NCBI RefSeq assembly: GCF_022865105.1
Contig: NZ_JAKNYM010000001.1
Span: 248,001 to 312,000 of the forward strand
From: Sphingomicrobium astaxanthinifaciens
Lineage (GTDB): Bacteria; Pseudomonadota; Alphaproteobacteria; Sphingomonadales; Sphingomonadaceae
DNA length: 64,000 nt
Direction: 5' to 3'
Part shown: positions 1-64,000 of the stretch, piece by piece
How the letters are laid out: each line of letters begins with the position of its first letter
Numbering within the stretch: the stretch's first letter is position 1
Notes under the pieces: model-generated
What the model saw: only the letters and a program-made list of their open reading frames with translations
Told to the model about the DNA's origin: nothing
The model's database searches: none
Program-made: the position numbers and the translations under genes

Positions 1-62
1 GCGCATGGCTCAGGCGTCGGTTCGAGCTTCAGGCGAGCGAGTTCTTGCGGTAAAGTATTCAT
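1..62 (-). CDS. 5' end of an unknown CDS, cut by the window edge
   Basis: Only the first 20 or so codons are visible. Reading on the minus strand from an ATG at 62 gives MNTLPQELARLKLEP before the window ends. An AAGGA ribosome-binding site lies about 8 bases upstream of the ATG, which supports a real start. The gene lies downstream of the relaxase on the same strand, with about 145 bases between them, so it may belong to the mobilisation region. I do not recognise the family from so short a piece. Confidence 0.45.
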   Translation of the reverse strand, partial: MNTLPQELARLKLEPTPEPC

Positions 63-207
63 TGGCTTGGTCCTTGAGATGGTGGTTGCACGGCAGCCGC
101 GACGACCAAGCCCAAGGTCGCGTCTGCCAAATTCTTTCATTCATTCTGGCTTAGTCAAAAGCCCGACTTCCATTCCCTTCAATAGCGTTGTGGATGCGCA
201 AGCACCG

Positions 208-3045
208 CTAGCGCCCCCGCCCTCCCTTCTGGCGACGAAGGATCTCCGCGTTGATCAAGTCATGACCGTCAAGCTCGTTGGATCGTTCGATGTCTTCCGC
301 CTGAGGCTCGGCATCCTGAGCCATGTCGTGCTCGCTCTTCTCGATTGTCGGCTGCCGACTAGGGTCGCGTGATCGTTCGTGGTCCTGCTCGGCGGCTGCG
401 CGCTCCCGAGCCACGCGATCCCTCTCACGAATGCGGTCAAATTCCGATTTCAGCGCGGGATCCTGCTCCAACCAACGCAAGTGAGGATGAAGGTCCTCGG
501 GGAAGTTCTTCATCAGAGCCAATACCTGTTGCCCACTGACCTTGCAGGCGTCGGGATTCCTCGTCAGGATTTCGCTGAAGCGATCACGGCACTCGATCAG
601 AAATGAGGTGGCGCGCTCATCTATCGGGCCCTTCATAAATTTCGCGAAATACCGGTCGTCAGGATGCAGGCGTTTGAACGCACTAAGTGCCAAGCGCGGG
701 ACACCATCGCGAAAAGCCACCTCGAAATTGTCATTCTGGGCGAACTTGATGCGCTTCATGAAACCGTTGAGCGCGGCTTCGCGATCCTGTGCGTGCTTCG
801 CTAGCGCTTGATCCTTGAGTTGCCCCCATTTGCCATCCACGGACGCAGGTAACTGCTTCGGTTGGGCCTCAACCGTTCGAGGCGATTTAGTTTGCGCGAC
901 CGCGCCAGCTGTACGGTCAATGCCGTCAGGTTCGCCGCGCTCATTGCGACGCTCGAAAATCGCTCTCAGACGCCCCTGAGTTCGCGCCATGAGGATCGGG
1001 TTCATCAGCACATCCAAGTCTGCCTTCGAGATCCCCGGTACCTTGAAAAGGCCCGCGGGACCGGAAGGCGCTTGGATCAGAAGCTCACGCTCAATCTTCT
1101 TAATGATCTCGTTCCATTGTTGCTCGTAGACGGGAGGGTCCTTGTGCATGTTGCTCACTTGAGCGCGTTCGCGTTGAGTGAAGCGACTTTTTGCCTTGGC
1201 TTCACTTTCTTTGGTGGGCTCGATCATTCTTTCCTTGGTCGATGGCGTCTCGCCGATCGCCTGGGCCAAAGCATCAATTTCCCTTACCAGTTTCGTTGCT
1301 TTGCGTTGCAGGGCTTCGAGCCGAGCATGATCGATTTCCGTACGCTGGAGATCGTTCAGGAATTCACGATCGAGCATTTCTCGATATTGCTGGGCTTCCT
1401 CCAGCCGCCGAGCGTACTGATCCTGCTGCCTCTCGCTTTTTTTACTCGCGTCGCCGCCTTGCAGTCTGCGGCATCTTTGCTCCGTCTTGTGGGCCCGTGA
1501 ATATAGCATGCCCTTCGTCAAGTGGAGTTGCATCGCTTGTCGTTCCCAGCGCGACAGGTTGTCCGCCACCTCCCGGAGGCTCGACATCGAGCCCATCAGA
1601 TCGGCCGCCTTAGTGTGCGTTGCATTTTGCGCCTTTAGCTCGGCGATGACCGCATCTCCGCTTTTAAGGGCTCTCGTGCGCTCGGCGATCAAGGCTTTGA
1701 GCGTTTCCTCGGCACGGTTGAATGCACCTTGCCAAGTGCGCTGCGCGTTCAGGATGCCACCCTCGGTCGTGACGCCCGCGCTGTCGAGCTTCTCAGCCCG
1801 ACCTAGATGTACTGTCGGTTCTTGGTCGATCCCCATCGCTTCAAAGGATCGTGGGTCGAAGAGGCGATTACTGCCGCTCTTTCGGAGCAACTCGTTACAG
1901 ATCGAGGCGTAGTCCGATCGAAGGGTCTTCACGAATTCGCGCCCATGCTCCTTCGGAGATTGACCTTCTGCAGGCTGCGCGACGCCTACGCTCTTATTGT
2001 TGCGTTTGGACGCCTTCGATCGACCTCGCTGCCCTGGGACGGGCGTGCGGATTTCGAAGTCCCAGCATTCCTCTTCGAAAAGATATTTGCAGGGCCGGTC
2101 GTAGAAGGCGATGTGGAGATGGTAATTCCGGCGGTCGTTATGCTCGTCAGGCTCGTGAATAACCGCCGTGTACATCACCTTGAGCGCTTCTAGGCGCGCC
2201 GCGAAGGCCTGTAAAATTTCGAGACGCGCGCCATCAGATATGCCATCGGGAAGCTCGGCAACGATGCGATACTGGACGCGACCACCTCGCCCCCGGCGGA
2301 GCTTGGCAAGGTCGTCCGTCCAGATGGCCTGGCGCTTCAGTTTATCTCGGAACTGATAGAAATATTTGCGCGGAATATCGATCTCGACGGTCGGCTCCGG
2401 CCATCTCCATTCGCGAACCTCTTGCAGCTTCCCGCGATCCTCCTGCGACAGGTCCTTGCATTTGGCGAGCATATCGATGGAACTCTCCCTCCGCTGTGAA
2501 GGGATCTTTGCGAGGTTGATGGTCACGCGATCCCGTCGGGGAGTGCGCTCCATTCGTACTACCGCATCCCAAAAACGCTTTCGTGCCGCCGGGTCGTCGG
2601 AAATATTGCTGATGATGGCGTGGGCACTCGATGCACCGGCCTCGATATATTCACTATAGCCATCGGCCTCGACTTCCATGACAGCGCTTTCGCGGCCGAT
2701 ATAGTCTTCATGGGCACCCGGATCCGAGACTTCGCCGCTTCCGGTGCCTGAGTTGATGACGGTAACGAAGGCTCGCTTGTCGTCCCCGTAGGTTGCCGTC
2801 TTAGACACGCTGATCAGGTTGAAATGGAAAGTCGTCTTGCCAGACGCACTGATCGGACGACCGTCATAGGCAACCGGGTATCGAAAGTCGGCAGGCAGCG
2901 AATAGGCGCCGCCGCGTTTCTTCTCCTGATCATCGACCAGCGGCCGGATGCGCACCACGCTCCGAATGAGCTCTTCTTCCTCGAGCTGCGCCTTGCGTGC
3001 CATCCGCCGTAACAACCGATCGCGTTCGATCTCCTCTTCAGTCAC
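208..3045 (-). CDS. MobA/MobL-type relaxase with long C-terminal region
   Basis: Predicted DNA-nicking relaxase that would start conjugative mobilisation of the element. The metal-binding HUH motif is His309-Leu-His311 in RRNYHLHIAF, preceded by HEPDEH (about 297-302), as in the MobA/MobL (MOBQ-like) family. A HEDYIGRES segment (about 112-120) offers a candidate nucleophile, Tyr115, and FWDAVVRMERT follows the family pattern after it. The segment DPRSFEAMGIDQEPTVHLG matches the family signature after the HUH core. The C-terminal half is long, charged and coiled-coil-like, with no recognisable helicase or primase. Start: GTG at 3045 with a strong purine-rich site (GAGGGGGAA) just upstream. The N-terminus is diverged from classical MobA, so exact subfamily is uncertain. 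No type IV secretion genes are visible in the window, so the element looks mobilisable, or its transfer genes lie further left. Confidence 0.85.
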   Translation of the reverse strand: MTEEEIERDRLLRRMARKAQLEEEELIRSVVRIRPLVDDQEKKRGGAYSLPADFRYPVAYDGRPISASGKTTFHFNLISVSKTATYGDDKRAFVTVINSGTGSGEVSDPGAHEDYIGRESAVMEVEADGYSEYIEAGASSAHAIISNISDDPAARKRFWDAVVRMERTPRRDRVTINLAKIPSQRRESSIDMLAKCKDLSQEDRGKLQEVREWRWPEPTVEIDIPRKYFYQFRDKLKRQAIWTDDLAKLRRGRGGRVQYRIVAELPDGISDGARLEILQAFAARLEALKVMYTAVIHEPDEHNDRRNYHLHIAFYDRPCKYLFEEECWDFEIRTPVPGQRGRSKASKRNNKSVGVAQPAEGQSPKEHGREFVKTLRSDYASICNELLRKSGSNRLFDPRSFEAMGIDQEPTVHLGRAEKLDSAGVTTEGGILNAQRTWQGAFNRAEETLKALIAERTRALKSGDAVIAELKAQNATHTKAADLMGSMSSLREVADNLSRWERQAMQLHLTKGMLYSRAHKTEQRCRRLQGGDASKKSERQQDQYARRLEEAQQYREMLDREFLNDLQRTEIDHARLEALQRKATKLVREIDALAQAIGETPSTKERMIEPTKESEAKAKSRFTQRERAQVSNMHKDPPVYEQQWNEIIKKIERELLIQAPSGPAGLFKVPGISKADLDVLMNPILMARTQGRLRAIFERRNERGEPDGIDRTAGAVAQTKSPRTVEAQPKQLPASVDGKWGQLKDQALAKHAQDREAALNGFMKRIKFAQNDNFEVAFRDGVPRLALSAFKRLHPDDRYFAKFMKGPIDERATSFLIECRDRFSEILTRNPDACKVSGQQVLALMKNFPEDLHPHLRWLEQDPALKSEFDRIRERDRVARERAAAEQDHERSRDPSRQPTIEKSEHDMAQDAEPQAEDIERSNELDGHDLINAEILRRQKGGRGR

Positions 3046-3137
3046 TCGACTTCCCCCTCGAGACCGAATTGTATCAGTCGCCCAAGGGCCTCGAAAAGCC
3101 GATTTTAAAATAAAATTAAGTTACTTAGCTGTTAACC

Positions 3138-3251
3138 CTGATCGATCGATCAGTCCCGACCAGCGCACCGCCGCGGTCGCCGACGCCAGCATATTTAAGC
3201 CGTAAAAGTGAACGGCTGACCATGGGGGCGTACGGTGCAAAAATCACCGTA
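3138..3251. promoter_or_regulatory. Palindrome-rich intergenic region upstream of the relaxase (promoter, possible oriT)
   Basis: The stretch between the relaxase start and the helicase remnant has an AT-rich tract (about 3104-3128), a perfect 16-bp palindrome CTGATCGATCGATCAG at 3138-3153, and a hairpin TACGGTG / CACCGTA with a 7-base loop at 3231-3251. Relaxase genes of this kind commonly sit next to their oriT and are autoregulated, so these are reasonable candidates for an operator and an origin of transfer. No nic-site consensus was identified. I see no convincing gene in 3046-3353. Confidence 0.4.
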
Positions 3252-3353
3252 AAACTGATGCGTTCAGCTTTACGGAATTGCGCTTCTTTCATGTTCGATC
3301 GACCGAGGAGTGCCGATTCCCTTCTTTTCCTTCTTGCGGTGGTGGCAAAGCCG

Positions 3354-4595
3354 TCAGGCGGCGTAGCGTCCGTCCTTGAGTCGGCGAGCCATGCCGATGC
3401 CGGTGAGCGCATCGAGGACCGGTCGAACGGTGCCCGCGCGCTTACCCTTGAAGGTACGCGCAACGTCCTGAGCTGCGAGTGGCGCCTCCGCTGGAGGCTC
3501 AAAGCGTCACCCGGAGAGATCAAGATCGTCGAGGAATTCCGATCCTGGGCGAAGGCCACTCATGTAGAGGTGGTCGCGCGCGCGGGTCGCAGCAACGTAG
3601 AGAAGGTGACGCTCAGTATCGTGGATCGCTTCAAGATCAGCGAGGTCGCCCACTTCGGCAAGACGGTGCGCCGAGGGGACCACGTCCTCATCGAGCGCCA
3701 TTACGGCCACGGCTCGGAACTCAAGCCCTTTTGCATCGTGCATGGTCATAACCTGCACTCCCGTCGCCTCGGATGCCGCCGCCTTGGCTCGATCAGGCTG
3801 CTGGGCATCGCGGACGAGGACACCAATCTCGATGGGATCGATCCCGAGCTCGGTCATTCTTGATAGCCAATCCCGGACGGCTACTCGCTCGTCTTCGAGC
3901 GATTCAAAGAGATCCACGTCAGGTGCGGGGCCATCGAACACGGACACCGTTCCCCGCCGACTCTCAGTGACACCATCTTGGTCGACAATCTCGTTTGAGA
4001 GAAGCCGATCAGCGACAGAACGAATCTGATGGGACGTGCGATAGCAGACCTTCAAGACCTTAGAGCGTCCGCGAACATCGATGCCGAGCCGACACCAGGA
4101 AAACGGAAGATGAAATATGCGCTGGCCTAGATCCCCGGCGAAGAACAACGCATCGTCTTGCGCTTGACCTAGCTTGCCGAGAAACTTCGCTTGAGCAACC
4201 GACAGATCCTGCGCTTCATCGACAACGACGTGCGTGTAAGGGAAGGCCTCGCCTGCCTGGAGACGGTGGCTAAGCTCCGCATAGGCATCAGCCCATGTGA
4301 CCAAGCCGCTTTCCATGAGGTGCGAACGAACAGAGGAAAATACTTCCCAGGCCGTCTCGCGCTGGTTCTGACCTAGCCTGATCTTCCGACCGAGCCGGGG
4401 AACCTTCTGGTAGTCATCGGGGTCGACCACCCCCCAGGCATCGACAACCTCTTCCCATTCTTCGAACAGGAAGTCGGTCGTATGCCCTGCGCCATGGCCA
4501 GACCTCACAGCTGCTGAGATAGCGTCGTGGCAGTTGCCACTGGAGACGTTCACGTTTTCGGCCAATGGCAAAGGAGCATTTCTGATGGCCCGTCA
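3354..4595 (-). pseudogene. UvrD/Rep-like helicase remnant: 5' truncated, with an in-frame stop
   Basis: The open frame 3507-4571 (TTG start, 354 residues) covers only the C-terminal part of a superfamily 1 helicase. Walker B appears as VVVDEAQDLS, followed by FAGDLGQRIF (motif III region), VCYRTSHQIR (motif IV), VQVMTMHDAKGLEFRAVAV (motif V) and LLYVAATRARDHLYMSG (motif VI). Walker A and everything before it are missing, and the frame is closed by a stop near 4593. Full-length relatives are about twice this size, so this is a fragment without ATPase capacity. At the 3' end a TGA at 3507-3509 is followed in the same frame by about 50 codons with protein-like composition ending GMARRLKDGRYAA at 3354. 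That tail could be the lost C-terminus or part of another gene. The decay is inferred from missing motifs. Confidence 0.7.
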
Positions 4596-4616
4596 CTGAC
4601 TTACTAGATAGTCGTA

Positions 4617-4647
4617 ATTTGGGCCGATAACGGACCGTCGGCATTAT
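4617..4647 (+). repeat. Copy 1 of a short dispersed intergenic repeat
   Basis: The segment containing GGGCCGATAACGGACCGTC lies between the helicase remnant and the BLUF gene. Related segments occur at 5235, 12243, 12403 and 17010, all in intergenic or gene-end positions and all in the same orientation. The common core is GGGC, then TAA or TAG, then GGAC or a close variant. No other feature is seen in the gap 4596-4826 apart from the BLUF ribosome-binding site. Confidence 0.5.
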
Positions 4648-4826
4648 ATGAATTCGTGGCCAAGCGAGCCACAAACGACCGCCGCGACCTCCCCCCCAAT
4701 GCGATTGCCCGAGTCCGTCATGCCCAGCCCGGATTGAAGACATTCGATGCGCTTCGCTGAGGACCTCGATGCCTTCATTTCTCCTCTCAGTGGCCGTTCT
4801 TAGTCCTATTGCAGAGAGGGAAAAAG

Positions 4827-5198
4827 ATGCTGCGACAGATCATGTATTCGAGTTACGCGACCAGCCCGATGTCACCGACGTCGATCGAACTTCTTCTGCG
4901 CAAAGCGCGCCGGGCAAACGAGACCAACGAGATCACCGGCCTGCTCATTCACTCCAAGTCTCGATTTATTCAGATCTTCGAAGGGCCCTCACACGCTGTC
5001 AACGATCTCCTGCGCAAAATTGAATGCGATCCTCGTCACCACTCAATGAAGATCATTCATGATAGACGCTCAGCATTTCGAGCCTTCCCGGATTGGGAGA
5101 TGGGGTTTGAGGATAACCCCAGTCCGACGGCGAACGATGTTGTGGTTCAATCAATGATACGAATGTTGAACTCGCTTCCCGTCGCTAAAGCGGCCTAG
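4827..5198 (+). CDS. Single-domain BLUF blue-light sensor
   Basis: A 123-residue protein made almost entirely of one BLUF domain, which binds FAD and senses blue light. All hallmark residues are present: Tyr7 (IMYSS), Asn31 (RRAN), the ITGLL strand, Gln49 in FIQIFEG, DPRHH near residue 70, and both Trp90 and Met92 in FPDWEMGF. With the Tyr-Gln-Met set intact, a working photocycle is expected. No output domain is fused, so signalling should go through a partner protein, as in short BLUF proteins. Start: ATG at 4827 with GAGAGGGA just upstream is better supported than the TTG six codons earlier. It stands alone between a helicase remnant and the secreted-protein block, so its partner cannot be named from context. 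Confidence 0.93.
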   Translation: MLRQIMYSSYATSPMSPTSIELLLRKARRANETNEITGLLIHSKSRFIQIFEGPSHAVNDLLRKIECDPRHHSMKIIHDRRSAFRAFPDWEMGFEDNPSPTANDVVVQSMIRMLNSLPVAKAA

Positions 5199-5234
5199 CT
5201 GGTAGATGACGGCCAACTTATAACTTAGTCGGCC

Positions 5235-5262
5235 ATTGGGCCGGTAGCCGACCGTCCGCATC
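5235..5262 (+). repeat. Copy 2 of the dispersed intergenic repeat
   Basis: ATTGGGCCGGTAGCCGACCG aligns with the copy at 4617 (GGGCC, then TAG in place of TAA, then GACCGTC). It lies just downstream of the BLUF stop codon. The rest of the gap 5199-5339 shows no gene. Confidence 0.45.
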
Positions 5263-5339
5263 CAGTGTCCGGAGCTGGGTACAGTGACTCTCCGCGCGTG
5301 ATAATGATCCTAGGGCTCGGACCTGATGACTTTCTCTAG

Positions 5340-5551
5340 TCATACATCGTCCGCGCGCTCAAAAGCGCGTAACTGCTTCCGGTATGCCATCAGTAGCGTG
5401 TCGTTCTCGCCGATGCGCTCAACGCGTGCGCGATGCTCTTCCGCACTTTCATATGTAATTTTGCGATCTGAAGCTCGTCGATCGAACAGGCAAGCGCGGG
5501 TTTTGGCAATGCGAGCGCGGTGATGCCGATCATGTAGGTCCGGAAAATCAT
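5340..5551 (-). pseudogene. Possible frameshifted gene for a small secreted protein
   Basis: From an ATG at 5551 the minus strand reads a signal-peptide-like start (MIFRTYMIGITALALPKPALA, then CSIDEL), ending at a stop at 5390. A second overlapping frame continues with protein-like sequence (YESAEEHRARVERIGENDTL and following), ending at a stop at 5340. The natural reading is one secreted protein of about 70 residues broken by a frameshift near 5450-5480. It lies just downstream of the secreted-protein block and on the same strand. It may also be chance, or a sequencing error. No family is recognised. Confidence 0.3.
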
Positions 5552-5570
5552 GCTGGTACTCATCGCCAGC

Positions 5571-6518
5571 TCAGAGTTTGACTTCCTTCACAGTGATTCC
5601 GCAAAGTGGGGCAGCACTCTTTAAGATTTTCCTGACGGCCAAAGTCCTAATCTTCCCGTCCACTTCCGGTGTAATCGATGGATCGAATAGATAAAATATT
5701 CGATCTGCTGGATCATCGAGCAATTCCCGGCCCTTCATATTAGTTCTTTCGCTCGTGATCACTCTTGGTGCGCCTCCATGTCCCACAACAGCTATTGCCA
5801 GATTCCTCTTGAAGTCAGCTGGCAAAGGCTCTTCGGCGGCATTCTGGAACGGTAGATTAATCAAATGAAGCTCCTCCCCTTCCACGATCTCAAATCTGGC
5901 GAGACTACTCGTGCCTACGAGGTGGGAACCATCATCGGAGGTAAAAGAGTCACTCTTTCTTGCGAATTCGAACTGGCAGTCTCCATCGTCGTTGCGCGTG
6001 ACGGATATTGATCCCTTCACCTGATGATCTAAAAATTCATCATGGTACGTTAATTTGTAGTGATGGTTGAATGCCTTGATGCCCGCTTGGATAGCCGTCC
6101 AGCTACTGGAGGGGTTTAGGTTGAGATAGGCGCATCCTGCCTGCTGCCGTTCAGAGTCAATGCGACTACGAAAACTTGAGAGACTCGCCGAGCTGTAAAC
6201 CTCTTCGAGCTCTTCAATTACCTTGCAAGTTTGGACTTCCCGACCCAACTCGTTAAGAATCTCGCTAAGTCTCACTAGGCTTTCGGTGGCGTGAGGGTCT
6301 TCCTGGTTTTCCTGATAGATACTCAGATATATCTCTGCTGCCCCCATGAGATCGCCTACGCGGTAAAGTTCGCTCGCCTGCGAAAGATCATCGTTTTCGC
6401 TGGACTGACCGGTGTCGTGCTGACGTAGATCGCCAAGCTGCGCGTGAGCAGCAGCCTGCGTGCCTGGTACCAGAAAGATGGCCAGCGCGCATAAAACGGA
6501 CCAATCAGCAGCTTTCAT
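5571..6518 (-). CDS. Secreted family A protein, long form (A1)
   Basis: Unknown function. The ATG at 6518 begins a clear Sec signal peptide (hydrophobic VLCALAIFLV, cleavage likely after AAAHA), with GAGG upstream. After it comes a helical, acidic segment of about 110 residues that resembles TPR-type repeats (SELYRVGDLMGAAEIYLSIY), then a C-terminal domain of about 175 residues. That domain is clearly homologous to the whole mature part of the protein at 11352: shared landmarks are W-x-x-(I/L)-Q near its start, YKLTYH, GDCQFEF, EEPLPADFKRNL, GRELLDDP and a terminal CGI. Two cysteines (in GDCQF and PLCGI) recur across the paralogues and would suit a periplasmic disulfide. It is the last gene of a same-strand run of five. 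Confidence 0.7.
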   Translation of the reverse strand: MKAADWSVLCALAIFLVPGTQAAAHAQLGDLRQHDTGQSSENDDLSQASELYRVGDLMGAAEIYLSIYQENQEDPHATESLVRLSEILNELGREVQTCKVIEELEEVYSSASLSSFRSRIDSERQQAGCAYLNLNPSSSWTAIQAGIKAFNHHYKLTYHDEFLDHQVKGSISVTRNDDGDCQFEFARKSDSFTSDDGSHLVGTSSLARFEIVEGEELHLINLPFQNAAEEPLPADFKRNLAIAVVGHGGAPRVITSERTNMKGRELLDDPADRIFYLFDPSITPEVDGKIRTLAVRKILKSAAPLCGITVKEVKL

Positions 6519-6579
6519 TAGATAATCCTCGAGTGACATATTAGCGCTTTATAAGTGCGCACGAACTAGCGTGTCGGGC

Positions 6580-7983
6580 CTAGCGAATTCGTTTGCCGCC
6601 CTTAAGATCGATGGAAATCGGATCCCATTCGAAGATCGTCCAGTCGTCACGCGGACGGTGCGAGCTCAACCAGCTTTCTTTCTGAACATTGCGATCTCGA
6701 AGGGCTTCCAATGCGCCTGAAAGAGACGCTTGGTAATTGGTTTCAGCCTTACAGTAAGAGCCAAAGCTGGCGACCTCACGACGCTCGAGGTTGTGCGCTT
6801 GTTCAAAACTACGCTGGATGCTCTCCAACATACCTTTGCGCCATTCGTCATAATCGGCACGAGGAGAGCTCGAAGTTACCTCATATACCGCTGGTTCGTA
6901 TTGCCGCATGAAGGTCTTCTTTGTCCGACCGTCATCGTACGTATCTGAAAATTGGCAATTCGGGCTATCGACGAACCATTCCGTTCTCATGGCGGCGTCG
7001 CGAGAAGCATTTTTGCGTGCAGAGCGAACGCGGTCACGCCGGCGCTCCTTGGCGCGCGCCCGAGCGATATCCGCCTCTACGATTGCTTCCGATCGCGCTT
7101 TTTGCTTTCCCTGCTCACGTATGCGCTCCCAGCGCTCGTTTCGAGAAGTTGGAGCGCCTGGTATCCGCGGAGGACGCGACGCACGTTCAATCCGCGCGGC
7201 GCCTCGCGCGGTTTCTTGCACAATCGTTTCGGCAACACCGGCCCACATCCGGCGCTCAGCTTCCGCTTTACGGCGTCGCTCGGCCTCCTTGGCTCGCTCA
7301 TGAGCTTCGTCTGCGCGAAGACGTCTCTCTCGCATTGCGGCTCGGTCCGCCGCGAACTGTTCCCGCGAGGCCTTAGCGCTATCCGACCACCTCATAAACC
7401 ATGTCTCGGCGGTATAGCTTCTTTCATCAGGGGCAAAATATATCTCTGCCTCTGGGTCGAGCCCGAGAGCAATAAGTTTGTCGATCGTTGCAAGACGATA
7501 ATCGGGAATGGCCCCTTCATCGGGGTAAGCGACGAAAAGCGCGGTGACGCCTTCGGGGGCTTCATGAAGATCAGCTCCATTGGCCAAAACGAAATCAATT
7601 AACTCGGGAGAAGCCATTCGCGCGGCCTGATGTATAAGAGGAGTCTCAAAGGGTGAATAGCTGCCCCCTTTACGCATAAGAGGCTCAATCCTGCCATCAG
7701 CCCAAACGCGGAGACTGTACCCTTCCTCTTTGTCGGCAGCGAAACGTTTGTAATGGATGTACGCTCCAGTGGAATGTCGCTCACCAACCACTCCCCACCG
7801 GCGCCCCTGAGAATCACGATTGCCAACGAGTTGAGGCAATATCTCAAGCTTGGCCTCGTCCTCTCCCGCCTTTAGCCCTTCGGCACCACCACCTTCCCAA
7901 AAATTATCTTGTGCGAGCGCGGGCCCCGCCAAGACAGTAGACCCGAATAGCAGCATTGTTTTCCATCGCTTATAAGGTGTCAT
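6580..7983 (-). CDS. Secreted family B protein with ankyrin-like N-half (B1)
   Basis: Unknown function, 467 residues. The ATG at 7983 has GGAGGG upstream, and the product starts with a signal peptide ending ALAQ. The N-terminal half includes an ankyrin-like stretch (TPLIHQAARMASPELIDFVL, then ANGADLH). A strongly charged coiled-coil region rich in Glu/Arg (EAERRRKAEAERR) follows, then a basic segment (SRPPRIPGAPTSRNERWERI) and a C-terminal domain of about 130 residues with two cysteines. The last 525 bases are identical to those of the paralogue at 9094, while the N-halves barely resemble each other. It sits between A1 and A2, about 60 bases from each. Confidence 0.68.
   Translation of the reverse strand: MTPYKRWKTMLLFGSTVLAGPALAQDNFWEGGGAEGLKAGEDEAKLEILPQLVGNRDSQGRRWGVVGERHSTGAYIHYKRFAADKEEGYSLRVWADGRIEPLMRKGGSYSPFETPLIHQAARMASPELIDFVLANGADLHEAPEGVTALFVAYPDEGAIPDYRLATIDKLIALGLDPEAEIYFAPDERSYTAETWFMRWSDSAKASREQFAADRAAMRERRLRADEAHERAKEAERRRKAEAERRMWAGVAETIVQETARGAARIERASRPPRIPGAPTSRNERWERIREQGKQKARSEAIVEADIARARAKERRRDRVRSARKNASRDAAMRTEWFVDSPNCQFSDTYDDGRTKKTFMRQYEPAVYEVTSSSPRADYDEWRKGMLESIQRSFEQAHNLERREVASFGSYCKAETNYQASLSGALEALRDRNVQKESWLSSHRPRDDWTIFEWDPISIDLKGGKRIR
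6581..7204. repeat. Direct repeat, copy 1 (identical 3' ends of B1 and B2)
   Basis: Positions 6581-7105 match 9095-9619 without a mismatch (offset 2514). From 7106 to 7204 only three substitutions are seen (first at 7106, T against C), and beyond 7204 the copies diverge sharply. Even synonymous positions are identical, so the copies were duplicated recently or are kept alike by gene conversion. Confidence 0.9.
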
Positions 7984-8049
7984 GCCCAAACCCTCCAAAA
8001 GCATCTATTAGCCTAAAGACAACGCTAGCGAAGTCTCATCAGCGTCTAA

Positions 8050-9021
8050 CTACTCTCTGCGTCCGATCGTAGACTTTTTCAGATCGCACACTTCAGCAAT
8101 CTCTTCGAAAATTTCATTGATAAGAGGGAAGTGTTGCTCAATTCCGACCTGCGGGCTTTCTTGAAAAGCGGTATAAATTGGGAGCATCCCAGATTCGCCC
8201 GAATAGCCTGTCCGCTTGCCTTGAGGCCGTTCGTCAGCAAACCCAATTACTTTTATCGTTTTCGGCGGCCCGCCTTTCGAAGACAATCCGAACCAAGGAC
8301 TTCCGCGAAACAGGGGGTGCGAGTTTTTGGGGTTTTTCTCGAAGCTAAATACAATTCCATCTCCCGGCTCGGTGTAGAAAAACCCATTATAGGTAGCCCT
8401 GGTATAACTATCCCAAATTCCTGAGAGACGCGAGTATTGCTTGCTTGCCTGATGAGAGTAAAAGATTTTGCATTTATATTCAGACGTATGGGGTTCAACA
8501 ATCGAGATACCTACATGATTCTTTGTGCGTCCTTTGGTTTTTTTGTCGAGCCTTTTGATGTTACTTGTAAAATTAAAGGGCCGGAGAGCAATTTTTAACT
8601 TCTTATTGATTGATTCTAGGCGCTCGGGGAAAAGGTGTTCCTTCTGAGCTTGTGCTTTCGCTTCTAAGCGTACCAATTCCTTTTGAGCTTGATCAGACAT
8701 TGCATAGTACTGTGGGATAGAGCTCAATATAGAAGATACGTACCAAGGCTTTTCTAGGCCCAAAAAGATTTCGGCTCGCAAAAGCTCTAATCGCGCATTG
8801 GAAGCCTTGTCGGAGAACTTTTGGTAGTCCCGACGAGCGCTGATCAAGTGCGATAGGGCTTCTTTATACCTTTCGGCCTCTAGGGCGGCGACACTGTCTA
8901 GATAGTGTTGTTTCGCTTGCGTTTCCCAATGAGTTCGATCGGAATTATCTGCGACTTGTGCAAACGCAGATGAGGTGGCCGCCGTCAAATTAAGGTAGGC
9001 TGCAAGAGCAAGGATACGCAT
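8050..9021 (-). CDS. Secreted family A protein, divergent member (A2)
   Basis: Unknown function, 323 residues. The ATG at 9021 with GGAG upstream opens a signal peptide (MRILALAAYLNLTAATSSAFAQ). Residues about 30-150 are helical and TPR-like (WETQAKQHYLDSVAALEAER and following). The C-terminal domain is a distant relative of A1, A3 and A4: it keeps a cysteine in a beta-strand (YKCKIFY), a PGDGIVF segment matching the GDxxxL position of the others, and a late cysteine (EVCDL), but lacks the EEPLPADF motif. The gene has notably lower GC than its surroundings. It lies between B1 and B2 on the same strand. Confidence 0.65.
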   Translation of the reverse strand: MRILALAAYLNLTAATSSAFAQVADNSDRTHWETQAKQHYLDSVAALEAERYKEALSHLISARRDYQKFSDKASNARLELLRAEIFLGLEKPWYVSSILSSIPQYYAMSDQAQKELVRLEAKAQAQKEHLFPERLESINKKLKIALRPFNFTSNIKRLDKKTKGRTKNHVGISIVEPHTSEYKCKIFYSHQASKQYSRLSGIWDSYTRATYNGFFYTEPGDGIVFSFEKNPKNSHPLFRGSPWFGLSSKGGPPKTIKVIGFADERPQGKRTGYSGESGMLPIYTAFQESPQVGIEQHFPLINEIFEEIAEVCDLKKSTIGRRE

Positions 9022-9093
9022 TTTTGGCTCCATTTATGTCAGATTTACGACGATCCACCTCTTTCGCCAGACTGACCGCGAGGTTCGCGCAGT

Positions 9094-10446
9094 TTAGCGA
9101 ATTCGTTTGCCGCCCTTAAGATCGATGGAAATCGGATCCCATTCGAAGATCGTCCAGTCGTCACGCGGACGGTGCGAGCTCAACCAGCTTTCTTTCTGAA
9201 CATTGCGATCTCGAAGGGCTTCCAATGCGCCTGAAAGAGACGCTTGGTAATTGGTTTCAGCCTTACAGTAAGAGCCAAAGCTGGCGACCTCACGACGCTC
9301 GAGGTTGTGCGCTTGTTCAAAACTACGCTGGATGCTCTCCAACATACCTTTGCGCCATTCGTCATAATCGGCACGAGGAGAGCTCGAAGTTACCTCATAT
9401 ACCGCTGGTTCGTATTGCCGCATGAAGGTCTTCTTTGTCCGACCGTCATCGTACGTATCTGAAAATTGGCAATTCGGGCTATCGACGAACCATTCCGTTC
9501 TCATGGCGGCGTCGCGAGAAGCATTTTTGCGTGCAGAGCGAACGCGGTCACGCCGGCGCTCCTTGGCGCGCGCCCGAGCGATATCCGCCTCTACGATTGC
9601 TTCCGATCGCGCTTTTTGCCTTCCCTGCTCACGTATGCGCTCCCAGCGCTCGTTTCGAGAAGTTGGAGCGCCTGGTATCCGCGGAGGGCGCGACGCGCGT
9701 TCAATCCGCGCGGCGCCTTGGGCGACAGCTCCCGCTATCCCTGCCCACATTTGGCGTTCAGCCTGAGCTTTTCGGCGCTCTTCCTCCTGCTCCCAAGCTT
9801 TTGCCGCTAGGCGCTCCCGTTCGCGCTCCGCCTCGCGTCGACGACGCTCCTCTTCGTAGGCCGCCCGCTTTCGGTCTTGCTCCTCGATCCGCCCGCGTTG
9901 GCGCTCCTGCCAAGCCTTGTAACTTTTCCGGCTCGCTTCGTACGACGTATAGGCAGTGTTCCCGAATACATCTTCATGATCTTCGTCGACGCCCGCAGAG
10001 ATAAGCGCATGAGCGATGGCTAAACGCGTCTCGGAAATATCCTCGTCACGGCTCTTAAGTGCGTAAAACAGCACGGTTCGATCATTATTATCCACCCAAT
10101 TGAGATCGGGCTTCTTTGCCAGCACCTGTTCCAAGACCGATAGGTCTTCCCATCGAACCGCAATAAGAAGAGGGGGCATCCCCGGAGTTACTCTCGCACC
10201 CCCACCAGAGAACTTCCCAGTACTGAAGCCTTGTTCTTCGTCGAAGCGAATAAAACGGCCTACAGGCTTGTTACTGGCGACCTCGATCCAATAGGTAGTG
10301 TCGTCGTCGACCGAGACTTGCATATAACGACCGTCAGAGTTCTTGACGGTTTTGAGGTACGCTATCTCCTCTGACGGAATGGAATCCTGCTGAACAAAAA
10401 AAACTCCGTTCGCGAGTGCAAGAATGGTGAAAAAGCTTAGCCGCAT
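9094..10446 (-). CDS. Secreted family B protein with ankyrin-like repeats (B2)
   Basis: Unknown function, 450 residues. ATG at 10446, preceded by GGGA about 8-10 bases upstream. The N-terminal MRLSFFTILALANGVFF is a likely signal peptide or anchor. Residues about 85-165 look like two or three ankyrin repeats (PPLLIAVRWEDLSVLEQVLA; TVLFYALKSRD; ALISAGVDEDHEDVFGNTAY). A long Glu/Arg coiled coil (RKRAAYEEERRRREAERERE) leads into the same basic segment and C-terminal domain as B1. The final 175 codons match B1 at every base. The combination suggests a constant C-terminal module carried on variable, protein-binding N-halves. Confidence 0.68.
   Translation of the reverse strand: MRLSFFTILALANGVFFVQQDSIPSEEIAYLKTVKNSDGRYMQVSVDDDTTYWIEVASNKPVGRFIRFDEEQGFSTGKFSGGGARVTPGMPPLLIAVRWEDLSVLEQVLAKKPDLNWVDNNDRTVLFYALKSRDEDISETRLAIAHALISAGVDEDHEDVFGNTAYTSYEASRKSYKAWQERQRGRIEEQDRKRAAYEEERRRREAERERERLAAKAWEQEEERRKAQAERQMWAGIAGAVAQGAARIERASRPPRIPGAPTSRNERWERIREQGRQKARSEAIVEADIARARAKERRRDRVRSARKNASRDAAMRTEWFVDSPNCQFSDTYDDGRTKKTFMRQYEPAVYEVTSSSPRADYDEWRKGMLESIQRSFEQAHNLERREVASFGSYCKAETNYQASLSGALEALRDRNVQKESWLSSHRPRDDWTIFEWDPISIDLKGGKRIR
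9095..9718. repeat. Direct repeat, copy 2 (identical 3' ends of B1 and B2)
   Basis: Partner of 6581-7204, in the same orientation. The 525-bp perfect block is 9095-9619. The 2.5 kb between the copies contains the rest of B1 and all of A2, so recombination between the copies would delete A2 and produce a B2/B1 hybrid. Confidence 0.9.
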
Positions 10447-10573
10447 CACACTGATCCCAGTTTGAATCTAGACGTGACAACCTCTCACATCATTCGACCC
10501 AATACAATAATCGAGATTGCAGTCTTTCAGCATAGATCACGACTTGAGCACTCACAAGCGTCGGAGAATTGCA

Positions 10574-11206
10574 TCAATGATTCGCTGCTGAGGGCTCCGC
10601 CGCCTGCCCGGGCCTTTTCGAAATTATGTCGAAGCCGCACTCTCGCCCGATCGAGCTGAACAGATCCGTATATTTTTGGGTGTCAACATCGCCTTTGTTA
10701 TCACCGTCTAGTTTTCTATAGTAAATCGGCATCCATTGAAAACTATTATCGGCGATCACCTCGCGCCCACTTAAATATTTATTCCTAATTACTATGTAGT
10801 TAAGTCCTCCATCTGATTTCTTATGTCCAACATAGAGGTTTCTCGGAAAATCAGCGGGCAACGGCTCCTCTGCTATGGGCTCGAACGGGATCTCCAACAA
10901 GTAAATCGTATCCCCTGGCCTAGCGGAAATGTTTGCGGAATAAGCCTCTAGCAGAAAAGGCGGATTAGAGGGCTTGTCATCGTAAACGTATCTTCCGGAG
11001 ATTTCAACAATGCACTGGTTGTCCGCATATCTTTCGAGACTGATTTCACCTCGCCAATGTCCTTTGTAGCCATTCTCGTGAATTGACGAGACATTCCAAT
11101 CTCGATTGATGTCCTCTATTTGAGACTGCAATTGCCTCCACCTCGGACCGGAATCGTAAGGTTGACTGCCAACTAAAATCGACGCCGCGACCACAGAAAT
11201 AAACAT
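10574..11206 (-). CDS. Secreted family A protein, short form (A3)
   Basis: Unknown function, 210 residues. ATG at 11206 with AAGGGG upstream; a start 11 codons earlier is open but less likely. A short signal peptide (MFISVVAASILVGS) leads straight into the family domain without a TPR-like segment. Family landmarks: W-x-x-LQ near the start, NQCIVEI, PGDTIYLLEIPF, EEPLPADFPRNL, LSGREVI and RECGFDI. Both conserved cysteines are present. It is the first gene of the minus-strand run and is divergent from A4, sharing the 145-bp gap 11207-11351. Confidence 0.68.
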   Translation of the reverse strand: MFISVVAASILVGSQPYDSGPRWRQLQSQIEDINRDWNVSSIHENGYKGHWRGEISLERYADNQCIVEISGRYVYDDKPSNPPFLLEAYSANISARPGDTIYLLEIPFEPIAEEPLPADFPRNLYVGHKKSDGGLNYIVIRNKYLSGREVIADNSFQWMPIYYRKLDGDNKGDVDTQKYTDLFSSIGRECGFDIISKRPGQAAEPSAANH

Positions 11207-11351
11207 TTCGACCCCTTGTATCCTGGTTAATTCAGTCACCGACTTTCGTCGAAAAGTATGGAAACATCAATAATCAGGGCTATGGCGATTGACCGGTGAG
11301 AATGGCAACATTTAAGTAGGCCTTTCTCGAAGGAAAGAGATGCAAGGGGGC

Positions 11352-11966
11352 ATGATGAAATATTCTGGATTGCTGTTGGCCGGTCTGTTCTGCGTGGTTG
11401 GCTCCTCAGGCCATGCGCAAGACAGGGGAGGTGACTGGGCCACTCTGCAAGCGGACGTTGCGAGCTTTAATGATGGCTACAAGCTCACTTATCACCAAGA
11501 CTATTTATACACTGAAATCGTCGGCAGCGTAGCCATCGCTCGCGATGACGACGGGCGTTGTCGATTTTCTTTTTCAAAGCAGAGCAGTGCGATCGTCCCA
11601 GAAAATAACAAGTCTCTGACCGAAACTTGGAAAGTCGCTGATTTCACCGTCGAAGATGGTGATGACTTTCTGCTCATAACACTTCCGTTTCAGACGAACG
11701 GGGAAGAACCGCTGGCAGCAGACTTTCCAAAAAATCTTGTCATTGCAGTGCAGAATTCGGAAGGGAAACCGAAAATAATCACGAGCAAAAAAACATATTT
11801 TAGTGGGCGGGAGTTGATTGACGATCCGACTGAGCCAGGGTTTTTCGTTTATGACAGGGCGATCACGGCGGACATAACTGGTGAAATTCAAACGCAACCA
11901 CTCATCGCAATTTTGAAGAACGCTGCCACGCAGTGTGGGTTCGCGCTGCATGAACGAGAGATGTAG
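11352..11966 (+). CDS. Secreted family A protein, short form (A4)
   Basis: Unknown function, 204 residues. ATG at 11352 is preceded by AAGGGGG; an ATG four codons earlier is less suited. The signal peptide ends GHAQ. The mature protein is the simplest version of the family A domain and is closest to the C-terminal half of A1: DWATLQ, YKLTYHQDY, GRCRFSF, LPFQTNGEEPLAADFPKNL, KIITSKK, SGRELIDDP and TQCGF. The two cysteines are conserved. It is the only member on the plus strand. Confidence 0.68.
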   Translation: MMKYSGLLLAGLFCVVGSSGHAQDRGGDWATLQADVASFNDGYKLTYHQDYLYTEIVGSVAIARDDDGRCRFSFSKQSSAIVPENNKSLTETWKVADFTVEDGDDFLLITLPFQTNGEEPLAADFPKNLVIAVQNSEGKPKIITSKKTYFSGRELIDDPTEPGFFVYDRAITADITGEIQTQPLIAILKNAATQCGFALHEREM

Positions 11967-12622
11967 GTTCAAGCACGATATGGAGCCCGGCAGTATTTGC
12001 AGGAGGACAGACCCGACCTTTAGCCAGCGCCATATTCGTTCGTATTTTCGGATCGCACGAGCCGTGCGGGCACCTGCCGTTAGCACAGAACGTCTTCGAA
12101 CTTTTGACCCGTCACCTAGCAAAGAAATCTGCTTTCACCTGCAAATGGATCAGAGCAGCAAGGGACAAACGCCCGGGAAGCCCCGTCCTTCATTCGCGAA
12201 TGACCGATATGGTGCGCCTCTCACCCGTCCCTGAACCACCGAAATCGGGCGCTAAGCGGACATCAATTTCGCCTCCAGACTTGAATTTCCCAATGATTTG
12301 AGTGCCCATCTTTGTTACGCCGGGCGCACCATTTCTCAAAAACCTCAATATCAAGCCATTCTTCTGGCAGGCGAAATATCGAATGTGGGCACCAACGACC
12401 GCCTCTGGGCCGTAAGCTGACTGTCCGGTTGTAAAATGGCAGGCTGGGAAAGCAGACGCTGGGCGGGGTGGCGGATTGGCTAGGACCGCGTGATCTCTCA
12501 TTGTTGAGGTGCCGGCACTACGCGAACAACGCCAAGGTTAGGAGTATGGCTTCATTGCCGAGGCTTTGCTTCGCAAAATCTAGAACTCTGCGCGACTATT
12601 GTGCGGAGTGAAGCATTAGCGA
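11967..12622. other. 656-bp stretch with no convincing gene; two dispersed repeat copies
   Basis: No frame here has a ribosome-binding site together with protein-like sequence. Two segments belong to the dispersed repeat: 12243-12266 (containing TCGGGCGCTAAGCGGAC) and 12403-12430 (containing TGGGCCGTAAGCTGACTGTC). The first shares its 17-base core exactly with the copy at 17012. A minus-strand frame of 103 codons (12190-12501) runs through both repeats and is probably chance. The segment lies between convergent genes (A4 and the DUF6527 gene), so a terminator would be expected, but I see no strong hairpin with a T-run. Confidence 0.5.
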
Positions 12623-13018
12623 CTAGGCCTTTCTGATTTTTCGCGCGATCCACTTCCAAAAACGCTTCCACCATGGAGCATTGAGATCATCGTAGTAGCG
12701 CTCACGGCGAAGCTGTTCGGCTCTTCGACCCGCCATGATTTCCTCTTCCGTCCACTGGGCACACCATTTTACCCGACCGTTCGTGATGAAATAGTGCGAA
12801 CGGCATGGCCTCTGCCAATTGCCGACTGAAGGGCGCAACGTCGGATTTTTGTCCGAGCCGGCCAAACGCCATTCGGTCGGAAGTATGGGCGTACGTATCT
12901 TCGAACCGCAGCCACACGCGCATAAATGCGCAGCGGTCTCGAACTCGTCAGACACATACAGTACCCCCGGTTCGAGTTGCTTCGGCATGAAATGGACGCG
13001 CTCAACCTCAAAGTTCAT
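12623..13018 (-). CDS. DUF6527 family protein of a ubiquitin-like cassette
   Basis: 131-residue protein, third gene of the Ubl cassette; its ATG (13018) overlaps the end of the E1-like gene by 11 bases. A cysteine cluster HLCACGCG (Cys33, Cys35, Cys37) and PCRSHYFITNGRVKWC (Cys72, Ser74, His75, Cys86) are the recognisable family features. The C-terminus is basic and tryptophan-rich (APWWKRFWKWIARKIRKA), perhaps membrane- or nucleic-acid-associated. In other bacteria DUF6527 proteins sit beside multiubiquitin and ThiF/E1 genes, and a deconjugating peptidase role has been considered. The Cys cluster could bind zinc, while Ser74-His75 would suit a hydrolase. The assignment rests on motif memory and on context. 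Confidence 0.72.
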   Translation of the reverse strand: MNFEVERVHFMPKQLEPGVLYVSDEFETAAHLCACGCGSKIRTPILPTEWRLAGSDKNPTLRPSVGNWQRPCRSHYFITNGRVKWCAQWTEEEIMAGRRAEQLRRERYYDDLNAPWWKRFWKWIARKIRKA

Positions 13019-14216
13019 CGATCGTTCTCACATTAATGACGCTCAGATCTGCTATTTCGAAGAGACTGTTGATGTTCGCTTCAGCGCTTCGGTAAAATTC
13101 GCGAAGCTGCTTGTAGCGGATCATGGCAAGACATGCGTTCAGTGCGTTGAGCTCACTAATCTGAATATTATCGCGATAAAGATTGTCCGCTCCATCTGCT
13201 GTCTCGGCAAGTCCTTTCGCCTTTAGCTCCCTTGCAATCCCTGGCTCGAAATAGGTGGCCCTCATCATTCCGCTGATGGGTCCATCCTTCCGTTTTAGGC
13301 CCATACCGACATCGATGAATGGGATGCCGAGCTCGATCAATAGATCAAAGATTTCGTTTCGGGCCGAACCCTTATCGACGCAAACAAAAGCAAACGTCAC
13401 CCCTTCGAGCTCTTCAGCTGACTCACTCGTGATGTAGTTAGCTCTTAGCGAGAGGCCATGGCGGAATGGCTCGTACCGCGCTTGATAGACGTCCGCCTTT
13501 TTGCATCCGAGCTCTGCCTCGTCGAGTTTTCCTGGCGATCTGTAGGCATTGTGGACGTGAAAGTCGTCGCCATCGAAGCCAACGATGTTTGGAATGCGCG
13601 CCTTAACCGCATAATCGAGGAGGAAGGCGCCAGTACCACCCAGTCCGATAATCGCGATCTTTTCGTCGGCGAACCCTGCATTGAGTTCAGCAATGCCGGC
13701 TCGGCTCGTCAAGGTATCCTGGAGTTTGAATATCGCATCCTTAACTTCAGTCTTGTCCGCTCTGTACGTGTATGGCGTGACCATATGTTTCTCGATGGCC
13801 GGCCCCGAAATAATGGCTACGTAACTCTCGATCTTTTCAAAGTGGTCGGCGAATTTTCCAGTGGCTTTGGGTTTGTTGGAGAACGAGCGCTGCACAACAA
13901 CGTCCGAGTGCTCAGCAGCCAGCGCGATGGAAGTTGCCCCCCCACCCAAATTCAGAATCTGCCGACCTTGAAGATCATATGGATGCGATCCCGCGAAATA
14001 GATTTGGTGATCCTGCTGCTGCATCACTTCGCCATCGACCGACACAAGCTTGGAAACGATTGCGCCCGACTGCAAATTCCCGGCGGAGTCGAGATAGGGA
14101 ATATCCCTCACGATCAGGTGACCTTGATCGAAAGCGACGGCGTAACCTCGCTCGACAAGTCGAGCGAGGTCCTGATTACGACTGACCAGTTTCTGAAACA
14201 CTGAACCGCATCCCAT
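13008..14216 (-). CDS. ThiF/E1-like adenylyltransferase with N-terminal DUF6791-type region
   Basis: 402-residue E1-like enzyme predicted to adenylate the C-terminus of the neighbouring Ubl protein. Residues about 1-140 (SRNQDLARLVERGYAVAF, HLIVRDIPYL, HPYDLQG) form an extension of DUF6791 type. The Rossmann adenylation domain begins near 185: GLGGTG (191-196), Asp215 in FDGDD, then Asn223 and Arg226, so the ATP-binding residues look intact. FVCVDKGSARNEIFDLL and NIQISELNALNACLAMIRYK are characteristic of this subgroup. No obvious crossover cysteine loop of eukaryotic E1s is seen; candidate cysteines are 238 and 362. The ATG at 14216 overlaps the Ubl gene by 41 bases; a GTG at 14201 is an alternative. 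No E2 gene accompanies it. Confidence 0.82.
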   Translation of the reverse strand: MGCGSVFQKLVSRNQDLARLVERGYAVAFDQGHLIVRDIPYLDSAGNLQSGAIVSKLVSVDGEVMQQQDHQIYFAGSHPYDLQGRQILNLGGGATSIALAAEHSDVVVQRSFSNKPKATGKFADHFEKIESYVAIISGPAIEKHMVTPYTYRADKTEVKDAIFKLQDTLTSRAGIAELNAGFADEKIAIIGLGGTGAFLLDYAVKARIPNIVGFDGDDFHVHNAYRSPGKLDEAELGCKKADVYQARYEPFRHGLSLRANYITSESAEELEGVTFAFVCVDKGSARNEIFDLLIELGIPFIDVGMGLKRKDGPISGMMRATYFEPGIARELKAKGLAETADGADNLYRDNIQISELNALNACLAMIRYKQLREFYRSAEANINSLFEIADLSVINVRTIDEL

Positions 14217-14430
14217 CCTTGATTTTCACCGAAGCGCCAGCGACCAACGTGCCTTCCGGCTTGTTGCCCTGACCCCGTTTGTAGGTCACCGAATAGGTGA
14301 TGTTGGGGTTATCGGCGTAGCTGGGCTCTTCCAGCGTCACGGCCTCCTCGTAACTGATCTCATCTTTCGACCACGGATGCGGAGTGCCCTCTACATAAAT
14401 TGTCACTTCTTTCGTTTCATTCTTAGCCAT
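14176..14430 (-). CDS. Multiubiquitin-type ubiquitin-like protein (single Ubl domain)
   Basis: 84-residue protein that reads as one beta-grasp ubiquitin-like domain of the bacterial multiubiquitin family: VTIYVEGTPHPWSKDEISYE at its start, ITYSVTYKRG in the middle and LVAGASVKIKDGMRFSVSET near the end. It is the likely substrate of the E1-like enzyme encoded just downstream. The C-terminus ends TGQS rather than Gly-Gly, so either conjugation uses another terminus, or processing is needed, or the protein serves another role. Start: ATG at 14430 (MAKNETKEV) is preferred; ATG 14445 and GTG 14460 are also open. It is the first gene of the cassette, about 60 bases from its -10 box. Confidence 0.75.
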   Translation of the reverse strand: MAKNETKEVTIYVEGTPHPWSKDEISYEEAVTLEEPSYADNPNITYSVTYKRGQGNKPEGTLVAGASVKIKDGMRFSVSETGQS

Positions 14431-14491
14431 GGGGCTGCCTTTCATGCTGTCACACGCCACTACGTTCAGCGCCGCTTCATCAATAATTAGC

Positions 14492-14561
14492 TATATAATG
14501 GCTGGACAGTAGCTAGTCAATAGCCATGAGGTGTTGACATTTTGGCTTTGAATCGTATTTT
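14492..14561. promoter_or_regulatory. Divergent sigma-70-type promoters with overlapping inverted repeat
   Basis: Minus strand (toward the Ubl cassette): TTGACT at 14520-14515, a 17-base spacer, then TATATA at 14497-14492. Plus strand (toward the RHH-GNAT-XRE-ImmA operon): TTGACA at 14534-14539, a 16-base spacer, then TATTTT at 14556-14561. An inverted repeat ATGGCT (14498-14503) / AGCCAT (14522-14527) spans the minus-strand promoter and is a candidate operator. The two promoters are only 13 bases apart at their -35 boxes, so one bound regulator could control both directions. The RHH and XRE proteins encoded next door are the obvious candidates. Confidence 0.7.
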
Positions 14562-14585
14562 GGCGACCCCGAATGGAGAGAGGAC

Positions 14586-14798
14586 ATGGCAACCAAACGA
14601 ACAATGACACTCAACCTTACTGACGCGGAAATGTCGGTGGTTGAGGACTTCAGCGCACGAAAGGACATGAGCAAAACCGCGGTCTTGCGGCAGGCTCTGC
14701 GCCTTTACCAGCTGCTTGAGGCTCGTGTCGAAAAGGGCGACAAACTCTACGTCGAGAATGAAGCTACGAAGGACAAAGCCGAGATCATGATGGTATGA
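14586..14798 (+). CDS. Ribbon-helix-helix (CopG-like) protein
   Basis: 70-residue protein with a short beta-strand (TMTLNLTDAEMSVVEDFSAR) followed by two helices, as in ribbon-helix-helix DNA-binding proteins. It probably dimerises and binds the nearby inverted repeat. A strong GGAGAGGA site precedes the ATG at 14586. It is the first gene of a four-gene operon, and its stop overlaps the next start (ATGA). Small RHH proteins paired with GNAT-type proteins occur as antitoxins of acetyltransferase toxins, so that role is possible. Confidence 0.7.
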   Translation: MATKRTMTLNLTDAEMSVVEDFSARKDMSKTAVLRQALRLYQLLEARVEKGDKLYVENEATKDKAEIMMV

Positions 14799-15436
14799 GT
14801 GAAAATGGTCTAAGGGTAACGTTGCTTGATACCGCAACAGGAGAGCCTCGCGAGGCCGAGCTGCTGTCGTCAATCACCGAGAAGCAATTGACTGATGTAG
14901 AAGGCGAGTGGAAGCCGGCCCTCTATGACCGCTTTCGTGAATTCAATCGCGCGGGTAAGCCGCCGACCGAGTGGCCTGGCACCGAGAATAAGCATTGGGA
15001 TTGGCGTCAAAAAGTTGAGAAGCTGCAAGGATTGCTTTCGCATGACGGCTATTGCCTGACCTGCCAAGGCATGACTGAGGGGCTGATGTTGATCGATACG
15101 AGCAGTTATCGCTGTCGTTTGCCCGAAAACGAGAAGCGAAACTTGGTCTACATTGACTATGTCGAGAGCGCGCCTTGGAATAGGCCGGAGCTAGAACAGG
15201 TGCCCCGTTACCGTGGCATCGGCAGCATTCTGGTAGGCGCCGCGATTGAACGCAGTATCGCCGAAGAATTCAAGGGCCGTATCGGCCTACACGCTCTTCC
15301 GCAGGCTGAGCCTTTCTACAGCGCTACCTGTGGCATGAGTGACCTCGGACGCGACGACACAAAACAGGGATTACGATATTATGAGATGACGGCTGCACAA
15401 GCAGAAGCGTTCATCGCGAAAGGAAATAATCGATGA
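14795..15436 (+). CDS. GNAT-like acetyltransferase domain protein
   Basis: 213 residues. Residues about 140-200 carry a GNAT-type core: RYRGIGSILVGAAIERSIAE resembles the acetyl-CoA-binding motif (R-x-x-G-I-G), followed by GRIGLHALPQAEPFYSATCG and a closing strand (GLRYYEMT). The N-terminal 120 residues are unusual for GNATs, with a CLTCQG pair of cysteines near residue 88. Translationally coupled to the RHH gene and to the XRE gene by ATGA overlaps on both sides. It could modify a protein of the cassette, act as a toxin neutralised by the RHH partner, or have another substrate. Confidence 0.65.
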   Translation: MSENGLRVTLLDTATGEPREAELLSSITEKQLTDVEGEWKPALYDRFREFNRAGKPPTEWPGTENKHWDWRQKVEKLQGLLSHDGYCLTCQGMTEGLMLIDTSSYRCRLPENEKRNLVYIDYVESAPWNRPELEQVPRYRGIGSILVGAAIERSIAEEFKGRIGLHALPQAEPFYSATCGMSDLGRDDTKQGLRYYEMTAAQAEAFIAKGNNR

Positions 15437-15909
15437 GCACTCATATGACCATGGAGTGGTGCCTTAGAATGGCAGAGCTCGAGGGCAACGCTTCGATCGC
15501 TGCAGGCGCGTTAGCGCTTGACCCCGTTTTTGAGGAAGCGCCTGCTGTGGCTGATGCAGATGAGGCCAATGTTGCATTCGGCCGCTTTGTGCGACTCATG
15601 CGTCGTTCGCGAAGGATGTCGCGTGAGCAGCTCGCCGAGCAAGCAGATATCGACATTAAAGAGCTTATCGAGATCGAGGACGATGTAAGGCATAAGCCGG
15701 ATATCCGCTCCGTCTATCAGCTATCACGCGTGTTCAAGCTCCCCAGCGCAAAGCTCATGCATGTTGCCGGCCTGGCCAAGGCTCGCAACGACAATCTTGA
15801 GCGTCACATGGAACGATTTGCCGCACGCTCTGACCCTATGGCGGACCTGACAGATGAAGAACGCGCGGCTTTAGAGGATTTCGTTGCGCAACTAAGTTTG
15901 GACAAATGA
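15433..15909 (+). CDS. XRE-family helix-turn-helix regulator
   Basis: 158 residues with a Cro/C1-type HTH at about 50-110: FVRLMRRSRRMSREQLAEQA is the scaffold and recognition part, followed by SVYQLSRVFKLPSAKLMHVA. An N-terminal extension of about 45 residues and an acidic C-terminal tail flank it. Directly upstream of an ImmA/IrrE protease gene, which is the classic arrangement in which the protease cleaves or inactivates the XRE repressor. It probably regulates the divergent promoter region. ATGA overlap with the GNAT gene. Confidence 0.85.
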   Translation: MSTHMTMEWCLRMAELEGNASIAAGALALDPVFEEAPAVADADEANVAFGRFVRLMRRSRRMSREQLAEQADIDIKELIEIEDDVRHKPDIRSVYQLSRVFKLPSAKLMHVAGLAKARNDNLERHMERFAARSDPMADLTDEERAALEDFVAQLSLDK

Positions 15910-15934
15910 TAGACACTCGCCAAAGGGGGCATGA

Positions 15935-16879
15935 TTGGCAAAGAACCGAATTCTCTCGGAAAGAACTACAGCAGATATCGACCGCCGGGTTGCGAAGGTG
16001 TTGGATGGCCTTGGTAACCCGGAGCCCCCTTTGGAGTTGTCCGATGTTCGCCAGCTTCTGCGGCTAGATAGACAATTCTACACAGCTGACGACACAGGTG
16101 CGGTTCGAGAGACTGTCAGTCGAATAAAGGTCGCAACAGTCCAAATCTACGAGCGGCCTAAGCTCCTCCTCGAAGCTATTCGGAAGATGTCGCTAAAGGC
16201 ACTCTACCTACCAGACCAACGCCGGATCCTGCTCGATGAAAACGAGCCTAAGTTGAAGCATCGATGGAACGAGGGTCACGAAATTGGCCATAGTTTGCTG
16301 CCGTGGCACCATGACGTCATGCTTGGCGACAATGGCTTTACCTTGTCTCATGATTGCCACGATCAGATCGAAACGGAAGCCAACTACGCGGCCGGTCAGC
16401 TGCTGTTCCTTCAGGGTCGCTTCGCCAACGAAGCCTTGGACCTCGCACCAACGCTCGACAATGTGAAGGAGCTCAAGGGCACGTTTGGCAATACGTTTTC
16501 GACTACGCTGTACCGGTTCGTTGAGCTTCGTGGCCGGGAAGTACCGATGGTCGGGATGATTAGCGCCCACCCACATCAATCAAGGCGTCCAGCGAATTTT
16601 GATCCAGCAAAGCCTTGCCGACATTTTATTCAGTCGCCCGCATTTGCTGACCAGTTCAGCCGTCAATCGGAGGTTGAAGTATTTCGAACCATAGCCAGCT
16701 ATTGTGGCTCTCAGGGAGGCGGCCCGCTCGGAGAGAGTGAGCTAATTCTGACTGATGACAATGGCGCTCAGCACCGCTTTTTCTTCGAAACCTTCTTCAA
16801 CCGTTATGACGCTCTTACGCTTGGCTCATATCTGAAGCCGGAACCCATTAAGATCTGCGGATCGGCTTCGATTTTCTAG
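15935..16879 (+). CDS. ImmA/IrrE-family metallo-endopeptidase
   Basis: 314-residue predicted zinc protease. HEIGH at 115-119 gives the two histidine ligands and the catalytic Glu116, and IETEANYAAG (about 145-154) supplies the third ligand, as in ImmA and IrrE. The likely target is the XRE protein encoded 25 bases upstream. The start is a TTG at 15935 with a strong site (AAAGGGGG) 6 bases before it; the nearby ATG at 15931 is out of frame. The C-terminal 140 residues (from about YCGSQGG and FFFETFFNRYDALT) are outside the protease core and may sense a signal. Last gene of the operon. Confidence 0.87.
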   Translation: MAKNRILSERTTADIDRRVAKVLDGLGNPEPPLELSDVRQLLRLDRQFYTADDTGAVRETVSRIKVATVQIYERPKLLLEAIRKMSLKALYLPDQRRILLDENEPKLKHRWNEGHEIGHSLLPWHHDVMLGDNGFTLSHDCHDQIETEANYAAGQLLFLQGRFANEALDLAPTLDNVKELKGTFGNTFSTTLYRFVELRGREVPMVGMISAHPHQSRRPANFDPAKPCRHFIQSPAFADQFSRQSEVEVFRTIASYCGSQGGGPLGESELILTDDNGAQHRFFFETFFNRYDALTLGSYLKPEPIKICGSASIF

Positions 16880-17009
16880 TCGGTCGAGCAAGGGATCCTG
16901 TTCACTACCGGTTCGTCTGCAAGTGCGCGGACCACATCCCAGCAGCTAAGAACTAGAGGGCATAAATAGTCCGTTATCAGCATCCGCGCCGTCGAGAGCG
17001 AATGTCCGA

Positions 17010-17034
17010 TATCGGGCGCTAAGCGGACGCCCCC
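17010..17034 (+). repeat. Copy 5 of the dispersed repeat, at the integrase 3' end
   Basis: TCGGGCGCTAAGCGGAC (17012-17028) is identical to 12245-12261. Here the repeat supplies the stop codon and last codons of the integrase on the opposite strand. It overlaps a perfect palindrome CCGATATCGG just to the left. The gap 16880-17018 between convergent genes holds no other recognisable element. Confidence 0.5.
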
Positions 17035-19007
17035 CCCAACCAGCGACCATTGGGGTCGGTTTGCTCGCATTCGACGTCGGGGACCACTCCACGAAAGATC
17101 GGCATGTTAAGCGGCGCCGGCTTTAGATGTGCCGTCAGATTTGGAAGATGCTCTATGTTCTCCAACATCTCCTCCAACCTCGTCGCGAGCGTATAGCGCT
17201 CATCGGTCTCGCCTTCTCCGGCATGACCCATCATGTCAGCGCGCTCTTCCTTACTGACCCGTTCACGTCGCAGCTTTGCGTTGAAGCCGTGCCGGAAGCC
17301 GTGGATATCGCTCTCCGGCGATAAGCCGCCTCGCTTGCGCATGTGCGACCAGGCTAGATCATAGAACTGATCTCCCAAGCTCTCGGAGGAATTGGTCGGT
17401 CGAAGCTCGGGGAAGAGTGCTTTGCAATCGCGCTTGGCGATCTCGCGGACATAGTCGACGAGGCCAAGCCTAATGAGCTCGGGGTGTAGAGGAAGTCGCC
17501 GGTCGGAGGCCGCTGTCTTGATCTTCCCGTTGTGATTTTCGCGGATATGCACGTAGGGGATCCGCGCATCCAGGACGAAATCGCATGCACAGAGCTTGCA
17601 AATCTCCTCGCGCCGGCACCCGAGATAATGGATCATGATCGGACACCAGTAGAAGGCGTCGTGAACAATGGTCTTGCCCGGTGTGAAGCGCTTCTTGAGG
17701 ACGACCGCCCCCTTCCCCCCGTTGTGCTTGAGCGAACCCGTAAAGGTGGGAAGCGCGAACAGTTTTTCGAGATCCTCCACGCTGGTCGGCGGACGTTCAT
17801 CGCGCGCTCGCTTGGCACGCGCGCCTTTCTTGATGCGAAGCCTTTTTAACTTCAGCCCCGCATCGATCGAATAGCCCTGCCCTTCAGCCCACTCGAAGAG
17901 CGTGCTCAGCCCGGTGACGTCACGATTGATGGTGGTCGCGCTCGGTGCGTTCTCGATTGACTCGTTCGACCGCTCGCCAGCTTCGACGAGCTCGAGGATA
18001 ATCTTCGCCTCCTTCTCGTTTCGAGGGCTGAGCTTGCGATTGATGAAGCGGCGCTTCTTCATGAAGGTCGCCATATGCTGCTGCGTAATCGAGGAGACGG
18101 GAAGCTCCCCCATCAACAGCGTGAAGAGCTTCGCCAGCGTTCGGCGTTGGCGCCCCGTCTTCGGGGACCATTCCCCATCGGCGATTTTCGCCTCCGCGGC
18201 TCGCTGAGCGATTTCATATAGGTCTGGGGAGGTATCGACTGCCTCGGCGTCTGATGCAGCTTGTGCGGGGGACGCAGAAGGACTGACAGGCTCCGGTGAC
18301 GTCGGAGTCTGCCAAACCGGCTGCACCGGTGACGGCCAAACCGGCGGATACACCGGCTGCTGCGCATAGCGTGACCGCGGTGGGTATCCGCGCATAATGG
18401 CGTCTGCATCCTGACAGGCATCGCGATAGGGCTCATACATCGCCGCCGTGACCTGTCGTCGGTGACCGTCATGCGGCTCGATGCCCATGTCGCGAAGGCG
18501 CGCGTCGATGAAGCGGGGCTTGATGAACACATGTCCCTGCTCTTCGAGCGCAATCACCGCCTCGAGTTCTTGCACGCGGCGAACGCCCCACTTCGCCACC
18601 AATACCTCGCGCTCGGCGTCGGTCAGCGGCGCCGGGCCACCGCGCTCACGGCAGCGCTCATAATGGTCGGCAAAGGCACGGTTCGCGATCGCATGCGTAT
18701 CGACGAGCTGCGGCGAGCATCTTTGCTGTTCGCAGAACCGTCCCAGAAGTTCGTCATAGGCCTGGCGCGCGATCGCCTGGACCTCGCTTTCCGTTAGCCG
18801 CGCGTCTGCCGCACGGATCCTCTGTTCGAGCATCAGCTGCACTTCCCCCGTGGACGCGGTCAGAAAAGCCCCCCGGCAGACCGCCTCCTGTTTTTGATAT
18901 GTTCTCAAGGATATACGCAGATCGAGGGGTCGAAAAGCGGAAGTTGAAATTTTTCTGCGCCACCAGAAAATTCGGCCGCGAAGATAGATGTTGGGGAGTG
19001 TCGTCAT
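17019..19007 (-). CDS. Large tyrosine recombinase (integrase) of the island
   Basis: 662-residue site-specific recombinase, predicted to integrate and excise the element at the adjacent tRNA-Gln gene. The N-terminus MTTLPNIYLRGRIFWWRRKI is typical of a large integrase class in alphaproteobacteria. Catalytic parts lie in the C-terminal third: Arg in LGCRREEICKL, HGFRHGF (His and Arg), MGHAGEG (His) and a Tyr in DERYTLA. A Pro-rich spacer near residue 220-250 (PVYPPVWPSPVQPVW) splits N-terminal and catalytic regions. The frame is open up to 19142, inside the tRNA, but the ATG at 19007 is where the conserved N-terminus starts. It is transcribed away from the tRNA, standard for an integrase at the tRNA-side end of an island. 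Confidence 0.92.
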   Translation of the reverse strand: MTTLPNIYLRGRIFWWRRKISTSAFRPLDLRISLRTYQKQEAVCRGAFLTASTGEVQLMLEQRIRAADARLTESEVQAIARQAYDELLGRFCEQQRCSPQLVDTHAIANRAFADHYERCRERGGPAPLTDAEREVLVAKWGVRRVQELEAVIALEEQGHVFIKPRFIDARLRDMGIEPHDGHRRQVTAAMYEPYRDACQDADAIMRGYPPRSRYAQQPVYPPVWPSPVQPVWQTPTSPEPVSPSASPAQAASDAEAVDTSPDLYEIAQRAAEAKIADGEWSPKTGRQRRTLAKLFTLLMGELPVSSITQQHMATFMKKRRFINRKLSPRNEKEAKIILELVEAGERSNESIENAPSATTINRDVTGLSTLFEWAEGQGYSIDAGLKLKRLRIKKGARAKRARDERPPTSVEDLEKLFALPTFTGSLKHNGGKGAVVLKKRFTPGKTIVHDAFYWCPIMIHYLGCRREEICKLCACDFVLDARIPYVHIRENHNGKIKTAASDRRLPLHPELIRLGLVDYVREIAKRDCKALFPELRPTNSSESLGDQFYDLAWSHMRKRGGLSPESDIHGFRHGFNAKLRRERVSKEERADMMGHAGEGETDERYTLATRLEEMLENIEHLPNLTAHLKPAPLNMPIFRGVVPDVECEQTDPNGRWLGGASA

Positions 19008-19110
19008 TGGTCTGGCCCAAGGTAGGGGCACAGTGAGGGGCACAACCTGGGGCACACTCCTCACCGGCCGGTGGGGCTTTTCCAGATGTTTCAACGACTT
19101 GTTTGAAAAA

Positions 19111-19140
19111 TGGCTGGGGTGGCAGGATTCGAACCTGCGC
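19111..19140 (-). other. Putative attachment site (3' end of tRNA-Gln)
   Basis: Integrases of this type commonly recombine at the 3' half of a tRNA gene. The T-arm and acceptor 3' end of tRNA-Gln, on the integrase side of the gene, are the likely core. No second copy was found between 1 and 19000, so the other attachment site should lie left of the window. The position is inferred from gene order and the base-composition change. Confidence 0.5.
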
Positions 19141-19185
19141 ATGGCGGTACCAAAAACCGCTGCCTTACCACTTGGCTACACCCCA
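19111..19185 (-). tRNA. tRNA-Gln (anticodon TTG)
   Basis: The minus strand folds as a full cloverleaf: acceptor TGGGGTG pairs with CACCCCA, the D-arm contains AGCCAAGTGGTAAGGC, the anticodon loop TTTTGGT presents TTG, the T-arm contains GGTTCGAATCC, and discriminator G plus encoded CCA completes it. It is intact, so insertion of the element to its left has rebuilt the 3' end. Confidence 0.97.
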
Positions 19186-19252
19186 TGAGCCGGGCGCGCT
19201 TATAGCGCGTGGGACGCGATTGAAAAGGGGCGCGTGAACAAACGCGCGGGGA

Positions 19253-21637
19253 TCAGGCGATGTCGCGGCGGTGCTGCGCCATGTCGACCACATTAACCCC
19301 GAGGATCTCGGGGCGCCCAAACAGGAAGCCCTGCAGGCTGCCGACCCCCAACTCGCGCATGACATCGGCCTGCGCGGTGGTCTCGACCCCCTCCGCGGTG
19401 GTCTCGATCCCTAGCCCGGTAGCGAGCGCGAGGATCGCGTTGACGATGGCCACGCACTGCTGGTCGCCCGCCGCCGCCGCGCGCACAAAGCTCGCGTCGA
19501 TCTTGACCTTGGAGAAATGCGCGCGGCTGAGGTAGCCGAACGAGGAGTAGCCCTTGCCGAAATCGTCGAGCACCATCCGCACGCCGAGCCCGCGCAACCG
19601 CTCGATCGAGGCGAGCGTGTCTGGATCATCGCCGAGGAAGATGCTCTCGGTAACCTCGAGCTCGAGCCGGTGTGGGTGCAGCCCCGACAACGCCAGCGCG
19701 TTGACGACCGTCTTGGCCAGCCCCGCCCCGCTAAGTTGCGCCGCCGAGACGTTGACCGCGACCCGGACCTGGTCGTCCCAGTTGGCGGCCTCGTTGCAGG
19801 CCTCGCGGATCACCCAGTCGCCGATCTGGTGGATGAGCCCGGAATCCTCGATGATCGGGATGAAGCGGTCGGGCGCGATTTCGCCGCGCGTCGGGTGGCG
19901 CCAACGCAGGAGCGCCTCGCGTCCCACCATCTTGCCAGTGCGCGCATCGACGATCGGCTGATAGGCGAGCCGCATGTCGTCGTTCTTAAGCGCCTCGCGC
20001 ACGTCGTTCTCGAGCAGCCGGTGGTCTTCCGCCGCCTCAAGCATGGCGCGATCGTAGAAGGCATAGCCGCCGCGCCCCGAGCGCTTGGCGCTGTAGAGCG
20101 CAAGGTCGGCCGAGCGCATCATCCGATCCTCGCGATTGCCGTCGTCGGGGCCGATCGCGATGCCGATAGTCGCGCCGACATTGATGTTGGCCGCGCCGAT
20201 GGTGACCCCGCGGCTGACCTCGGCGACGACGCGCTCGGCTAGCCCCGAAAGCGAATAGCGGTCGATGTCGCCGTGCCAGATGATCGCGAATTCATCGCCC
20301 CCCAGCCGCCCGACATGGCCACCATCCCCGACGACATGCGCCAGCCGTTCGGCGATCGCGCACAGCAGCTTGTCCCCGATGGCATGACCGAGCGTGTCGT
20401 TGACCAGCTTGAATCGGTCGAGATCGACCAGCAGCAGCGCGCAGCCGCCATGGCTGTTCATCTGCCCGAGTAGCGCCTGTTCGAGCAGCTCGCGGATCAG
20501 CAGGCGATTGGCGATACCGGTGAGCGGGTCCGAGCGCGCCGCGCCCAGCGCGTCGGCATTGGCTGTGCGAGATTCGGTGACGTCAGAGGCGACCCCCTTC
20601 CAGCCGATGAGCTTGCCGTCGTCGTCATAATGCGGGCGCCCCGACAGGGACCACCAGCGGTCGGTGAACACCTGCGGCACGACGACGTCGCGAAAGGGCA
20701 GCTCCTCGCGAAAATAGCTGAAGAGCTGGCGCACGCCCGAGCTCATGTTGCGATAGCGCCCGTCGGGATCAATCATCTTGAATACCGACCGGCCGCGGAC
20801 CTTCTCAGCGGACAGATCGATCGCAGCGGTCAGCGCCTGGCTCATCTTGGTGAAATTGAGATCGGCGTCGAGCTCCCACAGCCCGCCCGAGCCGGGCGCG
20901 TCGAGTTCGCGCAGCAGCTCGACCAGCTCGCCCATCTCGGACAATTCCATCTGGCTGCGGGTCTGGACGAACAATTCGCGCCCGATCACCAGCGAGGCCA
21001 GCACCAGCGCCATGCAATAGAAGAGGACGAGCGCGGCGAGCGCGGGGCTGCCATGCTGGGCCGCAATCATGAAGCCCCCGACTGACATCAGCACGGTATA
21101 GGCCACTGCGGCCGGGGGCACGTAGACCAGCATGAAGGCGCCAGTGCTCATCAGGATCACCCCCATGCCCGCGATCACCAGCTGCTGCGAGGGCGGCAGC
21201 TCGCCGAACCAGAGCAAGGGCACTGCCCACCACAGGACGGTGGTCGCGACCGTCCCCAGCGTGGCTGAGGCGAAGGTGGCGGGCTGCCGGGCGCGATAGT
21301 CGGCGTCGTGGTTGAGCCGGTGGTGGCGCATCGCGAATAGCCCGCACAGAATGGTACAGGTCCCCAGCCACATGCTCAGTTCGAGCGCCGAGACATAGGG
21401 CGCCATAACGGTGGCCTGAACCGCCGCCATGAACAGGTTGCCCATGATGACCTTGGGGCTGATGCGAGTGAACTGGTTGACCTGCCGCCAGCGTACGGCG
21501 CGGATCAGCGCCTGGCGTCCGCTATCAACCTTGAGCAGGTCGCCGAAGGAGAAGGACGAGGGGGGCAGATGCGGGGCGTGCGACGGCGAGCCGCGACGCG
21601 ACACCGCCCCTTCGCTGCCCTTTGTCTTCCCACCCAC
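19253..21637 (-). CDS. Membrane-bound GGDEF-EAL c-di-GMP enzyme
   Basis: 794 residues. Several hydrophobic helices between about 60 and 215 form a membrane sensor region. A PAS-like segment follows (GLWELDADLNFTKMS; WWSLSGRPHYDDDGKLIGWK). The GGDEF domain keeps the LGGDEF motif near residue 445, and the EAL domain keeps GREALLRW near 573, LEVTES and DDFGKGYSSFGYL, so both synthesis and breakdown of cyclic di-GMP are possible. First core gene beyond the tRNA; monocistronic by appearance. The signal sensed is unknown. Confidence 0.93.
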   Translation of the reverse strand: MGGKTKGSEGAVSRRGSPSHAPHLPPSSFSFGDLLKVDSGRQALIRAVRWRQVNQFTRISPKVIMGNLFMAAVQATVMAPYVSALELSMWLGTCTILCGLFAMRHHRLNHDADYRARQPATFASATLGTVATTVLWWAVPLLWFGELPPSQQLVIAGMGVILMSTGAFMLVYVPPAAVAYTVLMSVGGFMIAAQHGSPALAALVLFYCMALVLASLVIGRELFVQTRSQMELSEMGELVELLRELDAPGSGGLWELDADLNFTKMSQALTAAIDLSAEKVRGRSVFKMIDPDGRYRNMSSGVRQLFSYFREELPFRDVVVPQVFTDRWWSLSGRPHYDDDGKLIGWKGVASDVTESRTANADALGAARSDPLTGIANRLLIRELLEQALLGQMNSHGGCALLLVDLDRFKLVNDTLGHAIGDKLLCAIAERLAHVVGDGGHVGRLGGDEFAIIWHGDIDRYSLSGLAERVVAEVSRGVTIGAANINVGATIGIAIGPDDGNREDRMMRSADLALYSAKRSGRGGYAFYDRAMLEAAEDHRLLENDVREALKNDDMRLAYQPIVDARTGKMVGREALLRWRHPTRGEIAPDRFIPIIEDSGLIHQIGDWVIREACNEAANWDDQVRVAVNVSAAQLSGAGLAKTVVNALALSGLHPHRLELEVTESIFLGDDPDTLASIERLRGLGVRMVLDDFGKGYSSFGYLSRAHFSKVKIDASFVRAAAAGDQQCVAIVNAILALATGLGIETTAEGVETTAQADVMRELGVGSLQGFLFGRPEILGVNVVDMAQHRRDIA

Positions 21638-21741
21638 TGCGCCCGACCACCTGTTGCTAGATACGCGACCTATGTCTTATCGGCTGCGCCCTATCAACAT
21701 TTGGTTACAATCGCAAGTTACTGGATTTATTTGGTAATTAT

Positions 21742-22614
21742 TCAGCGCCCGTGGACGAGGTCGTCATAGTCGCCGCGCAGCTGCCGGCTGAGCTCGCCGG
21801 GGGTGAACCGCCACGGACCGATTTCCTTGACGAAGGTGACCTCGGCCGCGCTGCCGGTCAGGAAGCACTGCTCGAACCCGCCCAGTTCCTCAGGCCAGAT
21901 GCGCCGTTCGATCACCTCGACCCCGCGCCTTTTCGCCAGGTCGATCACGGTGCGACGGGTAATGCCGTTGAGGAAGACGTCGGCGATCGGGGTGTGGATC
22001 GCGCCATCCTTGATGAAGAAGATATTGGCACCGGTGGCCTCGGCGACGCGGCCTTCCCAGTCGAACATCATCGCATCGTCATAGCCCTTGGCCTCGGCCT
22101 CGTGCTTGGAGATGGTGCAGATCATGTAGAGCCCCGCCGCCTTGGCGTGGACGGGCGCGGTGTGCGGCGCGGGACGGCGATAGGGCGCGATGTCAAGGCG
22201 GATGCCCTCGTTGGCCTTCTTCTCGTCAAAATACTTGCCCCATTGCCACGCGGCGATGGCGAGGTGCGGCTTGGTTTGCTGCGCGCTCACCCCCATCTGC
22301 TCCGAGCCGCGCCACGCGACCGGGCGGACATAGGCGTCGGTGAGGTCGTTGGCCTTCAGCACTTCCTCGCAGGCGGCGTCGATCTCGGCGACGCTCCACG
22401 GAAGCGTGAAGCCGAGGATCTGGGTCGACTTGTGTAGCCGCTCGGAATGTTCGGTCAGCTTGAAGATCTTGCCGCCATAGGCGCGCTGCCCCTCGAACAC
22501 GCTCGAGCCATAGTGCAGCGCATGGGTGAGGATATGGACCTCGGCCTTGCGCCACGGGCGCAGGCCCCCGTCCATCCAGATGAAACCGTCGCGATCGTTA
22601 TAGGGCTGAACCAT
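21742..22614 (-). CDS. ilvE: Branched-chain amino acid aminotransferase
   Basis: 290-residue class IV PLP enzyme that transaminates branched-chain keto acids to valine, leucine and isoleucine. Family landmarks: HALHYGSSVFEG near the start, catalytic Lys in VHAKAAGLYM, GRVAEATGANIFF and ITRRTVIDLA. Length and motifs fit the IlvE group rather than D-amino acid transaminase. Followed after about 60 bases by the proC gene on the same strand. Confidence 0.93.
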   Translation of the reverse strand: MVQPYNDRDGFIWMDGGLRPWRKAEVHILTHALHYGSSVFEGQRAYGGKIFKLTEHSERLHKSTQILGFTLPWSVAEIDAACEEVLKANDLTDAYVRPVAWRGSEQMGVSAQQTKPHLAIAAWQWGKYFDEKKANEGIRLDIAPYRRPAPHTAPVHAKAAGLYMICTISKHEAEAKGYDDAMMFDWEGRVAEATGANIFFIKDGAIHTPIADVFLNGITRRTVIDLAKRRGVEVIERRIWPEELGGFEQCFLTGSAAEVTFVKEIGPWRFTPGELSRQLRGDYDDLVHGR

Positions 22615-22678
22615 GGAACATTCTCTCCTTGGCCGACCGCCTAGGATAGCGAACGCATTTTGGTCAACCGCGCAGCCG

Positions 22679-23494
22679 CTAGCCCCTTGCTTCGGCCGCC
22701 ATTTCCTCGGTCCGGCGTCGCGCCGCCGCCACGGTGCGCGCGATCAGCTCCTCCACGCCGCCCGCCGCGTCGAGCACGTCGAGCCCCGCCTGCGTCGAGC
22801 CGCCGGGGCTGGCCACGCGCACGGCCAGCCCGCGCATCCCCTCGCCAGTGCTGCGCGCCATCAGCCCGGTGCCCGCGACCGTCTGCAGCGCGATCGCCTG
22901 CGCCGTCGCAGCGTCGAGCCCGAGCGCCTCGGCCTGCTTGGCGAGCGCGGTGATGAAGCGAGCGACATAGGCCGGCCCCGACCCCGCGACCGTGCTGATC
23001 GCGGTGATGTCGTCTTCCTGCTCGCCCCAGGGGGCCAGGCCGAGGTCGGCGATGACGTCGGAAATTTCGGCGCGGAGCGTCTCGTCGGCATCGTCGGAAT
23101 AGAGCCCTGTCACCCCCTCGCCATGGCTGACGGGCAGATTGGGCATCAGGCGCACGATCGCCCGCGCCCCCGGGAACAGCCGCCGCAGGCTGGCGCATTC
23201 GACCCCGCCGAGGATCGAGAGGATCACCGCCCCCTCCACCTTGGGGGCGAGCGAGCTGGCGACGTCCTCGACCTGGTAGGGCTTGTGCCCGAGCCACACC
23301 CATTCGGGCGCCGCGTCGGGGGGCTCGGTCGCGACCTTGACCCCGGGCACCTCGCGGCCCGAGGGCGAGATCGCGGTCAGCGCCGACAGGTCGCGCCCGG
23401 CGCGGACCCAGCCCGCGACCATCGCCCCGCCCATGTTGCCGCAGCCGACGAACCAGCCCGGCGGCATCGCCTTGCCCGAACCGCCGAGGCTCAT
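22679..23494 (-). CDS. proC: Pyrroline-5-carboxylate reductase
   Basis: Last step of proline synthesis: reduction of 1-pyrroline-5-carboxylate with NAD(P)H. The Rossmann start WFVGCGNMGGAMVAGW, the middle VRLMPNLPV and the C-terminal helices with TVAGSGPAYV and RVASPGGSTQAGLDVL are diagnostic. Start at 23494 (MSLGGSGKAM) because it makes an ATGA overlap with the YbjN-domain gene; the longer open frame upstream is only a shadow of that gene. 271 residues, normal length. Confidence 0.94.
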   Translation of the reverse strand: MSLGGSGKAMPPGWFVGCGNMGGAMVAGWVRAGRDLSALTAISPSGREVPGVKVATEPPDAAPEWVWLGHKPYQVEDVASSLAPKVEGAVILSILGGVECASLRRLFPGARAIVRLMPNLPVSHGEGVTGLYSDDADETLRAEISDVIADLGLAPWGEQEDDITAISTVAGSGPAYVARFITALAKQAEALGLDAATAQAIALQTVAGTGLMARSTGEGMRGLAVRVASPGGSTQAGLDVLDAAGGVEELIARTVAAARRRTEEMAAEARG

Positions 23495-24003
23495 GCCTCG
23501 CCCGCCGTGTCGATCAGCGCCGCCTCGATCGCCTCGCTTGGCGACTTGCCGCCCCACAGCACGAACTGGAAGACGGGGAAAAAGCGTTCGCATTCCTCGA
23601 GCGCGGCCTCGCTCACCCCCTCGGCCTCCTCGAGGCTCAGCTGGCCCGAATTGTCTACCAGGATGGCGTGGCGAAAGGCGATCACGCCGGGGCCCTGCCA
23701 ATATTCGAAATGCCCCATCCACAGCTGCTCGTTGATCAGCCCGATGGTCTCGTAGATCGCCGCCTTCTTGTCGGTGACGACCTTGATGTCGGGAAAGGCG
23801 AGAAACTGGAGTACGCTGTCGTCGGCGCGCCACACCGCGCGCAGCTCATATTGCGACCAGGACCCGCTCGCGCTGGCGATCGCCTCGCCTTCGCCGACGC
23901 GTTCGCAGGCCCAGCCGCGCGCGTTGAAATAGGCCTCGAAGATCTCGACCGGCGCGTCCTCCTCGCGGGGGGTGATCTGGCGGTCCTCGGCCATCATCGT
24001 CAC
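23491..24003 (-). CDS. YbjN domain-containing protein
   Basis: 170-residue cytoplasmic protein of the YbjN group, a fold related to type III secretion chaperones and of unclear function. Recognisable segments: PVEIFEAYFNARGWACERVG near the N-terminus and the aromatic stretch EQLWMGHFEYWQ. Overlaps proC downstream and the UbiK-family gene upstream by four bases at each end, so the three genes are translationally coupled. Confidence 0.85.
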   Translation of the reverse strand: MTMMAEDRQITPREEDAPVEIFEAYFNARGWACERVGEGEAIASASGSWSQYELRAVWRADDSVLQFLAFPDIKVVTDKKAAIYETIGLINEQLWMGHFEYWQGPGVIAFRHAILVDNSGQLSLEEAEGVSEAALEECERFFPVFQFVLWGGKSPSEAIEAALIDTAGEA

Positions 24004-24290
24004 TTCTTCGCGGCGGGCTTCTTCTTGGCAGCGGGTTTCCTGGTGGGCGCCTTGCTCGCCTCCATCGCGTCGAGCCGCGCCTTCAGGAGTTCATTTTCCT
24101 CGCGCGCCTTGATCGCCATCGCCTTGACCGCCTCGAATTCCTCGCGGCTCACCATCTCGTCGGAGCCGACGAGGTCGCGCAGCTTCTCCTTCATCCCCGC
24201 CTCAGCCTCGCGGCCCATCCCGGCAACGGTGCCGGCCATGCCGTTCACTACCTTGGCGAGATCGTCGAAAAACTTGTTCTGGCTCTGCAT
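24000..24290 (-). CDS. ubiK: UbiK-family accessory factor (BMFP domain)
   Basis: 96-residue coiled-coil protein. The N-terminal amphipathic part (NKFFDDLAKVVNGMAGTVAG) and VSREEFEAVKAMAIKAREEN are typical of the BMFP/YqiC family, which assists ubiquinone synthesis at the membrane in gammaproteobacteria. The tail is an Ala-Lys-Pro repeat (RKPAAKKKPAAKK), common in alphaproteobacterial versions. The symbol follows the family assignment, not direct proof in this lineage. Confidence 0.82.
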   Translation of the reverse strand: MQSQNKFFDDLAKVVNGMAGTVAGMGREAEAGMKEKLRDLVGSDEMVSREEFEAVKAMAIKAREENELLKARLDAMEASKAPTRKPAAKKKPAAKK

Positions 24291-24306
24291 CGGCTGTCGT
24301 CTCTTT

Positions 24307-24816
24307 CTATCCGAACAGGGGCTCGGAGACCCCGGGGTTCAGCTCCACGATCGCGCTGTTGAGCATGAAGGCGAAGATCAGCCATAGGAGATAGGGCACC
24401 ATCAGCCATCCGGCTAGGGGGCGAATGCGCCAGAAACGCCCCGCCGCGAGCGCGGCGACGACGAGGATCGCGGCGAGATGCCATTTGGCGAAGGCGATCG
24501 CATGCGCGCCGAAGAAGACATAGCTCCAGCTGAAGTTGAGCAGCAGCTGGATGCCCCACAGCCCCACCGCCGCATCGCGCGCCGGGGTGCGCGGTTCGTT
24601 GAGCACCGTCGCGAGCGCCAGCGCGATCATCGTGTAGAGCGCGGGCCAGACGATCCCGAATAGGTAGGCGGGCGGCTGGAAGCTCGGTTTCTCGAGCGCG
24701 GCATACCAGGCGTCGGGCCCGAACCCGACGCCCGACAGGCTGCCCCCGATCACCACCAGCGGCACCAGCCACAGCGCCCGCTTCCAGATCCCCTTGTCAC
24801 TCTTCGTCGCGCTCAT
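24307..24816 (-). CDS. tspO: TspO/MBR family membrane protein
   Basis: About 169 residues with five hydrophobic helices. Family signatures: WYAALEKPSFQPPAYLFGIV after the first helix, WPALYTMIALALA, and LLNFSWSYVFFGAHAIAFA. TspO proteins bind porphyrins and are tied to oxidative stress and tetrapyrrole control. Start at 24816 (MSATKSDKG) because it overlaps the tlyA stop; the longer frame is a shadow of tlyA. Confidence 0.92.
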   Translation of the reverse strand: MSATKSDKGIWKRALWLVPLVVIGGSLSGVGFGPDAWYAALEKPSFQPPAYLFGIVWPALYTMIALALATVLNEPRTPARDAAVGLWGIQLLLNFSWSYVFFGAHAIAFAKWHLAAILVVAALAAGRFWRIRPLAGWLMVPYLLWLIFAFMLNSAIVELNPGVSEPLFG

Positions 24817-25553
24817 TCGCCATCCTTTCGTGCGCCGAGTAGGAACTCGACATTGCCCTCGGGGCCCGTGATCGGGCTTTGCTCGATGCCCAGTACGCGC
24901 CAGCCCTTGCTTTCGACCCATGCCGCCGCCTCGTCGCACACGCGGGCGTGCACCGCAGGGTTGCGCACCACCCCCCCCTTGCCGACCTCGGCGCGGCCCG
25001 CCTCGAACTGCGGCTTAACGAGCGCGACCAGCCAGCCCCCGCCCTTCGCGAGGTCGAGCGCGGCGTCGAGCACCTTGTGCAGCGCGATGAAACTCGCATC
25101 GCAAACGACGATATCGGGCGTCTCGGTGACGATCTCGCTGGTGAGCGAACGTGCATTGGTCTGTTCGTGCACGCTCACCCGCTCGTCGCAGCGCAGCTTC
25201 CATGCCAGCTGGTTGGTGCCGACGTCGACCGCGAACACCTTCGCCGCGCCGCGGGTCAGCAGCACGTCGGTGAACCCGCCCGTCGAGGAGCCGACATCGA
25301 GCGCGGTCATGCCCGTGACTTCGATGCCGAAATAGTCGAGCCCATGGTCGAGCTTGATCCCGCCGCGGCTGACCCACGGATGCTCCTTGCCGCGCACCTC
25401 GAGCGGCGCATCCTCCTTCAACTGCTCGCCCGCCTTCTCGACCTTGCGTTCGCCCGAAAAGACGTCGCCGGCGAGGATATAGGCCTGCGCCCTGGTCCGG
25501 CTCTCGGCGAGGCCACGGGCGACGAGCAACTGGTCAGCGCGGATTTTCCCCAT
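24813..25553 (-). CDS. tlyA: TlyA-family rRNA 2'-O-methyltransferase
   Basis: 246 residues. An N-terminal S4 RNA-binding domain (MGKIRADQLLVARGLAESRT) is followed by an FtsJ-like methyltransferase domain with the SAM motif ALDVGSSTGGFTDVLL, then VKPQFEAGR and GPEGNVEFLL. TlyA enzymes methylate cytidines in 16S or 23S rRNA; historically annotated as hemolysin. Start: ATG at 25553, where the S4 domain begins. Confidence 0.93.
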   Translation of the reverse strand: MGKIRADQLLVARGLAESRTRAQAYILAGDVFSGERKVEKAGEQLKEDAPLEVRGKEHPWVSRGGIKLDHGLDYFGIEVTGMTALDVGSSTGGFTDVLLTRGAAKVFAVDVGTNQLAWKLRCDERVSVHEQTNARSLTSEIVTETPDIVVCDASFIALHKVLDAALDLAKGGGWLVALVKPQFEAGRAEVGKGGVVRNPAVHARVCDEAAAWVESKGWRVLGIEQSPITGPEGNVEFLLGARKDGE

Positions 25554-25593
25554 TGCTCTTCCCTTGCGTCCGTGGCGGTTGCTGTCAAACCCT

Positions 25594-26193
25594 TCAGAGG
25601 CGCAGTCCCCGCCCCTTGCCGAAGCCGACGGTGCGCCGCCGGCCTTCTGCATCGCGGCGGACCTCGCGCGGCTTGAAGCGCCCGGTGCGCTGGGCGAGGC
25701 GGAAATTGCGCTGCGCGGCGGTCGCCACCTCGTCTAGCGTGCAGTCGAGGTCGTCGGTGCGGACCCCGAAATTGCCGAAGCCGAAGACGCGGCTGATGCC
25801 GACCGGGCGGCTGCCCCCGCCGGCCGGCGCGTCACGGAGGTCGAACAGCACCGCCTCGCCCTCGCCCGCGCCCAGCGTGCGGATTTCCTCGACCGCCTGC
25901 CAGTCGATGCGATCGGGGTGGTAGGCGGGATAGACGATCCCCTCGCCGTCGATCCGCAGCCCGAGCGTGCGCCCGCTCGGGCGCAGCAGTAGCGCGAGGC
26001 TGGCCATGACGACCACCGGCAGGGCGAGCCAGCCCCACAGGATCAGCCCGCTGACCGGCGGGCGCCCGAGCAGCCCCGCGAGCCAGGCGGCGAGCACCAC
26101 CTGCGCGAGCATCGCGGGCAAATGCCAGCGCGGATGGCGGCGCCGCGTCCGGGCTTGGAGGACGATCGGTTCGCTCGGCTCGCGCTCGCTCAT
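25594..26193 (-). CDS. Hypothetical membrane protein with two helices
   Basis: 199 residues from the ATG at 26193. Two adjacent hydrophobic helices (MLAQVVLAAWLAGLLG; LILWGWLALPVVVMASLALL) are followed by a soluble PH-like part (LGLRIDGEGIVYPAYHPDRI, DWQAVEEIRTLG) and a basic C-terminus. The layout, a membrane hairpin plus PH-like domain, is reminiscent of small bPH-type membrane proteins, but I do not recognise a named family. Lies between dgkA and tlyA on the same strand, 13 bases from dgkA. Confidence 0.72.
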   Translation of the reverse strand: MSEREPSEPIVLQARTRRRHPRWHLPAMLAQVVLAAWLAGLLGRPPVSGLILWGWLALPVVVMASLALLLRPSGRTLGLRIDGEGIVYPAYHPDRIDWQAVEEIRTLGAGEGEAVLFDLRDAPAGGGSRPVGISRVFGFGNFGVRTDDLDCTLDEVATAAQRNFRLAQRTGRFKPREVRRDAEGRRRTVGFGKGRGLRL

Positions 26194-26206
26194 CGTGCGC
26201 GGTCGG

Positions 26207-26590
26207 TCAGGCGCCGAGGAACGCCGCGACGTGGGGCCCGAAGACGATGACCACGCCCGCCAGTGCGGCAAGGCTGGCGATCACCACCGCGGCGCTGGCC
26301 ACGTCCTTGGCCTTGCCGATCAGCGGGTGATGCTCGAGCGTAACCGCGTCGGCGAGCCGCTCGACCGCGGTGTTCACCGCCTCGGCGAACCAGATGAAGG
26401 CAATCAGCGTGAGGGTCGCGAACCACTCCCACCGCTCGAGCCCGACGGCGAGCGCCGCGACCAGCGCGGCCACGCTGCCGACGGCGTGGAACCGCGTGGT
26501 CGGTTCCTCGCGCCAGAGCGTCCTGAGCCCCGCGAGCGCGAAGGTGAAGGCCTTGAGCCGCCCGCGCAGGCTGAACCGCAGGTCGTTCAG
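26207..26590 (-). CDS. dgkA: Diacylglycerol kinase, apparently with a CTG start
   Basis: Small membrane lipid kinase (127 residues). [20 protein letters not shown] and [10 protein letters not shown] match the ENxAIE...AKD signature, with three hydrophobic helices. Family-like sequence ([20 protein letters not shown], then [16 protein letters not shown]) extends well upstream of the first conventional start (GTG at 26473), and no ATG, GTG or TTG exists in that frame. A CTG at 26590 overlaps the dxs stop as CTGA, mirroring the ATGA couplings elsewhere here. Starting at 26473 would lose the conserved Arg/Glu region. Confidence 0.85.
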
Positions 26591-28509
26591 GCGACCACGC
26601 CTTCGTCGCGCACGTCGTTGCGCTTGAGCGCCTTGAGCACCGTCTCGACGATGTCGGGGGCGGTGAGCCCGGCTTCCTCATACTGCTTGTCGGGGGCGTC
26701 CTGGTCCTGGAACGTGTCGGGCAGCCGCATGGTGCGGATCTTGAGGCCCGCGTCGGTCAGCCCCTCATCGGAGGCCATCGTCAGCACGTGCGCGCCGAAC
26801 CCGCCGACCGCGGCTTCTTCGATCGTCACCGCGACCTCGTGGCGCGAGAGCAGGTCGCGGATCAGCGCTTCGTCGAGCGGCTTGGCGAAGCGCAGGTCGG
26901 CGATGGTGACGCTCAGCCCCCTCGCCTCGAGCTGGTCGGCGGCCTTGCGGCATTCCTCGAGCCGGGTGCCGAGGTTGAGGATGGCGACGGTCTTGCCCTC
27001 CTTGACGATCCGTCCCTTGCCGATCTCGAGCAATTGCGGTGTCTCGGGGATCGCCACCCCGGTGCCCGCGCCGCGCGGATAGCGCACCGCGATAGGCCCC
27101 TCATCATAATGCGCCATGGTGTGGACCATGTGCGTCAGCTCGGCCTCGTCGGAGGCGGCCATGACGACAAAATTGGGCAGCGTGCAAAGATAGGCGAGAT
27201 CGAAGCTACCCGCATGGGTGCAGCCGTCGGCCCCGACCAGCCCGGCGCGGTCCATCGCGAAGCGCACCGGGAGGTTCTGGATCGCTACGTCGTGGACGAC
27301 CTGGTCGTAGGCGCGCTGGAGGAAGGTCGAATAGATGGCGCAGAAGGGCTTGTGCCCCTGCGCGGCGAGCCCGGCGGCGAAGCAGACCGCGTGCTGCTCG
27401 GCGATGCCGACGTCGAACATCCGCTCGGGGAAAGCCTTCTCGAAGGCATCCATCCCGGTGCCCGAGGGCATCGCCGCAGTGATGCCGACGATCTTGTCGT
27501 CGCGCTCGGCCTCGGCGATCAGCGCGTTGGCGAACACCTTGGTGTAGCTCGGCGGCCCGCCCGAGCTCTTCTTCTGCTCGCCCGAGACGACGTCGAACTT
27601 GGCGACCCCGTGATACTTGTCGGCGGCGGCCTCGGCGGGTTCGTAGCCCTTGCCCTTGACCGTGCGCGCATGGACGAGGATCGGCCCTTCCTCGGCGTCG
27701 CGGACATTCTCGAGGATGTCGACCAGCGTCTCGATGTCATGCCCGTCGACCGGGCCGACGTAATAGAAGCCCAGTTCCTCGAACAGCGTGCCCCCGGTCA
27801 CCATCCCGCGCGCATATTCCTCCGCCTTGGAGGCGGTCTTGTGGACCCGCTTGGAGACGCGGCGGATGAGCTTGGAGGAGAAGTCGCGCACCTTGAGATA
27901 GGCATCGCTCGACACCAGCCGCGCGAGGTAATGCGACAATCCGCCCACGGGCGGGGCGATCGACATGTCGTTGTCGTTGAGGATGACGACGAGGCGGTTG
28001 CCCGCACCCTCGGCATTGTTCATCGCCTCATAGGCCAGCCCCGCGCTCATCGCGCCGTCGCCGATCACCGCGATCGCGCGCCCCGGCCGCCCCGCCAGCT
28101 TGTTGGCGGTGGCGAACCCGACCCCCGCCGAGATCGAGGTCGAGCTGTGCGCCGCGCCGAACGGGTCATATTCGCTCTCGGCGCGCTTGGTGAAGCCCGA
28201 GAGCCCCCCGCCCTGCCGGATGGTGCGGATGCGATCGCGCCGCCCGGTGATGATCTTGTGCGGATAGCATTGGTGGCCGACGTCCCAGATCAGCCGGTCC
28301 TCGGGCGTGTCGAAGACATAATGGATCGCGACCGTCAGTTCGACGACGCCGAGCCCCGCGCCGAGGTGCCCGCCGGTGGTCGAGACCGCATCGATCATCT
28401 CGGCGCGCAATTCGTCGCACAACTGGCGCAACTGGCTCTTGTCGAGCTGGCGGATATCGGAGGGGAACTGGACCTGGTCCAGCAGCGGCGTCTCGGGGCG
28501 TGTCGTCAT
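26587..28509 (-). CDS. dxs: 1-deoxy-D-xylulose-5-phosphate synthase
   Basis: Thiamine-diphosphate enzyme that joins pyruvate and glyceraldehyde-3-phosphate, the first step of the MEP isoprenoid pathway. 640 residues. Landmarks: [55 protein letters not shown] (ThDP motif ending with LNDND), VGPVDGHD, the transketolase central part [15 protein letters not shown] and [10 protein letters not shown]. Start: ATG at 28509 ([10 protein letters not shown]); the upstream open codons lack family similarity. Confidence 0.96.
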
Positions 28510-28591
28510 GGCGCCGACCCTAACGCCCCCGGTGCCCGGTGTCATCACACTTCGGTTGCAATGGCGCGACCGATCGGCGCGCGCGGCGCGC

Positions 28592-29059
28592 TCAGTCGTT
28601 GCAGTCGCCGCAGGTGCCGCGCACCTCGATCACCGGGCGCTTGGGCGAGAAGCCCGCGTCGCGCGCCACGCTGCGCACCCCGCCCGCGATCGAATCGTCG
28701 TCGAGGTGGGTCGCCTTCCCGCAGGCATCGCAGATCAGGAAGATGCAGTCGTGCAGGCAGCCCGGATGCTCGTTGGCGACATAGGCGTTGGCGCTCTCGA
28801 CCCGGGCCGCGAGGTTGGCATTCACGAACAGGTCGAGGATGCGATAGACGCTGTTGGCCGCCACCCGCTTGCCCCGCGCGGCCCCGACCTTCTCGGCGAT
28901 GTCATAGGCCGAGGCGGGCTGGTCGAAGGTGGCGAGCGCGTCGAACACCGCGGCGCGCATGTCGGTCCACTGCTCGCCGCGCTCGAGCATCTGGGCGCGC
29001 GCGGCATCGCGCAGCGCCTCGCCCTGGTGGGCGTGATGGTGGTGGTTGGGCTCGGCCAT
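28592..29059 (-). CDS. zur: Fur-family regulator, Zur-like
   Basis: 155 residues. Winged-helix DNA-binding part ([31 protein letters not shown]) and metal-binding C-half with [10 protein letters not shown] and a terminal CGDCND, which form the structural zinc site of Zur/Fur proteins. A His-rich N-terminus ([11 protein letters not shown]) also favours zinc. Adjacent to a MerC-domain gene on the same strand. ATG at 29059 preferred to an open upstream start. Confidence 0.85.
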
Positions 29060-29131
29060 AGCGTCTTTATAGGCGCCGCGCCGGGGCCAGACAAGCAATC
29101 CGGCGGTGCGCTCGGCGTGCCGATGCGCCAG

Positions 29132-29500
29132 CTAGTCGTTCGCCATCGCGTTGAGCCGGTGCCCCAGCGCGAGCAGCCCGACCCCGACCATCGTGGCGAC
29201 CAGTTCGCTGCCGTCGTGGGGCAGCGTCAGCGCGCCCCCCATGACCCCGAGCCCGAGCCCGCCGACCGCGCTCGGCATCATGTAGCCATGCGCGCGCACC
29301 CCGCGGCCGAGCGACAGCGCGCCGAGCAGCATCGCGATTCCCAGCCCCGCCTCGTGCACCACCTCGGCGCCGAGCAACCCGCCCGCGCTCGCCAGCGTCG
29401 CCACCAGCACGGCGGTCGCCATGCAGTGGACGAGGCACAGCCCCGACAGGCCGATGGCCAGCCGGTCGAGGGCAGCGGATTGGCGCAGGATCGCGTTCAT
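29132..29500 (-). CDS. MerC-domain membrane protein
   Basis: 122 residues with about four hydrophobic helices. The MerC hallmark is GLSGLCLVHCMATAVLVATL, with a Cys and a His-Cys pair at the membrane face. MerC was named for mercury transport, but stand-alone MerC-domain proteins next to zur suggest zinc or another soft metal. Upstream of zur on the same strand, 72 bases apart, so the two may be co-expressed; divergent from ctaA. Confidence 0.8.
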   Translation of the reverse strand: MNAILRQSAALDRLAIGLSGLCLVHCMATAVLVATLASAGGLLGAEVVHEAGLGIAMLLGALSLGRGVRAHGYMMPSAVGGLGLGVMGGALTLPHDGSELVATMVGVGLLALGHRLNAMAND

Positions 29501-29631
29501 GCGGCGGCATATAGGGGCATCGCGCCCACGTGACAATATCACATCGCATCCACGGTGATTTTTCCGCGGCGGGCCCCTAAGCCCTTGGTGCCCCTTCCCA
29601 AAGCACGCCGATCGCGGCATAGCCCCGCGCC

Positions 29632-30678
29632 ATGAACATGGATCGCCCCGTCGCCGCGTCCCCGGTTACCGCGCGGCCGCTCGCGCTCGCCAACTGGCTC
29701 TTCGCCGTGGCCGGGTTCGTCTTCGTCATGGTCGTCGTCGGCGGCATCACCCGGCTGACCGAAAGCGGGCTGTCGATCACGCGCTGGGATCTCGTCACCG
29801 GCACTCTGCCCCCGCTCTCGACGGCACAATGGGAGAGCGAGTTCGCGCTCTATCGCCAGACGACCGAATATATCGAGGTCAACGGCCCCGCCGGGATGGA
29901 CCTCGCGCAGTTCAAGCTGATCTATTTCTGGGAGTGGTTCCACCGCTTCCTCGCGCGCATGGTCGGGCTCGCCTTTTTCCTCCCGCTCGCCTGGTTCTGG
30001 GTGAAGAAGGCGATCCCCGAGGGCTACAAGCCGCGCCTCGTCGCGCTCTTCCTGCTGGGCGCCAGCCAGGGCGCGCTCGGCTGGTACATGGTGCAGTCGG
30101 GGCTGGTCGGGCGGACCGACGTGTCGCACTTCCGCCTCGCCGCGCACCTCCTCACCGCGCTGTTCATCCTCGCCGGGCTGATCTGGACCGCGCTCGACCT
30201 GCGCCAGCATGCGCGCGGCAACCTGACGCCCGCGACGATGCGCAGCTTCGCGCTCCCGGTGTCGCTGATCCTCTTCGTGCAGCTGCTGCTCGGCGCCTGG
30301 GTCGCGGGGTTGAACGCGGGCTACATCACCACCGAATGGCCGCTGATGGCCGACAAGGCCTATCCCGCGGGCGCGGTCGACTGGTCGGGGGGCGCGTGGT
30401 CGACGCTCACCAACGACCCCTTCCTCATCCACTGGATGCACCGCTGGTTCGCCTTTATTGCCGCCGCCGCGATCATCATGCTCGCGATCCGCGTCAAACC
30501 GCTCGACCGCCGCGCCGGAATCGCGCTCCACGCCACCATCGGCACGCAGATCCTGCTCGGCATCGCCACCGTGATGAGCGGCATGAACATCACGCTCGCC
30601 GTCCTCCACCAGGCGGTCGGCGCGCTGGTCGTCGCCAGCCTCGCCTGGGGCGCGCATGTGCTCGGGAGGGCCCGATGA
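29632..30678 (+). CDS. ctaA: Heme A synthase (COX15/CtaA)
   Basis: 348 residues with eight predicted membrane helices. Converts heme O to heme A for aa3-type cytochrome oxidase. Diagnostic segments: VVVGGITRLTESGLSITRWD, WEWFHRFLARMVG (heme-ligand His), DVSHFRLAAHLLTALF, IHWMHRWFAFI and VLHQAVGALVVASL. This is the alphaproteobacterial long form. Start ATG 29632; ATG 29638 is also possible. ATGA overlap with cutA. Confidence 0.95.
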   Translation: MNMDRPVAASPVTARPLALANWLFAVAGFVFVMVVVGGITRLTESGLSITRWDLVTGTLPPLSTAQWESEFALYRQTTEYIEVNGPAGMDLAQFKLIYFWEWFHRFLARMVGLAFFLPLAWFWVKKAIPEGYKPRLVALFLLGASQGALGWYMVQSGLVGRTDVSHFRLAAHLLTALFILAGLIWTALDLRQHARGNLTPATMRSFALPVSLILFVQLLLGAWVAGLNAGYITTEWPLMADKAYPAGAVDWSGGAWSTLTNDPFLIHWMHRWFAFIAAAAIIMLAIRVKPLDRRAGIALHATIGTQILLGIATVMSGMNITLAVLHQAVGALVVASLAWGAHVLGRAR

Positions 30679-31022
30679 GCGACAAGCAGGCGGTCAGCGT
30701 CTTCATCATGTGCTCCTCGCTCGGCGAAGCGCAGGAAATCGCCCGCACCCTCGTCGAGGAACGCCACGCCGCCTGCTGCAACATCCTCGGCCAGGCCAAG
30801 TCGATCTATCGCTGGGAAGGCCAGATCGAGACCGGCGCCGAATTCCCGGTGATCGCCAAGACCACCATGGACTGCACCGACGCGCTCATCGCCCGGGTGA
30901 AGGACCTGCACGGCTTCTCTGTGCCCGCGATCACCGTCTGGCCGATCGCCAAGCTTCCGGGCGACTATCACGACTGGCTTGTCGAGAATTCGGGGCCGCG
31001 CGGCGACGTTTCGATCGCCTGA
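30675..31022 (+). CDS. cutA: Divalent cation tolerance protein CutA
   Basis: 115 residues, a normal CutA length. AQEIARTLVEERHAACCNIL, SIYRWEGQIETGAEFPVIAK and the conserved LHGFSVPAITVWPI are family signatures. CutA forms a trimer; its exact role in metal tolerance is unsettled. Starts inside the ctaA stop (ATGA), so translation is coupled to heme A synthase. Confidence 0.95.
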   Translation: MSDKQAVSVFIMCSSLGEAQEIARTLVEERHAACCNILGQAKSIYRWEGQIETGAEFPVIAKTTMDCTDALIARVKDLHGFSVPAITVWPIAKLPGDYHDWLVENSGPRGDVSIA

Positions 31023-31080
31023 GTGGTCGCCCGCAACGCGGGGCGGTATCATAATACCCGCCAGCAACCGCCCGGATTGC

Positions 31081-31140
31081 TTGACTTTCCCGCCGCCTGT
31101 CGCCAATAGCGCGCCCAACGGCATGGGTTCGTCCCGTGCC
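31081..31140 (+). promoter_or_regulatory. rplM-rpsI promoter and leader hairpin
   Basis: TTGACT at 31081-31086, a 17-base spacer, then CAATAG at 31104-31109 make a plausible housekeeping promoter. Downstream, GGCATGGG and CCCGTGCC pair (one T-G wobble) around a TTCGT loop at about 31120-31140, followed by a T-rich tract. The hairpin lies in the predicted 5' leader and could attenuate or autoregulate the ribosomal operon, or end readthrough from cutA. Confidence 0.55.
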
Positions 31141-31169
31141 TTTCGTCTTTTTCAACGGGAGATCAGGCC

Positions 31170-31649
31170 ATGAAGGCGCTGATGAAGACCACCAAGCCGG
31201 CCAAGCCGGCCGAGGTCGAAAAGAAATGGCATCTGATCGATGCCGAAGGGCTGGTCGTCGGGCGTCTCGCCGCGATCATCGCCAACCATATCCGCGGCAA
31301 GCACAAGCCGAGCTTCACGCCGCACGTCGATTGCGGCGACCATGTCGTCGTGATCAACGCCGACAAGGTCCGCTTCACCTCGGACAAGGCCAATACCAAG
31401 ACCTATTACAAGCACACCGGCTATGCCGGCGGCATCAAGGAAACCACGCCGGCGAAGATCCTCGAAGGCAAGTTCCCCGAGCGCGTGCTTGAGAAGGCCG
31501 TCAAGAACATGGTTCCGCGCGGGCCGCTCGGCCGTGCGGTCATGAAGAACCTTCATCTCTACAACGGCACCGAGCATCCGCACGGTGGCCAGAACCCCGA
31601 AACGCTCGACGTCGCGTCGATGAGCCGCAAGAACAAGGTGGGTGCGTAA
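31170..31649 (+). CDS. rplM: 50S ribosomal protein L13 (uL13)
   Basis: 159 residues. [35 protein letters not shown] and [20 protein letters not shown] are unmistakable L13 signatures. A GGGAGATCAGG site precedes the ATG. The stop overlaps the start of rpsI by one base, the usual L13-S9 pair. Confidence 0.98.
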
Positions 31650-32206
31650 TGGCTGACGAAAAGAAGGGTCTCGAAGACCTCAAGGACCTGACCAAGGGCC
31701 AGCAGGGCACGACCAAGGAAGAAACCGTCACCGCCCCCGACGCCGAGCAGAATGCCGACGTCGAGACGCAGGCGCCGGTCGAGGAAGAAGCCCCGCTGCG
31801 CGAGCAGGAGCTCGACCAGTATGGCCGCGCCTACGCCACCGGTCGCCGCAAGGACGCGGTCGCCCGCGTGTGGATCAAGCCGGGTTCGGGCAAGATCACC
31901 GTCAACGGTCGCGACCAGGCGGTCTATTTCGCGCGTCCCACCCAGCGCCTCGTCATCAACCAGCCGTTCGGCATCACCGATCGCGCCGGCCAGTATGACG
32001 TGATCGCCACCGTCAAGGGCGGCGGTTTGTCGGGGCAGGCGGGCGCGGTGCTGCACGGCATCGCCCAGGCGCTGACCCGCTACGAGCCGGCGCTGCGCAC
32101 CACCATCAAGCGCGCGGGCTTCCTGACCCGCGACAGCCGCGTGGTCGAGCGCAAGAAGTACGGCCGGGCCAAGGCACGTCGTTCGTTCCAGTTCTCGAAG
32201 CGCTAG
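31649..32206 (+). CDS. rpsI: 30S ribosomal protein S9 (uS9)
   Basis: 185 residues. The S9 core starts at about 58: [20 protein letters not shown], then [19 protein letters not shown] and the basic C-terminal tail ending RRSFQFSKR that reaches into the P-site. The acidic N-terminal extension of about 55 residues (many Glu/Asp) is typical of alphaproteobacterial S9. Ends 25 bases before a strong terminator. Confidence 0.98.
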
Positions 32207-32230
32207 GCTTCGCGAACCGCGACCAGGAGA

Positions 32231-32262
32231 AAGCCGTCCCGTCCGGGGCGGCTTTTTCTTTG
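32231..32262 (+). terminator. Rho-independent terminator of rplM-rpsI
   Basis: A 10-bp stem AAGCCGTCCC / GGGGCGGCTT (one T-G wobble), loop GTCC, followed by a T-rich run (TTTTTCTTT). Confidence 0.9.
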
Positions 32263-32332
32263 CGCGCTCCTTTCCTTCGCAGCCCGCGCGGCCTAGCCTT
32301 GCCCCCGAGCCGTCCAGGACCAGGAGATCGTC

Positions 32333-33727
32333 ATGCGCCTCGTCCTCGCCTTCACCGCCCTCCTCGCTGCCACCACGAGCCCGGCAGGCGCGCAGGAGAC
32401 GATCGACAGCGCCGGGCTGGCGGGCAAGTGGACGGGCACGCTGACCACGCCGGGCGGCGCGCTGCCGCTGATCTTCGCGCTCGGCGATGCCGACGGCGAC
32501 GGCAACCCCGATGGCAATGCCTACAGCCCGGCGCAGAGCGACCAGCCCCTGCCGCTCGGCGAGGTCGCGCTGGCCGACGGGATCCTCACGCTCACCATCC
32601 CGATGGTCGGCGCCTCTTACGAGGGGCGCTACGAGGAGGGCCGCTTCGTCGGCACCTTCCGGCAGGGCGGGGCGCAGCTGCCGCTCACGCTGACGCTCGA
32701 CCCCGAGGCGGAGCTGCCGGAAGAGGCGGCGCTGCCCGCCGACCATGTCCTGCCCGCGCCCGAGACGGTCGCGGCGCTGCTCGACCCGGTCGTCGCCGAG
32801 CATGACGGCATGGCGGTCGCGGTCGCGCTGATCGCCCTGGGCCGCGAGGATCTCATCGTGCGTGCCGATCCGGCGACCGGCTATGACGGCGACACGCGCT
32901 TCGAGATCGGTTCGATCACCAAGAGCATGACCGGCCTTCTCCTCGCCTCGCTGGCGGCCGACGGAACGGTGGCGCTCGACGACCCGGTCAATCGCTACCT
33001 GCCCGAGACCGCGCAATTGCCCGACGGCGCCGACGGGCGCGCGATCACGCTCGCGGACTTGGCCCGCCATCGCGCCGGCCTGCCCCGCCTCCCCGCCGAC
33101 TTCTCGCCCTCGCAGCCCTTCGATCCCTACGCGCATTACGACATCGACGCGCTCCACGCCTCGATCGCCGCGACCAGCACGCTCGAGAGCGAGCCGGGCG
33201 AGACCGTCGCCTACAGCAATTTCGGTGCCGCCATTCTCGGCGCGGCGCTCGCCCGGGCCGCCGGCACCTCCTATGCCGCGCTGCTCGAGGAGCGATTGTT
33301 CGTCCCGCTCGGGCTCGAGGCGGTGATCGGCAACAGCTCCGAGGGCACGCTCGCGCAGCCGCACGGCAGGCTCCACCAACCCCAGTCCGACTGGGATCTC
33401 GGCGCCTTCGCCCCCGCGGGCGGGGTGCGCGCCGACATCGCCGACATGGCCCGCTTCGCCCGCCTCTACCTCGAGCGCCCCGCGGCCTTCGCCGAGGCGA
33501 TCGCCCTCCTGTTCGAGGGCGGCGACGCCGACGGGCTCGGGCTGTTCCGCCGCCGCTTCGGCGACCGCGAGATCGTCTGGCACAATGGCGCCACCGGGGG
33601 CTCGCGCGCGATGATGGCGCTCGACCCAGACCGCGGCGAGGCGGTGGTGGTGATGGTCAACAGCCATGCCGGGATCAACCCCGACCATCTTGCCGTCCAT
33701 CTCCTCACCGGGCGCCCGCTTCCCTGA
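32333..33727 (+). CDS. Secreted serine hydrolase (beta-lactamase/AmpC class C fold) with N-terminal beta domain
   Basis: 464 residues. Signal peptide ending AGA-QET. Residues about 28-125 form a small beta domain homologous to the whole protein encoded at 33829. The hydrolase domain follows with the catalytic set Ser-x-x-Lys in GSITKSMTG, Tyr-Ser-Asn in VAYSNFGAAI and HNGATGGSRAMM in place of the KTG motif. Proteins of this kind include D-aminopeptidases, esterases and penicillin-binding-like enzymes; the substrate cannot be told from sequence. Confidence 0.88.
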   Translation: MRLVLAFTALLAATTSPAGAQETIDSAGLAGKWTGTLTTPGGALPLIFALGDADGDGNPDGNAYSPAQSDQPLPLGEVALADGILTLTIPMVGASYEGRYEEGRFVGTFRQGGAQLPLTLTLDPEAELPEEAALPADHVLPAPETVAALLDPVVAEHDGMAVAVALIALGREDLIVRADPATGYDGDTRFEIGSITKSMTGLLLASLAADGTVALDDPVNRYLPETAQLPDGADGRAITLADLARHRAGLPRLPADFSPSQPFDPYAHYDIDALHASIAATSTLESEPGETVAYSNFGAAILGAALARAAGTSYAALLEERLFVPLGLEAVIGNSSEGTLAQPHGRLHQPQSDWDLGAFAPAGGVRADIADMARFARLYLERPAAFAEAIALLFEGGDADGLGLFRRRFGDREIVWHNGATGGSRAMMALDPDRGEAVVVMVNSHAGINPDHLAVHLLTGRPLP

Positions 33728-33828
33728 TCGCCCCGCCCGCGCGTGGCAGGCCGTTCGTCGAAATCGACCGAGCACCCCTTGCGCCGCGCGCCGCGGCTCC
33801 CACATCGACCGGACACTTTGAGGAGACC

Positions 33829-34215
33829 ATGCCGATGACCCGTTTCGCCCCGCTCGCCGCTGCCGCCATGATGCTCGCCGCGCCCGCGCATGCCGACGAT
33901 CATGACGAGGCGATCGGCACCTGGGCGGGCACGCTCGAGGTCGGCGATACTTCGCTGCGCGTGATCTTCGTGTTCAGCGACGAGGATGAGGACGGCACGC
34001 TTGAGGGGATCGCCTACAGCCCCGACCAGACCGACATGCCGCTGCCCGTCGGCGGGGTCGCGCTGGCCGACGACGTGCTGACCGTGACGATCCCCACGGT
34101 GGGCGCGAGCTACGAGGGCACCTGGAACGGCGAGGCCTTCGTCGGCAGCTTCAGCCAGGGGGCGATGCGCCTGCCGCTCACGCTCGCCGGGTCGGACTGG
34201 CAACCCGCCGACTGA
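33829..34215 (+). CDS. Secreted stand-alone copy of the hydrolase N-terminal domain
   Basis: 128 residues. Signal peptide MPMTRFAPLAAAAMMLAAPA then HA-DD. The mature part aligns along its length with residues about 28-125 of the serine hydrolase just upstream: WAGTL, GIAYSPDQTDMPLPVGGVAL, TVTIPTVGASYEGTW, FVGSFSQGAMRLPLTL. No catalytic residues of its own are apparent. It may bind the same ligand or regulate the hydrolase. ATG 33829 with GGAGA upstream. Confidence 0.75.
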   Translation: MPMTRFAPLAAAAMMLAAPAHADDHDEAIGTWAGTLEVGDTSLRVIFVFSDEDEDGTLEGIAYSPDQTDMPLPVGGVALADDVLTVTIPTVGASYEGTWNGEAFVGSFSQGAMRLPLTLAGSDWQPAD

Positions 34216-34297
34216 GCGCGCGGCGCGCCGGGCCAAGGCGGGCGCGCGGCGTCTGCCCCCTTGCCAGCCGCGCCGCCTTGCGCCAAGCGCTTGGGCC

Positions 34298-35749
34298 ATG
34301 ACGACAGAAGAACGGATTGACGGCCTCCTCGACGACCTCGAGGCCATTTACGAGACCAGCGTAGCCAACCTCCACGCCGATCTGGCGGCCTATGCCGGCG
34401 ACGGCAGCCGCCCCGACGAGGCGGCGCGCGCCGAGGGGCGCTTTGCCTATCCCGAGCTGCGGATCGTGCACGACCCCAAGGGCGATGTCGCGGTCCCCGG
34501 GCGCGCCTTCGCGCGGCTCAACATCCCCGGCACCTATTCGACCTCGGTGGCGCGGCCCAAGCTGTTCCGCCCGTACCTGCGCGAACAGCTCAGCCACATC
34601 ATGCGCGACTATGACGTGACCGTCACCGTCGGTCGCAGCCACAGCGAGATCCCCTACCCCTTCGTGCTCGACCAGGCCGACCTCGATCTCGACGGGCTGA
34701 GCTCGGCCGAACTGTCGCGCTGGTTCCCCTCGACCGAGCTCGAGGCGATCGGCGACGAGGTGGCCGACGGGGTGTGGGACTTCTCGCTTCACCCGACCCG
34801 CCCGCTCGCGCTGTTCGACGGACCGCGGACCGATTTCAGCCTCGCGCGGCTCAAGCATTACAGCGGCACCTCGCCGTGGCACTTCCAGCGCTATGTGCTG
34901 TTCACCAACTATGTCCGCTATGTCGACGAATTCGTCCGGCTGGCGATCGACGAGTTGCGCAAGCCCGACAGCCGCTTCACCGCCTTCTCGGTGCCCGGCG
35001 GCTATTACGAGCGCGGCCAGCTCGCCGATGCCGAGGCGCAGATCGCGGCGGGCACGTGGCGGCGCCACCAGATGCCCGCCTATCACCTGATCGCCGAGGA
35101 CAATGAGGGCATCACGCTGGTCAACATCGGGGTCGGCCCGTCCAACGCCAAGACGATCTGCGACCATGTCGCGGTGCTGCGCCCCGAGGCGTGGCTGATG
35201 ATCGGCCATTGCGGGGGGCTGCGTCCCTCGCAGACGATCGGCGACTATGTCCTCGCCCACGCCTACCTGCGCGATGATCATGTGCTCGACGAGATGCTCC
35301 CGGTCGAGATCCCCATTCCCGCCATCGCCGAGGTGCAGACCGCGATGTACCGCGCCGCGCTCGACGTCACTGGCGAGAGCGAGGAGCAGCTCAAGAAGCG
35401 GCTGCGCACCGGCACCGTCGTCACCACCGACGATCGCAACTGGGAATTGCGCTACACGCTCTCGGCCAAGCGCTTCAACCAGAGCCGCGCGGTCGGGATC
35501 GACATGGAGAGCGCGACGGTGGCCGCGCAGGGCTATCGCTTCCGCGTGCCCTACGGCACGCTCCTGTGCGTCTCGGACAAGCCGCTGCACGGCGAACTCA
35601 AGCTGCCGGGGCAGGCCAACGCCTTTTACGAAAAGGCGATCAGCCAGCACCTGCGGATCGGCATCGAGGCGCTCGACCAGCTCCGCCACGAGGGCGACGG
35701 GCTGCACAGCCGCAAGCTGCGCAGCTTCGACGAGCCGCCGCTGCGCTGA
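34298..35749 (+). CDS. amn: AMP nucleosidase
   Basis: 483 residues. Splits AMP into adenine and ribose-5-phosphate. N-terminal regulatory domain (about 1-180, with YPELRIVHDPKG and NIPGTYSTSVARP) and a C-terminal nucleoside-phosphorylase-type domain with NIGVGPSNAKTICDHVAVLR, LMIGHCGGLRPSQTIGDYVL and GIDMESATVAAQGYRFRVPY. Normal full length. Convergent with the 5'-nucleotidase gene, 6 bases apart. Confidence 0.95.
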   Translation: MTTEERIDGLLDDLEAIYETSVANLHADLAAYAGDGSRPDEAARAEGRFAYPELRIVHDPKGDVAVPGRAFARLNIPGTYSTSVARPKLFRPYLREQLSHIMRDYDVTVTVGRSHSEIPYPFVLDQADLDLDGLSSAELSRWFPSTELEAIGDEVADGVWDFSLHPTRPLALFDGPRTDFSLARLKHYSGTSPWHFQRYVLFTNYVRYVDEFVRLAIDELRKPDSRFTAFSVPGGYYERGQLADAEAQIAAGTWRRHQMPAYHLIAEDNEGITLVNIGVGPSNAKTICDHVAVLRPEAWLMIGHCGGLRPSQTIGDYVLAHAYLRDDHVLDEMLPVEIPIPAIAEVQTAMYRAALDVTGESEEQLKKRLRTGTVVTTDDRNWELRYTLSAKRFNQSRAVGIDMESATVAAQGYRFRVPYGTLLCVSDKPLHGELKLPGQANAFYEKAISQHLRIGIEALDQLRHEGDGLHSRKLRSFDEPPLR

Positions 35750-35755
35750 GCCCGC

Positions 35756-37486
35756 TCAGCGCGCCGGCGTCCGGTTGTCGATCCGCCCCACCGCGGGCAC
35801 CGCGCGCCCCTCGGCGATCCAGTCGACCAGCGCATCGAGGTCGAGCCCCGCGCCGGTGCGCCCGCGCCCGCGGGTGAAGACGCTGTAGCCATCGCCCCCG
35901 TTGGCGACGAAATTGTTGGTCGTGACCCGATAGTCGCGGGCCGGGTCGATCGGCACGCCGTCGAGCCGCATCGACACCACCCGCTCGCCCGCCGGAAGCG
36001 ACAGGTCGTAGGCGAAGGTGAAGTTGCCGCTCGGGATGAGGTGGCTTTCGCGGTCGCGCCCGTCGGCGGTGACGAACTGCTGCTCGAGCAGCGCCTTGAG
36101 CTCGGCGCCCGAGAGGGTGACGGTCATCAGCGTGTTGCCGAACGGCTGGACCGCGAAGAGCTGCTCGAAGGTAACCGCCCCGTCGGGGCCGGGCACCAGC
36201 GCGTCGCGGACCCCGCCGCCGTTGATGAAGGCGAGCTGCGCCCCGCCCCGGTCGGCGGCGCGGGTGGCGGCGAGCTGCGCGTCGGCGATCAGGTTGGCGG
36301 CGGGGCTTTCAAGGTCGTCGGGATGATCGGGCGCGGGGCCCGACAGCCGGCCGACCACGCGCTCCATCTGCGGGCGCGCCTTGTCCAGCGTGCGCTCGAC
36401 CAGCGCCGCCACCGCCGGGTCGGGGGTGAATAGCGGCAGCCGCGGCGAGGCCGCCACCACCTCGCCGTCGCGCCCGACGAAGCTCTCGCCCTGAACCACG
36501 ACATTGTCGGCGCGCGTGGCCACCAGTTGCTCGCCCGCGAAGGCGAGCCGGATGTCGGTGAAGAAGGCGCCGTAGCGCCCGGCGCTGGTGAGCAGCCGCT
36601 CGCCCGCGCCGTCCGCCATCGGCAGCCGGCAGGTATAGGCGGCGTGGGTATGCCCCGAGACGACCACCGCGATCGCCGGGTCGAGCCGCTCGACGATCGG
36701 CAGGATCTCGCCCGACAGCCCTTCGCAGCCCTTGTCGTCCCAGCGTTCGACCCCGCGCGCGCCCTGGTGGATCAGCAGCACGATCGTGTCGGCCCCGGCC
36801 TCGAGCAGCGACGGGACCAACGCGTTGGCGGTCTCGGCCTCGTCGGTGAAGACCAGCCCGTCGACGAGGTTGGGGGCGACCAGCCCGGGGACCGAGACCA
36901 GCGGCAGCCCGATGATCCCCACCTGCACCGCGCCGAAGTCGCGCACGAAGGCGTCGGGCAGCAGGTTGGTCCCGTCGGGCAGGAAGACGTTGGCGCCCAT
37001 ATAGTCGAAGTCGGCGCCGTCGAAGCTGCCGTCGAGCGCGCAGGGGGTGCGCGCGGTGAACTGTTCGCAGCCGCCGTTCTGGATGCGCAGCAGTTCGGGC
37101 ACGCCCTTGTCGAATTCGTGGTTGCCGAGCGCCGAATAGTCGAGCCCCATGAGGTCGAGCGCCTCGATCGTCGGCTCGTCGAGGAACAGCGCCGAGGCGA
37201 GCGGGGTGGCGCCGATGAGGTCGCCCGCCGCGACCGTCATGCTGTTGTCGGTGCGATAGGCCTTGAGCGCCCCCCCCAGCATCGCCGCGCCGCCCGCGGG
37301 CACGCGGATGACGCTGCCGTCGGCCATCGTCACCGGCACCACTTCCTCGGGCGCCTCGAGCCGGCCGTGCAGGTCGTTGAGCGCGAGCAGCTGGATCTCG
37401 GTCGCGACGGGGGCGGTCTCGACCGGCGGGGTCGAGGAACAGGCCGCGACCGCGAGGGCCAGCAGCGAAACGGGAACGAGGCGCAT
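35756..37486 (-). CDS. Lipoprotein 5'-nucleotidase / metallophosphatase (UshA-like)
   Basis: 576 residues. Lipoprotein signal with lipobox LAVAAC. Metal-binding motifs of the calcineurin-type domain: LALNDLHGR, AAGDLIGA, ALGNHEFDKG and VVVSGHTHAAY. The C-terminal 5'-nucleotidase domain carries FINGGGVRDALV, FAVQPFGNTLMTVTL and NNFVANGGDGYSVF. Hydrolyses nucleotides in the periplasm, giving nucleosides for uptake. Divergent from cdd. Confidence 0.93.
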   Translation of the reverse strand: MRLVPVSLLALAVAACSSTPPVETAPVATEIQLLALNDLHGRLEAPEEVVPVTMADGSVIRVPAGGAAMLGGALKAYRTDNSMTVAAGDLIGATPLASALFLDEPTIEALDLMGLDYSALGNHEFDKGVPELLRIQNGGCEQFTARTPCALDGSFDGADFDYMGANVFLPDGTNLLPDAFVRDFGAVQVGIIGLPLVSVPGLVAPNLVDGLVFTDEAETANALVPSLLEAGADTIVLLIHQGARGVERWDDKGCEGLSGEILPIVERLDPAIAVVVSGHTHAAYTCRLPMADGAGERLLTSAGRYGAFFTDIRLAFAGEQLVATRADNVVVQGESFVGRDGEVVAASPRLPLFTPDPAVAALVERTLDKARPQMERVVGRLSGPAPDHPDDLESPAANLIADAQLAATRAADRGGAQLAFINGGGVRDALVPGPDGAVTFEQLFAVQPFGNTLMTVTLSGAELKALLEQQFVTADGRDRESHLIPSGNFTFAYDLSLPAGERVVSMRLDGVPIDPARDYRVTTNNFVANGGDGYSVFTRGRGRTGAGLDLDALVDWIAEGRAVPAVGRIDNRTPAR

Positions 37487-37535
37487 GGGTCAAAACTCCT
37501 TTGCGGGCTGGCTAGCCGCGACTAGAGACAATGTC

Positions 37536-37979
37536 ATGACCGAACAAGAACTGATCGCCCGCGCCCGCGGTGCCGCGCTCAAGGCCTACGCCCCCTATTC
37601 GGGCTTCTCGGTCGGCTGCGCGATCGAGAGCGTCGATGGCGAGATCGTCACCGGCGCCAACCTCGAGAACGCCTGCTACCGCCTCGGGCTGTGCGCCGAG
37701 CAGTCGGCGCTGACCACCGCGCAGCACGCCTTCGGGCTCGACAAGGTCAAGCGCATCGCGGTCGCGGGCGGCGACGGCAGCGGCGACGCGCTCGCGGGCG
37801 CGGCGCCGGTCACCCCCTGCGGCGGCTGCCGACAGGCCATCCTCGAGGCCGCGCACCTTGCGGGCCGCGACATCGTGATCCTCGCCGCGAGCGGCGACGG
37901 CGAGGCGGTCGAACGGCTGACCATCGAGGCGATCCTGCCGCACGGTTTCGGGCCCAAGAACCTCGAGGACGGAGCCTAA
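37536..37979 (+). CDS. cdd: Cytidine deaminase
   Basis: 147 residues. Converts cytidine to uridine. Zinc site and catalytic Glu in CAEQSAL, and PCGGCRQAILE; substrate loop YSGFSVGCAIES and ANLENACYRLGLCAEQ. Tetrameric short form. The ATG at 37536 is chosen because the family begins at MTEQELI; the longer open frame is a shadow of the opposite gene. Confidence 0.95.
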   Translation: MTEQELIARARGAALKAYAPYSGFSVGCAIESVDGEIVTGANLENACYRLGLCAEQSALTTAQHAFGLDKVKRIAVAGGDGSGDALAGAAPVTPCGGCRQAILEAAHLAGRDIVILAASGDGEAVERLTIEAILPHGFGPKNLEDGA

Positions 37980-38023
37980 CCGCCGCGCCCGCCGTTCACC
38001 GGCTGCAAAGAGCGGAGAAGAAC

Positions 38024-38806
38024 ATGCCCAACCTCGCCCTCGTCACCGGTGCCTCGGCCGGCATCGGCCGCGAATTCGCCCGCCTCCACGCGGCCCGGGG
38101 CGGCGACCTCGTCATCACCGCGCGGCGCGAGCAGGAGCTGCAGGCACTCAAGGCCGAACTGGAGAGCGGCCACGGCGTCAGCGTCCATGTCTTCGCGCAC
38201 GACCTGGCGGGCCATGCCGAGGCCAGGGCGCTCTACGAGAAAGTCACCAGCGCGGCCCTTACCCCCGACATCCTCATCAACAACGCGGGCTTTGGCGGCG
38301 GCGGCAAGCATCTCGCGCGCGACCTCGCCACCGAGATGGCGATGATCGACCTCAACGTGAAGGCGCTGGTCACGCTCAGCTGGCTCGTCGCGCGCGACAT
38401 GGTGACGCGCGGCTCGGGGCGGATCCTCAACGTCGGCTCGACCGCGGGCTTCGTGCCCGGCCCCGGGCAGGCGGTCTATTTCGCCACCAAGGCGTTCGTG
38501 AACAGCTACAGCCAGGCGCTCGCACAGGAACTGAAGGGCACCGGTGTCACCGTCACCGCGCTCGCCCCCGGCTATGTCGAGACCGAGTTCGCCGACGTCG
38601 CCGACCTTCGCGACACGCAGATGGTCAAGCAGGGCGGCGCCTCGCCGCGCTCGGTGGCCAAGCATGGCTATGACGCGATGATGAAGGGCAAGCTGATCAC
38701 CATCAACGAGAAGAAGCTCTCGATCCTGCTGAAGCGCATCATCCCCTTCGTGCCGCGCAAGACGCTCCTCAAGATGGTCGCGGCGGGACAGAAGAAGAGG
38801 GGCTAG
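38024..38806 (+). CDS. Short-chain dehydrogenase/reductase
   Basis: 260 residues. Classical SDR: NAD(P) motif TGASAGIG, then NNAGFGGGG, catalytic Ser in GSTAGFVPGPGQ and Tyr-x-x-x-Lys in YFATKAF. The basic C-terminus (KKLSILLKRIIPFVPRKTLL) is typical of the YqjQ/DltE-like subgroup. Substrate unknown. ATG at 38024 with GGAGAAG upstream. Convergent with the thioesterase gene (4-base overlap). Confidence 0.9.
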   Translation: MPNLALVTGASAGIGREFARLHAARGGDLVITARREQELQALKAELESGHGVSVHVFAHDLAGHAEARALYEKVTSAALTPDILINNAGFGGGGKHLARDLATEMAMIDLNVKALVTLSWLVARDMVTRGSGRILNVGSTAGFVPGPGQAVYFATKAFVNSYSQALAQELKGTGVTVTALAPGYVETEFADVADLRDTQMVKQGGASPRSVAKHGYDAMMKGKLITINEKKLSILLKRIIPFVPRKTLLKMVAAGQKKRG

Positions 38807-39591
38807 GCGAAGATCGCGATATTCTGGCGCCCGATGGCGAGCAACTGCCCGTCCTCGCGCCACAGTTTCATGTCCTGTGTCGTCAGCCCCTCGCCCGCAT
38901 GCTCGGCCTCGGCGGCGAGCAGGTGCCAGCCGTCAACGTCCGTAGGCTCCGCGACGAGGTCGATGTGCCAGGTCACGCTCGACAATGGCGCGACCCGCGG
39001 GAACCGGGTGATCGCGGCGGGCGGCGGCGCATCGGCGAGCGCCAGCAGCGCCGACACCGGATCGCCCCCCGGCGGTTCGCGAAACTTCGCCCAGGTCGCC
39101 ATCATCGGCTCGCCCCCCGAGACGCCCTGCGCACCGCCGCCCAGCCGCATGTCGAAATTGGCGGTGAAGCCGGGCGCGCGCTCGTGGCCGCTCGCGAACA
39201 AGGGGATCGCTTCGTCGGGCTTGGCGACATCGGGCAGCCCCGGCGGCTCGACCGCCACCGCGCTGTCGCGGCTCGCCCCGAAGACGAAGCTGGCGCGCAG
39301 CACCGGCCCGTCATCGCTCACCGCCTCGACCGCCACCATCGTCGTCGAGCGCCCCTTGCGCAACATGCCGGGCAGGAAATGCACTCGCCCCGCCGCCGGC
39401 CCCACGAACAGGCATTGCGCGCTCCTCAGCGGCGGCAGCTCGTCGAAATAGCGCCGCGCCGCCTCATGCGCGAGCGCCAGCGTCATCCCGCCATAAAGCG
39501 TGCGCCCCTGCGCCCACGCCTCGGGCGCAGTGCTCGTAAAGCGATCGCCGTCACGGACGAACGCGTCGAAACTGTCTGAAAGCACGGCCAT
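38803..39591 (-). CDS. Acyl-CoA thioesterase, double hotdog (TesB-like)
   Basis: 262 residues. GRTLYGGMTLALAHEAARRY at the start of the first hotdog and LSSVTWHIDL with the C-terminal HAGEGLTTQDMKLWREDGQL of the second match the thioesterase family with two hotdog repeats. Would release free fatty acids from acyl-CoA. No operon partner evident. Confidence 0.85.
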   Translation of the reverse strand: MAVLSDSFDAFVRDGDRFTSTAPEAWAQGRTLYGGMTLALAHEAARRYFDELPPLRSAQCLFVGPAAGRVHFLPGMLRKGRSTTMVAVEAVSDDGPVLRASFVFGASRDSAVAVEPPGLPDVAKPDEAIPLFASGHERAPGFTANFDMRLGGGAQGVSGGEPMMATWAKFREPPGGDPVSALLALADAPPPAAITRFPRVAPLSSVTWHIDLVAEPTDVDGWHLLAAEAEHAGEGLTTQDMKLWREDGQLLAIGRQNIAIFA

Positions 39592-39630
39592 GAACCGACC
39601 CTAGCAGGACAGTTTCGACGCGCTACCGAT

Positions 39631-40572
39631 TTACTTGAGCTTGATCTCCGCCAGCCGCTGCTGGAGATAGTCGTCCGCGGTGATCGGCGGATATTTGGGC
39701 TCTTCGCCCTCGGGCACGCAGTTCGGCAGCGCCTCGATGCAAAAATCGCTGCGAAAGTGCAGGAAGAAAGGCATCGAGTAGCGCGAATTGCTCGCGCGTT
39801 CGGGGGTGGGGTTGATCACCCGGTGCTGGGTCGAGGGCAGGTAGCCGTTGGTCAGCCGGTCGAGCATGTCGCCGATGTTGATCGCGAGCTCGCCTTCCTT
39901 GGGCTTGACGTCGAGCCACTCGCCTTCCTTGGTGAGCAGCTGGAGCCCCGCTTCCTCGGCGCCGAGCAGCAGCGTGATCGCGTTGATGTCGCCGTGCGCG
40001 CCGGCGCGAATATGTTCGCCCGGCTGCGCGGGGATCGGCGGGTAGTGCAGCATGCGCATCACGCTGTTGCCGTCGCGGATCGCGTCGACGAGGAATTCCT
40101 CCTCGATGTCGAGGAAGCGCGCGACCGCGCGCAGCAGCCGTTCGCCCGCATGATCGAACTCGGCATAGAGCTTCTTGAAGGTGGTCTCGAAGCTCTCGAT
40201 TTCCTCGGGCCAGATGTTGTCGCCCATATGATCGCGGAACTTGTGGCCGGGCGGCAGGTCGCGCCCGACATGGTAGAATTCCTTGAGGTCGTAGGCCTTG
40301 GCGCCCTTGGCGGTCTCGATGCCGAAGGGGGTGTAGCCGCGCGCCCCGCCGCCGCCCTCGATGTAATACTTGCGCTTCACGTCCTCGGGCAGCGCGAAGA
40401 AGGCCGCGGCCTTCGCATGCGCCTCGTCGATGAGGTCCTGCGGAATGCCGTGGTCGCGCACGATCGCGAAGCCATATTCGACAAAGCTGTTGCCGAGGTC
40501 GCGGGCGAGCGTATCGGGATCGTCCTTGAGGCTGACGGTCGCGACGCTCTCACTGGTGATGGTCTTGGTCAT
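39631..40572 (-). CDS. 2-oxoglutarate/Fe(II)-dependent oxygenase (isopenicillin N synthase-like)
   Basis: 313 residues. N-terminal DIOX_N part with GFAIVRDHGIPQDLIDEAHA and VKRKYYIEG. Catalytic core: AGAHGDINAITLLL (His-x-Asp) and QHRVINPTPERASNSRYSMP (distal His and the Arg-x-Ser 2-oxoglutarate site). Substrate is not predictable; a beta-lactam pathway is unlikely because no NRPS is near. Start ATG 40572. Confidence 0.9.
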   Translation of the reverse strand: MTKTITSESVATVSLKDDPDTLARDLGNSFVEYGFAIVRDHGIPQDLIDEAHAKAAAFFALPEDVKRKYYIEGGGGARGYTPFGIETAKGAKAYDLKEFYHVGRDLPPGHKFRDHMGDNIWPEEIESFETTFKKLYAEFDHAGERLLRAVARFLDIEEEFLVDAIRDGNSVMRMLHYPPIPAQPGEHIRAGAHGDINAITLLLGAEEAGLQLLTKEGEWLDVKPKEGELAINIGDMLDRLTNGYLPSTQHRVINPTPERASNSRYSMPFFLHFRSDFCIEALPNCVPEGEEPKYPPITADDYLQQRLAEIKLK

Positions 40573-40618
40573 GGGCAGGCCTTTAGCCCTCAATCACTTG
40601 GGGTTCAATCGACGCGGC

Positions 40619-41920
40619 TCAAAAGGAGAGCAGCAGCCCCGCGAGCGCCGCACTCATCAGGTTGGCAAGGCTGCCCGCGGCGAGCGCGCGCAGCCCCAGC
40701 TTGGCGATCACCGGGCGCTGGTTGGGCGCCAGCCCGCCGGTCACCGCCATCTGGATCGCGATCGAGCTGAAGTTGGCGAACCCGCACAGCGCGAAGGTGA
40801 CGATCGCCACGGTGCGCGTCGACAAGCCTTCCATTGCCCCGAGATCGATGAAGGCGACGAATTCGTTCAAGACCACCTTGGTGCCGAACAGGCCGCCGGC
40901 GATATTGGCTTCTTCCCACGGCACCCCGATCAGGTACATAATCGGCTGGAAGACGAAGCCGACGATCTTCTGGAAGGTGAGGTCCTCGAGCCCGAACCAG
41001 CCGCCGACCCCGCCGAGGATGCCGTTGGCGAGCGCCACCAGCGCGACGAAGGAGAGCACCATCGCGGCGACCGCGACCGCGAGCTTGACGCCCGTCTGCG
41101 CGCCCATCGCGGCGGCCATGATGATGTTGGCGGGCTTGTCCTCGTCGGCATGCGGGTCGACATCCTCGAGATGGTCGTCGTCGAGCGCCTGCGAGATCGC
41201 GTCCCTGGGGGCGCGCTTGAGCGTCACGTCGGCCTCGCCGTTGGCCGGGGCCGCCAGCGCGGGACGCGGGTCGGGCATGATGATCTTGGCCATCAGGATG
41301 CCGCCGGGCGCCGACATGAAGGCGGCGGCGAGCAGGAATTCGATGTCGATCCCCATCGCCGCATAAGCGGCGAGGATGGTGCCCGCCACGCCGGCCATGC
41401 CGACCGACATGATGGTGAAGATCTTCTGCGGGGGCAGCGCGGCGAGATAGGGCTTGACCACCAGCGGGCTCTCCGACTGGCCGACGAAGATGTTGGCGGC
41501 GGCGGCGAGGCTCTCGACCTTCGAGATGCCGGTGATCTTCTGGAGTGCGCCGCCGACCCATTTGATGACCAGCTGCATCACCCCGAGATAATAGAGGATG
41601 CTGATCAGCGCGGCGAAGAAGATGATCACCGGCAGCGCGGCGATGGCGAAACTGTTGCCGCCGATCTCGGGGCTCGCGATCGGGCCGAAGATGAACTGGG
41701 TCCCGGCCGCCGAATAGCCGAGCAGCGAGGACACGCCGCTCGCCATCCAGCCGAGCACCGCGGCGCCGCCGTCGGTGCCGAGCACCAGCCCGGCGATCCC
41801 CGCCTGCAGCGCGAAGGCGGCACCGACGACGCGCAGCCGGATCGCCCGGCGGTCGTCCGACAGGAGGAAGGCCAGGAGCAGGATCAGCGCGATCCCCGCG
41901 AGGCTCATGAGAATTTGCAC
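40619..41920 (-). CDS. Concentrative nucleoside transporter (CNT/NupC family)
   Basis: 433 residues with many hydrophobic helices. CNT signatures: the nucleoside-site ANIFVGQSESPLVVKPYL, AAFMSAPGGILMAKII, GTKVVLNEFVAFIDL and FALCGFANFSSIAIQ. Cation-coupled uptake of nucleosides. First upstream neighbours on the same strand (LOG, PfkB kinase) act on nucleosides and nucleotides, which supports the role. Confidence 0.94.
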   Translation of the reverse strand: MQILMSLAGIALILLLAFLLSDDRRAIRLRVVGAAFALQAGIAGLVLGTDGGAAVLGWMASGVSSLLGYSAAGTQFIFGPIASPEIGGNSFAIAALPVIIFFAALISILYYLGVMQLVIKWVGGALQKITGISKVESLAAAANIFVGQSESPLVVKPYLAALPPQKIFTIMSVGMAGVAGTILAAYAAMGIDIEFLLAAAFMSAPGGILMAKIIMPDPRPALAAPANGEADVTLKRAPRDAISQALDDDHLEDVDPHADEDKPANIIMAAAMGAQTGVKLAVAVAAMVLSFVALVALANGILGGVGGWFGLEDLTFQKIVGFVFQPIMYLIGVPWEEANIAGGLFGTKVVLNEFVAFIDLGAMEGLSTRTVAIVTFALCGFANFSSIAIQMAVTGGLAPNQRPVIAKLGLRALAAGSLANLMSAALAGLLLSF

Positions 41921-41951
41921 TGTTGGTCGCCCTCCCCCGGCGTGTTGGTGC

Positions 41952-42536
41952 CTACCAGACCATGCCTTGTTGGCGGGCCTTGGACGCTTCGTCCAGTTTT
42001 TCGATGGCCTCGACCGGGTCGTGCGCCATCAGCAGCTGCTGGCGGCGGCCGGCCGACATGAAGCCCTCGTCGGCGACGCGGTCGCAGAAGCGCGCGAAAC
42101 CGTCCCAGAAGCCGTTGACGTTCAAGAGGCAGAAGGGCTTGGCGTGATAGCCCAGCGCGTTCCACGTCCAGGCTTCCATCAACTCGTCCATCGTCCCGAT
42201 CCCGCCGGGCAGGCAGACGAAGGCGTCGGTGAGTTCGGTCATCTTGGCCTTGCGCTCGTGCATGCCCGGCACCGGGTGCAGCTCGGTCAGGCCGGGATGC
42301 GCGACCTCGACGTCGACGAGGCTCTGCGGGATGACGCCATAGACCTTGCCGCCGGCCTCGAGCACGGTGTCGGCGACGATCCCCATCAGCCCCAGCTTGC
42401 CCCCGCCATAGACGAGGTCGATGCCCCGGTTCGCCATCTCGGTGGCGAGCTGCACCGCCATCTCGGCATAGGCGGGATTGGCCCCCGCCTGGTGGCCGCA
42501 ATAGATGGCGATCCGGCCGATCTCGCTCTTGCTCAT
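41952..42536 (-). CDS. LOG-family nucleoside-5'-monophosphate phosphoribohydrolase
   Basis: 194 residues. VYGGGKLGLMGIVAD and CLPGGIGTMDELMEAWTW are the two diagnostic motifs of LOG proteins (PGGxGTxxE), which release free base from AMP or cytokinin ribotides. In bacteria they mostly act as nucleotide hydrolases. The ATG at 42536 overlaps the kinase stop as ATGA, so the two are coupled. Confidence 0.92.
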   Translation of the reverse strand: MSKSEIGRIAIYCGHQAGANPAYAEMAVQLATEMANRGIDLVYGGGKLGLMGIVADTVLEAGGKVYGVIPQSLVDVEVAHPGLTELHPVPGMHERKAKMTELTDAFVCLPGGIGTMDELMEAWTWNALGYHAKPFCLLNVNGFWDGFARFCDRVADEGFMSAGRRQQLLMAHDPVEAIEKLDEASKARQQGMVW

Positions 42537-43525
42537 AGGCTTACCAGTTCCTTCAGGTCGACTTCGGGGCGGGCGCCATAATGGCCGATCACCTCGGCCG
42601 CCGCGACGGCGCCGGTCTCGAGGCAGCGCTCGATCGGGCGGTCCTTGACGTAGGCGGCGAGGAAGCCCGCAGCGAACAGGTCGCCCGCGCCGGTGGTATC
42701 GACCACCTCGGCGACCGGCGCGGCGGGGACCTTGGTGCGCGTCCCGCCCACCGTCGCGCTCGCGCCCGCGGCCCCGTGGGTGACGACCAGCGTACGGACC
42801 TTGGCCGCCAGAGCGGCCTCGGCGGCGAGCACGTCCTCGTGCCCGGTGAGGAGCCTGGCCTCGTGGTCGTTGCAGAAGAGGAGGTCGATCCCGCCTTCCT
42901 CGATCAGCGCGGTGAAGCGGTCGCGCCGGTCCGAGATGATCACGCTCTCGGACAGGGTGAAGGCGGTCTCGTTTCCCGCGGCATGGGCGATCCGCCGCGC
43001 CGCGAGCATCGCGTTGCGCGGCTTGTCGGGACCGAACAGATAGCCCTCGAGGTAGAGGATGCGGCTCTTGGCGACGAGGTCCTGGCTGACCGCCCCCGCG
43101 ACCAGCTCGTGGCTCGCGCCCGGGGCGGTGTTCATGGTCCGCTGCCCGTCGGGGGTGACGAGGATGAGGCAGCGCCCGGTCGGGCGATCCGCCGTCGCCT
43201 CGAACGCGGGGGTGTCGAAATGCACCCCCATCGCGGTCAGGTCGTGGCGGAAGATCTTGCCGAACTGGTCGTCGGCGACCTGCCCGATGAAGGCGACCTT
43301 GCCGCCCAGCCCGGCGACCCCCGCCATCGAATTGGCGGCCGAGCCGCCCGAATGCTCCTCGGCCACCCCCATGCGGGCATAGAGATCGTCGGCCTCGCGC
43401 GGGCTGAGCAGCTGCATCGAGCCGACCGGCAGCCCGTGCTCCTCGAGGAACCGGGGGGTCGCGGGGGCGATCACGTCGACGATCGCATCGCCCATGGCGA
43501 CAATATCGAAACGGGTCTCGGGCAT
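42533..43525 (-). CDS. PfkB-family sugar/nucleoside kinase, adenosine-kinase-like
   Basis: 330 residues. PfkB fold: GDAIVDVIA, HSGGSAANSMAGVAGLGGKV, the anion-hole motif DTTGAGDLFAAGFLAA. The subgroup with GRCLILVTPDGQRTMNT and LYLEGYLFGP is usually labelled adenosine kinase in alphaproteobacteria. Context with a CNT transporter, LOG enzyme, 5'-nucleotidase and AMP nucleosidase fits adenosine salvage. Confidence 0.9.
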   Translation of the reverse strand: MPETRFDIVAMGDAIVDVIAPATPRFLEEHGLPVGSMQLLSPREADDLYARMGVAEEHSGGSAANSMAGVAGLGGKVAFIGQVADDQFGKIFRHDLTAMGVHFDTPAFEATADRPTGRCLILVTPDGQRTMNTAPGASHELVAGAVSQDLVAKSRILYLEGYLFGPDKPRNAMLAARRIAHAAGNETAFTLSESVIISDRRDRFTALIEEGGIDLLFCNDHEARLLTGHEDVLAAEAALAAKVRTLVVTHGAAGASATVGGTRTKVPAAPVAEVVDTTGAGDLFAAGFLAAYVKDRPIERCLETGAVAAAEVIGHYGARPEVDLKELVSL

Positions 43526-43664
43526 CTCGTCTTTCGCGCGCGCAGGAAAGGGGCGGAGGCCGCACCGGGGGCCTCACGGATCGGCGCCCCGCCTAGAGCG
43601 CTCGTCGCAAAGCGTCAATGAAAAGCCTTTCCTTTGGGCTTGAAAATGGGCAGCAACGGGCGTC

Positions 43665-44354
43665 ATGACCGACACGACCACGCGCGCAGCGCCCCCCGCC
43701 ATCCCCCTCTCCCTCTTCGCCTTCGCCGTTTTCTACGGCGGGATGGTGTGTATCGCCGGGGTGTTCGCCAACAAGCAGGTCGAACTGTTCGCGCTGCCGG
43801 GCGTGGGCATGCTGGCGGTCGAGGCGGGGATCTTCGCCTTCCTCATGCTGGTGGTGACGAGCTCGGCGGTGACCGAGCTGTTCGGCGCCGGGACCGGGCG
43901 GCGGATGGTGCTGTTCGGCTTCGTGCCGCTGCTCGTCTCCTCGGCGCTCACGCTTCTCATCCTCGCGCTGCCGCCCGCCTCCGAGATGGAGGCCGAACGG
44001 CTCGACGCGTTCAACCTCCTGCTGTCCTCGACCCCGCGGATCTGGCTCGGCGGCATCGTCGCCTACGGCATTTCCACGCTGCTCAACGTGTGGATCTTCG
44101 ACAAGCTGCGGCGCCCGGGCGGGCGCCTCCTTTGGCTGCGCAGCGCGGTCGCGGGGATGGTGAGCCAGGCGCTCGACACGCTGATCTTCGTCACCATCGC
44201 CTTCTACGGGGTGTTCCCGATCGCCAACCTGATGCTCGGGCAGATGCTCGCCAAGGTGGTGCTCTCGGCGGTGCTCTTCCCGCCGCTCATCTACGCGATG
44301 GTCGCGCTGGCGCGCCGGCTCGACGCACCGCGCCGACAGGCAACCCCGGCCTGA
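43665..44354 (+). CDS. Queuosine precursor transporter (VUT/YhhQ family)
   Basis: 229 residues, about six membrane helices. VTSSAVTELFGAGTGRRMVL and SQALDTLIFVTIAFYGVFP are typical of the YhhQ/QPTR family, which imports preQ0 or preQ1 for tRNA queuosine. Divergent from the PfkB kinase. Confidence 0.88.
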   Translation: MTDTTTRAAPPAIPLSLFAFAVFYGGMVCIAGVFANKQVELFALPGVGMLAVEAGIFAFLMLVVTSSAVTELFGAGTGRRMVLFGFVPLLVSSALTLLILALPPASEMEAERLDAFNLLLSSTPRIWLGGIVAYGISTLLNVWIFDKLRRPGGRLLWLRSAVAGMVSQALDTLIFVTIAFYGVFPIANLMLGQMLAKVVLSAVLFPPLIYAMVALARRLDAPRRQATPA

Positions 44355-44374
44355 GGTCGCGGGTTGTTCCCGCC

Positions 44375-44662
44375 ATGGAGATCCATTTCGAGGAACGCGA
44401 CGGGCGCGGGCGCTGGTACGGCACCCCCGAGGGCAGCGAGGAAGAGGCCGAGATGAGCTTCAGTCGCAGCAATGCGACGCTGATCCTCGTCGATCACACC
44501 TTCGTGCCCCCGCCCGTGCGCGGACAGGGGCTGGCCGCCGCGCTCGCCAAGGCGGCGGTCGCGCACGCGCGCCGCGAGGGGTGGAAGATCGTCCCCGTCT
44601 GCCCCTTCCTCAAGGCCGAGGCGCAGCGCCATCGCGACTGGGCCGACGTGATCGAGGACTAG
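44375..44662 (+). CDS. Small GNAT-like N-acetyltransferase (YjdJ/Gcn5-like)
   Basis: 95 residues. The acetyl-CoA motif is VPPPVRGQGLAAALAKAAVA, followed by WKIVPVCPFLKAEAQRHRDW, the mark of the short one-motif GNAT group. ATG at 44375, 21 bases after the transporter stop. Substrate unknown. Confidence 0.85.
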   Translation: MEIHFEERDGRGRWYGTPEGSEEEAEMSFSRSNATLILVDHTFVPPPVRGQGLAAALAKAAVAHARREGWKIVPVCPFLKAEAQRHRDWADVIED

Positions 44663-44681
44663 CGCGCGATCGCGCTTCCTT

Positions 44682-44757
44682 GGCGCGGGCACCGCGCCTG
44701 CCTCACCCCTCGATGCGATGGCGCGGGCACCGCGCCCGCCTCACCCCTCGATGCGAT
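44682..44757. repeat. 38-bp tandem duplication copying the end of a CDS
   Basis: Two head-to-tail 38-bp units, 44682-44719 and 44720-44757, differ at one base (T/C near the middle). The second unit contains the stop codon and final codons (IEG) of the DUF1989 gene; the first repeats them in non-coding DNA. Confidence 0.9.
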
Positions 44758-45328
44758 AGTCGATCGGCTTGAAGCTGCCCGCGTTGGACTTGGGCGCCGA
44801 ACAGGCGGTCAACCCGATGACGAGGTCCATTTTCGCCTCGAGCATCAGCCGGTCGCCCGCTTTCGACAGCGGCGGGTCGACGCTGAACCGCCCGCTGGCG
44901 CCATCGACCGGTACGTTCATGAAGCAGTTGAACGCGCAGGGGATGTCGTCCTCCTCGATCCCGAACGGCGCGAGCGCGGCGGCCAGGTTGCCGAAACAGC
45001 CGCGATGCGGGGGCTCGTTCTCGTAGAGCAGCGCGAAGGTGTCCTTGCTGCACGGGGTGAGGAGGAAATCGTGCCGCCCGACCTCGTCCTCGATGATCTC
45101 GAGCATCGGGTTGGAACGGTTCGAATAGAGCAGCGCCCCCGTGGTCAGGTAGATGGTGTCGGCATAATCGAAGGTGCGCCCGTTGCTGATCACCTCGCGC
45201 ACGTCGTCGCGGTTGAACGCGAGGAGGTCGGCGACCTGCTGGCCTTCGGGGTCGATGACGACGAGCTTCTGGCCCTTGTCGAGCGTGAAGGCGGTGCCGC
45301 TGCGCGGGTCGATCCGATGGTGGGTCAT
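44741..45328 (-). CDS. DUF1989 / urea carboxylase-associated family protein
   Basis: 195 residues. GQQVADLLAFNRDDVREVIS, CSKDTFALLYENEPPHRGCF, CAFNCFMNVPVD and GDRLMLEAKMDLVIGLTACS are family signatures. Related proteins sit beside urea carboxylase or are linked to guanidine use; here no such genes are present, so the role is open. Start overlaps the YetF-family stop by four bases. Confidence 0.88.
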   Translation of the reverse strand: MTHHRIDPRSGTAFTLDKGQKLVVIDPEGQQVADLLAFNRDDVREVISNGRTFDYADTIYLTTGALLYSNRSNPMLEIIEDEVGRHDFLLTPCSKDTFALLYENEPPHRGCFGNLAAALAPFGIEEDDIPCAFNCFMNVPVDGASGRFSVDPPLSKAGDRLMLEAKMDLVIGLTACSAPKSNAGSFKPIDYRIEG

Positions 45329-45939
45329 GCCGCATCGTCCCGGCCGGCGCCCCGGACGCGGACATGGTCGGGGACCGGCTTGGGCTCGAGCCCGGCGAGC
45401 GCCTCGCGGTCGCAGGCCACGTCCTCGAGCGCGGGCATGTCCTCGATCTCCACGTCGGCGCGGGGCAGGATCGAGAGCTGCCCGTCCATCTCAAGCACGA
45501 CCCAATTGGCCTCGTCGATGCCGTACATCCCTTCCGAGCGGATGCGCGCGAGCACCTCGGCGCGCGACACGCGCTCGCGCTTGAGCGCCTCGTCGAGCCA
45601 GTGCCCCTTGTGGGTGAGCAGCGTGGGCGCGGCGCGCAGCGCGTCGGCGACCGGCTCGTGCCGCGCGAAGACCAGCGTCACCACGAACTGGCACAGTCCC
45701 AGCACCGCCATCGCGACCAGCGCGCTGACGACGCTGACGTCCTTGAGCAGGATCCCGCTCGCGAGCAGGCTCCCCGTGGCGACCGCGATGAGCCAGTCGA
45801 AATTGTTCATCTGCGCGGTCGCGCGCTTGCCCAGGATGCGCACGAACAGCACGGTGAACAGGTAGAGCGCGACCCCGGAGATCGCGATCTGGTACAGCCG
45901 CTGGCCGTCGGGAATCCAGAACTGGTCGCTAAACATCAT
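45325..45939 (-). CDS. YetF/DUF421-family membrane protein
   Basis: 204 residues. Three hydrophobic helices at the N-terminus (QIAISGVALYLFTVLFVRIL; WLIAVATGSLLASGILL) with GKRATAQMNNFDWLIAVATG, then the DUF421 soluble domain with VSRAEVLARIRSEGMYGIDE and WVVLEMDGQLSILP. Function unknown; members are linked to stress or spore membranes elsewhere. Coupled to the DUF1989 gene. Confidence 0.85.
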   Translation of the reverse strand: MMFSDQFWIPDGQRLYQIAISGVALYLFTVLFVRILGKRATAQMNNFDWLIAVATGSLLASGILLKDVSVVSALVAMAVLGLCQFVVTLVFARHEPVADALRAAPTLLTHKGHWLDEALKRERVSRAEVLARIRSEGMYGIDEANWVVLEMDGQLSILPRADVEIEDMPALEDVACDREALAGLEPKPVPDHVRVRGAGRDDAA

Positions 45940-46143
45940 TCGCTCGGCGCCGCTGGCCGCCCCGCTGTAAAATTTCTTGGGTCATCCCACCGCCAACGTG
46001 ACGGGGCAGGGAGCGTTCCACTCGAGCAGCGAGAGGTATCGGCGTCCCGGCACCATCCAATGCCGTTAGTTGGCGCAACCCCCACCCGGCGCTCGCCTCG
46101 TCGCGTCTTAATTGGGTTTGAGCCGATACCCAGGTCCGCAAAG

Positions 46144-46169
46144 GGAACGGGCTCCGGTCAGCGAGCGTC
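46144..46169 (+). promoter_or_regulatory. Candidate EcfG-type stress promoter for the ferritin-like gene
   Basis: GGAAC at 46144-46148, a 17-base spacer, then CGTC at 46166-46169; the EcfG consensus in alphaproteobacteria is GGAAC, 16-17 bases, CGTT. It lies about 31 bases before the start codon. The last base differs from consensus. Confidence 0.45.
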
Positions 46170-46200
46170 AACTGGCATCCCATCAACAGGAGTATGTCGT

Positions 46201-46698
46201 ATGTCCGCACCAAAGAATCTCGAGGACTGCTATACCCACGAGCTCAAAGACCTCATCTCGGCCAACGACCAGATGAAGAAGGTGGTCAAGGACCTTCATG
46301 ACGCGGCTGAGAACGATGACCTCAAGTCGATGCTCAAGAAGACCATCGACGGTATCGAGAAGCACACCCAGACGACCGAGCAGTTGCTCGCCGATTGCGG
46401 CGAGAGCGGCAAGGAACATTGCAAGGGCATGGAAGGCCTGGTGAAGGAAGCGCGCAAGCACGCGCTCGAGGAAGCACCGCATCTCAACGCGGTGCAGGAC
46501 GTGGTAATCCTCACCCAGTATCAGCGAATGTGCCATTACGGCATCTGCGGGTTCGGCAGTGCCGCTGCGTTCGCCGAGGGCCTATGCAAGTCGGATCACG
46601 CCGACAAGCTCGACCAGATCACTGCCGACATTTACGGTTCCGATGAGGAAATGACCAAGGTCGCAGAGAGCTGCGTCAACCTTGCCGCGAAGGCCTGA
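46201..46698 (+). CDS. Ferritin-like DUF892 (YciF/YciE) protein
   Basis: 165 residues, almost all helical. NLEDCYTHELKDLISANDQM at the start and HYGICGFGSAAAFAEGL in the fourth helix match the DUF892 four-helix family; Glu and His residues at helix positions could bind a metal pair. Such proteins are general-stress genes in many proteobacteria. AGGAG lies eight bases before the ATG. Cys residues (CGESGKEHC) are more numerous than usual. Confidence 0.85.
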   Translation: MSAPKNLEDCYTHELKDLISANDQMKKVVKDLHDAAENDDLKSMLKKTIDGIEKHTQTTEQLLADCGESGKEHCKGMEGLVKEARKHALEEAPHLNAVQDVVILTQYQRMCHYGICGFGSAAAFAEGLCKSDHADKLDQITADIYGSDEEMTKVAESCVNLAAKA

Positions 46699-46788
46699 CG
46701 GCTGCCCGCTTCCGCAGCGCGCGTTGCACAATCAGCTCACGCGCGCTGCGGCGGCTCCACCGTAGCGAATATTCGCTCCTCGCCGGGT

Positions 46789-47538
46789 CTAACCGCGGCC
46801 CGGCCACGGGCACGTCCACTCGGGGCCTACGATCCGGCCCGAATATTGCCGCGCCTCGGACGCTTCGCCGTGCCGCGCGAGCATCGGGTTGACCGACCCC
46901 GCGAGCTGCTCGTCGCGCGCGAGGATGGAGGCGCGCAGCTTCTCGTAGCGCCCCTCCGCGCGCAGCCGCTCGAACTGGTCGTGGAGGTTGAAGACCATCG
47001 CGGGCACCTCGAACCGCCGCGCCGGGCGCGAGGCGTCGGGGTGCATGCCGACCACGAAGAAGGACTGGCCGCCGAAGCTCAGCGAGAAATTGGGGCTCGT
47101 CGGATCGGGGTCGACGGCTTCGTCATACGGCTGCCCGAGCCACTCGTCCTTGGCCTGGAGCGAGGCGATGCGCTGCCAGATCGCCTGTTCGAACGCCTCC
47201 TCGTCGAGCCGCGGGGTCTGCGGGAAGAAGGCCACGAAGGTGATGAACAGTTCGCGGTGGCGGGCATAGTCACGGGCAAAGCCGACGAGCTGGCGCGCCA
47301 GCGCGACATCGTCCCACGCCGAGGTCAGGTCGGTACCGACATAGGCGGTCATCTGGTTGCGCGCGAGCGCGCTCTTGGCGCCGACGCACGGATAGCTGCG
47401 CGCGGCGATGAAGTCGCGAAAACGGACCGCCACCGCGACCCCGGCGCGGATCGCCTCCTCGTCGCCGACGCGCGGCGGGGGCGCGGCGAGGAGCGTGTCG
47501 ACCCCGCGGTCGGCGAGCGCGACCTCACGGGTGTTCAT
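46789..47538 (-). CDS. GntA/YqcI-YcgG family protein (possible heme-dependent N-hydroxylase)
   Basis: 249 residues. The C-terminal block PDASRPARRFEVPAMVFNLH, then DQFERLRAEGRYEKLRASIL, NPMLARHGEASEARQYSGR and EWTCPWP is the family signature. Characterised members include a heme-dependent enzyme of guanitoxin synthesis that N-hydroxylates an enduracididine-type substrate; most are uncharacterised. CVGAKSALARNQM near residue 51 is conserved. Overlaps the TIGR02588-type gene by 14 bases. Confidence 0.8.
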   Translation of the reverse strand: MNTREVALADRGVDTLLAAPPPRVGDEEAIRAGVAVAVRFRDFIAARSYPCVGAKSALARNQMTAYVGTDLTSAWDDVALARQLVGFARDYARHRELFITFVAFFPQTPRLDEEAFEQAIWQRIASLQAKDEWLGQPYDEAVDPDPTSPNFSLSFGGQSFFVVGMHPDASRPARRFEVPAMVFNLHDQFERLRAEGRYEKLRASILARDEQLAGSVNPMLARHGEASEARQYSGRIVGPEWTCPWPGRG

Positions 47539-48055
47539 AGCTCTTCACCTCGTGCGTGGCGGTGGCGACGGGCGCATCGGCGCTGATGAAGAAGCGCACG
47601 GTCTCCTTGGCGCCGATCATTTCGATCTCGACCGGCGTCGTGGTGGCGCCGACCGTGACGTCGAGTTGGACCTTGTGCGCGGTATAGCCGCCCTCGTTGC
47701 TGATATCGACCGGGATGAGCCATTGGCTGCCTTCCTGCCGGATTTTGTCGGTCTCTACCTCGGTGCGGAAGGTCACCTCGCTGTCGCTGGTGATCATCTT
47801 CCAGACGATGAGCCCGCTGAGGATCAGCAGGAAGCCGAGGCTGACGATGCGCGACACCCAGCCGAGCCAGGTCGGCGGGCGATCGACCGCTTCCTGCTCC
47901 TGGCTGTTGTCGGACGAATCGTCTTGGCTATCGCCGCCGTCCTTGGCGCCGCGCTGCCGCTCGCCGGCCTTGTCGCCTGCGCTGTCCGAAGCGCTGCTCG
48001 ATGCGCCTCCCGTTGCGCCGGCCCGCGCCGACATCGCGTTGCGTTCCATGTTCAT
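47525..48055 (-). CDS. TIGR02588-type membrane protein
   Basis: 176 residues. A long low-complexity Ser/Gly/Asp N-terminus, one membrane helix (WVSRIVSLGFLLILSGLIVW) and an extracytoplasmic beta domain (LIPVDISNEGGYTAHKVQLD). Family known only from pairing with TIGR02587 proteins, as here. ATG at 48055 overlaps the partner stop. Confidence 0.82.
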   Translation of the reverse strand: MNMERNAMSARAGATGGASSSASDSAGDKAGERQRGAKDGGDSQDDSSDNSQEQEAVDRPPTWLGWVSRIVSLGFLLILSGLIVWKMITSDSEVTFRTEVETDKIRQEGSQWLIPVDISNEGGYTAHKVQLDVTVGATTTPVEIEMIGAKETVRFFISADAPVATATHEVKSYEHP

Positions 48056-48909
48056 AGCACCAATCTCCCGGCTGCGCCGCCCAGCGTCGTTGCATAAGCG
48101 AGCAAGATGGTCTGCGGCAGCCACACCTCAAGCGGGTCGGTGATCGTGGCGTACCCGAATACCCAAAGGAGCAGCATCGAGACGAGGAAGGCGATGATGT
48201 AGGCGATCGCCGCCTCGAGCCACTCGCTGTCGATGATCTTGCGGGTCGACAGGTCGCGCGTCTCGAAATTGGCGATCGCGACCATCATGTAGGAAATGCC
48301 GAGCGAGAGCAGGAAGGTGGCACCGATCTGCCACCATCCGAGCTTGAGGACGATGACCTTGGGCTCGATCGTCGGCGCGACGTTGAAGGCGAAGAGCACG
48401 CCGCCGAGGAAGGAGGCGAGCACCATCGTGACGTCGGGCGAAAAGCCGTCGTCTTTTGCCGAATCGCCGCCGCCCAGCTGGTTCATCGCGACCGCCGCGC
48501 CGATCGCGGTCGGCACGGCCTCGAGCGCGATGATCTTGGCGCTGATATAATAGTCGAGCTCGAGCGAGATGATCCCCGCGACGAACAATGTGATGACGCT
48601 GGCGACGACCCCCAGCCCCATCGCGACCAGCGCGTCCCACGTCTTCGAGCGCTGCCACGCCTTGCGGCGATAGCCCGAGAAGTTGATGAACAGGCGCACG
48701 ACGAGGAAGGCGATGGCGAGGAAGGCGAGCAGGACGGTGTCGGGGATCCGCCGCGCGATCTGCCACATCTCCATCGTGAACAGGAGCGGCAGCGACACGA
48801 ACAACGCCCCCGCCAACCCGCGCGCAAGGTCGCGGATCTCGACCTCTCCCGCCTCGCAGCATTGCTGCCCGTCGAGGATCATGGTGCGCCACGGGGTGAC
48901 GGCGATCAT
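48052..48909 (-). CDS. TIGR02587-type integral membrane protein
   Basis: 285 residues, about seven membrane helices. RDLARGLAGALFVSLPLLFT, MEMWQIARRIP and SGYRRKAWQRSKTWDALVAM are recognisable family segments. Function unknown. ATG at 48909 is used since the longer upstream frame has no membrane or family character. First gene of a three-gene operon with TIGR02588 and GntA-like. Confidence 0.85.
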   Translation of the reverse strand: MIAVTPWRTMILDGQQCCEAGEVEIRDLARGLAGALFVSLPLLFTMEMWQIARRIPDTVLLAFLAIAFLVVRLFINFSGYRRKAWQRSKTWDALVAMGLGVVASVITLFVAGIISLELDYYISAKIIALEAVPTAIGAAVAMNQLGGGDSAKDDGFSPDVTMVLASFLGGVLFAFNVAPTIEPKVIVLKLGWWQIGATFLLSLGISYMMVAIANFETRDLSTRKIIDSEWLEAAIAYIIAFLVSMLLLWVFGYATITDPLEVWLPQTILLAYATTLGGAAGRLVL

Positions 48910-49023
48910 GAGCGGCAGCCTTCGTGGCGGCACCGCCCCAGGGACGGGCAAACAGGCGGGCGGTGGATCATGTGGCAACGCGAGGACATGGAACGTTGGG
49001 CTCCCGTGATAACTTGCCCCGCC

Positions 49024-49049
49024 TACGCACGGAGCCAAGGCCATGTTCC
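49024..49049 (-). promoter_or_regulatory. Candidate EcfG-type promoter for the TIGR02587 operon
   Basis: On the minus strand GGAAC (49049-49045), a 17-base spacer, then CGTA (49027-49024), about 115 bases upstream of the TIGR02587 start. It sits in the 313-bp gap 48910-49222, where no gene is apparent. The CGTA element is one base off consensus. Confidence 0.35.
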
Positions 49050-49222
49050 CCCTCGCCCCACTGGACCTAGGTCCACCCCGAGCCATTTTTTCCCAATTTC
49101 CCGGCATTTTTTCCAACCACCGCCGGCACCCCCCCCCGCGCATCGGTTGTGACTTGCTCCTCGAAAATCCTCCCTCGGCAAAAGCCGGTTTGATGCAGCG
49201 CGCCGTCCCGGGCGAGCGCGAG

Positions 49223-50815
49223 TCAGTCGCCCGCGCGCAGCGCCGCGCGGCGCAGCTTGCCGGTGGGGGTCTTGGGCAGGCTGTCGACGAAGTGGATCGC
49301 GCGCGGATATTTGTAGGGCGCGATGGTGCGCTTCACATGCGCCTGCAACGCCTCGACCAGCGCGGCGTCGGCGGCATGGCCGGGGGCCAGCACCACATGC
49401 GCCTCGACGCGTTGCCCGCGCTCGGGACAGGGCGCGCCGATCACCGCGCACTCGAGCACCGCGGGATGCTCGCCGAGCGCGATTTCGACCTCGGGCCCGG
49501 CGATGTTGTAGCCCGACGAGATGATCATGTCGTCCGAGCGCGCGAGGTACCAGAAATAGCCGTCCTCGTCCTTGCGATAGGTGTCGCCCGTCACGTTCCA
49601 GCCGGCGACGACATAGTCGGCCTGGCGCGGGTCATCGAGATAGCGGCACCCCGTCGGCCCCTTGATCGCCAGCCGCCCGGTGCCATGCGCGAGCGGCGCG
49701 CCGTCCTCGTCGAGCACGGTCGCGGTATAGCCGGGCACCGCCTTGCCGGTGGCGCCGGGGCGGATGTCCGCGCCGCTCGCGGCGATGAAGATGTGCATCA
49801 GCTCGGTCGCCCCGATGCCGTCGACGATCGCCAGCCCGGTGGCCTCGTGCCACGCGTGCCAGGTCGCCGCGGGGAGGTGCTCGCCCGCCGACACGCAGGT
49901 CACGAGCGAACCGATATCGCGCCCGTCGAGCTGGCCGAGCAGCGCGCGATAGGCGGTCGGCGCGGTCGCGCAGATGTTCACCTCGAAGGCCTCGATCGCC
50001 TCGAGCAGCCCCTCGGGCCCCGGCGCGGCGGGCGTCACCGCGGTGCCGCCGAAGCGCAGCGGGAAGAGATATTGCATGCCCAGCCCGAAGGTGAAGGCGA
50101 GCGGCGCGGTGCAGGCCCAGCGCTGCCCGCGCGCGGGGCGCAGGACGTGTCGCGCGAAAGTGTCGCAGGGCGCGAGGATGGCGCGGTGATCGTGGACACA
50201 GCCCTTGGGTTCGCCCGTGGTGCCCGAGGTGAAGGCGATGATCGCGGGATCCTCGCGCGCGGTATCGACCGCGGCAAAGCCGCTCGTGGGCGCGCGCGCG
50301 ATGCGCCGCGCGAGCTCGTCCCCGCCGGTATCGCCGTCGAAGGTGATGAGCGAGCGCAGGCTGTCGCACGCCGCCGCCGCCTCGGCGTGCGCCTCGAGGC
50401 AGGGCGCATCGACGAGCGCGTGGCTGATCGCGGCCTTGCGGCACACGGTGGTGAACTCCTTGCCGCGCAGGATCGGCATCAGCGCCACGACGATGCCGCC
50501 GGCCTTGAGGATCGCGAGCCAGCAGGCGAACAGCATCGCCCCGTTGCGCCCGGCGAGCAGGACGCGGTTGCCGGGCACGAGCCCCTCCTCCTCGACCAGC
50601 ACGTGGGCGATGCGGTCCGACAGCGCATCGAGCTCGCGATAGCTCCACTGCCCCGCCGCGTTGAGGATCGCGATATCCTCGGGGGCGCCGCCGCGCAGCA
50701 GTTCGACCGCCGCGTTCAATCGCTCGGGATAGTCGAGTTCGGGCAGGTCGAAGCGAAACTCGGGCTGCTGCTCGGCAGGCGGCAGCCGGTCGACGACGAA
50801 CGGGTCCGCGCTCAT
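49223..50815 (-). CDS. 2-aminobenzoate-CoA ligase / benzoate-CoA ligase family
   Basis: 530 residues. ANL-family adenylate-forming enzyme: AMP motif IIAFTSGTTGEPKGCVHDHR, VTGDTYRKDEDGYFWYLARS, DDMIISSGYNIAGPEVE and catalytic Lys in TPTGKLRRAAL. The benzoate-CoA ligase group with an N-terminal FRFDLPELDYPERLNAAVEL is used for 2-aminobenzoate in this type of cluster. Last gene of the operon; start overlaps the RidA stop. Confidence 0.88.
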   Translation of the reverse strand: MSADPFVVDRLPPAEQQPEFRFDLPELDYPERLNAAVELLRGGAPEDIAILNAAGQWSYRELDALSDRIAHVLVEEEGLVPGNRVLLAGRNGAMLFACWLAILKAGGIVVALMPILRGKEFTTVCRKAAISHALVDAPCLEAHAEAAAACDSLRSLITFDGDTGGDELARRIARAPTSGFAAVDTAREDPAIIAFTSGTTGEPKGCVHDHRAILAPCDTFARHVLRPARGQRWACTAPLAFTFGLGMQYLFPLRFGGTAVTPAAPGPEGLLEAIEAFEVNICATAPTAYRALLGQLDGRDIGSLVTCVSAGEHLPAATWHAWHEATGLAIVDGIGATELMHIFIAASGADIRPGATGKAVPGYTATVLDEDGAPLAHGTGRLAIKGPTGCRYLDDPRQADYVVAGWNVTGDTYRKDEDGYFWYLARSDDMIISSGYNIAGPEVEIALGEHPAVLECAVIGAPCPERGQRVEAHVVLAPGHAADAALVEALQAHVKRTIAPYKYPRAIHFVDSLPKTPTGKLRRAALRAGD

Positions 50816-51207
50816 TGCGGCACCACCGCGGTCGTCTCGATCTCGACCAGCGCGGCCGGCTCGACCAGCCGCGACACCTCGACCACCGCCATCGCCGGGA
50901 ACACCTTGCCCAGCACCGCGCGCCAGCCCGCCCCGATTTGCTCGAGGCTGGCCACATAGTCGTCGCGGCTGGTGACATAGCAGGTCATGCGCACGATATG
51001 CTCGGGCGCCGCGCCGCCCTCGGCGAGGATCGCGCGGGTGTTCTCGAGCACCTGCCGGAACTGCCCCGCCAGGTCGGTCGCGACGAATTCCTCCGCCGCG
51101 TTCCAGCCGACGACGCCCGCGGTGAAGATCATCCGCCCGCTCGCGGCCACGCCATTGGCATAGCCCTTGGGACGCGGCCAGCCCGGCGGCTGCAACAACT
51201 GGTTCAT
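50812..51207 (-). CDS. RidA/YjgF-family protein
   Basis: 131 residues. GYANGVAASGRMIFTAGVVG, FRQVLENTRAILAEGGAAPE, HIVRMTCYVTSRDDY and AMAVVEVSRLVEPAALVEIE match the RidA family, with the conserved Arg in VRMT. RidA enzymes hydrolyse reactive enamine/imine intermediates, which fits deamination steps of 2-aminobenzoyl-CoA breakdown. Overlaps both neighbours. Confidence 0.9.
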   Translation of the reverse strand: MNQLLQPPGWPRPKGYANGVAASGRMIFTAGVVGWNAAEEFVATDLAGQFRQVLENTRAILAEGGAAPEHIVRMTCYVTSRDDYVASLEQIGAGWRAVLGKVFPAMAVVEVSRLVEPAALVEIETTAVVPQ

Positions 51208-51623
51208 TGGTCTCCCCCCTCGATCGCGGCCTCGAGCCGCTCGCGCCACTCGCCCGGCCAGGCGAGCGAGCACGCTCCCTCCATCTCCATCAGCACCTGC
51301 CGATAGACGATCGAAAAACAGTCGCGCCCCCCGACCGCAGCGGCGAGCGCGAGGTCGACCGAGGACGTGCCGACGCGGCGCACGTGCAGCGCGATGTCGA
51401 GCCGGTCGCCGAGGCGCGCGGGGCTGGCGAAGGTGGCGCGCATGTCGACCGTCGGCAACGCCAGTCCGCGCTCCAGGTGCAGTTCGCGCCGCGGCACCCC
51501 GAGCACCTCGGCCGTCCAGTCCTCGATCACCCCGTCGCACAGCTCGAACAGCGCGGGATAATAAGCGATCCCCGCGGCATCGCAGGCGCCGAAGCGCACC
51601 TTGCGCGAGGCGGCATAGGCCAT
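51204..51623 (-). CDS. Acyl-CoA thioesterase, 4-hydroxybenzoyl-CoA type hotdog
   Basis: 139 residues, one hotdog domain. VRFGACDAAGIAYYPALFEL carries the Asp of the 4-HBT active-site pattern (D-x-x-G-x-x-Y); DWTAEVLGVP and DMRATFASPARLGDRLDIAL follow. Likely hydrolyses a pathway CoA ester or recycles CoA. Coupled by overlap at both ends. Confidence 0.88.
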   Translation of the reverse strand: MAYAASRKVRFGACDAAGIAYYPALFELCDGVIEDWTAEVLGVPRRELHLERGLALPTVDMRATFASPARLGDRLDIALHVRRVGTSSVDLALAAAVGGRDCFSIVYRQVLMEMEGACSLAWPGEWRERLEAAIEGGDQ

Positions 51624-52774
51624 CAGCCGCGCTCCTTGAGGATCGACTTTGCGATCACCAGCTTCTGCACCTCGGAGGCGCCCTCGTAGATGCGCAGCGC
51701 GCGGATGTCGCGATAAAGCGCCTCGACCGCCACGCCCTTGGTGACGCCGAGCCCGCCGTGCAGCTGCACCGCCTGGTCGATGATCGCCTGCGCCTGCTCG
51801 GTCGCGGCCAGCTTGGCCATCGCCGCCTCGCGGCTGTTGCGCCGACCGGTGACATCGCGCACCCAACCCGCGCGGGCGATGAGCAGCCCCGCGCTGTCGA
51901 TCCCCAGCGCCATCTCGGCAAGGGTCGATTGCGTGACCGGGCTGTCGGCGAGCGTGCCCGCCCCCAGTGCGCGGCGCGTCACCCGATCGAGCGTCTCCGC
52001 ATAGGCTCGCTGCGCAAAGCCCAGCGCGGCCGCGCCAACGCTGGTGCGGAATATGTCGAGCGTGGCCATCGCCTGCTGGAAGCCGCGGCCGCGCTCGCCG
52101 ATCAGCGCCTCGGCGGGCAGCGCCATCGCGCTGAAGCGCAGCGTGGACAGCGGGTGCGGCGCGATCACCTCGATGCGCTCCTTGTCGTCGAGTCCCGGGG
52201 TGTCGGCGGGCACGAGGAAGGCCGACAGCCCCCTTGCCCCCGGCGCCTCGCCGGTGCGCGCGAACAGTACGTAATAGTCCGCGATCCCGCCGTTGGAGAT
52301 GTAGCTCTTGGCGCCGTCGACCCTCCAGCCCTCCCCGGTCGCGACCGCGCTGGTCTCGATATTGGCCACGTCCGAGCCCGAGCGCGGCTCGGTCAGCGCG
52401 AAGGCGGCGATCTTCTCGCCCGCGGCGACGGCGGGCAGGATCGCGGCCTTCTGCGCCTCGGAGCCGAACAGACTGATCGTCCCCGACCCCAGCCCCTGCA
52501 TGGCGAAGGCGAAATCGGCGAGCGCGTCGTGCCGCGCCAGCGTCGCGCGCAGGATCGCGAGGCTGCGCACGTCGATCGTCTCGTGCACCCCGCCATGGCT
52601 CGCGGGAACGCAGTAGCGCAGCCACCCGCCCGCGCCCAGCTGCCCGACCAGCCGGCGGCAGGCGGCGTCGGTGTCGCGATGGTCGACCGCGCCGAGATGC
52701 TCGCTGCACCACGCCTCGAGCCGCGCGCCCAGCTCGCGGTGGTGGTCATCGAAGAAGGGCCAGTCGAGATCCAT
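51623..52774 (-). CDS. Acyl-CoA dehydrogenase
   Basis: 383 residues. FAD-linked acyl-CoA dehydrogenase: [30 protein letters not shown], the middle-domain [20 protein letters not shown], and C-terminal [36 protein letters not shown]. Would oxidise a ring-derived acyl-CoA after dearomatisation. Part of the seven-gene operon. Confidence 0.92.
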
Positions 52775-52777
52775 CGG

Positions 52778-53587
52778 CTAGTCCCCCTTGAACGCGGGCG
52801 TGCGGCGCTCGGCGAAGGCCTCGAAGGCGCGGCGGAAATCGTTGGTCGCCATGCAGATCGCCTGCGCCTGCGCCTCCATCTCGATCGCGGTCTCGAGGCT
52901 CACGTTCCACTCCGCCGACAGCTGGGTCTTGGTGATGCCATGCGCGAAGGTCGGGCCCTCGGCGAGGCGTCCTGCCAGCGCCTGCGCGGCCTCGAGGACG
53001 CTCCCCTCCTCGACGATGCGATTGTGGAACCCCCAGGCGAGCCCTTCCTCGGCGCTCATGAACCGGCCGGTGTAGAGGAGCTCGGAGGCCCGACCCTGCC
53101 CGATCAGGCGCGGCAGGATCGCGCAGGCCCCCATGTCGCAGCCCGCCAGCCCGACCCGGGTGAAGAGGAAGGCGGTGCGCGTATCGGGCGCGGCGAGCCG
53201 CATGTCCGAGGCCATCGCCACGATCGCGCCCGCGCCCGCGCACACGCCCTTCAGCGCGGCGATGACCGGCTGCGGGCAGCCGCGCATCGCCTTCACGAGG
53301 TCGCCCGTCATGCGGGTGAAGGCGAGCAGCCCCGGCATGTCCATCTTCGTCAGCGGCCCGATGATCTCGTGGACATCGCCGCCGCTCGAGAAATTGCCCC
53401 CCGCGCCCGCCATCACGACCGCCTTGACCGCGGGCGTGTCGCGCAGCTGGCGGAAGGTCGCCACTAGCTCGGCATAGCTGTCGAAGGTCAGCGGGTTCTT
53501 CTTCTCGGGCCGATCGAGCGTGATCGTCGCCACCCCGTCGGCAAGGGTCCAGCGGAAATGGTCGGGGGCGAAGGTCTCGGGGTTCAT
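52778..53587 (-). CDS. Enoyl-CoA hydratase/isomerase family protein
   Basis: 269 residues. Crotonase fold: [20 protein letters not shown], oxyanion hole in [13 protein letters not shown] and [39 protein letters not shown] is a typical terminus. The ATG at 53587 overlaps the SDR stop. In this cluster it may hydrate the non-aromatic CoA ester or help open the ring. Confidence 0.92.
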
Positions 53588-54329
53588 GATCGGTCCTCGA
53601 TGGTGATGGCGGCGCCGTTGGTGCGGTTCGACGGGTCGCACAGCTCGGCGACCACCTTGGCGACATCCTCGGGGGTGAGCAGCGTGCCGCCCTTGTTCTG
53701 GCGGGCCAGCTGGGCGCGCGCTTCTTCCTCGCCCATCCCGCTCTTGGCGGCGATCAGCGCGGCGGCGTTGGCGACGATGTCGGTATCGACGAACCCCGGG
53801 CAGACCGCATTGGCGGTGAGCGAGGTGCCCGCATATTCGGCGGCGATCGCGCGCATCAGCCCGACCACCCCGTGCTTGGAGGCGACATAGGGCGCGACAT
53901 AGGCGAAGCCCTCGAGTCCCGCGACCGAGGCGATGGTCACGATCCGCCCCGCCTCGGCGGCGAGCAGGTCGCCGAGCGCGGCCTTGCAGCAGTGGAAGGG
54001 CGCATCGAGGTTGGTCGCCATCACCGCGCGCCACGTCGCGGCATCGGTGCGCGCGAAGGGGGCCGACGGCGCAATCCCCGCATTGTTGACGAGGATGGTC
54101 AGCGGCCCGTTGGCCGCGCGCGCCTCGGCGACGGCGCGGGCGATCTGCTCGGGCTCCACGAGGTCGGCGCGGATCGCGGTTCCCCCGGTCTCCTCGGCGA
54201 CCGCCTCGAGCGGCGCCAGCCGCCGCCCGACCAGGCTCAGCCGGGCGCCCTCGGCGGCCAGCGCGCGCGCGATCGCCGCGCCGATGCCGGTGCCGCCCCC
54301 CGTGACCAGCGCATGGGCGCCTTGCAGCC

Positions 54330-54333
<4 letters not shown>
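53584..54333 (-). CDS. SDR-family oxidoreductase of the aminobenzoyl-CoA operon
   Basis: 249 residues. NAD(P) motif [19 protein letters not shown], catalytic Ser in [11 protein letters not shown] and Tyr/Lys in YVASKHG. Likely 3-hydroxyacyl-CoA dehydrogenase-type step in the pathway. Overlaps the monooxygenase/reductase stop and the hydratase start. Confidence 0.92.
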
Positions 54334-56636
<2,303 letters not shown>

Positions 56637-56803
56637 GACGCCTCCCCTGACCAGCCGAGGCGTAGGAGATTCGCTCCGGCGTGGCAATCCGCGGCGAGGC
56701 TGCGAACGACCTCGCGCCGACCTTCGGCGCGCTGCTGGCGCGCCATGGCCCCGCCCCCCGGCAGTAACGCCCGCAGCCCGGGCGGGGCGAGGCGCCGCCG
56801 AGC

Positions 56804-59800
56804 CTATTCGGCCGCCCGCATCGCCTCGACGAAGCGCCCGACGGCGGCGCCGATATGGCCGGGGCGCGGCGCGACCTCGGCCCTCGCCCCCTCGTCACAG
56901 AAGCGCAGGTCGTCGATCTCGACGTCGGGCAGCCCCGCCTTGCGCCGCGCCGTGTCCCAGCTCGAGGCCAGCGACTTGTAGGGTTTGCGGGTCGTCGGGT
57001 TGGGCATCAGGTAGGAGCAGTCCTCGAAGCGGGGCAGGCGATCGATCACCCGCCGCGCCGCCGCGGTCAGCGGGACCACCCGGTCGCGGCTGCCCTCGGC
57101 GGTGGGGATCGTCCACGTCCCATGCGCCAGATCGATGTCGTCCCACCTCGCCTGAAGGATGTCGCGCTCGCGCACCTTGCTGTGAATGAGGAGCGCGACG
57201 ACATGCTTGAGCTGCGTGTTGGGGCTGGCCTCGACCGCCTCCTCGATCCGCGCGACCTCCTCCTTCGAGAGCGGCCGCTCGTGGACGTTGCGCCCGGTGC
57301 CGCCCGCAACCACCTGCGCCGGCGCGCCGACGGTCCCGTTGCGCCCCAGCTGGATCGCGCCGAGATAGATCTGCCCCATCAAACGCTCGAGCCGGTCGAC
57401 CAGCGCGGGATCGAGCCCCTCCTCCCGCGATTTGGCCACGAGCCACTCGCCGATCCGCGAGGCGGAGATGGTGTCGGGGCTCAGGTGCCCGAAGGCGGGC
57501 AGGATATGCTCGCGCAGCAGCTGGCGATCGCGCGCCGAATAGGCGGCCTCGTCGGCGTTCGAGACGAGGTCGACGATCGCCGGCAGCCGCCGCCACTTTT
57601 CCGCCGGATCGCCCGCACGTTGGTCGCCGCCGCGCGGCTCGCCCGCGCGCTCGGCCGCCCCGGCCCGCGCGCTGGCGGCGCCGGCGGCGCCGGCGGCGGA
57701 CCCGGGGATCTTGAGACGCGCGCGATAGCGTTCGAGCGCGTCATCATCATAATCGCCCGGCGCGGGCAGCGCTGCCGCGGGCGACAGCGCGGGCAATCGC
57801 GCCGCCTCGAGCGCATAGGTCGACACCGCCTGGGCGGGGCGGTAGGCGCCCGCCTCGTCGCTGACCAGTCGCTCCTCGAACTCGAGCCCCTGCTGCCGGT
57901 TGCGCCGCCGCACCACCTTGGCGAAGGCGAGGAACCCCTCGCCGAAATCGACGATGAGCGGCGACTGCGGCGGCACGTCGTCGAGCCCTTCGACCAGCGC
58001 CCCCGTCTCCGACAGGTTCCGGATCAGCAGCTCGCGGCTGTGGTTGCCGAAGATCGCCCGCACCGTGCGGTACATGGAGACGCGCTCGCTGCGCTGGCGC
58101 GAGGGCCCCTTGGGCGTGATCGTCAGCTCGCCCGTGCCGATCCGGCGGGCCAGCTCCTCGACCTCGAGCGGCTTGCTGTAGACGTAGCCCTGCACGTGGC
58201 TCACCCCGAGGTTGCGCACCAGGTCGAGCTGGTCGAGCGTCTCAACCCCCTCGGCGGTGGTCTCCATGCGCAGCGCCCCGGCGAGCGCCACGATGGCGGC
58301 GATGATCGCCTGGTTGCGCGAACCCGGCAGAGTCGCGGCTCGCACGAAGCTCTGGTCGATCTTGATCTTGTCGAAGGGCGCGGTCTTGAGATAGCCGAGC
58401 GAGGAATAGCCGGTGCCGAAATCGTCGAGCGCGAGCCGCACCCCGATATGCTTGAGCCCATCGAAGACATTGTCGACCGAGGCGGACGGATCGAGGAACA
58501 CCCCCTCGGTGATCTCCAGTTCGAGCCGCTCGGGCGCGAGCCCGCTCGCGGCCAGCGCGTTGGTCACCTTCGCAATCAGCGAGGAATCGAATTGCAGCGG
58601 CGAGACATTGACCGCCACGCGCACCTCGCCCTCCCAGCTCGCCGCATCCTCGCACGCCTTGCGCAGCACCCAGTCGCCGAGCGGGACGATCAGGTTGGCT
58701 TCCTCGGCGACGGGAATGAACTGCGCGGGCGAGATGTAGCCATATTCGGGATGGGGCCAGCGGATCAGCGCCTCGACGCAGGTCATGCGGTCCGACTGGG
58801 TGCTGACCACCGGCTGGTAATGGACCTCGATCTGCCCCGCCGCGAGCGCATCGCGCAGGTCGTTCTCGAGGATCCGCCGCCGCTCGGCGGTCTTGAGCAG
58901 CGAGCGGGTGAAGAAGCTGACCCGGCCGCGCCCGCTCCCCTTGGCGTCATAGAGCGCGAGATCGGCGTTGCGCACGATATCCTCGACGGTCTGGCCGTCG
59001 TCGGGGGCGATCGCGATCCCCACCGAGGCGCCGATGGTGCAGCGCGTGCCCTCGATCGAATAGGATTGCGAGAGGCTCGCGATGAGCCGCCGCCCGAGCG
59101 CCTCGAGCGTGGCGGCACTGCAGTCGCCGCGGTGGACGATCTGGAACTCGTCGCCGCCGAGACGGAAGGCACGCTCCTTGTCCCCGACGATGCCGACGAT
59201 GCGGTCGGCGACCTGTACGAGCAGGGCATCGCCCACCGGATGCCCGAGCGTGTCGTTGACCTGCTTGAAGCGATCAAGATCGATGGTCAGCACCGCGCAG
59301 CGGCTGGTGGTGGCGCGCGCGGCTTCGAGTTCGGCCTCGAGCACGTGCCGCATGCGCAGCCGGTTGGGCAGCCCGGTGAGCGGGTCGTGCATGGCCAGCC
59401 GCGAGGTCGCCCGGGTCGCCTGCACCTGGTCGGTGACGTCGATCGCCGAGCCGCAATAGCCGCTGAAGCGGCCCGCCGCATCCTCCTGCGGCACGCCCGA
59501 CAGCGACCACAGGCGGGTCGATCCGGGCAACCGCGCGCGCACGGTCAGTTCCTGGAACTTCTTCTTTCGCGCCAGCGTGAACCGCAGCCCGCGGCTGCCG
59601 CTGTCGCTGTCGTCGGCCGCCTCGAAGAAATCGAACAGCGGCGCGCCCAGCGCGGCATCGGGTTCCCCGAACTGCGCCGCGACCTCGCGGGTCAGATAGG
59701 ACAGGCGCCCCTCGGCATCGGTCATCCAGAACCAGCCGACCGAGGTCTCCTCGTAGGTCCGCAGCAGCCGCTGCGCGGCGGCGTGGTCGCGCGATCCGCG

Positions 59801-59890
59801 CCGCGGGCGCGCGATCGCCGCGCGCGGCGCCCCACCCTCTTGACCGGCCGCGCCGGCCGCCGTGGTCTCATTCCTTGCCCAGAACCTCAT
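56804..59890 (-). CDS. PAS-GGDEF-EAL-PilZ protein fused to a degenerate tyrosine-recombinase domain
   Basis: 1028 residues. PAS (about 42-155); GGDEF with intact LGGDEF (245-249); EAL with intact CVEALIRW (EAL 373-375), LEITEG and [13 protein letters not shown]; PilZ-like (about 598-675: [27 protein letters not shown]). After a flexible Ala-rich linker, residues about 770-1028 follow the layout of an integrase: a core-binding part ([20 protein letters not shown]) and a catalytic-like part ([63 protein letters not shown]). Arg907, Arg996 and GH (1011-1012) survive, but the HxxR histidine is Asp993 and the Tyr position appears to be Phe1020, so recombination is not expected. DNA binding tuned by c-di-GMP is one possibility. 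Confidence 0.88.
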
Positions 59891-60169
59891 GTCCGATCCA
59901 AAACCCCGTGACGTGGCGTCAGCGCGAGGTTGTGCCCCTACGACGTTGAATAAGCGTTAATCCCGCCCCCGAAGACCGGCCGCTCAGCGCGACGCTCAGA
60001 CGTCCTCGGGCAGACGATACCTGTCGGGCTCGAGCCCCGCCTCGCGCGTGCCGCATTCCGAGGAGGTCGCACGCGCCGGGCAAGCCATGGCCATCGGGGG
60101 GCGCGAGCCGCGTGCAGATTGAAGCAAAGTCGAGGTGACAGCGAGGGGCGCGCGGGCTAGGCCGTCTTG

Positions 60170-61177
60170 ATGCCCGATATCCAACAGTTCGAAAATTCGA
60201 GCGCCGACCTCCTCCGCCTCGTGATCGAGACCGGGCATATCGGGATCTGGAAGCTCGATGTCGCCACGGGCCACGCCTGGAGGAACCGGCGGCACGACGA
60301 GATCTTCGGCTATCCGGACGGGCTGGCCGAATGGACCTACGAGATGTTCCTCGATCATGTCGTCGAAGAGGACCGGGCGCGCGTCGATGAACTCCAGCAA
60401 CAGGCGCTCGAGCAGCAGACGGAATGGCTGTTCGATTGCCGCATCGTGCGCGCCGATGGGGTCGAACGCTGGATCAATGCCGCGGGGCGTCCGATCTTCG
60501 ACGACGACGGTTCGATCACCGCGCTCATCGGCAACGTCATCGACATCACCCAGACGAAGCGCAACGAGATGCGGCTCTCGCTCGTCACGCAGGAACTCAA
60601 TCACCGCGTTCGCAACATGCTCACGATGGTCAAGGCGCTGATCAGCCTGTCGGGCCGCAGCGCCAAGGTGGATCCGGCCTTCGTGAACGCGCTTTCCGGC
60701 CGGGTCGAAGCGCTCGCCCGCACACAGGACCTGCTGCTCGGCGAGACCGACCGCGACCTCGGGCTCGGCGAAATCCTCGAGCGCGAACTGACCGCCTTCC
60801 CGTCGCTGCGCGAACGGGTCGACTTGCAGGAAGACGACGTGATCGTGCTGGCGCCCAAGGATGCGCAGGCCTTTGCCGTCATCATCCACGAACTGATCAC
60901 CAACGCGATCAAATATGGCGCCTTTTCGAACGACGCCGGCCGGGTGGCGATCACCATTGCGACCACGCCCTCGCAGGCGCGGGTCGAGTGGCGCGAGACG
61001 GGCGGCCCCCCGGTCGCCGAGGTGCGCGAGGACGGGCTCGGGTCGAACCTGATCGGCCGCGCGCTGGGGCCATCGGGCCGCGCGCAGCTCGATTTTCACA
61101 AGGACGGGCTGGTCTGCAGAATCGAGCTCGATCGCGAGCGGACACGGCGCCGGAGCGCCGACCCCGTCCGCTTTTAG
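60170..61177 (+). CDS. HWE-family sensor histidine kinase with PAS domain
   Basis: 335 residues, cytoplasmic. PAS fold at about 15-130 (IGIWKLDVATGHAWRNRRHD, FDCRIVRADGVERWINAAGR). Phosphoacceptor His in TQELNHRVRNMLTMVKALIS; ATP-binding part with VIIHELITNAIKYGAF and the Trp-x-Glu of VEWRETGGP that names the HWE group. PAS of this kind may bind a flavin (LOV), but the LOV cysteine motif NCRFLQ is not present. ATG 60170 preferred to the TTG just before. No response regulator adjacent. The preceding gap (59891-60169) holds no gene I can support. Confidence 0.9.
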   Translation: MPDIQQFENSSADLLRLVIETGHIGIWKLDVATGHAWRNRRHDEIFGYPDGLAEWTYEMFLDHVVEEDRARVDELQQQALEQQTEWLFDCRIVRADGVERWINAAGRPIFDDDGSITALIGNVIDITQTKRNEMRLSLVTQELNHRVRNMLTMVKALISLSGRSAKVDPAFVNALSGRVEALARTQDLLLGETDRDLGLGEILERELTAFPSLRERVDLQEDDVIVLAPKDAQAFAVIIHELITNAIKYGAFSNDAGRVAITIATTPSQARVEWRETGGPPVAEVREDGLGSNLIGRALGPSGRAQLDFHKDGLVCRIELDRERTRRRSADPVRF

Positions 61178-62451
61178 GCCGGGTCGGCCGGGTCCGGCGG
61201 GGCCGCCGCGTCGGCCCGCTCGCGCTCTCCCGCCCCCGACATCGGATCGAGCGGGGCGACGGCGGGCGAGGTGCGCGGCATCGCGATGAAGGCGCGCTGC
61301 TCCTCGTCGGGCACCGGAGGCCGATCGAGCAGCCGCCAGAGCGCGAAGACGAAGATCGCGGCGGCGCAAGCCGCGGTGTAGAGGAACAGCCCCGACGGCC
61401 CCGCCGCGCTGACCGCCAGCGAGCCGAGCAGCGGCCCGGCGATCGCGCCGAGCGAATAAGCGAGCACCATCCCCGCGCTGGTGGCGATCCGATCCGCGTT
61501 ATCGACATGGTCGTTGGCATGCGCCACGCACAGCGGATAGAGCGCGAAGGCCGTTCCGCCGAACAGCGCCATGGCGATGAACAGCGCGAGCCCCCGCGCC
61601 TCGCTCAGCGCCAGCGCGATGCTCACTGCCGCTACCGTGGCATAGACCAGCAGCAGGACCTTGCGACGGTCGAAGGCGTCGGACAAACGTCCCACCGGGA
61701 TCTGGAGCAGCATGCCGCCGACGATCGCGGCGCTCATGAACGAGGCGGTGGCGGCGACGTCGAGCCCGATCAGCCGCGCATAGATCGGGGCGATCCCGTA
61801 AAATCCGCCGAGGATGAGGCCGCTGGCCATGCCCCCGGCGACCCCGAGCGGCGAGATCGCGTAGAGCCGCTTGAGCCCGAAGGGCACGACCGCGGCAAGC
61901 ACCGGCTGCTCGCGCCGGGTCAGCGCGATCGGGATGACCGACAGCGACAGGAGCATCGAGGCGCCGATGAAGGGCCAGTGCGACTGCGCCCCGCCCGTCG
62001 TCAGGAGGAACTGGCTGAGCGCCTGACCGGCATAGAGCGCGACCATATAGGCGCCGAGCACCGACCCCCGGCTCGCCGTGCCCGAGCGCGCCGCCAGCCA
62101 GCTCTCAAGGCAGATATAGACTCCCGCCATGCAGAACCCCTCGAGCAGGCGCGCCAGCGCCCAGGTGGCAGCGAAGACGTGGATCGCATAGACGAGCGCG
62201 AGCGCGGAGAGCACCGAGACGAAGGCGGCGAAGGCGCGGATATGCCCGACCTTGGCGATCAGCCGGAAGGCGATGGTCGAGCCGATGGTAAGGCCGAGGA
62301 AATAGGCGGTGGCGACCAGCCCGATGACGGTCGTGTCGACCCCCGCGCCCTCAAGCCGCACCGCGGTCAGCGTGGCGAGCCCGCCGCTCCCGCTAGCCAG
62401 CAGGAAGATGGCGAACAGCAGCATTCTGACCGGTGCCAGAACCGATAGCAT
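61174..62451 (-). CDS. MFS transporter (YcaD/UMF-like)
   Basis: 425 residues, 12 predicted helices. LEGFCMAGVYICLESWLAAR and LLQIPVGRLSDAFDRRKVLL (the A-type motif between helices) place it in the YcaD-like MFS group. A disordered Pro/Ala tail ends the chain. Substrate unknown. Overlaps the histidine kinase end by 4 bases (convergent). Confidence 0.88.
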   Translation of the reverse strand: MLSVLAPVRMLLFAIFLLASGSGGLATLTAVRLEGAGVDTTVIGLVATAYFLGLTIGSTIAFRLIAKVGHIRAFAAFVSVLSALALVYAIHVFAATWALARLLEGFCMAGVYICLESWLAARSGTASRGSVLGAYMVALYAGQALSQFLLTTGGAQSHWPFIGASMLLSLSVIPIALTRREQPVLAAVVPFGLKRLYAISPLGVAGGMASGLILGGFYGIAPIYARLIGLDVAATASFMSAAIVGGMLLQIPVGRLSDAFDRRKVLLLVYATVAAVSIALALSEARGLALFIAMALFGGTAFALYPLCVAHANDHVDNADRIATSAGMVLAYSLGAIAGPLLGSLAVSAAGPSGLFLYTAACAAAIFVFALWRLLDRPPVPDEEQRAFIAMPRTSPAVAPLDPMSGAGERERADAAAPPDPADPA

Positions 62452-62454
62452 GGC

Positions 62455-64000
62455 TCAGTCCATTCGGCGCGCGTGACGGAAATGCGCATAGCGCGCGAGC
62501 ATGTCGCCGATCAGCTGGTCCTGGCTGTAGCCGGTGACGTCATGCTCGGCATCGCCCTCCGAGGAATGCGCAAGGACGCGATAATGGCGCCGCTCGGCCT
62601 GCGCCTCGGTGTCGCTCTGGCTCCACGCGAAGCTGGGGAAGCGGAAGGCGCGCACCCGCAGGCAATAGCTGAAGCTGCCCAGCTCGCCATGCGCGATCCG
62701 CACCGCGACCCCGCCGGCGGTGGAATCGAGCCAGTGGCTGATGCCGGGCTCGTCCAGTTGCCGCAGCACCTGCTCGAACGCCGGCACGGCCCGCTCGTCG
62801 ATGAAGGCGGCGACGTCCTCGCGGCGGTGGAGGCGGACGATCGACTGGAGCTGCTGGCGCCAGTTGGGCGTGGCGGCGGCGGCGATATAGGCGGGGGGCA
62901 CGTCGCCTCGTGAGGGCTCGCCCTCCTTCTGGAGCGCGCGCAGCAGCCCGTAGCACATCAGCACCATCACCAGCGCGAAGGGCAGCGCGCTCGCGATCGC
63001 GGCGGTCTGCAGCGCCTGCAGCCCCCCTGCCAGCAGCAGGATGGCGGCGACCACGCCCGCCGACACCGCCCAGAAGACGCGCTGCCAGACATGCGAGGAA
63101 TCGGCCGCGCCCGAGGTGATGGTGTCGATCACCAGCGCGCCCGAATCGGCCGAGGTGACGAAGAAGGTGATGATGAGGAGGGTCGCGATCCCCGAGGTCA
63201 GCGCCGACAGCGGGAACTGCTCGAGCATCGCGAACAGCGCGACCGGCAGGTCGTCGGCCACGACCTGGGCGATCGGCGCCAGTCCCGACAGGTCGAGCGA
63301 AATCGCGCTGTTGCCGAAGACGGTCATCCACAGGAAGGTGAAGAGCACCGGTACCAGCAGCACCCCGGCGATGAATTCGCGGATCGTGCGCCCCCTCGAA
63401 ATGCGCGCGATGAACATGCCCACAAAGGGCGACCAGGCGATCCACCACCCCCAGTAGAATAGCGTCCAGTCGCCGAGCCAGGCATTGGGCTCGTAGGCGT
63501 ACATGCGGAAGGTGCGCGGCACCACGCTGCCGAGGTAGGCGCCGATATTCTGGACATAGGCCTGCAGCAGGAACAGCGTGGGGCCCGCGACAAGCACGAA
63601 CGATAGCAGCCCGACCGCGAGGATGATGTTGAGCTGGCTCAACCGGCGGATGCCGCGATCGAGCCCCATGATGACCGACCCCGTCGCCAACAGGGTGATC
63701 GCGCCGATCAGCATCACCTGCACCGCGGCGCTGACGGGCACCCCGACCAGATAGGCAATCCCCGCATTGACCTGCAGGACGCCGAGCCCGAGCGAGGTCG
63801 CGACCCCGAACATCGTGCCGAGGACCGCGAAGATGTCGACCGCATGCCCGATCGGCCCGTGGATGCGGTTGCCGATCAGCGGGTAGAGCGCCGAGCGGAC
63901 GGTCAGCGGCAGCCCGCGGCGGAAGGCGAAATAGGCCAGCGCCAGCGCCACCACGATGTAGATCGCCCACGCGTGCAGCCCCCAGTGGAAGAAGGTCAGC
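62455..64000 (-). CDS. BCCT-family transporter, N-terminus cut by the window edge
   Basis: At least 514 residues; the frame continues off the right edge (LTFFHWGLHAWAIYIVVALA just before the visible start). Betaine/carnitine/choline transporter family: the Trp box FYWGWWIAWSPFVGMFIARI, SRGRTIREFIAGVLLVPVLF and FVTSADSGALVID. A C-terminal cytoplasmic domain of about 150 residues (DDVxxFI-type, VRLHRREDVAAFID) as in BetT, which serves in osmotic regulation. Substrate is likely choline or betaine. Confidence 0.92.
   Translation of the reverse strand, partial: LTFFHWGLHAWAIYIVVALALAYFAFRRGLPLTVRSALYPLIGNRIHGPIGHAVDIFAVLGTMFGVATSLGLGVLQVNAGIAYLVGVPVSAAVQVMLIGAITLLATGSVIMGLDRGIRRLSQLNIILAVGLLSFVLVAGPTLFLLQAYVQNIGAYLGSVVPRTFRMYAYEPNAWLGDWTLFYWGWWIAWSPFVGMFIARISRGRTIREFIAGVLLVPVLFTFLWMTVFGNSAISLDLSGLAPIAQVVADDLPVALFAMLEQFPLSALTSGIATLLIITFFVTSADSGALVIDTITSGAADSSHVWQRVFWAVSAGVVAAILLLAGGLQALQTAAIASALPFALVMVLMCYGLLRALQKEGEPSRGDVPPAYIAAAATPNWRQQLQSIVRLHRREDVAAFIDERAVPAFEQVLRQLDEPGISHWLDSTAGGVAVRIAHGELGSFSYCLRVRAFRFPSFAWSQSDTEAQAERRHYRVLAHSSEGDAEHDVTGYSQDQLIGDMLARYAHFRHARRMD

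Follow-up and report, generated by a model that had tools for sequence, protein, structure and literature searches.

The window, the 64,000-nucleotide stretch of DNA analyzed here, carries seven open reading frames of interest, and a check of these frames in the window confirmed their position and order as first described. The genes for a ubiquitin-like protein (Ubl), an E1-like enzyme and a DUF6527 protein overlap and form a single operon on the minus strand. Those for a ribbon-helix-helix (RHH) protein, a GNAT-type protein, an XRE regulator and an ImmA-type (M78) metallopeptidase lie divergently on the plus strand. An earlier note, made from the sequence alone, had proposed a Ubl-E1-DUF6527 operon with a diverging four-gene operon, and both the frames and the Pfam matches agree with it. 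The features are as follows.

208..3045, minus strand: MobA/MobL relaxase (Pfam, 9.3e-14), part of the mobile element
12623..13018, minus strand: DUF6527 protein (Pfam, 7e-26) with a putative zinc site, C33 C35 C37 ... C72 H75
13008..14201, minus strand: E1-like enzyme, DUF6791 (N-terminal; Pfam, 1.8e-40) and ThiF adenylation domain (C-terminal; Pfam, 6e-9)
14176..14201, minus strand: out-of-frame overlap of 26 nt between the Ubl end and the E1 start
14176..14430, minus strand: Ubl, one Multi_ubiq beta-grasp domain (Pfam PF14452, 1.4e-13), ending ...FSVSETGQS
14488..14526, no strand: operator-like array TAGCTA, TGGCTG, TAGCTA, TAGCCA with an 11-bp period, overlapping the putative Ubl promoter
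14515-14520 (-35) and 14492-14497 (-10), minus strand: putative Ubl promoter, a consensus match only
14534..14561, plus strand: promoter-like TTGACA-16-TATTTT of the RHH operon, assigned by consensus alone (1 match, against 0.4 expected by shuffling)
14586..14798, plus strand: RHH protein (CopG-like), 70 aa (Pfam, 14 bits; cut-off, 23.4); relatives annotated ribbon-helix-helix/CopG
14795..15436, plus strand: GNAT-type protein, 213 aa (Pfam, 9.6e-5, 22.8 bits; cut-off, 23.6); relatives annotated GNAT
15433..15909, plus strand: XRE/HTH regulator in a CapH-like position (Pfam HTH_19, 8e-12; PADLOC capH, only 5e-4)
15935..16879, plus strand: ImmA/IrrE-type metallopeptidase (HEIGH), CapP-like, TTG start (Pfam Peptidase_M78, 3.6e-6; PADLOC capP, 2e-11)
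17019..19142, minus strand: tyrosine recombinase frame (Pfam Phage_integrase, 2.6e-7)
19074..19130, no strand: att-like repeat, right end, containing the tRNA-Gln 3' end
19111..19185, minus strand: tRNA-Gln, the target of integration
~246747-246803 of contig C1 of genome G000, beyond the window: att-like repeat, left copy

Both operons sit within an integrative element of ~20 kb at tRNA-Gln, as confirmed by a recombinase together with a direct repeat at the tRNA end. The repeat is 57 bp long with 3 mismatches and includes the tRNA-Gln 3' end, and its copies lie 20.3 kb apart. The GC content is 46 to 62% across kb 1 to 19 of the window versus 63 to 74% beyond that. The mobility claimed for the locus was thus borne out by the tyrosine recombinase, the relaxase, the GC shift and the repeat. 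The recombinase frame extends into the tRNA, and its real start is probably internal; the protease gene adjoins this integrase gene.

The relatives surveyed comprised 113 loci: the window, 20 genome stretches from a gene-order search, 7 plasmid loci, the 80 best loci among at least 563 stretches that were confirmed, and 5 viral contigs. For E1 counts, leaving out six loci where the E1 was split or short gave 107, and leaving out one more without upstream DNA gave 106. The profile searches proposed earlier for Multi_ubiq, DUF6791 and DUF6527 all matched on the three proteins, the Ubl scoring 51.3 bits against PF14452, above the gathering score of 24.5. The Ubl start was placed at ATG 14430, with GTG 14460 as a possible alternative. 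A profile search also matched the Ubl to PDB 9cd2 (1e-5), which ends VTQTDKS. The TGQS end, which had been remarked upon as differing from Gly-Gly, proved genuine, the C terminus being conserved among relatives. It is not exceptional, as a terminal Ser is the norm of the DUF6791 branch (104 of 106 Ubls, with T-x-x-S in 103) and persists at the 8 loci where the Ubl stop lies clear of the E1. To judge from these C termini, the non-Gly-Gly tail is a trait of the whole family.

The second protein was identified as PRK06153.1-2 in NCBIfam (565 bits; cut-off, 419). Its start is most likely GTG 14201 and not ATG 14216, because this is where relatives begin and because the 26-nt overlap with the Ubl stop recurs, with a start codon, at 85 of 106 loci. 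The E1 model drew on 70 of the 74 candidate references together with the window sequence. Adenylation-domain residues of the E1 were conserved and no cysteine was invariant. The conserved residues are presumably those of the adenylation site, and the earlier description of an E1 with intact adenylation residues is supported. Structural matches covered residues 153 to 397, with BubCD at the top and ThiF, MoeB and MccB also present. For the third protein, the zinc-type residues were conserved among DUF6527 relatives (68 of 76 references plus the window sequence). Pfam and PDB profile searches gave no match pointing to a function for DUF6791 or DUF6527, and no paper on DUF6527 turned up in the partly covered literature.

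That no E2 gene could be found, as noted from the outset, was upheld: a profile built from JAB-type relatives gave no match in window positions 8001 to 20000, and Prok-E2_E, the sole prokaryotic E2 family searched genome-wide, reached at best 11.8 bits (cut-off, 25). This absence is again no exception, being the norm of the DUF6791 branch (0 of 113 loci by the same E2 profile). One of the closest known systems is Bub from Citrobacter (BubA, BubB and BubCD; structures 9ea4, 9ea5, 9ea8, 9eae and 9eav), in which, by the structure titles, a BubCD complex with BubA and BubB was solved. BubCD probably carries JAB, as deduced from its name and a D104A mutant, whereas the window E1 has DUF6791 and no JAB by Pfam. 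Also unlike Bub, the window has no counterpart of BubB, which we take to be E2-like, and no E2 by the E2 profile or Prok-E2_E.

Another is operon type 6e (PMC1779556; Iyer, Burroughs and Aravind 2006). In the accessible text of that paper, the type has a mobile distribution, a metal-binding protein Y and a Ubl of one to three domains, with a solo Ubl on record for one species; in a subset the E1 N-terminal domain X replaces JAB. As in this domain X branch, the window operon joins a Ubl with an E1 whose N-terminal domain is not JAB. The E2/RWD-like component, described there as separate or fused and optional, is by contrast found in none of the 113 loci. The protein Y signature given there is C-x3-C-x35-38-H-x2-C, while DUF6527 has C33-x3-C37-x34-C72-x2-H75, with the last pair reversed. 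We infer that domain X is DUF6791. The trio is no one-off and fits the domain X branch; it probably represents a branch of the type-6e Ubl operons of bacteria that has neither E2 nor JAB. A large bacterial Ubl branch would then run without a recognizable E2, JAB or Gly-Gly end, and therefore its transfer chemistry should differ from that of ubiquitin.

Two other readings of the trio were weighed. DUF6791 could be a cryptic E2-like domain, making the E1 a self-contained E1-E2 enzyme of an architecture known in kind; an E2-like E1 N terminus was one of the outcomes that the earlier note had named as refuting its proposal. It precedes ThiF, where E2-like domains lie in other bacterial E1s in the accessible text of PMC1779556, its model order of helix, beta-meander and long helix is UBC-like by eye, and the E1s with DUF6791 are exactly those without an E2. 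This reading is nevertheless somewhat unlikely, given an hhalign probability of 0.2% for DUF6791 against a Prok-E2_E-like profile, Pfam and PDB profile searches that give no E2, and no invariant cysteine. An identity of DUF6791 as JAB was equally unsupported (0.4%). It is distinctly unlikely that the Ubl-E1 pair yields a ThiS/MoaD/MccB-like product, either a small molecule or a sulfur carrier, in place of protein conjugates. The ThiF, MoeB and MccB matches, the lack of both E2 and JAB and the non-Gly-Gly end would suit such a product, but the best structural matches are to BubCD, solved in complex with BubA and BubB. Moreover, none of the 7 plasmid loci opened for the E1 has an annotated thiamin, molybdopterin or microcin gene, and immune-type controllers recur.

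The four-gene cassette RHH-GNAT-XRE-ImmA was found at 20 records (19 distinct) with order and orientation kept. The GNAT loci opened were 17 among the 30 listed of 52 matching plasmid records; cyanobacterial L164 and L175, without the other three cassette genes, stand outside the 20. These records cannot be counted as independent: L052 and L156 share identical upstream DNA and their E1s are 100% identical, L158, L169 and L170 are close, and so are L162 and L172. In L163 the M78 gene is short or broken. The neighbors were DUF6791-E1 operons (5), JAB-E1/E2 operons (9, with 5 E1s scanned by Pfam and L169 to L172 assigned by annotation and the E2 profile), an E1-N type (1), CBASS (3) and others (2). 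Five of the six other E1s scanned match Prok-JAB, unlike that of the window. The seven-gene set occurs at 5 records counting the window (4 distinct, the L052 and L156 E1s being identical). The earlier note had named homologues always standing apart from the cassette as fatal to its proposal, and these records show that they do not.

Among the 95 related loci having more than 4 kb upstream, a divergent M78 and/or XRE was present at 58, both at only 43, and an M78 match upstream but on the same strand at 10; RHH and GNAT were absent at 91. The position of the Ubl operon beside a protease-XRE pair is supported, and the earlier interpretation as a whole stands in part. Because it also adjoins other immune operons, the four-gene set is, as its neighborhoods indicate, a general controller and no dedicated partner of the Ubl operon.

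TAGCTA-like boxes every 11 bp were found in the cassette promoter regions, with 18 of 20 records exceeding all 200 shuffles. Array scores at those 18 were 14 to 18 of 18, compared with at most 12 at cassette-free Ubl loci (n = 102), and the genome holds a single three-box array. At L165, 1 of 200 shuffles reached the observed score; the weak array at L174 scored 11, a value reached by 25 of 200 shuffles and under the best cassette-free loci. At 14 of 20 records, the top promoter-like sequence of the operon strand shares positions with the array, a count made without a shuffle control.

GNAT toxins and DUF1778 antitoxins form a large type II family in the accessible text of PMC9177977, and RHH-GNAT could accordingly be an independent TacAT-like pair beside XRE-ImmA that does not regulate the Ubl operon. 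This is unlikely in view of the constant order and orientation at the 20 records (19 distinct) beside varied operons, with which the four genes share an array-bearing promoter region. XRE-ImmA could likewise be the ImmR/ImmA-like switch of the element itself and not that of the Ubl operon, as an ImmR-like regulator module controls a Streptococcus integrative element (PMC10233336, accessible text) and the protease gene adjoins the integrase in the window. The XRE-M78 pair, however, diverges from the Ubl operon in several phyla, on plasmids as well as on chromosomes, and it is also found beside CBASS, making this very improbable.

A damage-inducible, E2-independent Ubl-activation system with a self-contained divergent controller is thus the reading we favor, with some confidence. 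The E1 would adenylate the Ubl C terminus, and the Ubl would pass to its target without a thioester E2, either directly from the adenylate or via the DUF6791 domain; DUF6527 may trim, remove or target the Ubl. The RHH protein, perhaps with XRE, would occupy the TAGCTA array and repress the divergent promoters. The protease, activated by single-stranded DNA as CapP is, would lift repression and induce the Ubl operon upon phage or damage. An antiphage role is suggested by guilt by association. More tentatively, we propose jointly that in DUF6791-type systems the Ubl is attached via its conserved C-terminal Ser (T-x-x-S-COOH), with DUF6791 standing in for E2 and JAB alike and no cysteine E1/E2 relay taking part, and that the RHH-GNAT-CapH-CapP cassette with its 11-bp-period array is a portable plug-in controller, responsive to DNA damage, that is exchanged among immune operons including Ubl and CBASS. 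Different immune operons would then have in common an exchangeable control cassette whose operator can be read and, if this is true, operons silent until damage or infection could be predicted from DNA only.

It is the control half that looks new, as a putative portable extension of CapH+CapP. In the accessible text of PMC13373217, 219 of 544 Bub operons are reported to have CapH+CapP or CapW. As in CapH+CapP, where the HTH protein undergoes single-stranded DNA-activated cleavage, the window has adjacent HTH and ImmA-type protease genes divergent from an immune-type operon; it differs in the RHH and GNAT genes that head the operon and in the array at the promoter. No report of the four-gene cassette was found in the partly covered literature on CapH/CapP, CBASS, ribbon-helix-helix, GNAT and ImmA; the one listed match that links CapH/CapP with these subjects and acetyltransferases concerns a mycobacterial WYL protein. 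The array recalls RptR of an EPEC defense island. In the accessible text of PMC12255303, this helical dimer, which is compared there to HTH regulators, binds the palindrome TAGCTA, present as three direct repeats in a promoter of the island. The RptR repeats are 9 bp and the window period is 11 bp. By term search, that accessible text never mentions ribbon-helix-helix, GNAT or acetyltransferase. The literature joining ribbon-helix-helix, GNAT and ImmA, as far as its text was accessible, concerns mostly toxin-antitoxin systems.

The seven genes described in the earlier note, a Ubl-E1-DUF6527 trio diverging from an RHH-GNAT-XRE-M78 operon, were all found in place in the window. Pfam assigned a single Multi_ubiq domain to the Ubl, DUF6791 plus ThiF to the E1 and DUF6527 to the third protein, and the E1 matched NCBIfam PRK06153.1-2 at 565 bits (cut-off, 419). 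The trio belongs to a known, mobile operon class. A genome scan gave at least 596 matching stretches, at least 563 of them encoding a relative, and the E1 was observed on 121 of 72,556 plasmid records, 40 typed as conjugative and 50 as mobilizable. Among the 107 E1 loci surveyed, 106 had enough flank, with the Ubl upstream in 106 and DUF6527 downstream in 102. This arrangement fits operon type 6e, for which Iyer et al. (2006, PMC1779556) give a Ubl protein of one to three domains and, in a subset of E1s, an unidentified N-terminal domain instead of JAB. We infer that this domain is DUF6791 and that protein Y of type 6e is DUF6527, the zinc-type residues of the two agreeing except that the final two stand in the opposite order.

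The two oddities raised in the earlier note, the lack of an E2 and the TGQS end of the Ubl, turned out to be traits of the class. At 104 of 106 loci, the Ubl beside the DUF6791-E1 gene has a C-terminal Ser, with Ala at the other 2; the end is T-x-x-S in 103, of which 73 have TGQS, and PDB 9cd2 has the same kind of end, whereas JAB-type Ubls fused to E2 differ. The E1 most likely begins at the GTG at 14201, since relatives start there and 85 of 106 loci share an exact 26-nt overlap of the Ubl stop by an in-frame E1 start codon. Among the remaining 21 loci, 12 show a 41-nt overlap because their ATG is 15 nt farther upstream, 8 have the E1 start beyond the Ubl stop and one is frameshifted. TGQS was kept at all 8 loci lacking the overlap, which points to the protein itself, and not the overlapping frame, as the target of selection.

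Following the GNAT revealed RHH-GNAT-XRE-M78, in that order, at 20 records examined (19 distinct, because the L052 and L156 E1s are identical), with neighbours assigned from annotation, Pfam and profiles:

Beside DUF6791-E1 operons: window, L039, L041, L052, L156
Beside JAB-E1/E2 operons: L157, L158, L162, L165 (cassette not divergent), L166, L169-L172
Beside an E1-N/Mov34 operon: L174
Beside CBASS: L159-L161
Beside other neighbours: L163 (M78 looks short), L173

Within Sphingomonadales, the order of the window, the GNAT was present in 5 of 296 genomes, every one adjoining a Ubl-E1 operon. A partial literature search, outside the primary Bub papers, found no earlier report of such an exchangeable four-gene controller. 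In L173 (Marinibacterium pLA6_010), an annotated Cas9 gene follows the cassette, with a DNA-invertase gene on the divergent flank. Cyanobacterial GNAT relatives on Trichormus (L164) and Calothrix (L175) plasmids were without RHH, XRE and M78; the former has a DNA methyltransferase on one side and an annotated DISARM drmD gene on the other.

At the 95 Ubl loci with over 4 kb of upstream sequence, a divergent M78 gene was observed at 56, a divergent XRE gene at 45, both at 43 and at least one at 58; at 10, an M78 match lay upstream on the same strand. RHH and GNAT were also present at 4 of the 95, whose E1s are as divergent as 33% identity. For Bub operons, PMC13373217 reports CapH+CapP or CapW at 219 of 544. 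Close E1 relatives on two Rhizobium plasmids (L058, L059) lie downstream of a RecB-like nuclease gene, with a dGTPase and a divergent WYL (CapW-like) regulator; therefore, the regulator type looks exchangeable. A small DUF2188 protein is encoded immediately upstream of the Ubl on two marine plasmids (L062, L063) and diverges from the cassette on a third (L163).

Upstream of RHH, boxes resembling the self-palindrome TAGCTA recur with an 11-bp period:

Window 14488-14526: operator-like array of four boxes, the sole three-box site in the genome

At 18 of the 20 cassette loci, some of which are near-duplicates, the best three-box score (14-18 of 18) exceeded all 200 shuffles; L165 scored 13 (matched by 1 of 200) and L174 scored 11 (matched by 25 of 200). 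Period 11 stood out from other periods (15.85 versus 9.8-12.2). The score never exceeded 12 at 102 cassette-free Ubl loci, for which the stretch taken ran from 250 bp upstream of the Ubl to 30 bp within it, against 190 bp upstream of RHH for the cassette set. The window array covers a promoter-like TTGACT-17-TATATA facing the Ubl, by consensus match only. RptR, an EPEC defence-island repressor of helical fold, binds three repeats of the identical box (PMC12255303), although the period (9 bp) and the regulator differ. The shared box may reflect either convergence or common history.

The mobile element proposed in the earlier note was borne out, with a tyrosine recombinase gene adjoining tRNA-Gln and the tRNA 3' end plus flank duplicated (57 bp, 3 mismatches) 20.3 kb to the left, just beyond the window edge. 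GC is 46-62% in kb 1-19 and 63-74% beyond. Also inside the element, a short UvrD-like helicase ORF accompanies a relaxase:

Window 208-3045: full-length MobA/MobL relaxase, near a short MobA/MobL-like ORF in L182

Among the three ORFs at 5571-6539, 10574-11239 and 11340-11966, which look like one family with a common PLPADF/PLAADF-type motif, the two scanned had no Pfam match, nor did the one scanned member of a paralogue pair (6580-8004 and 9094-10449) with almost identical C-terminal halves. The short MobA/MobL-like ORF, the second of its kind, lies near the left end of the element (L182 10937-11536, on the same contig left of the window), with a below-cut-off Pfam match of 5.9e-5.
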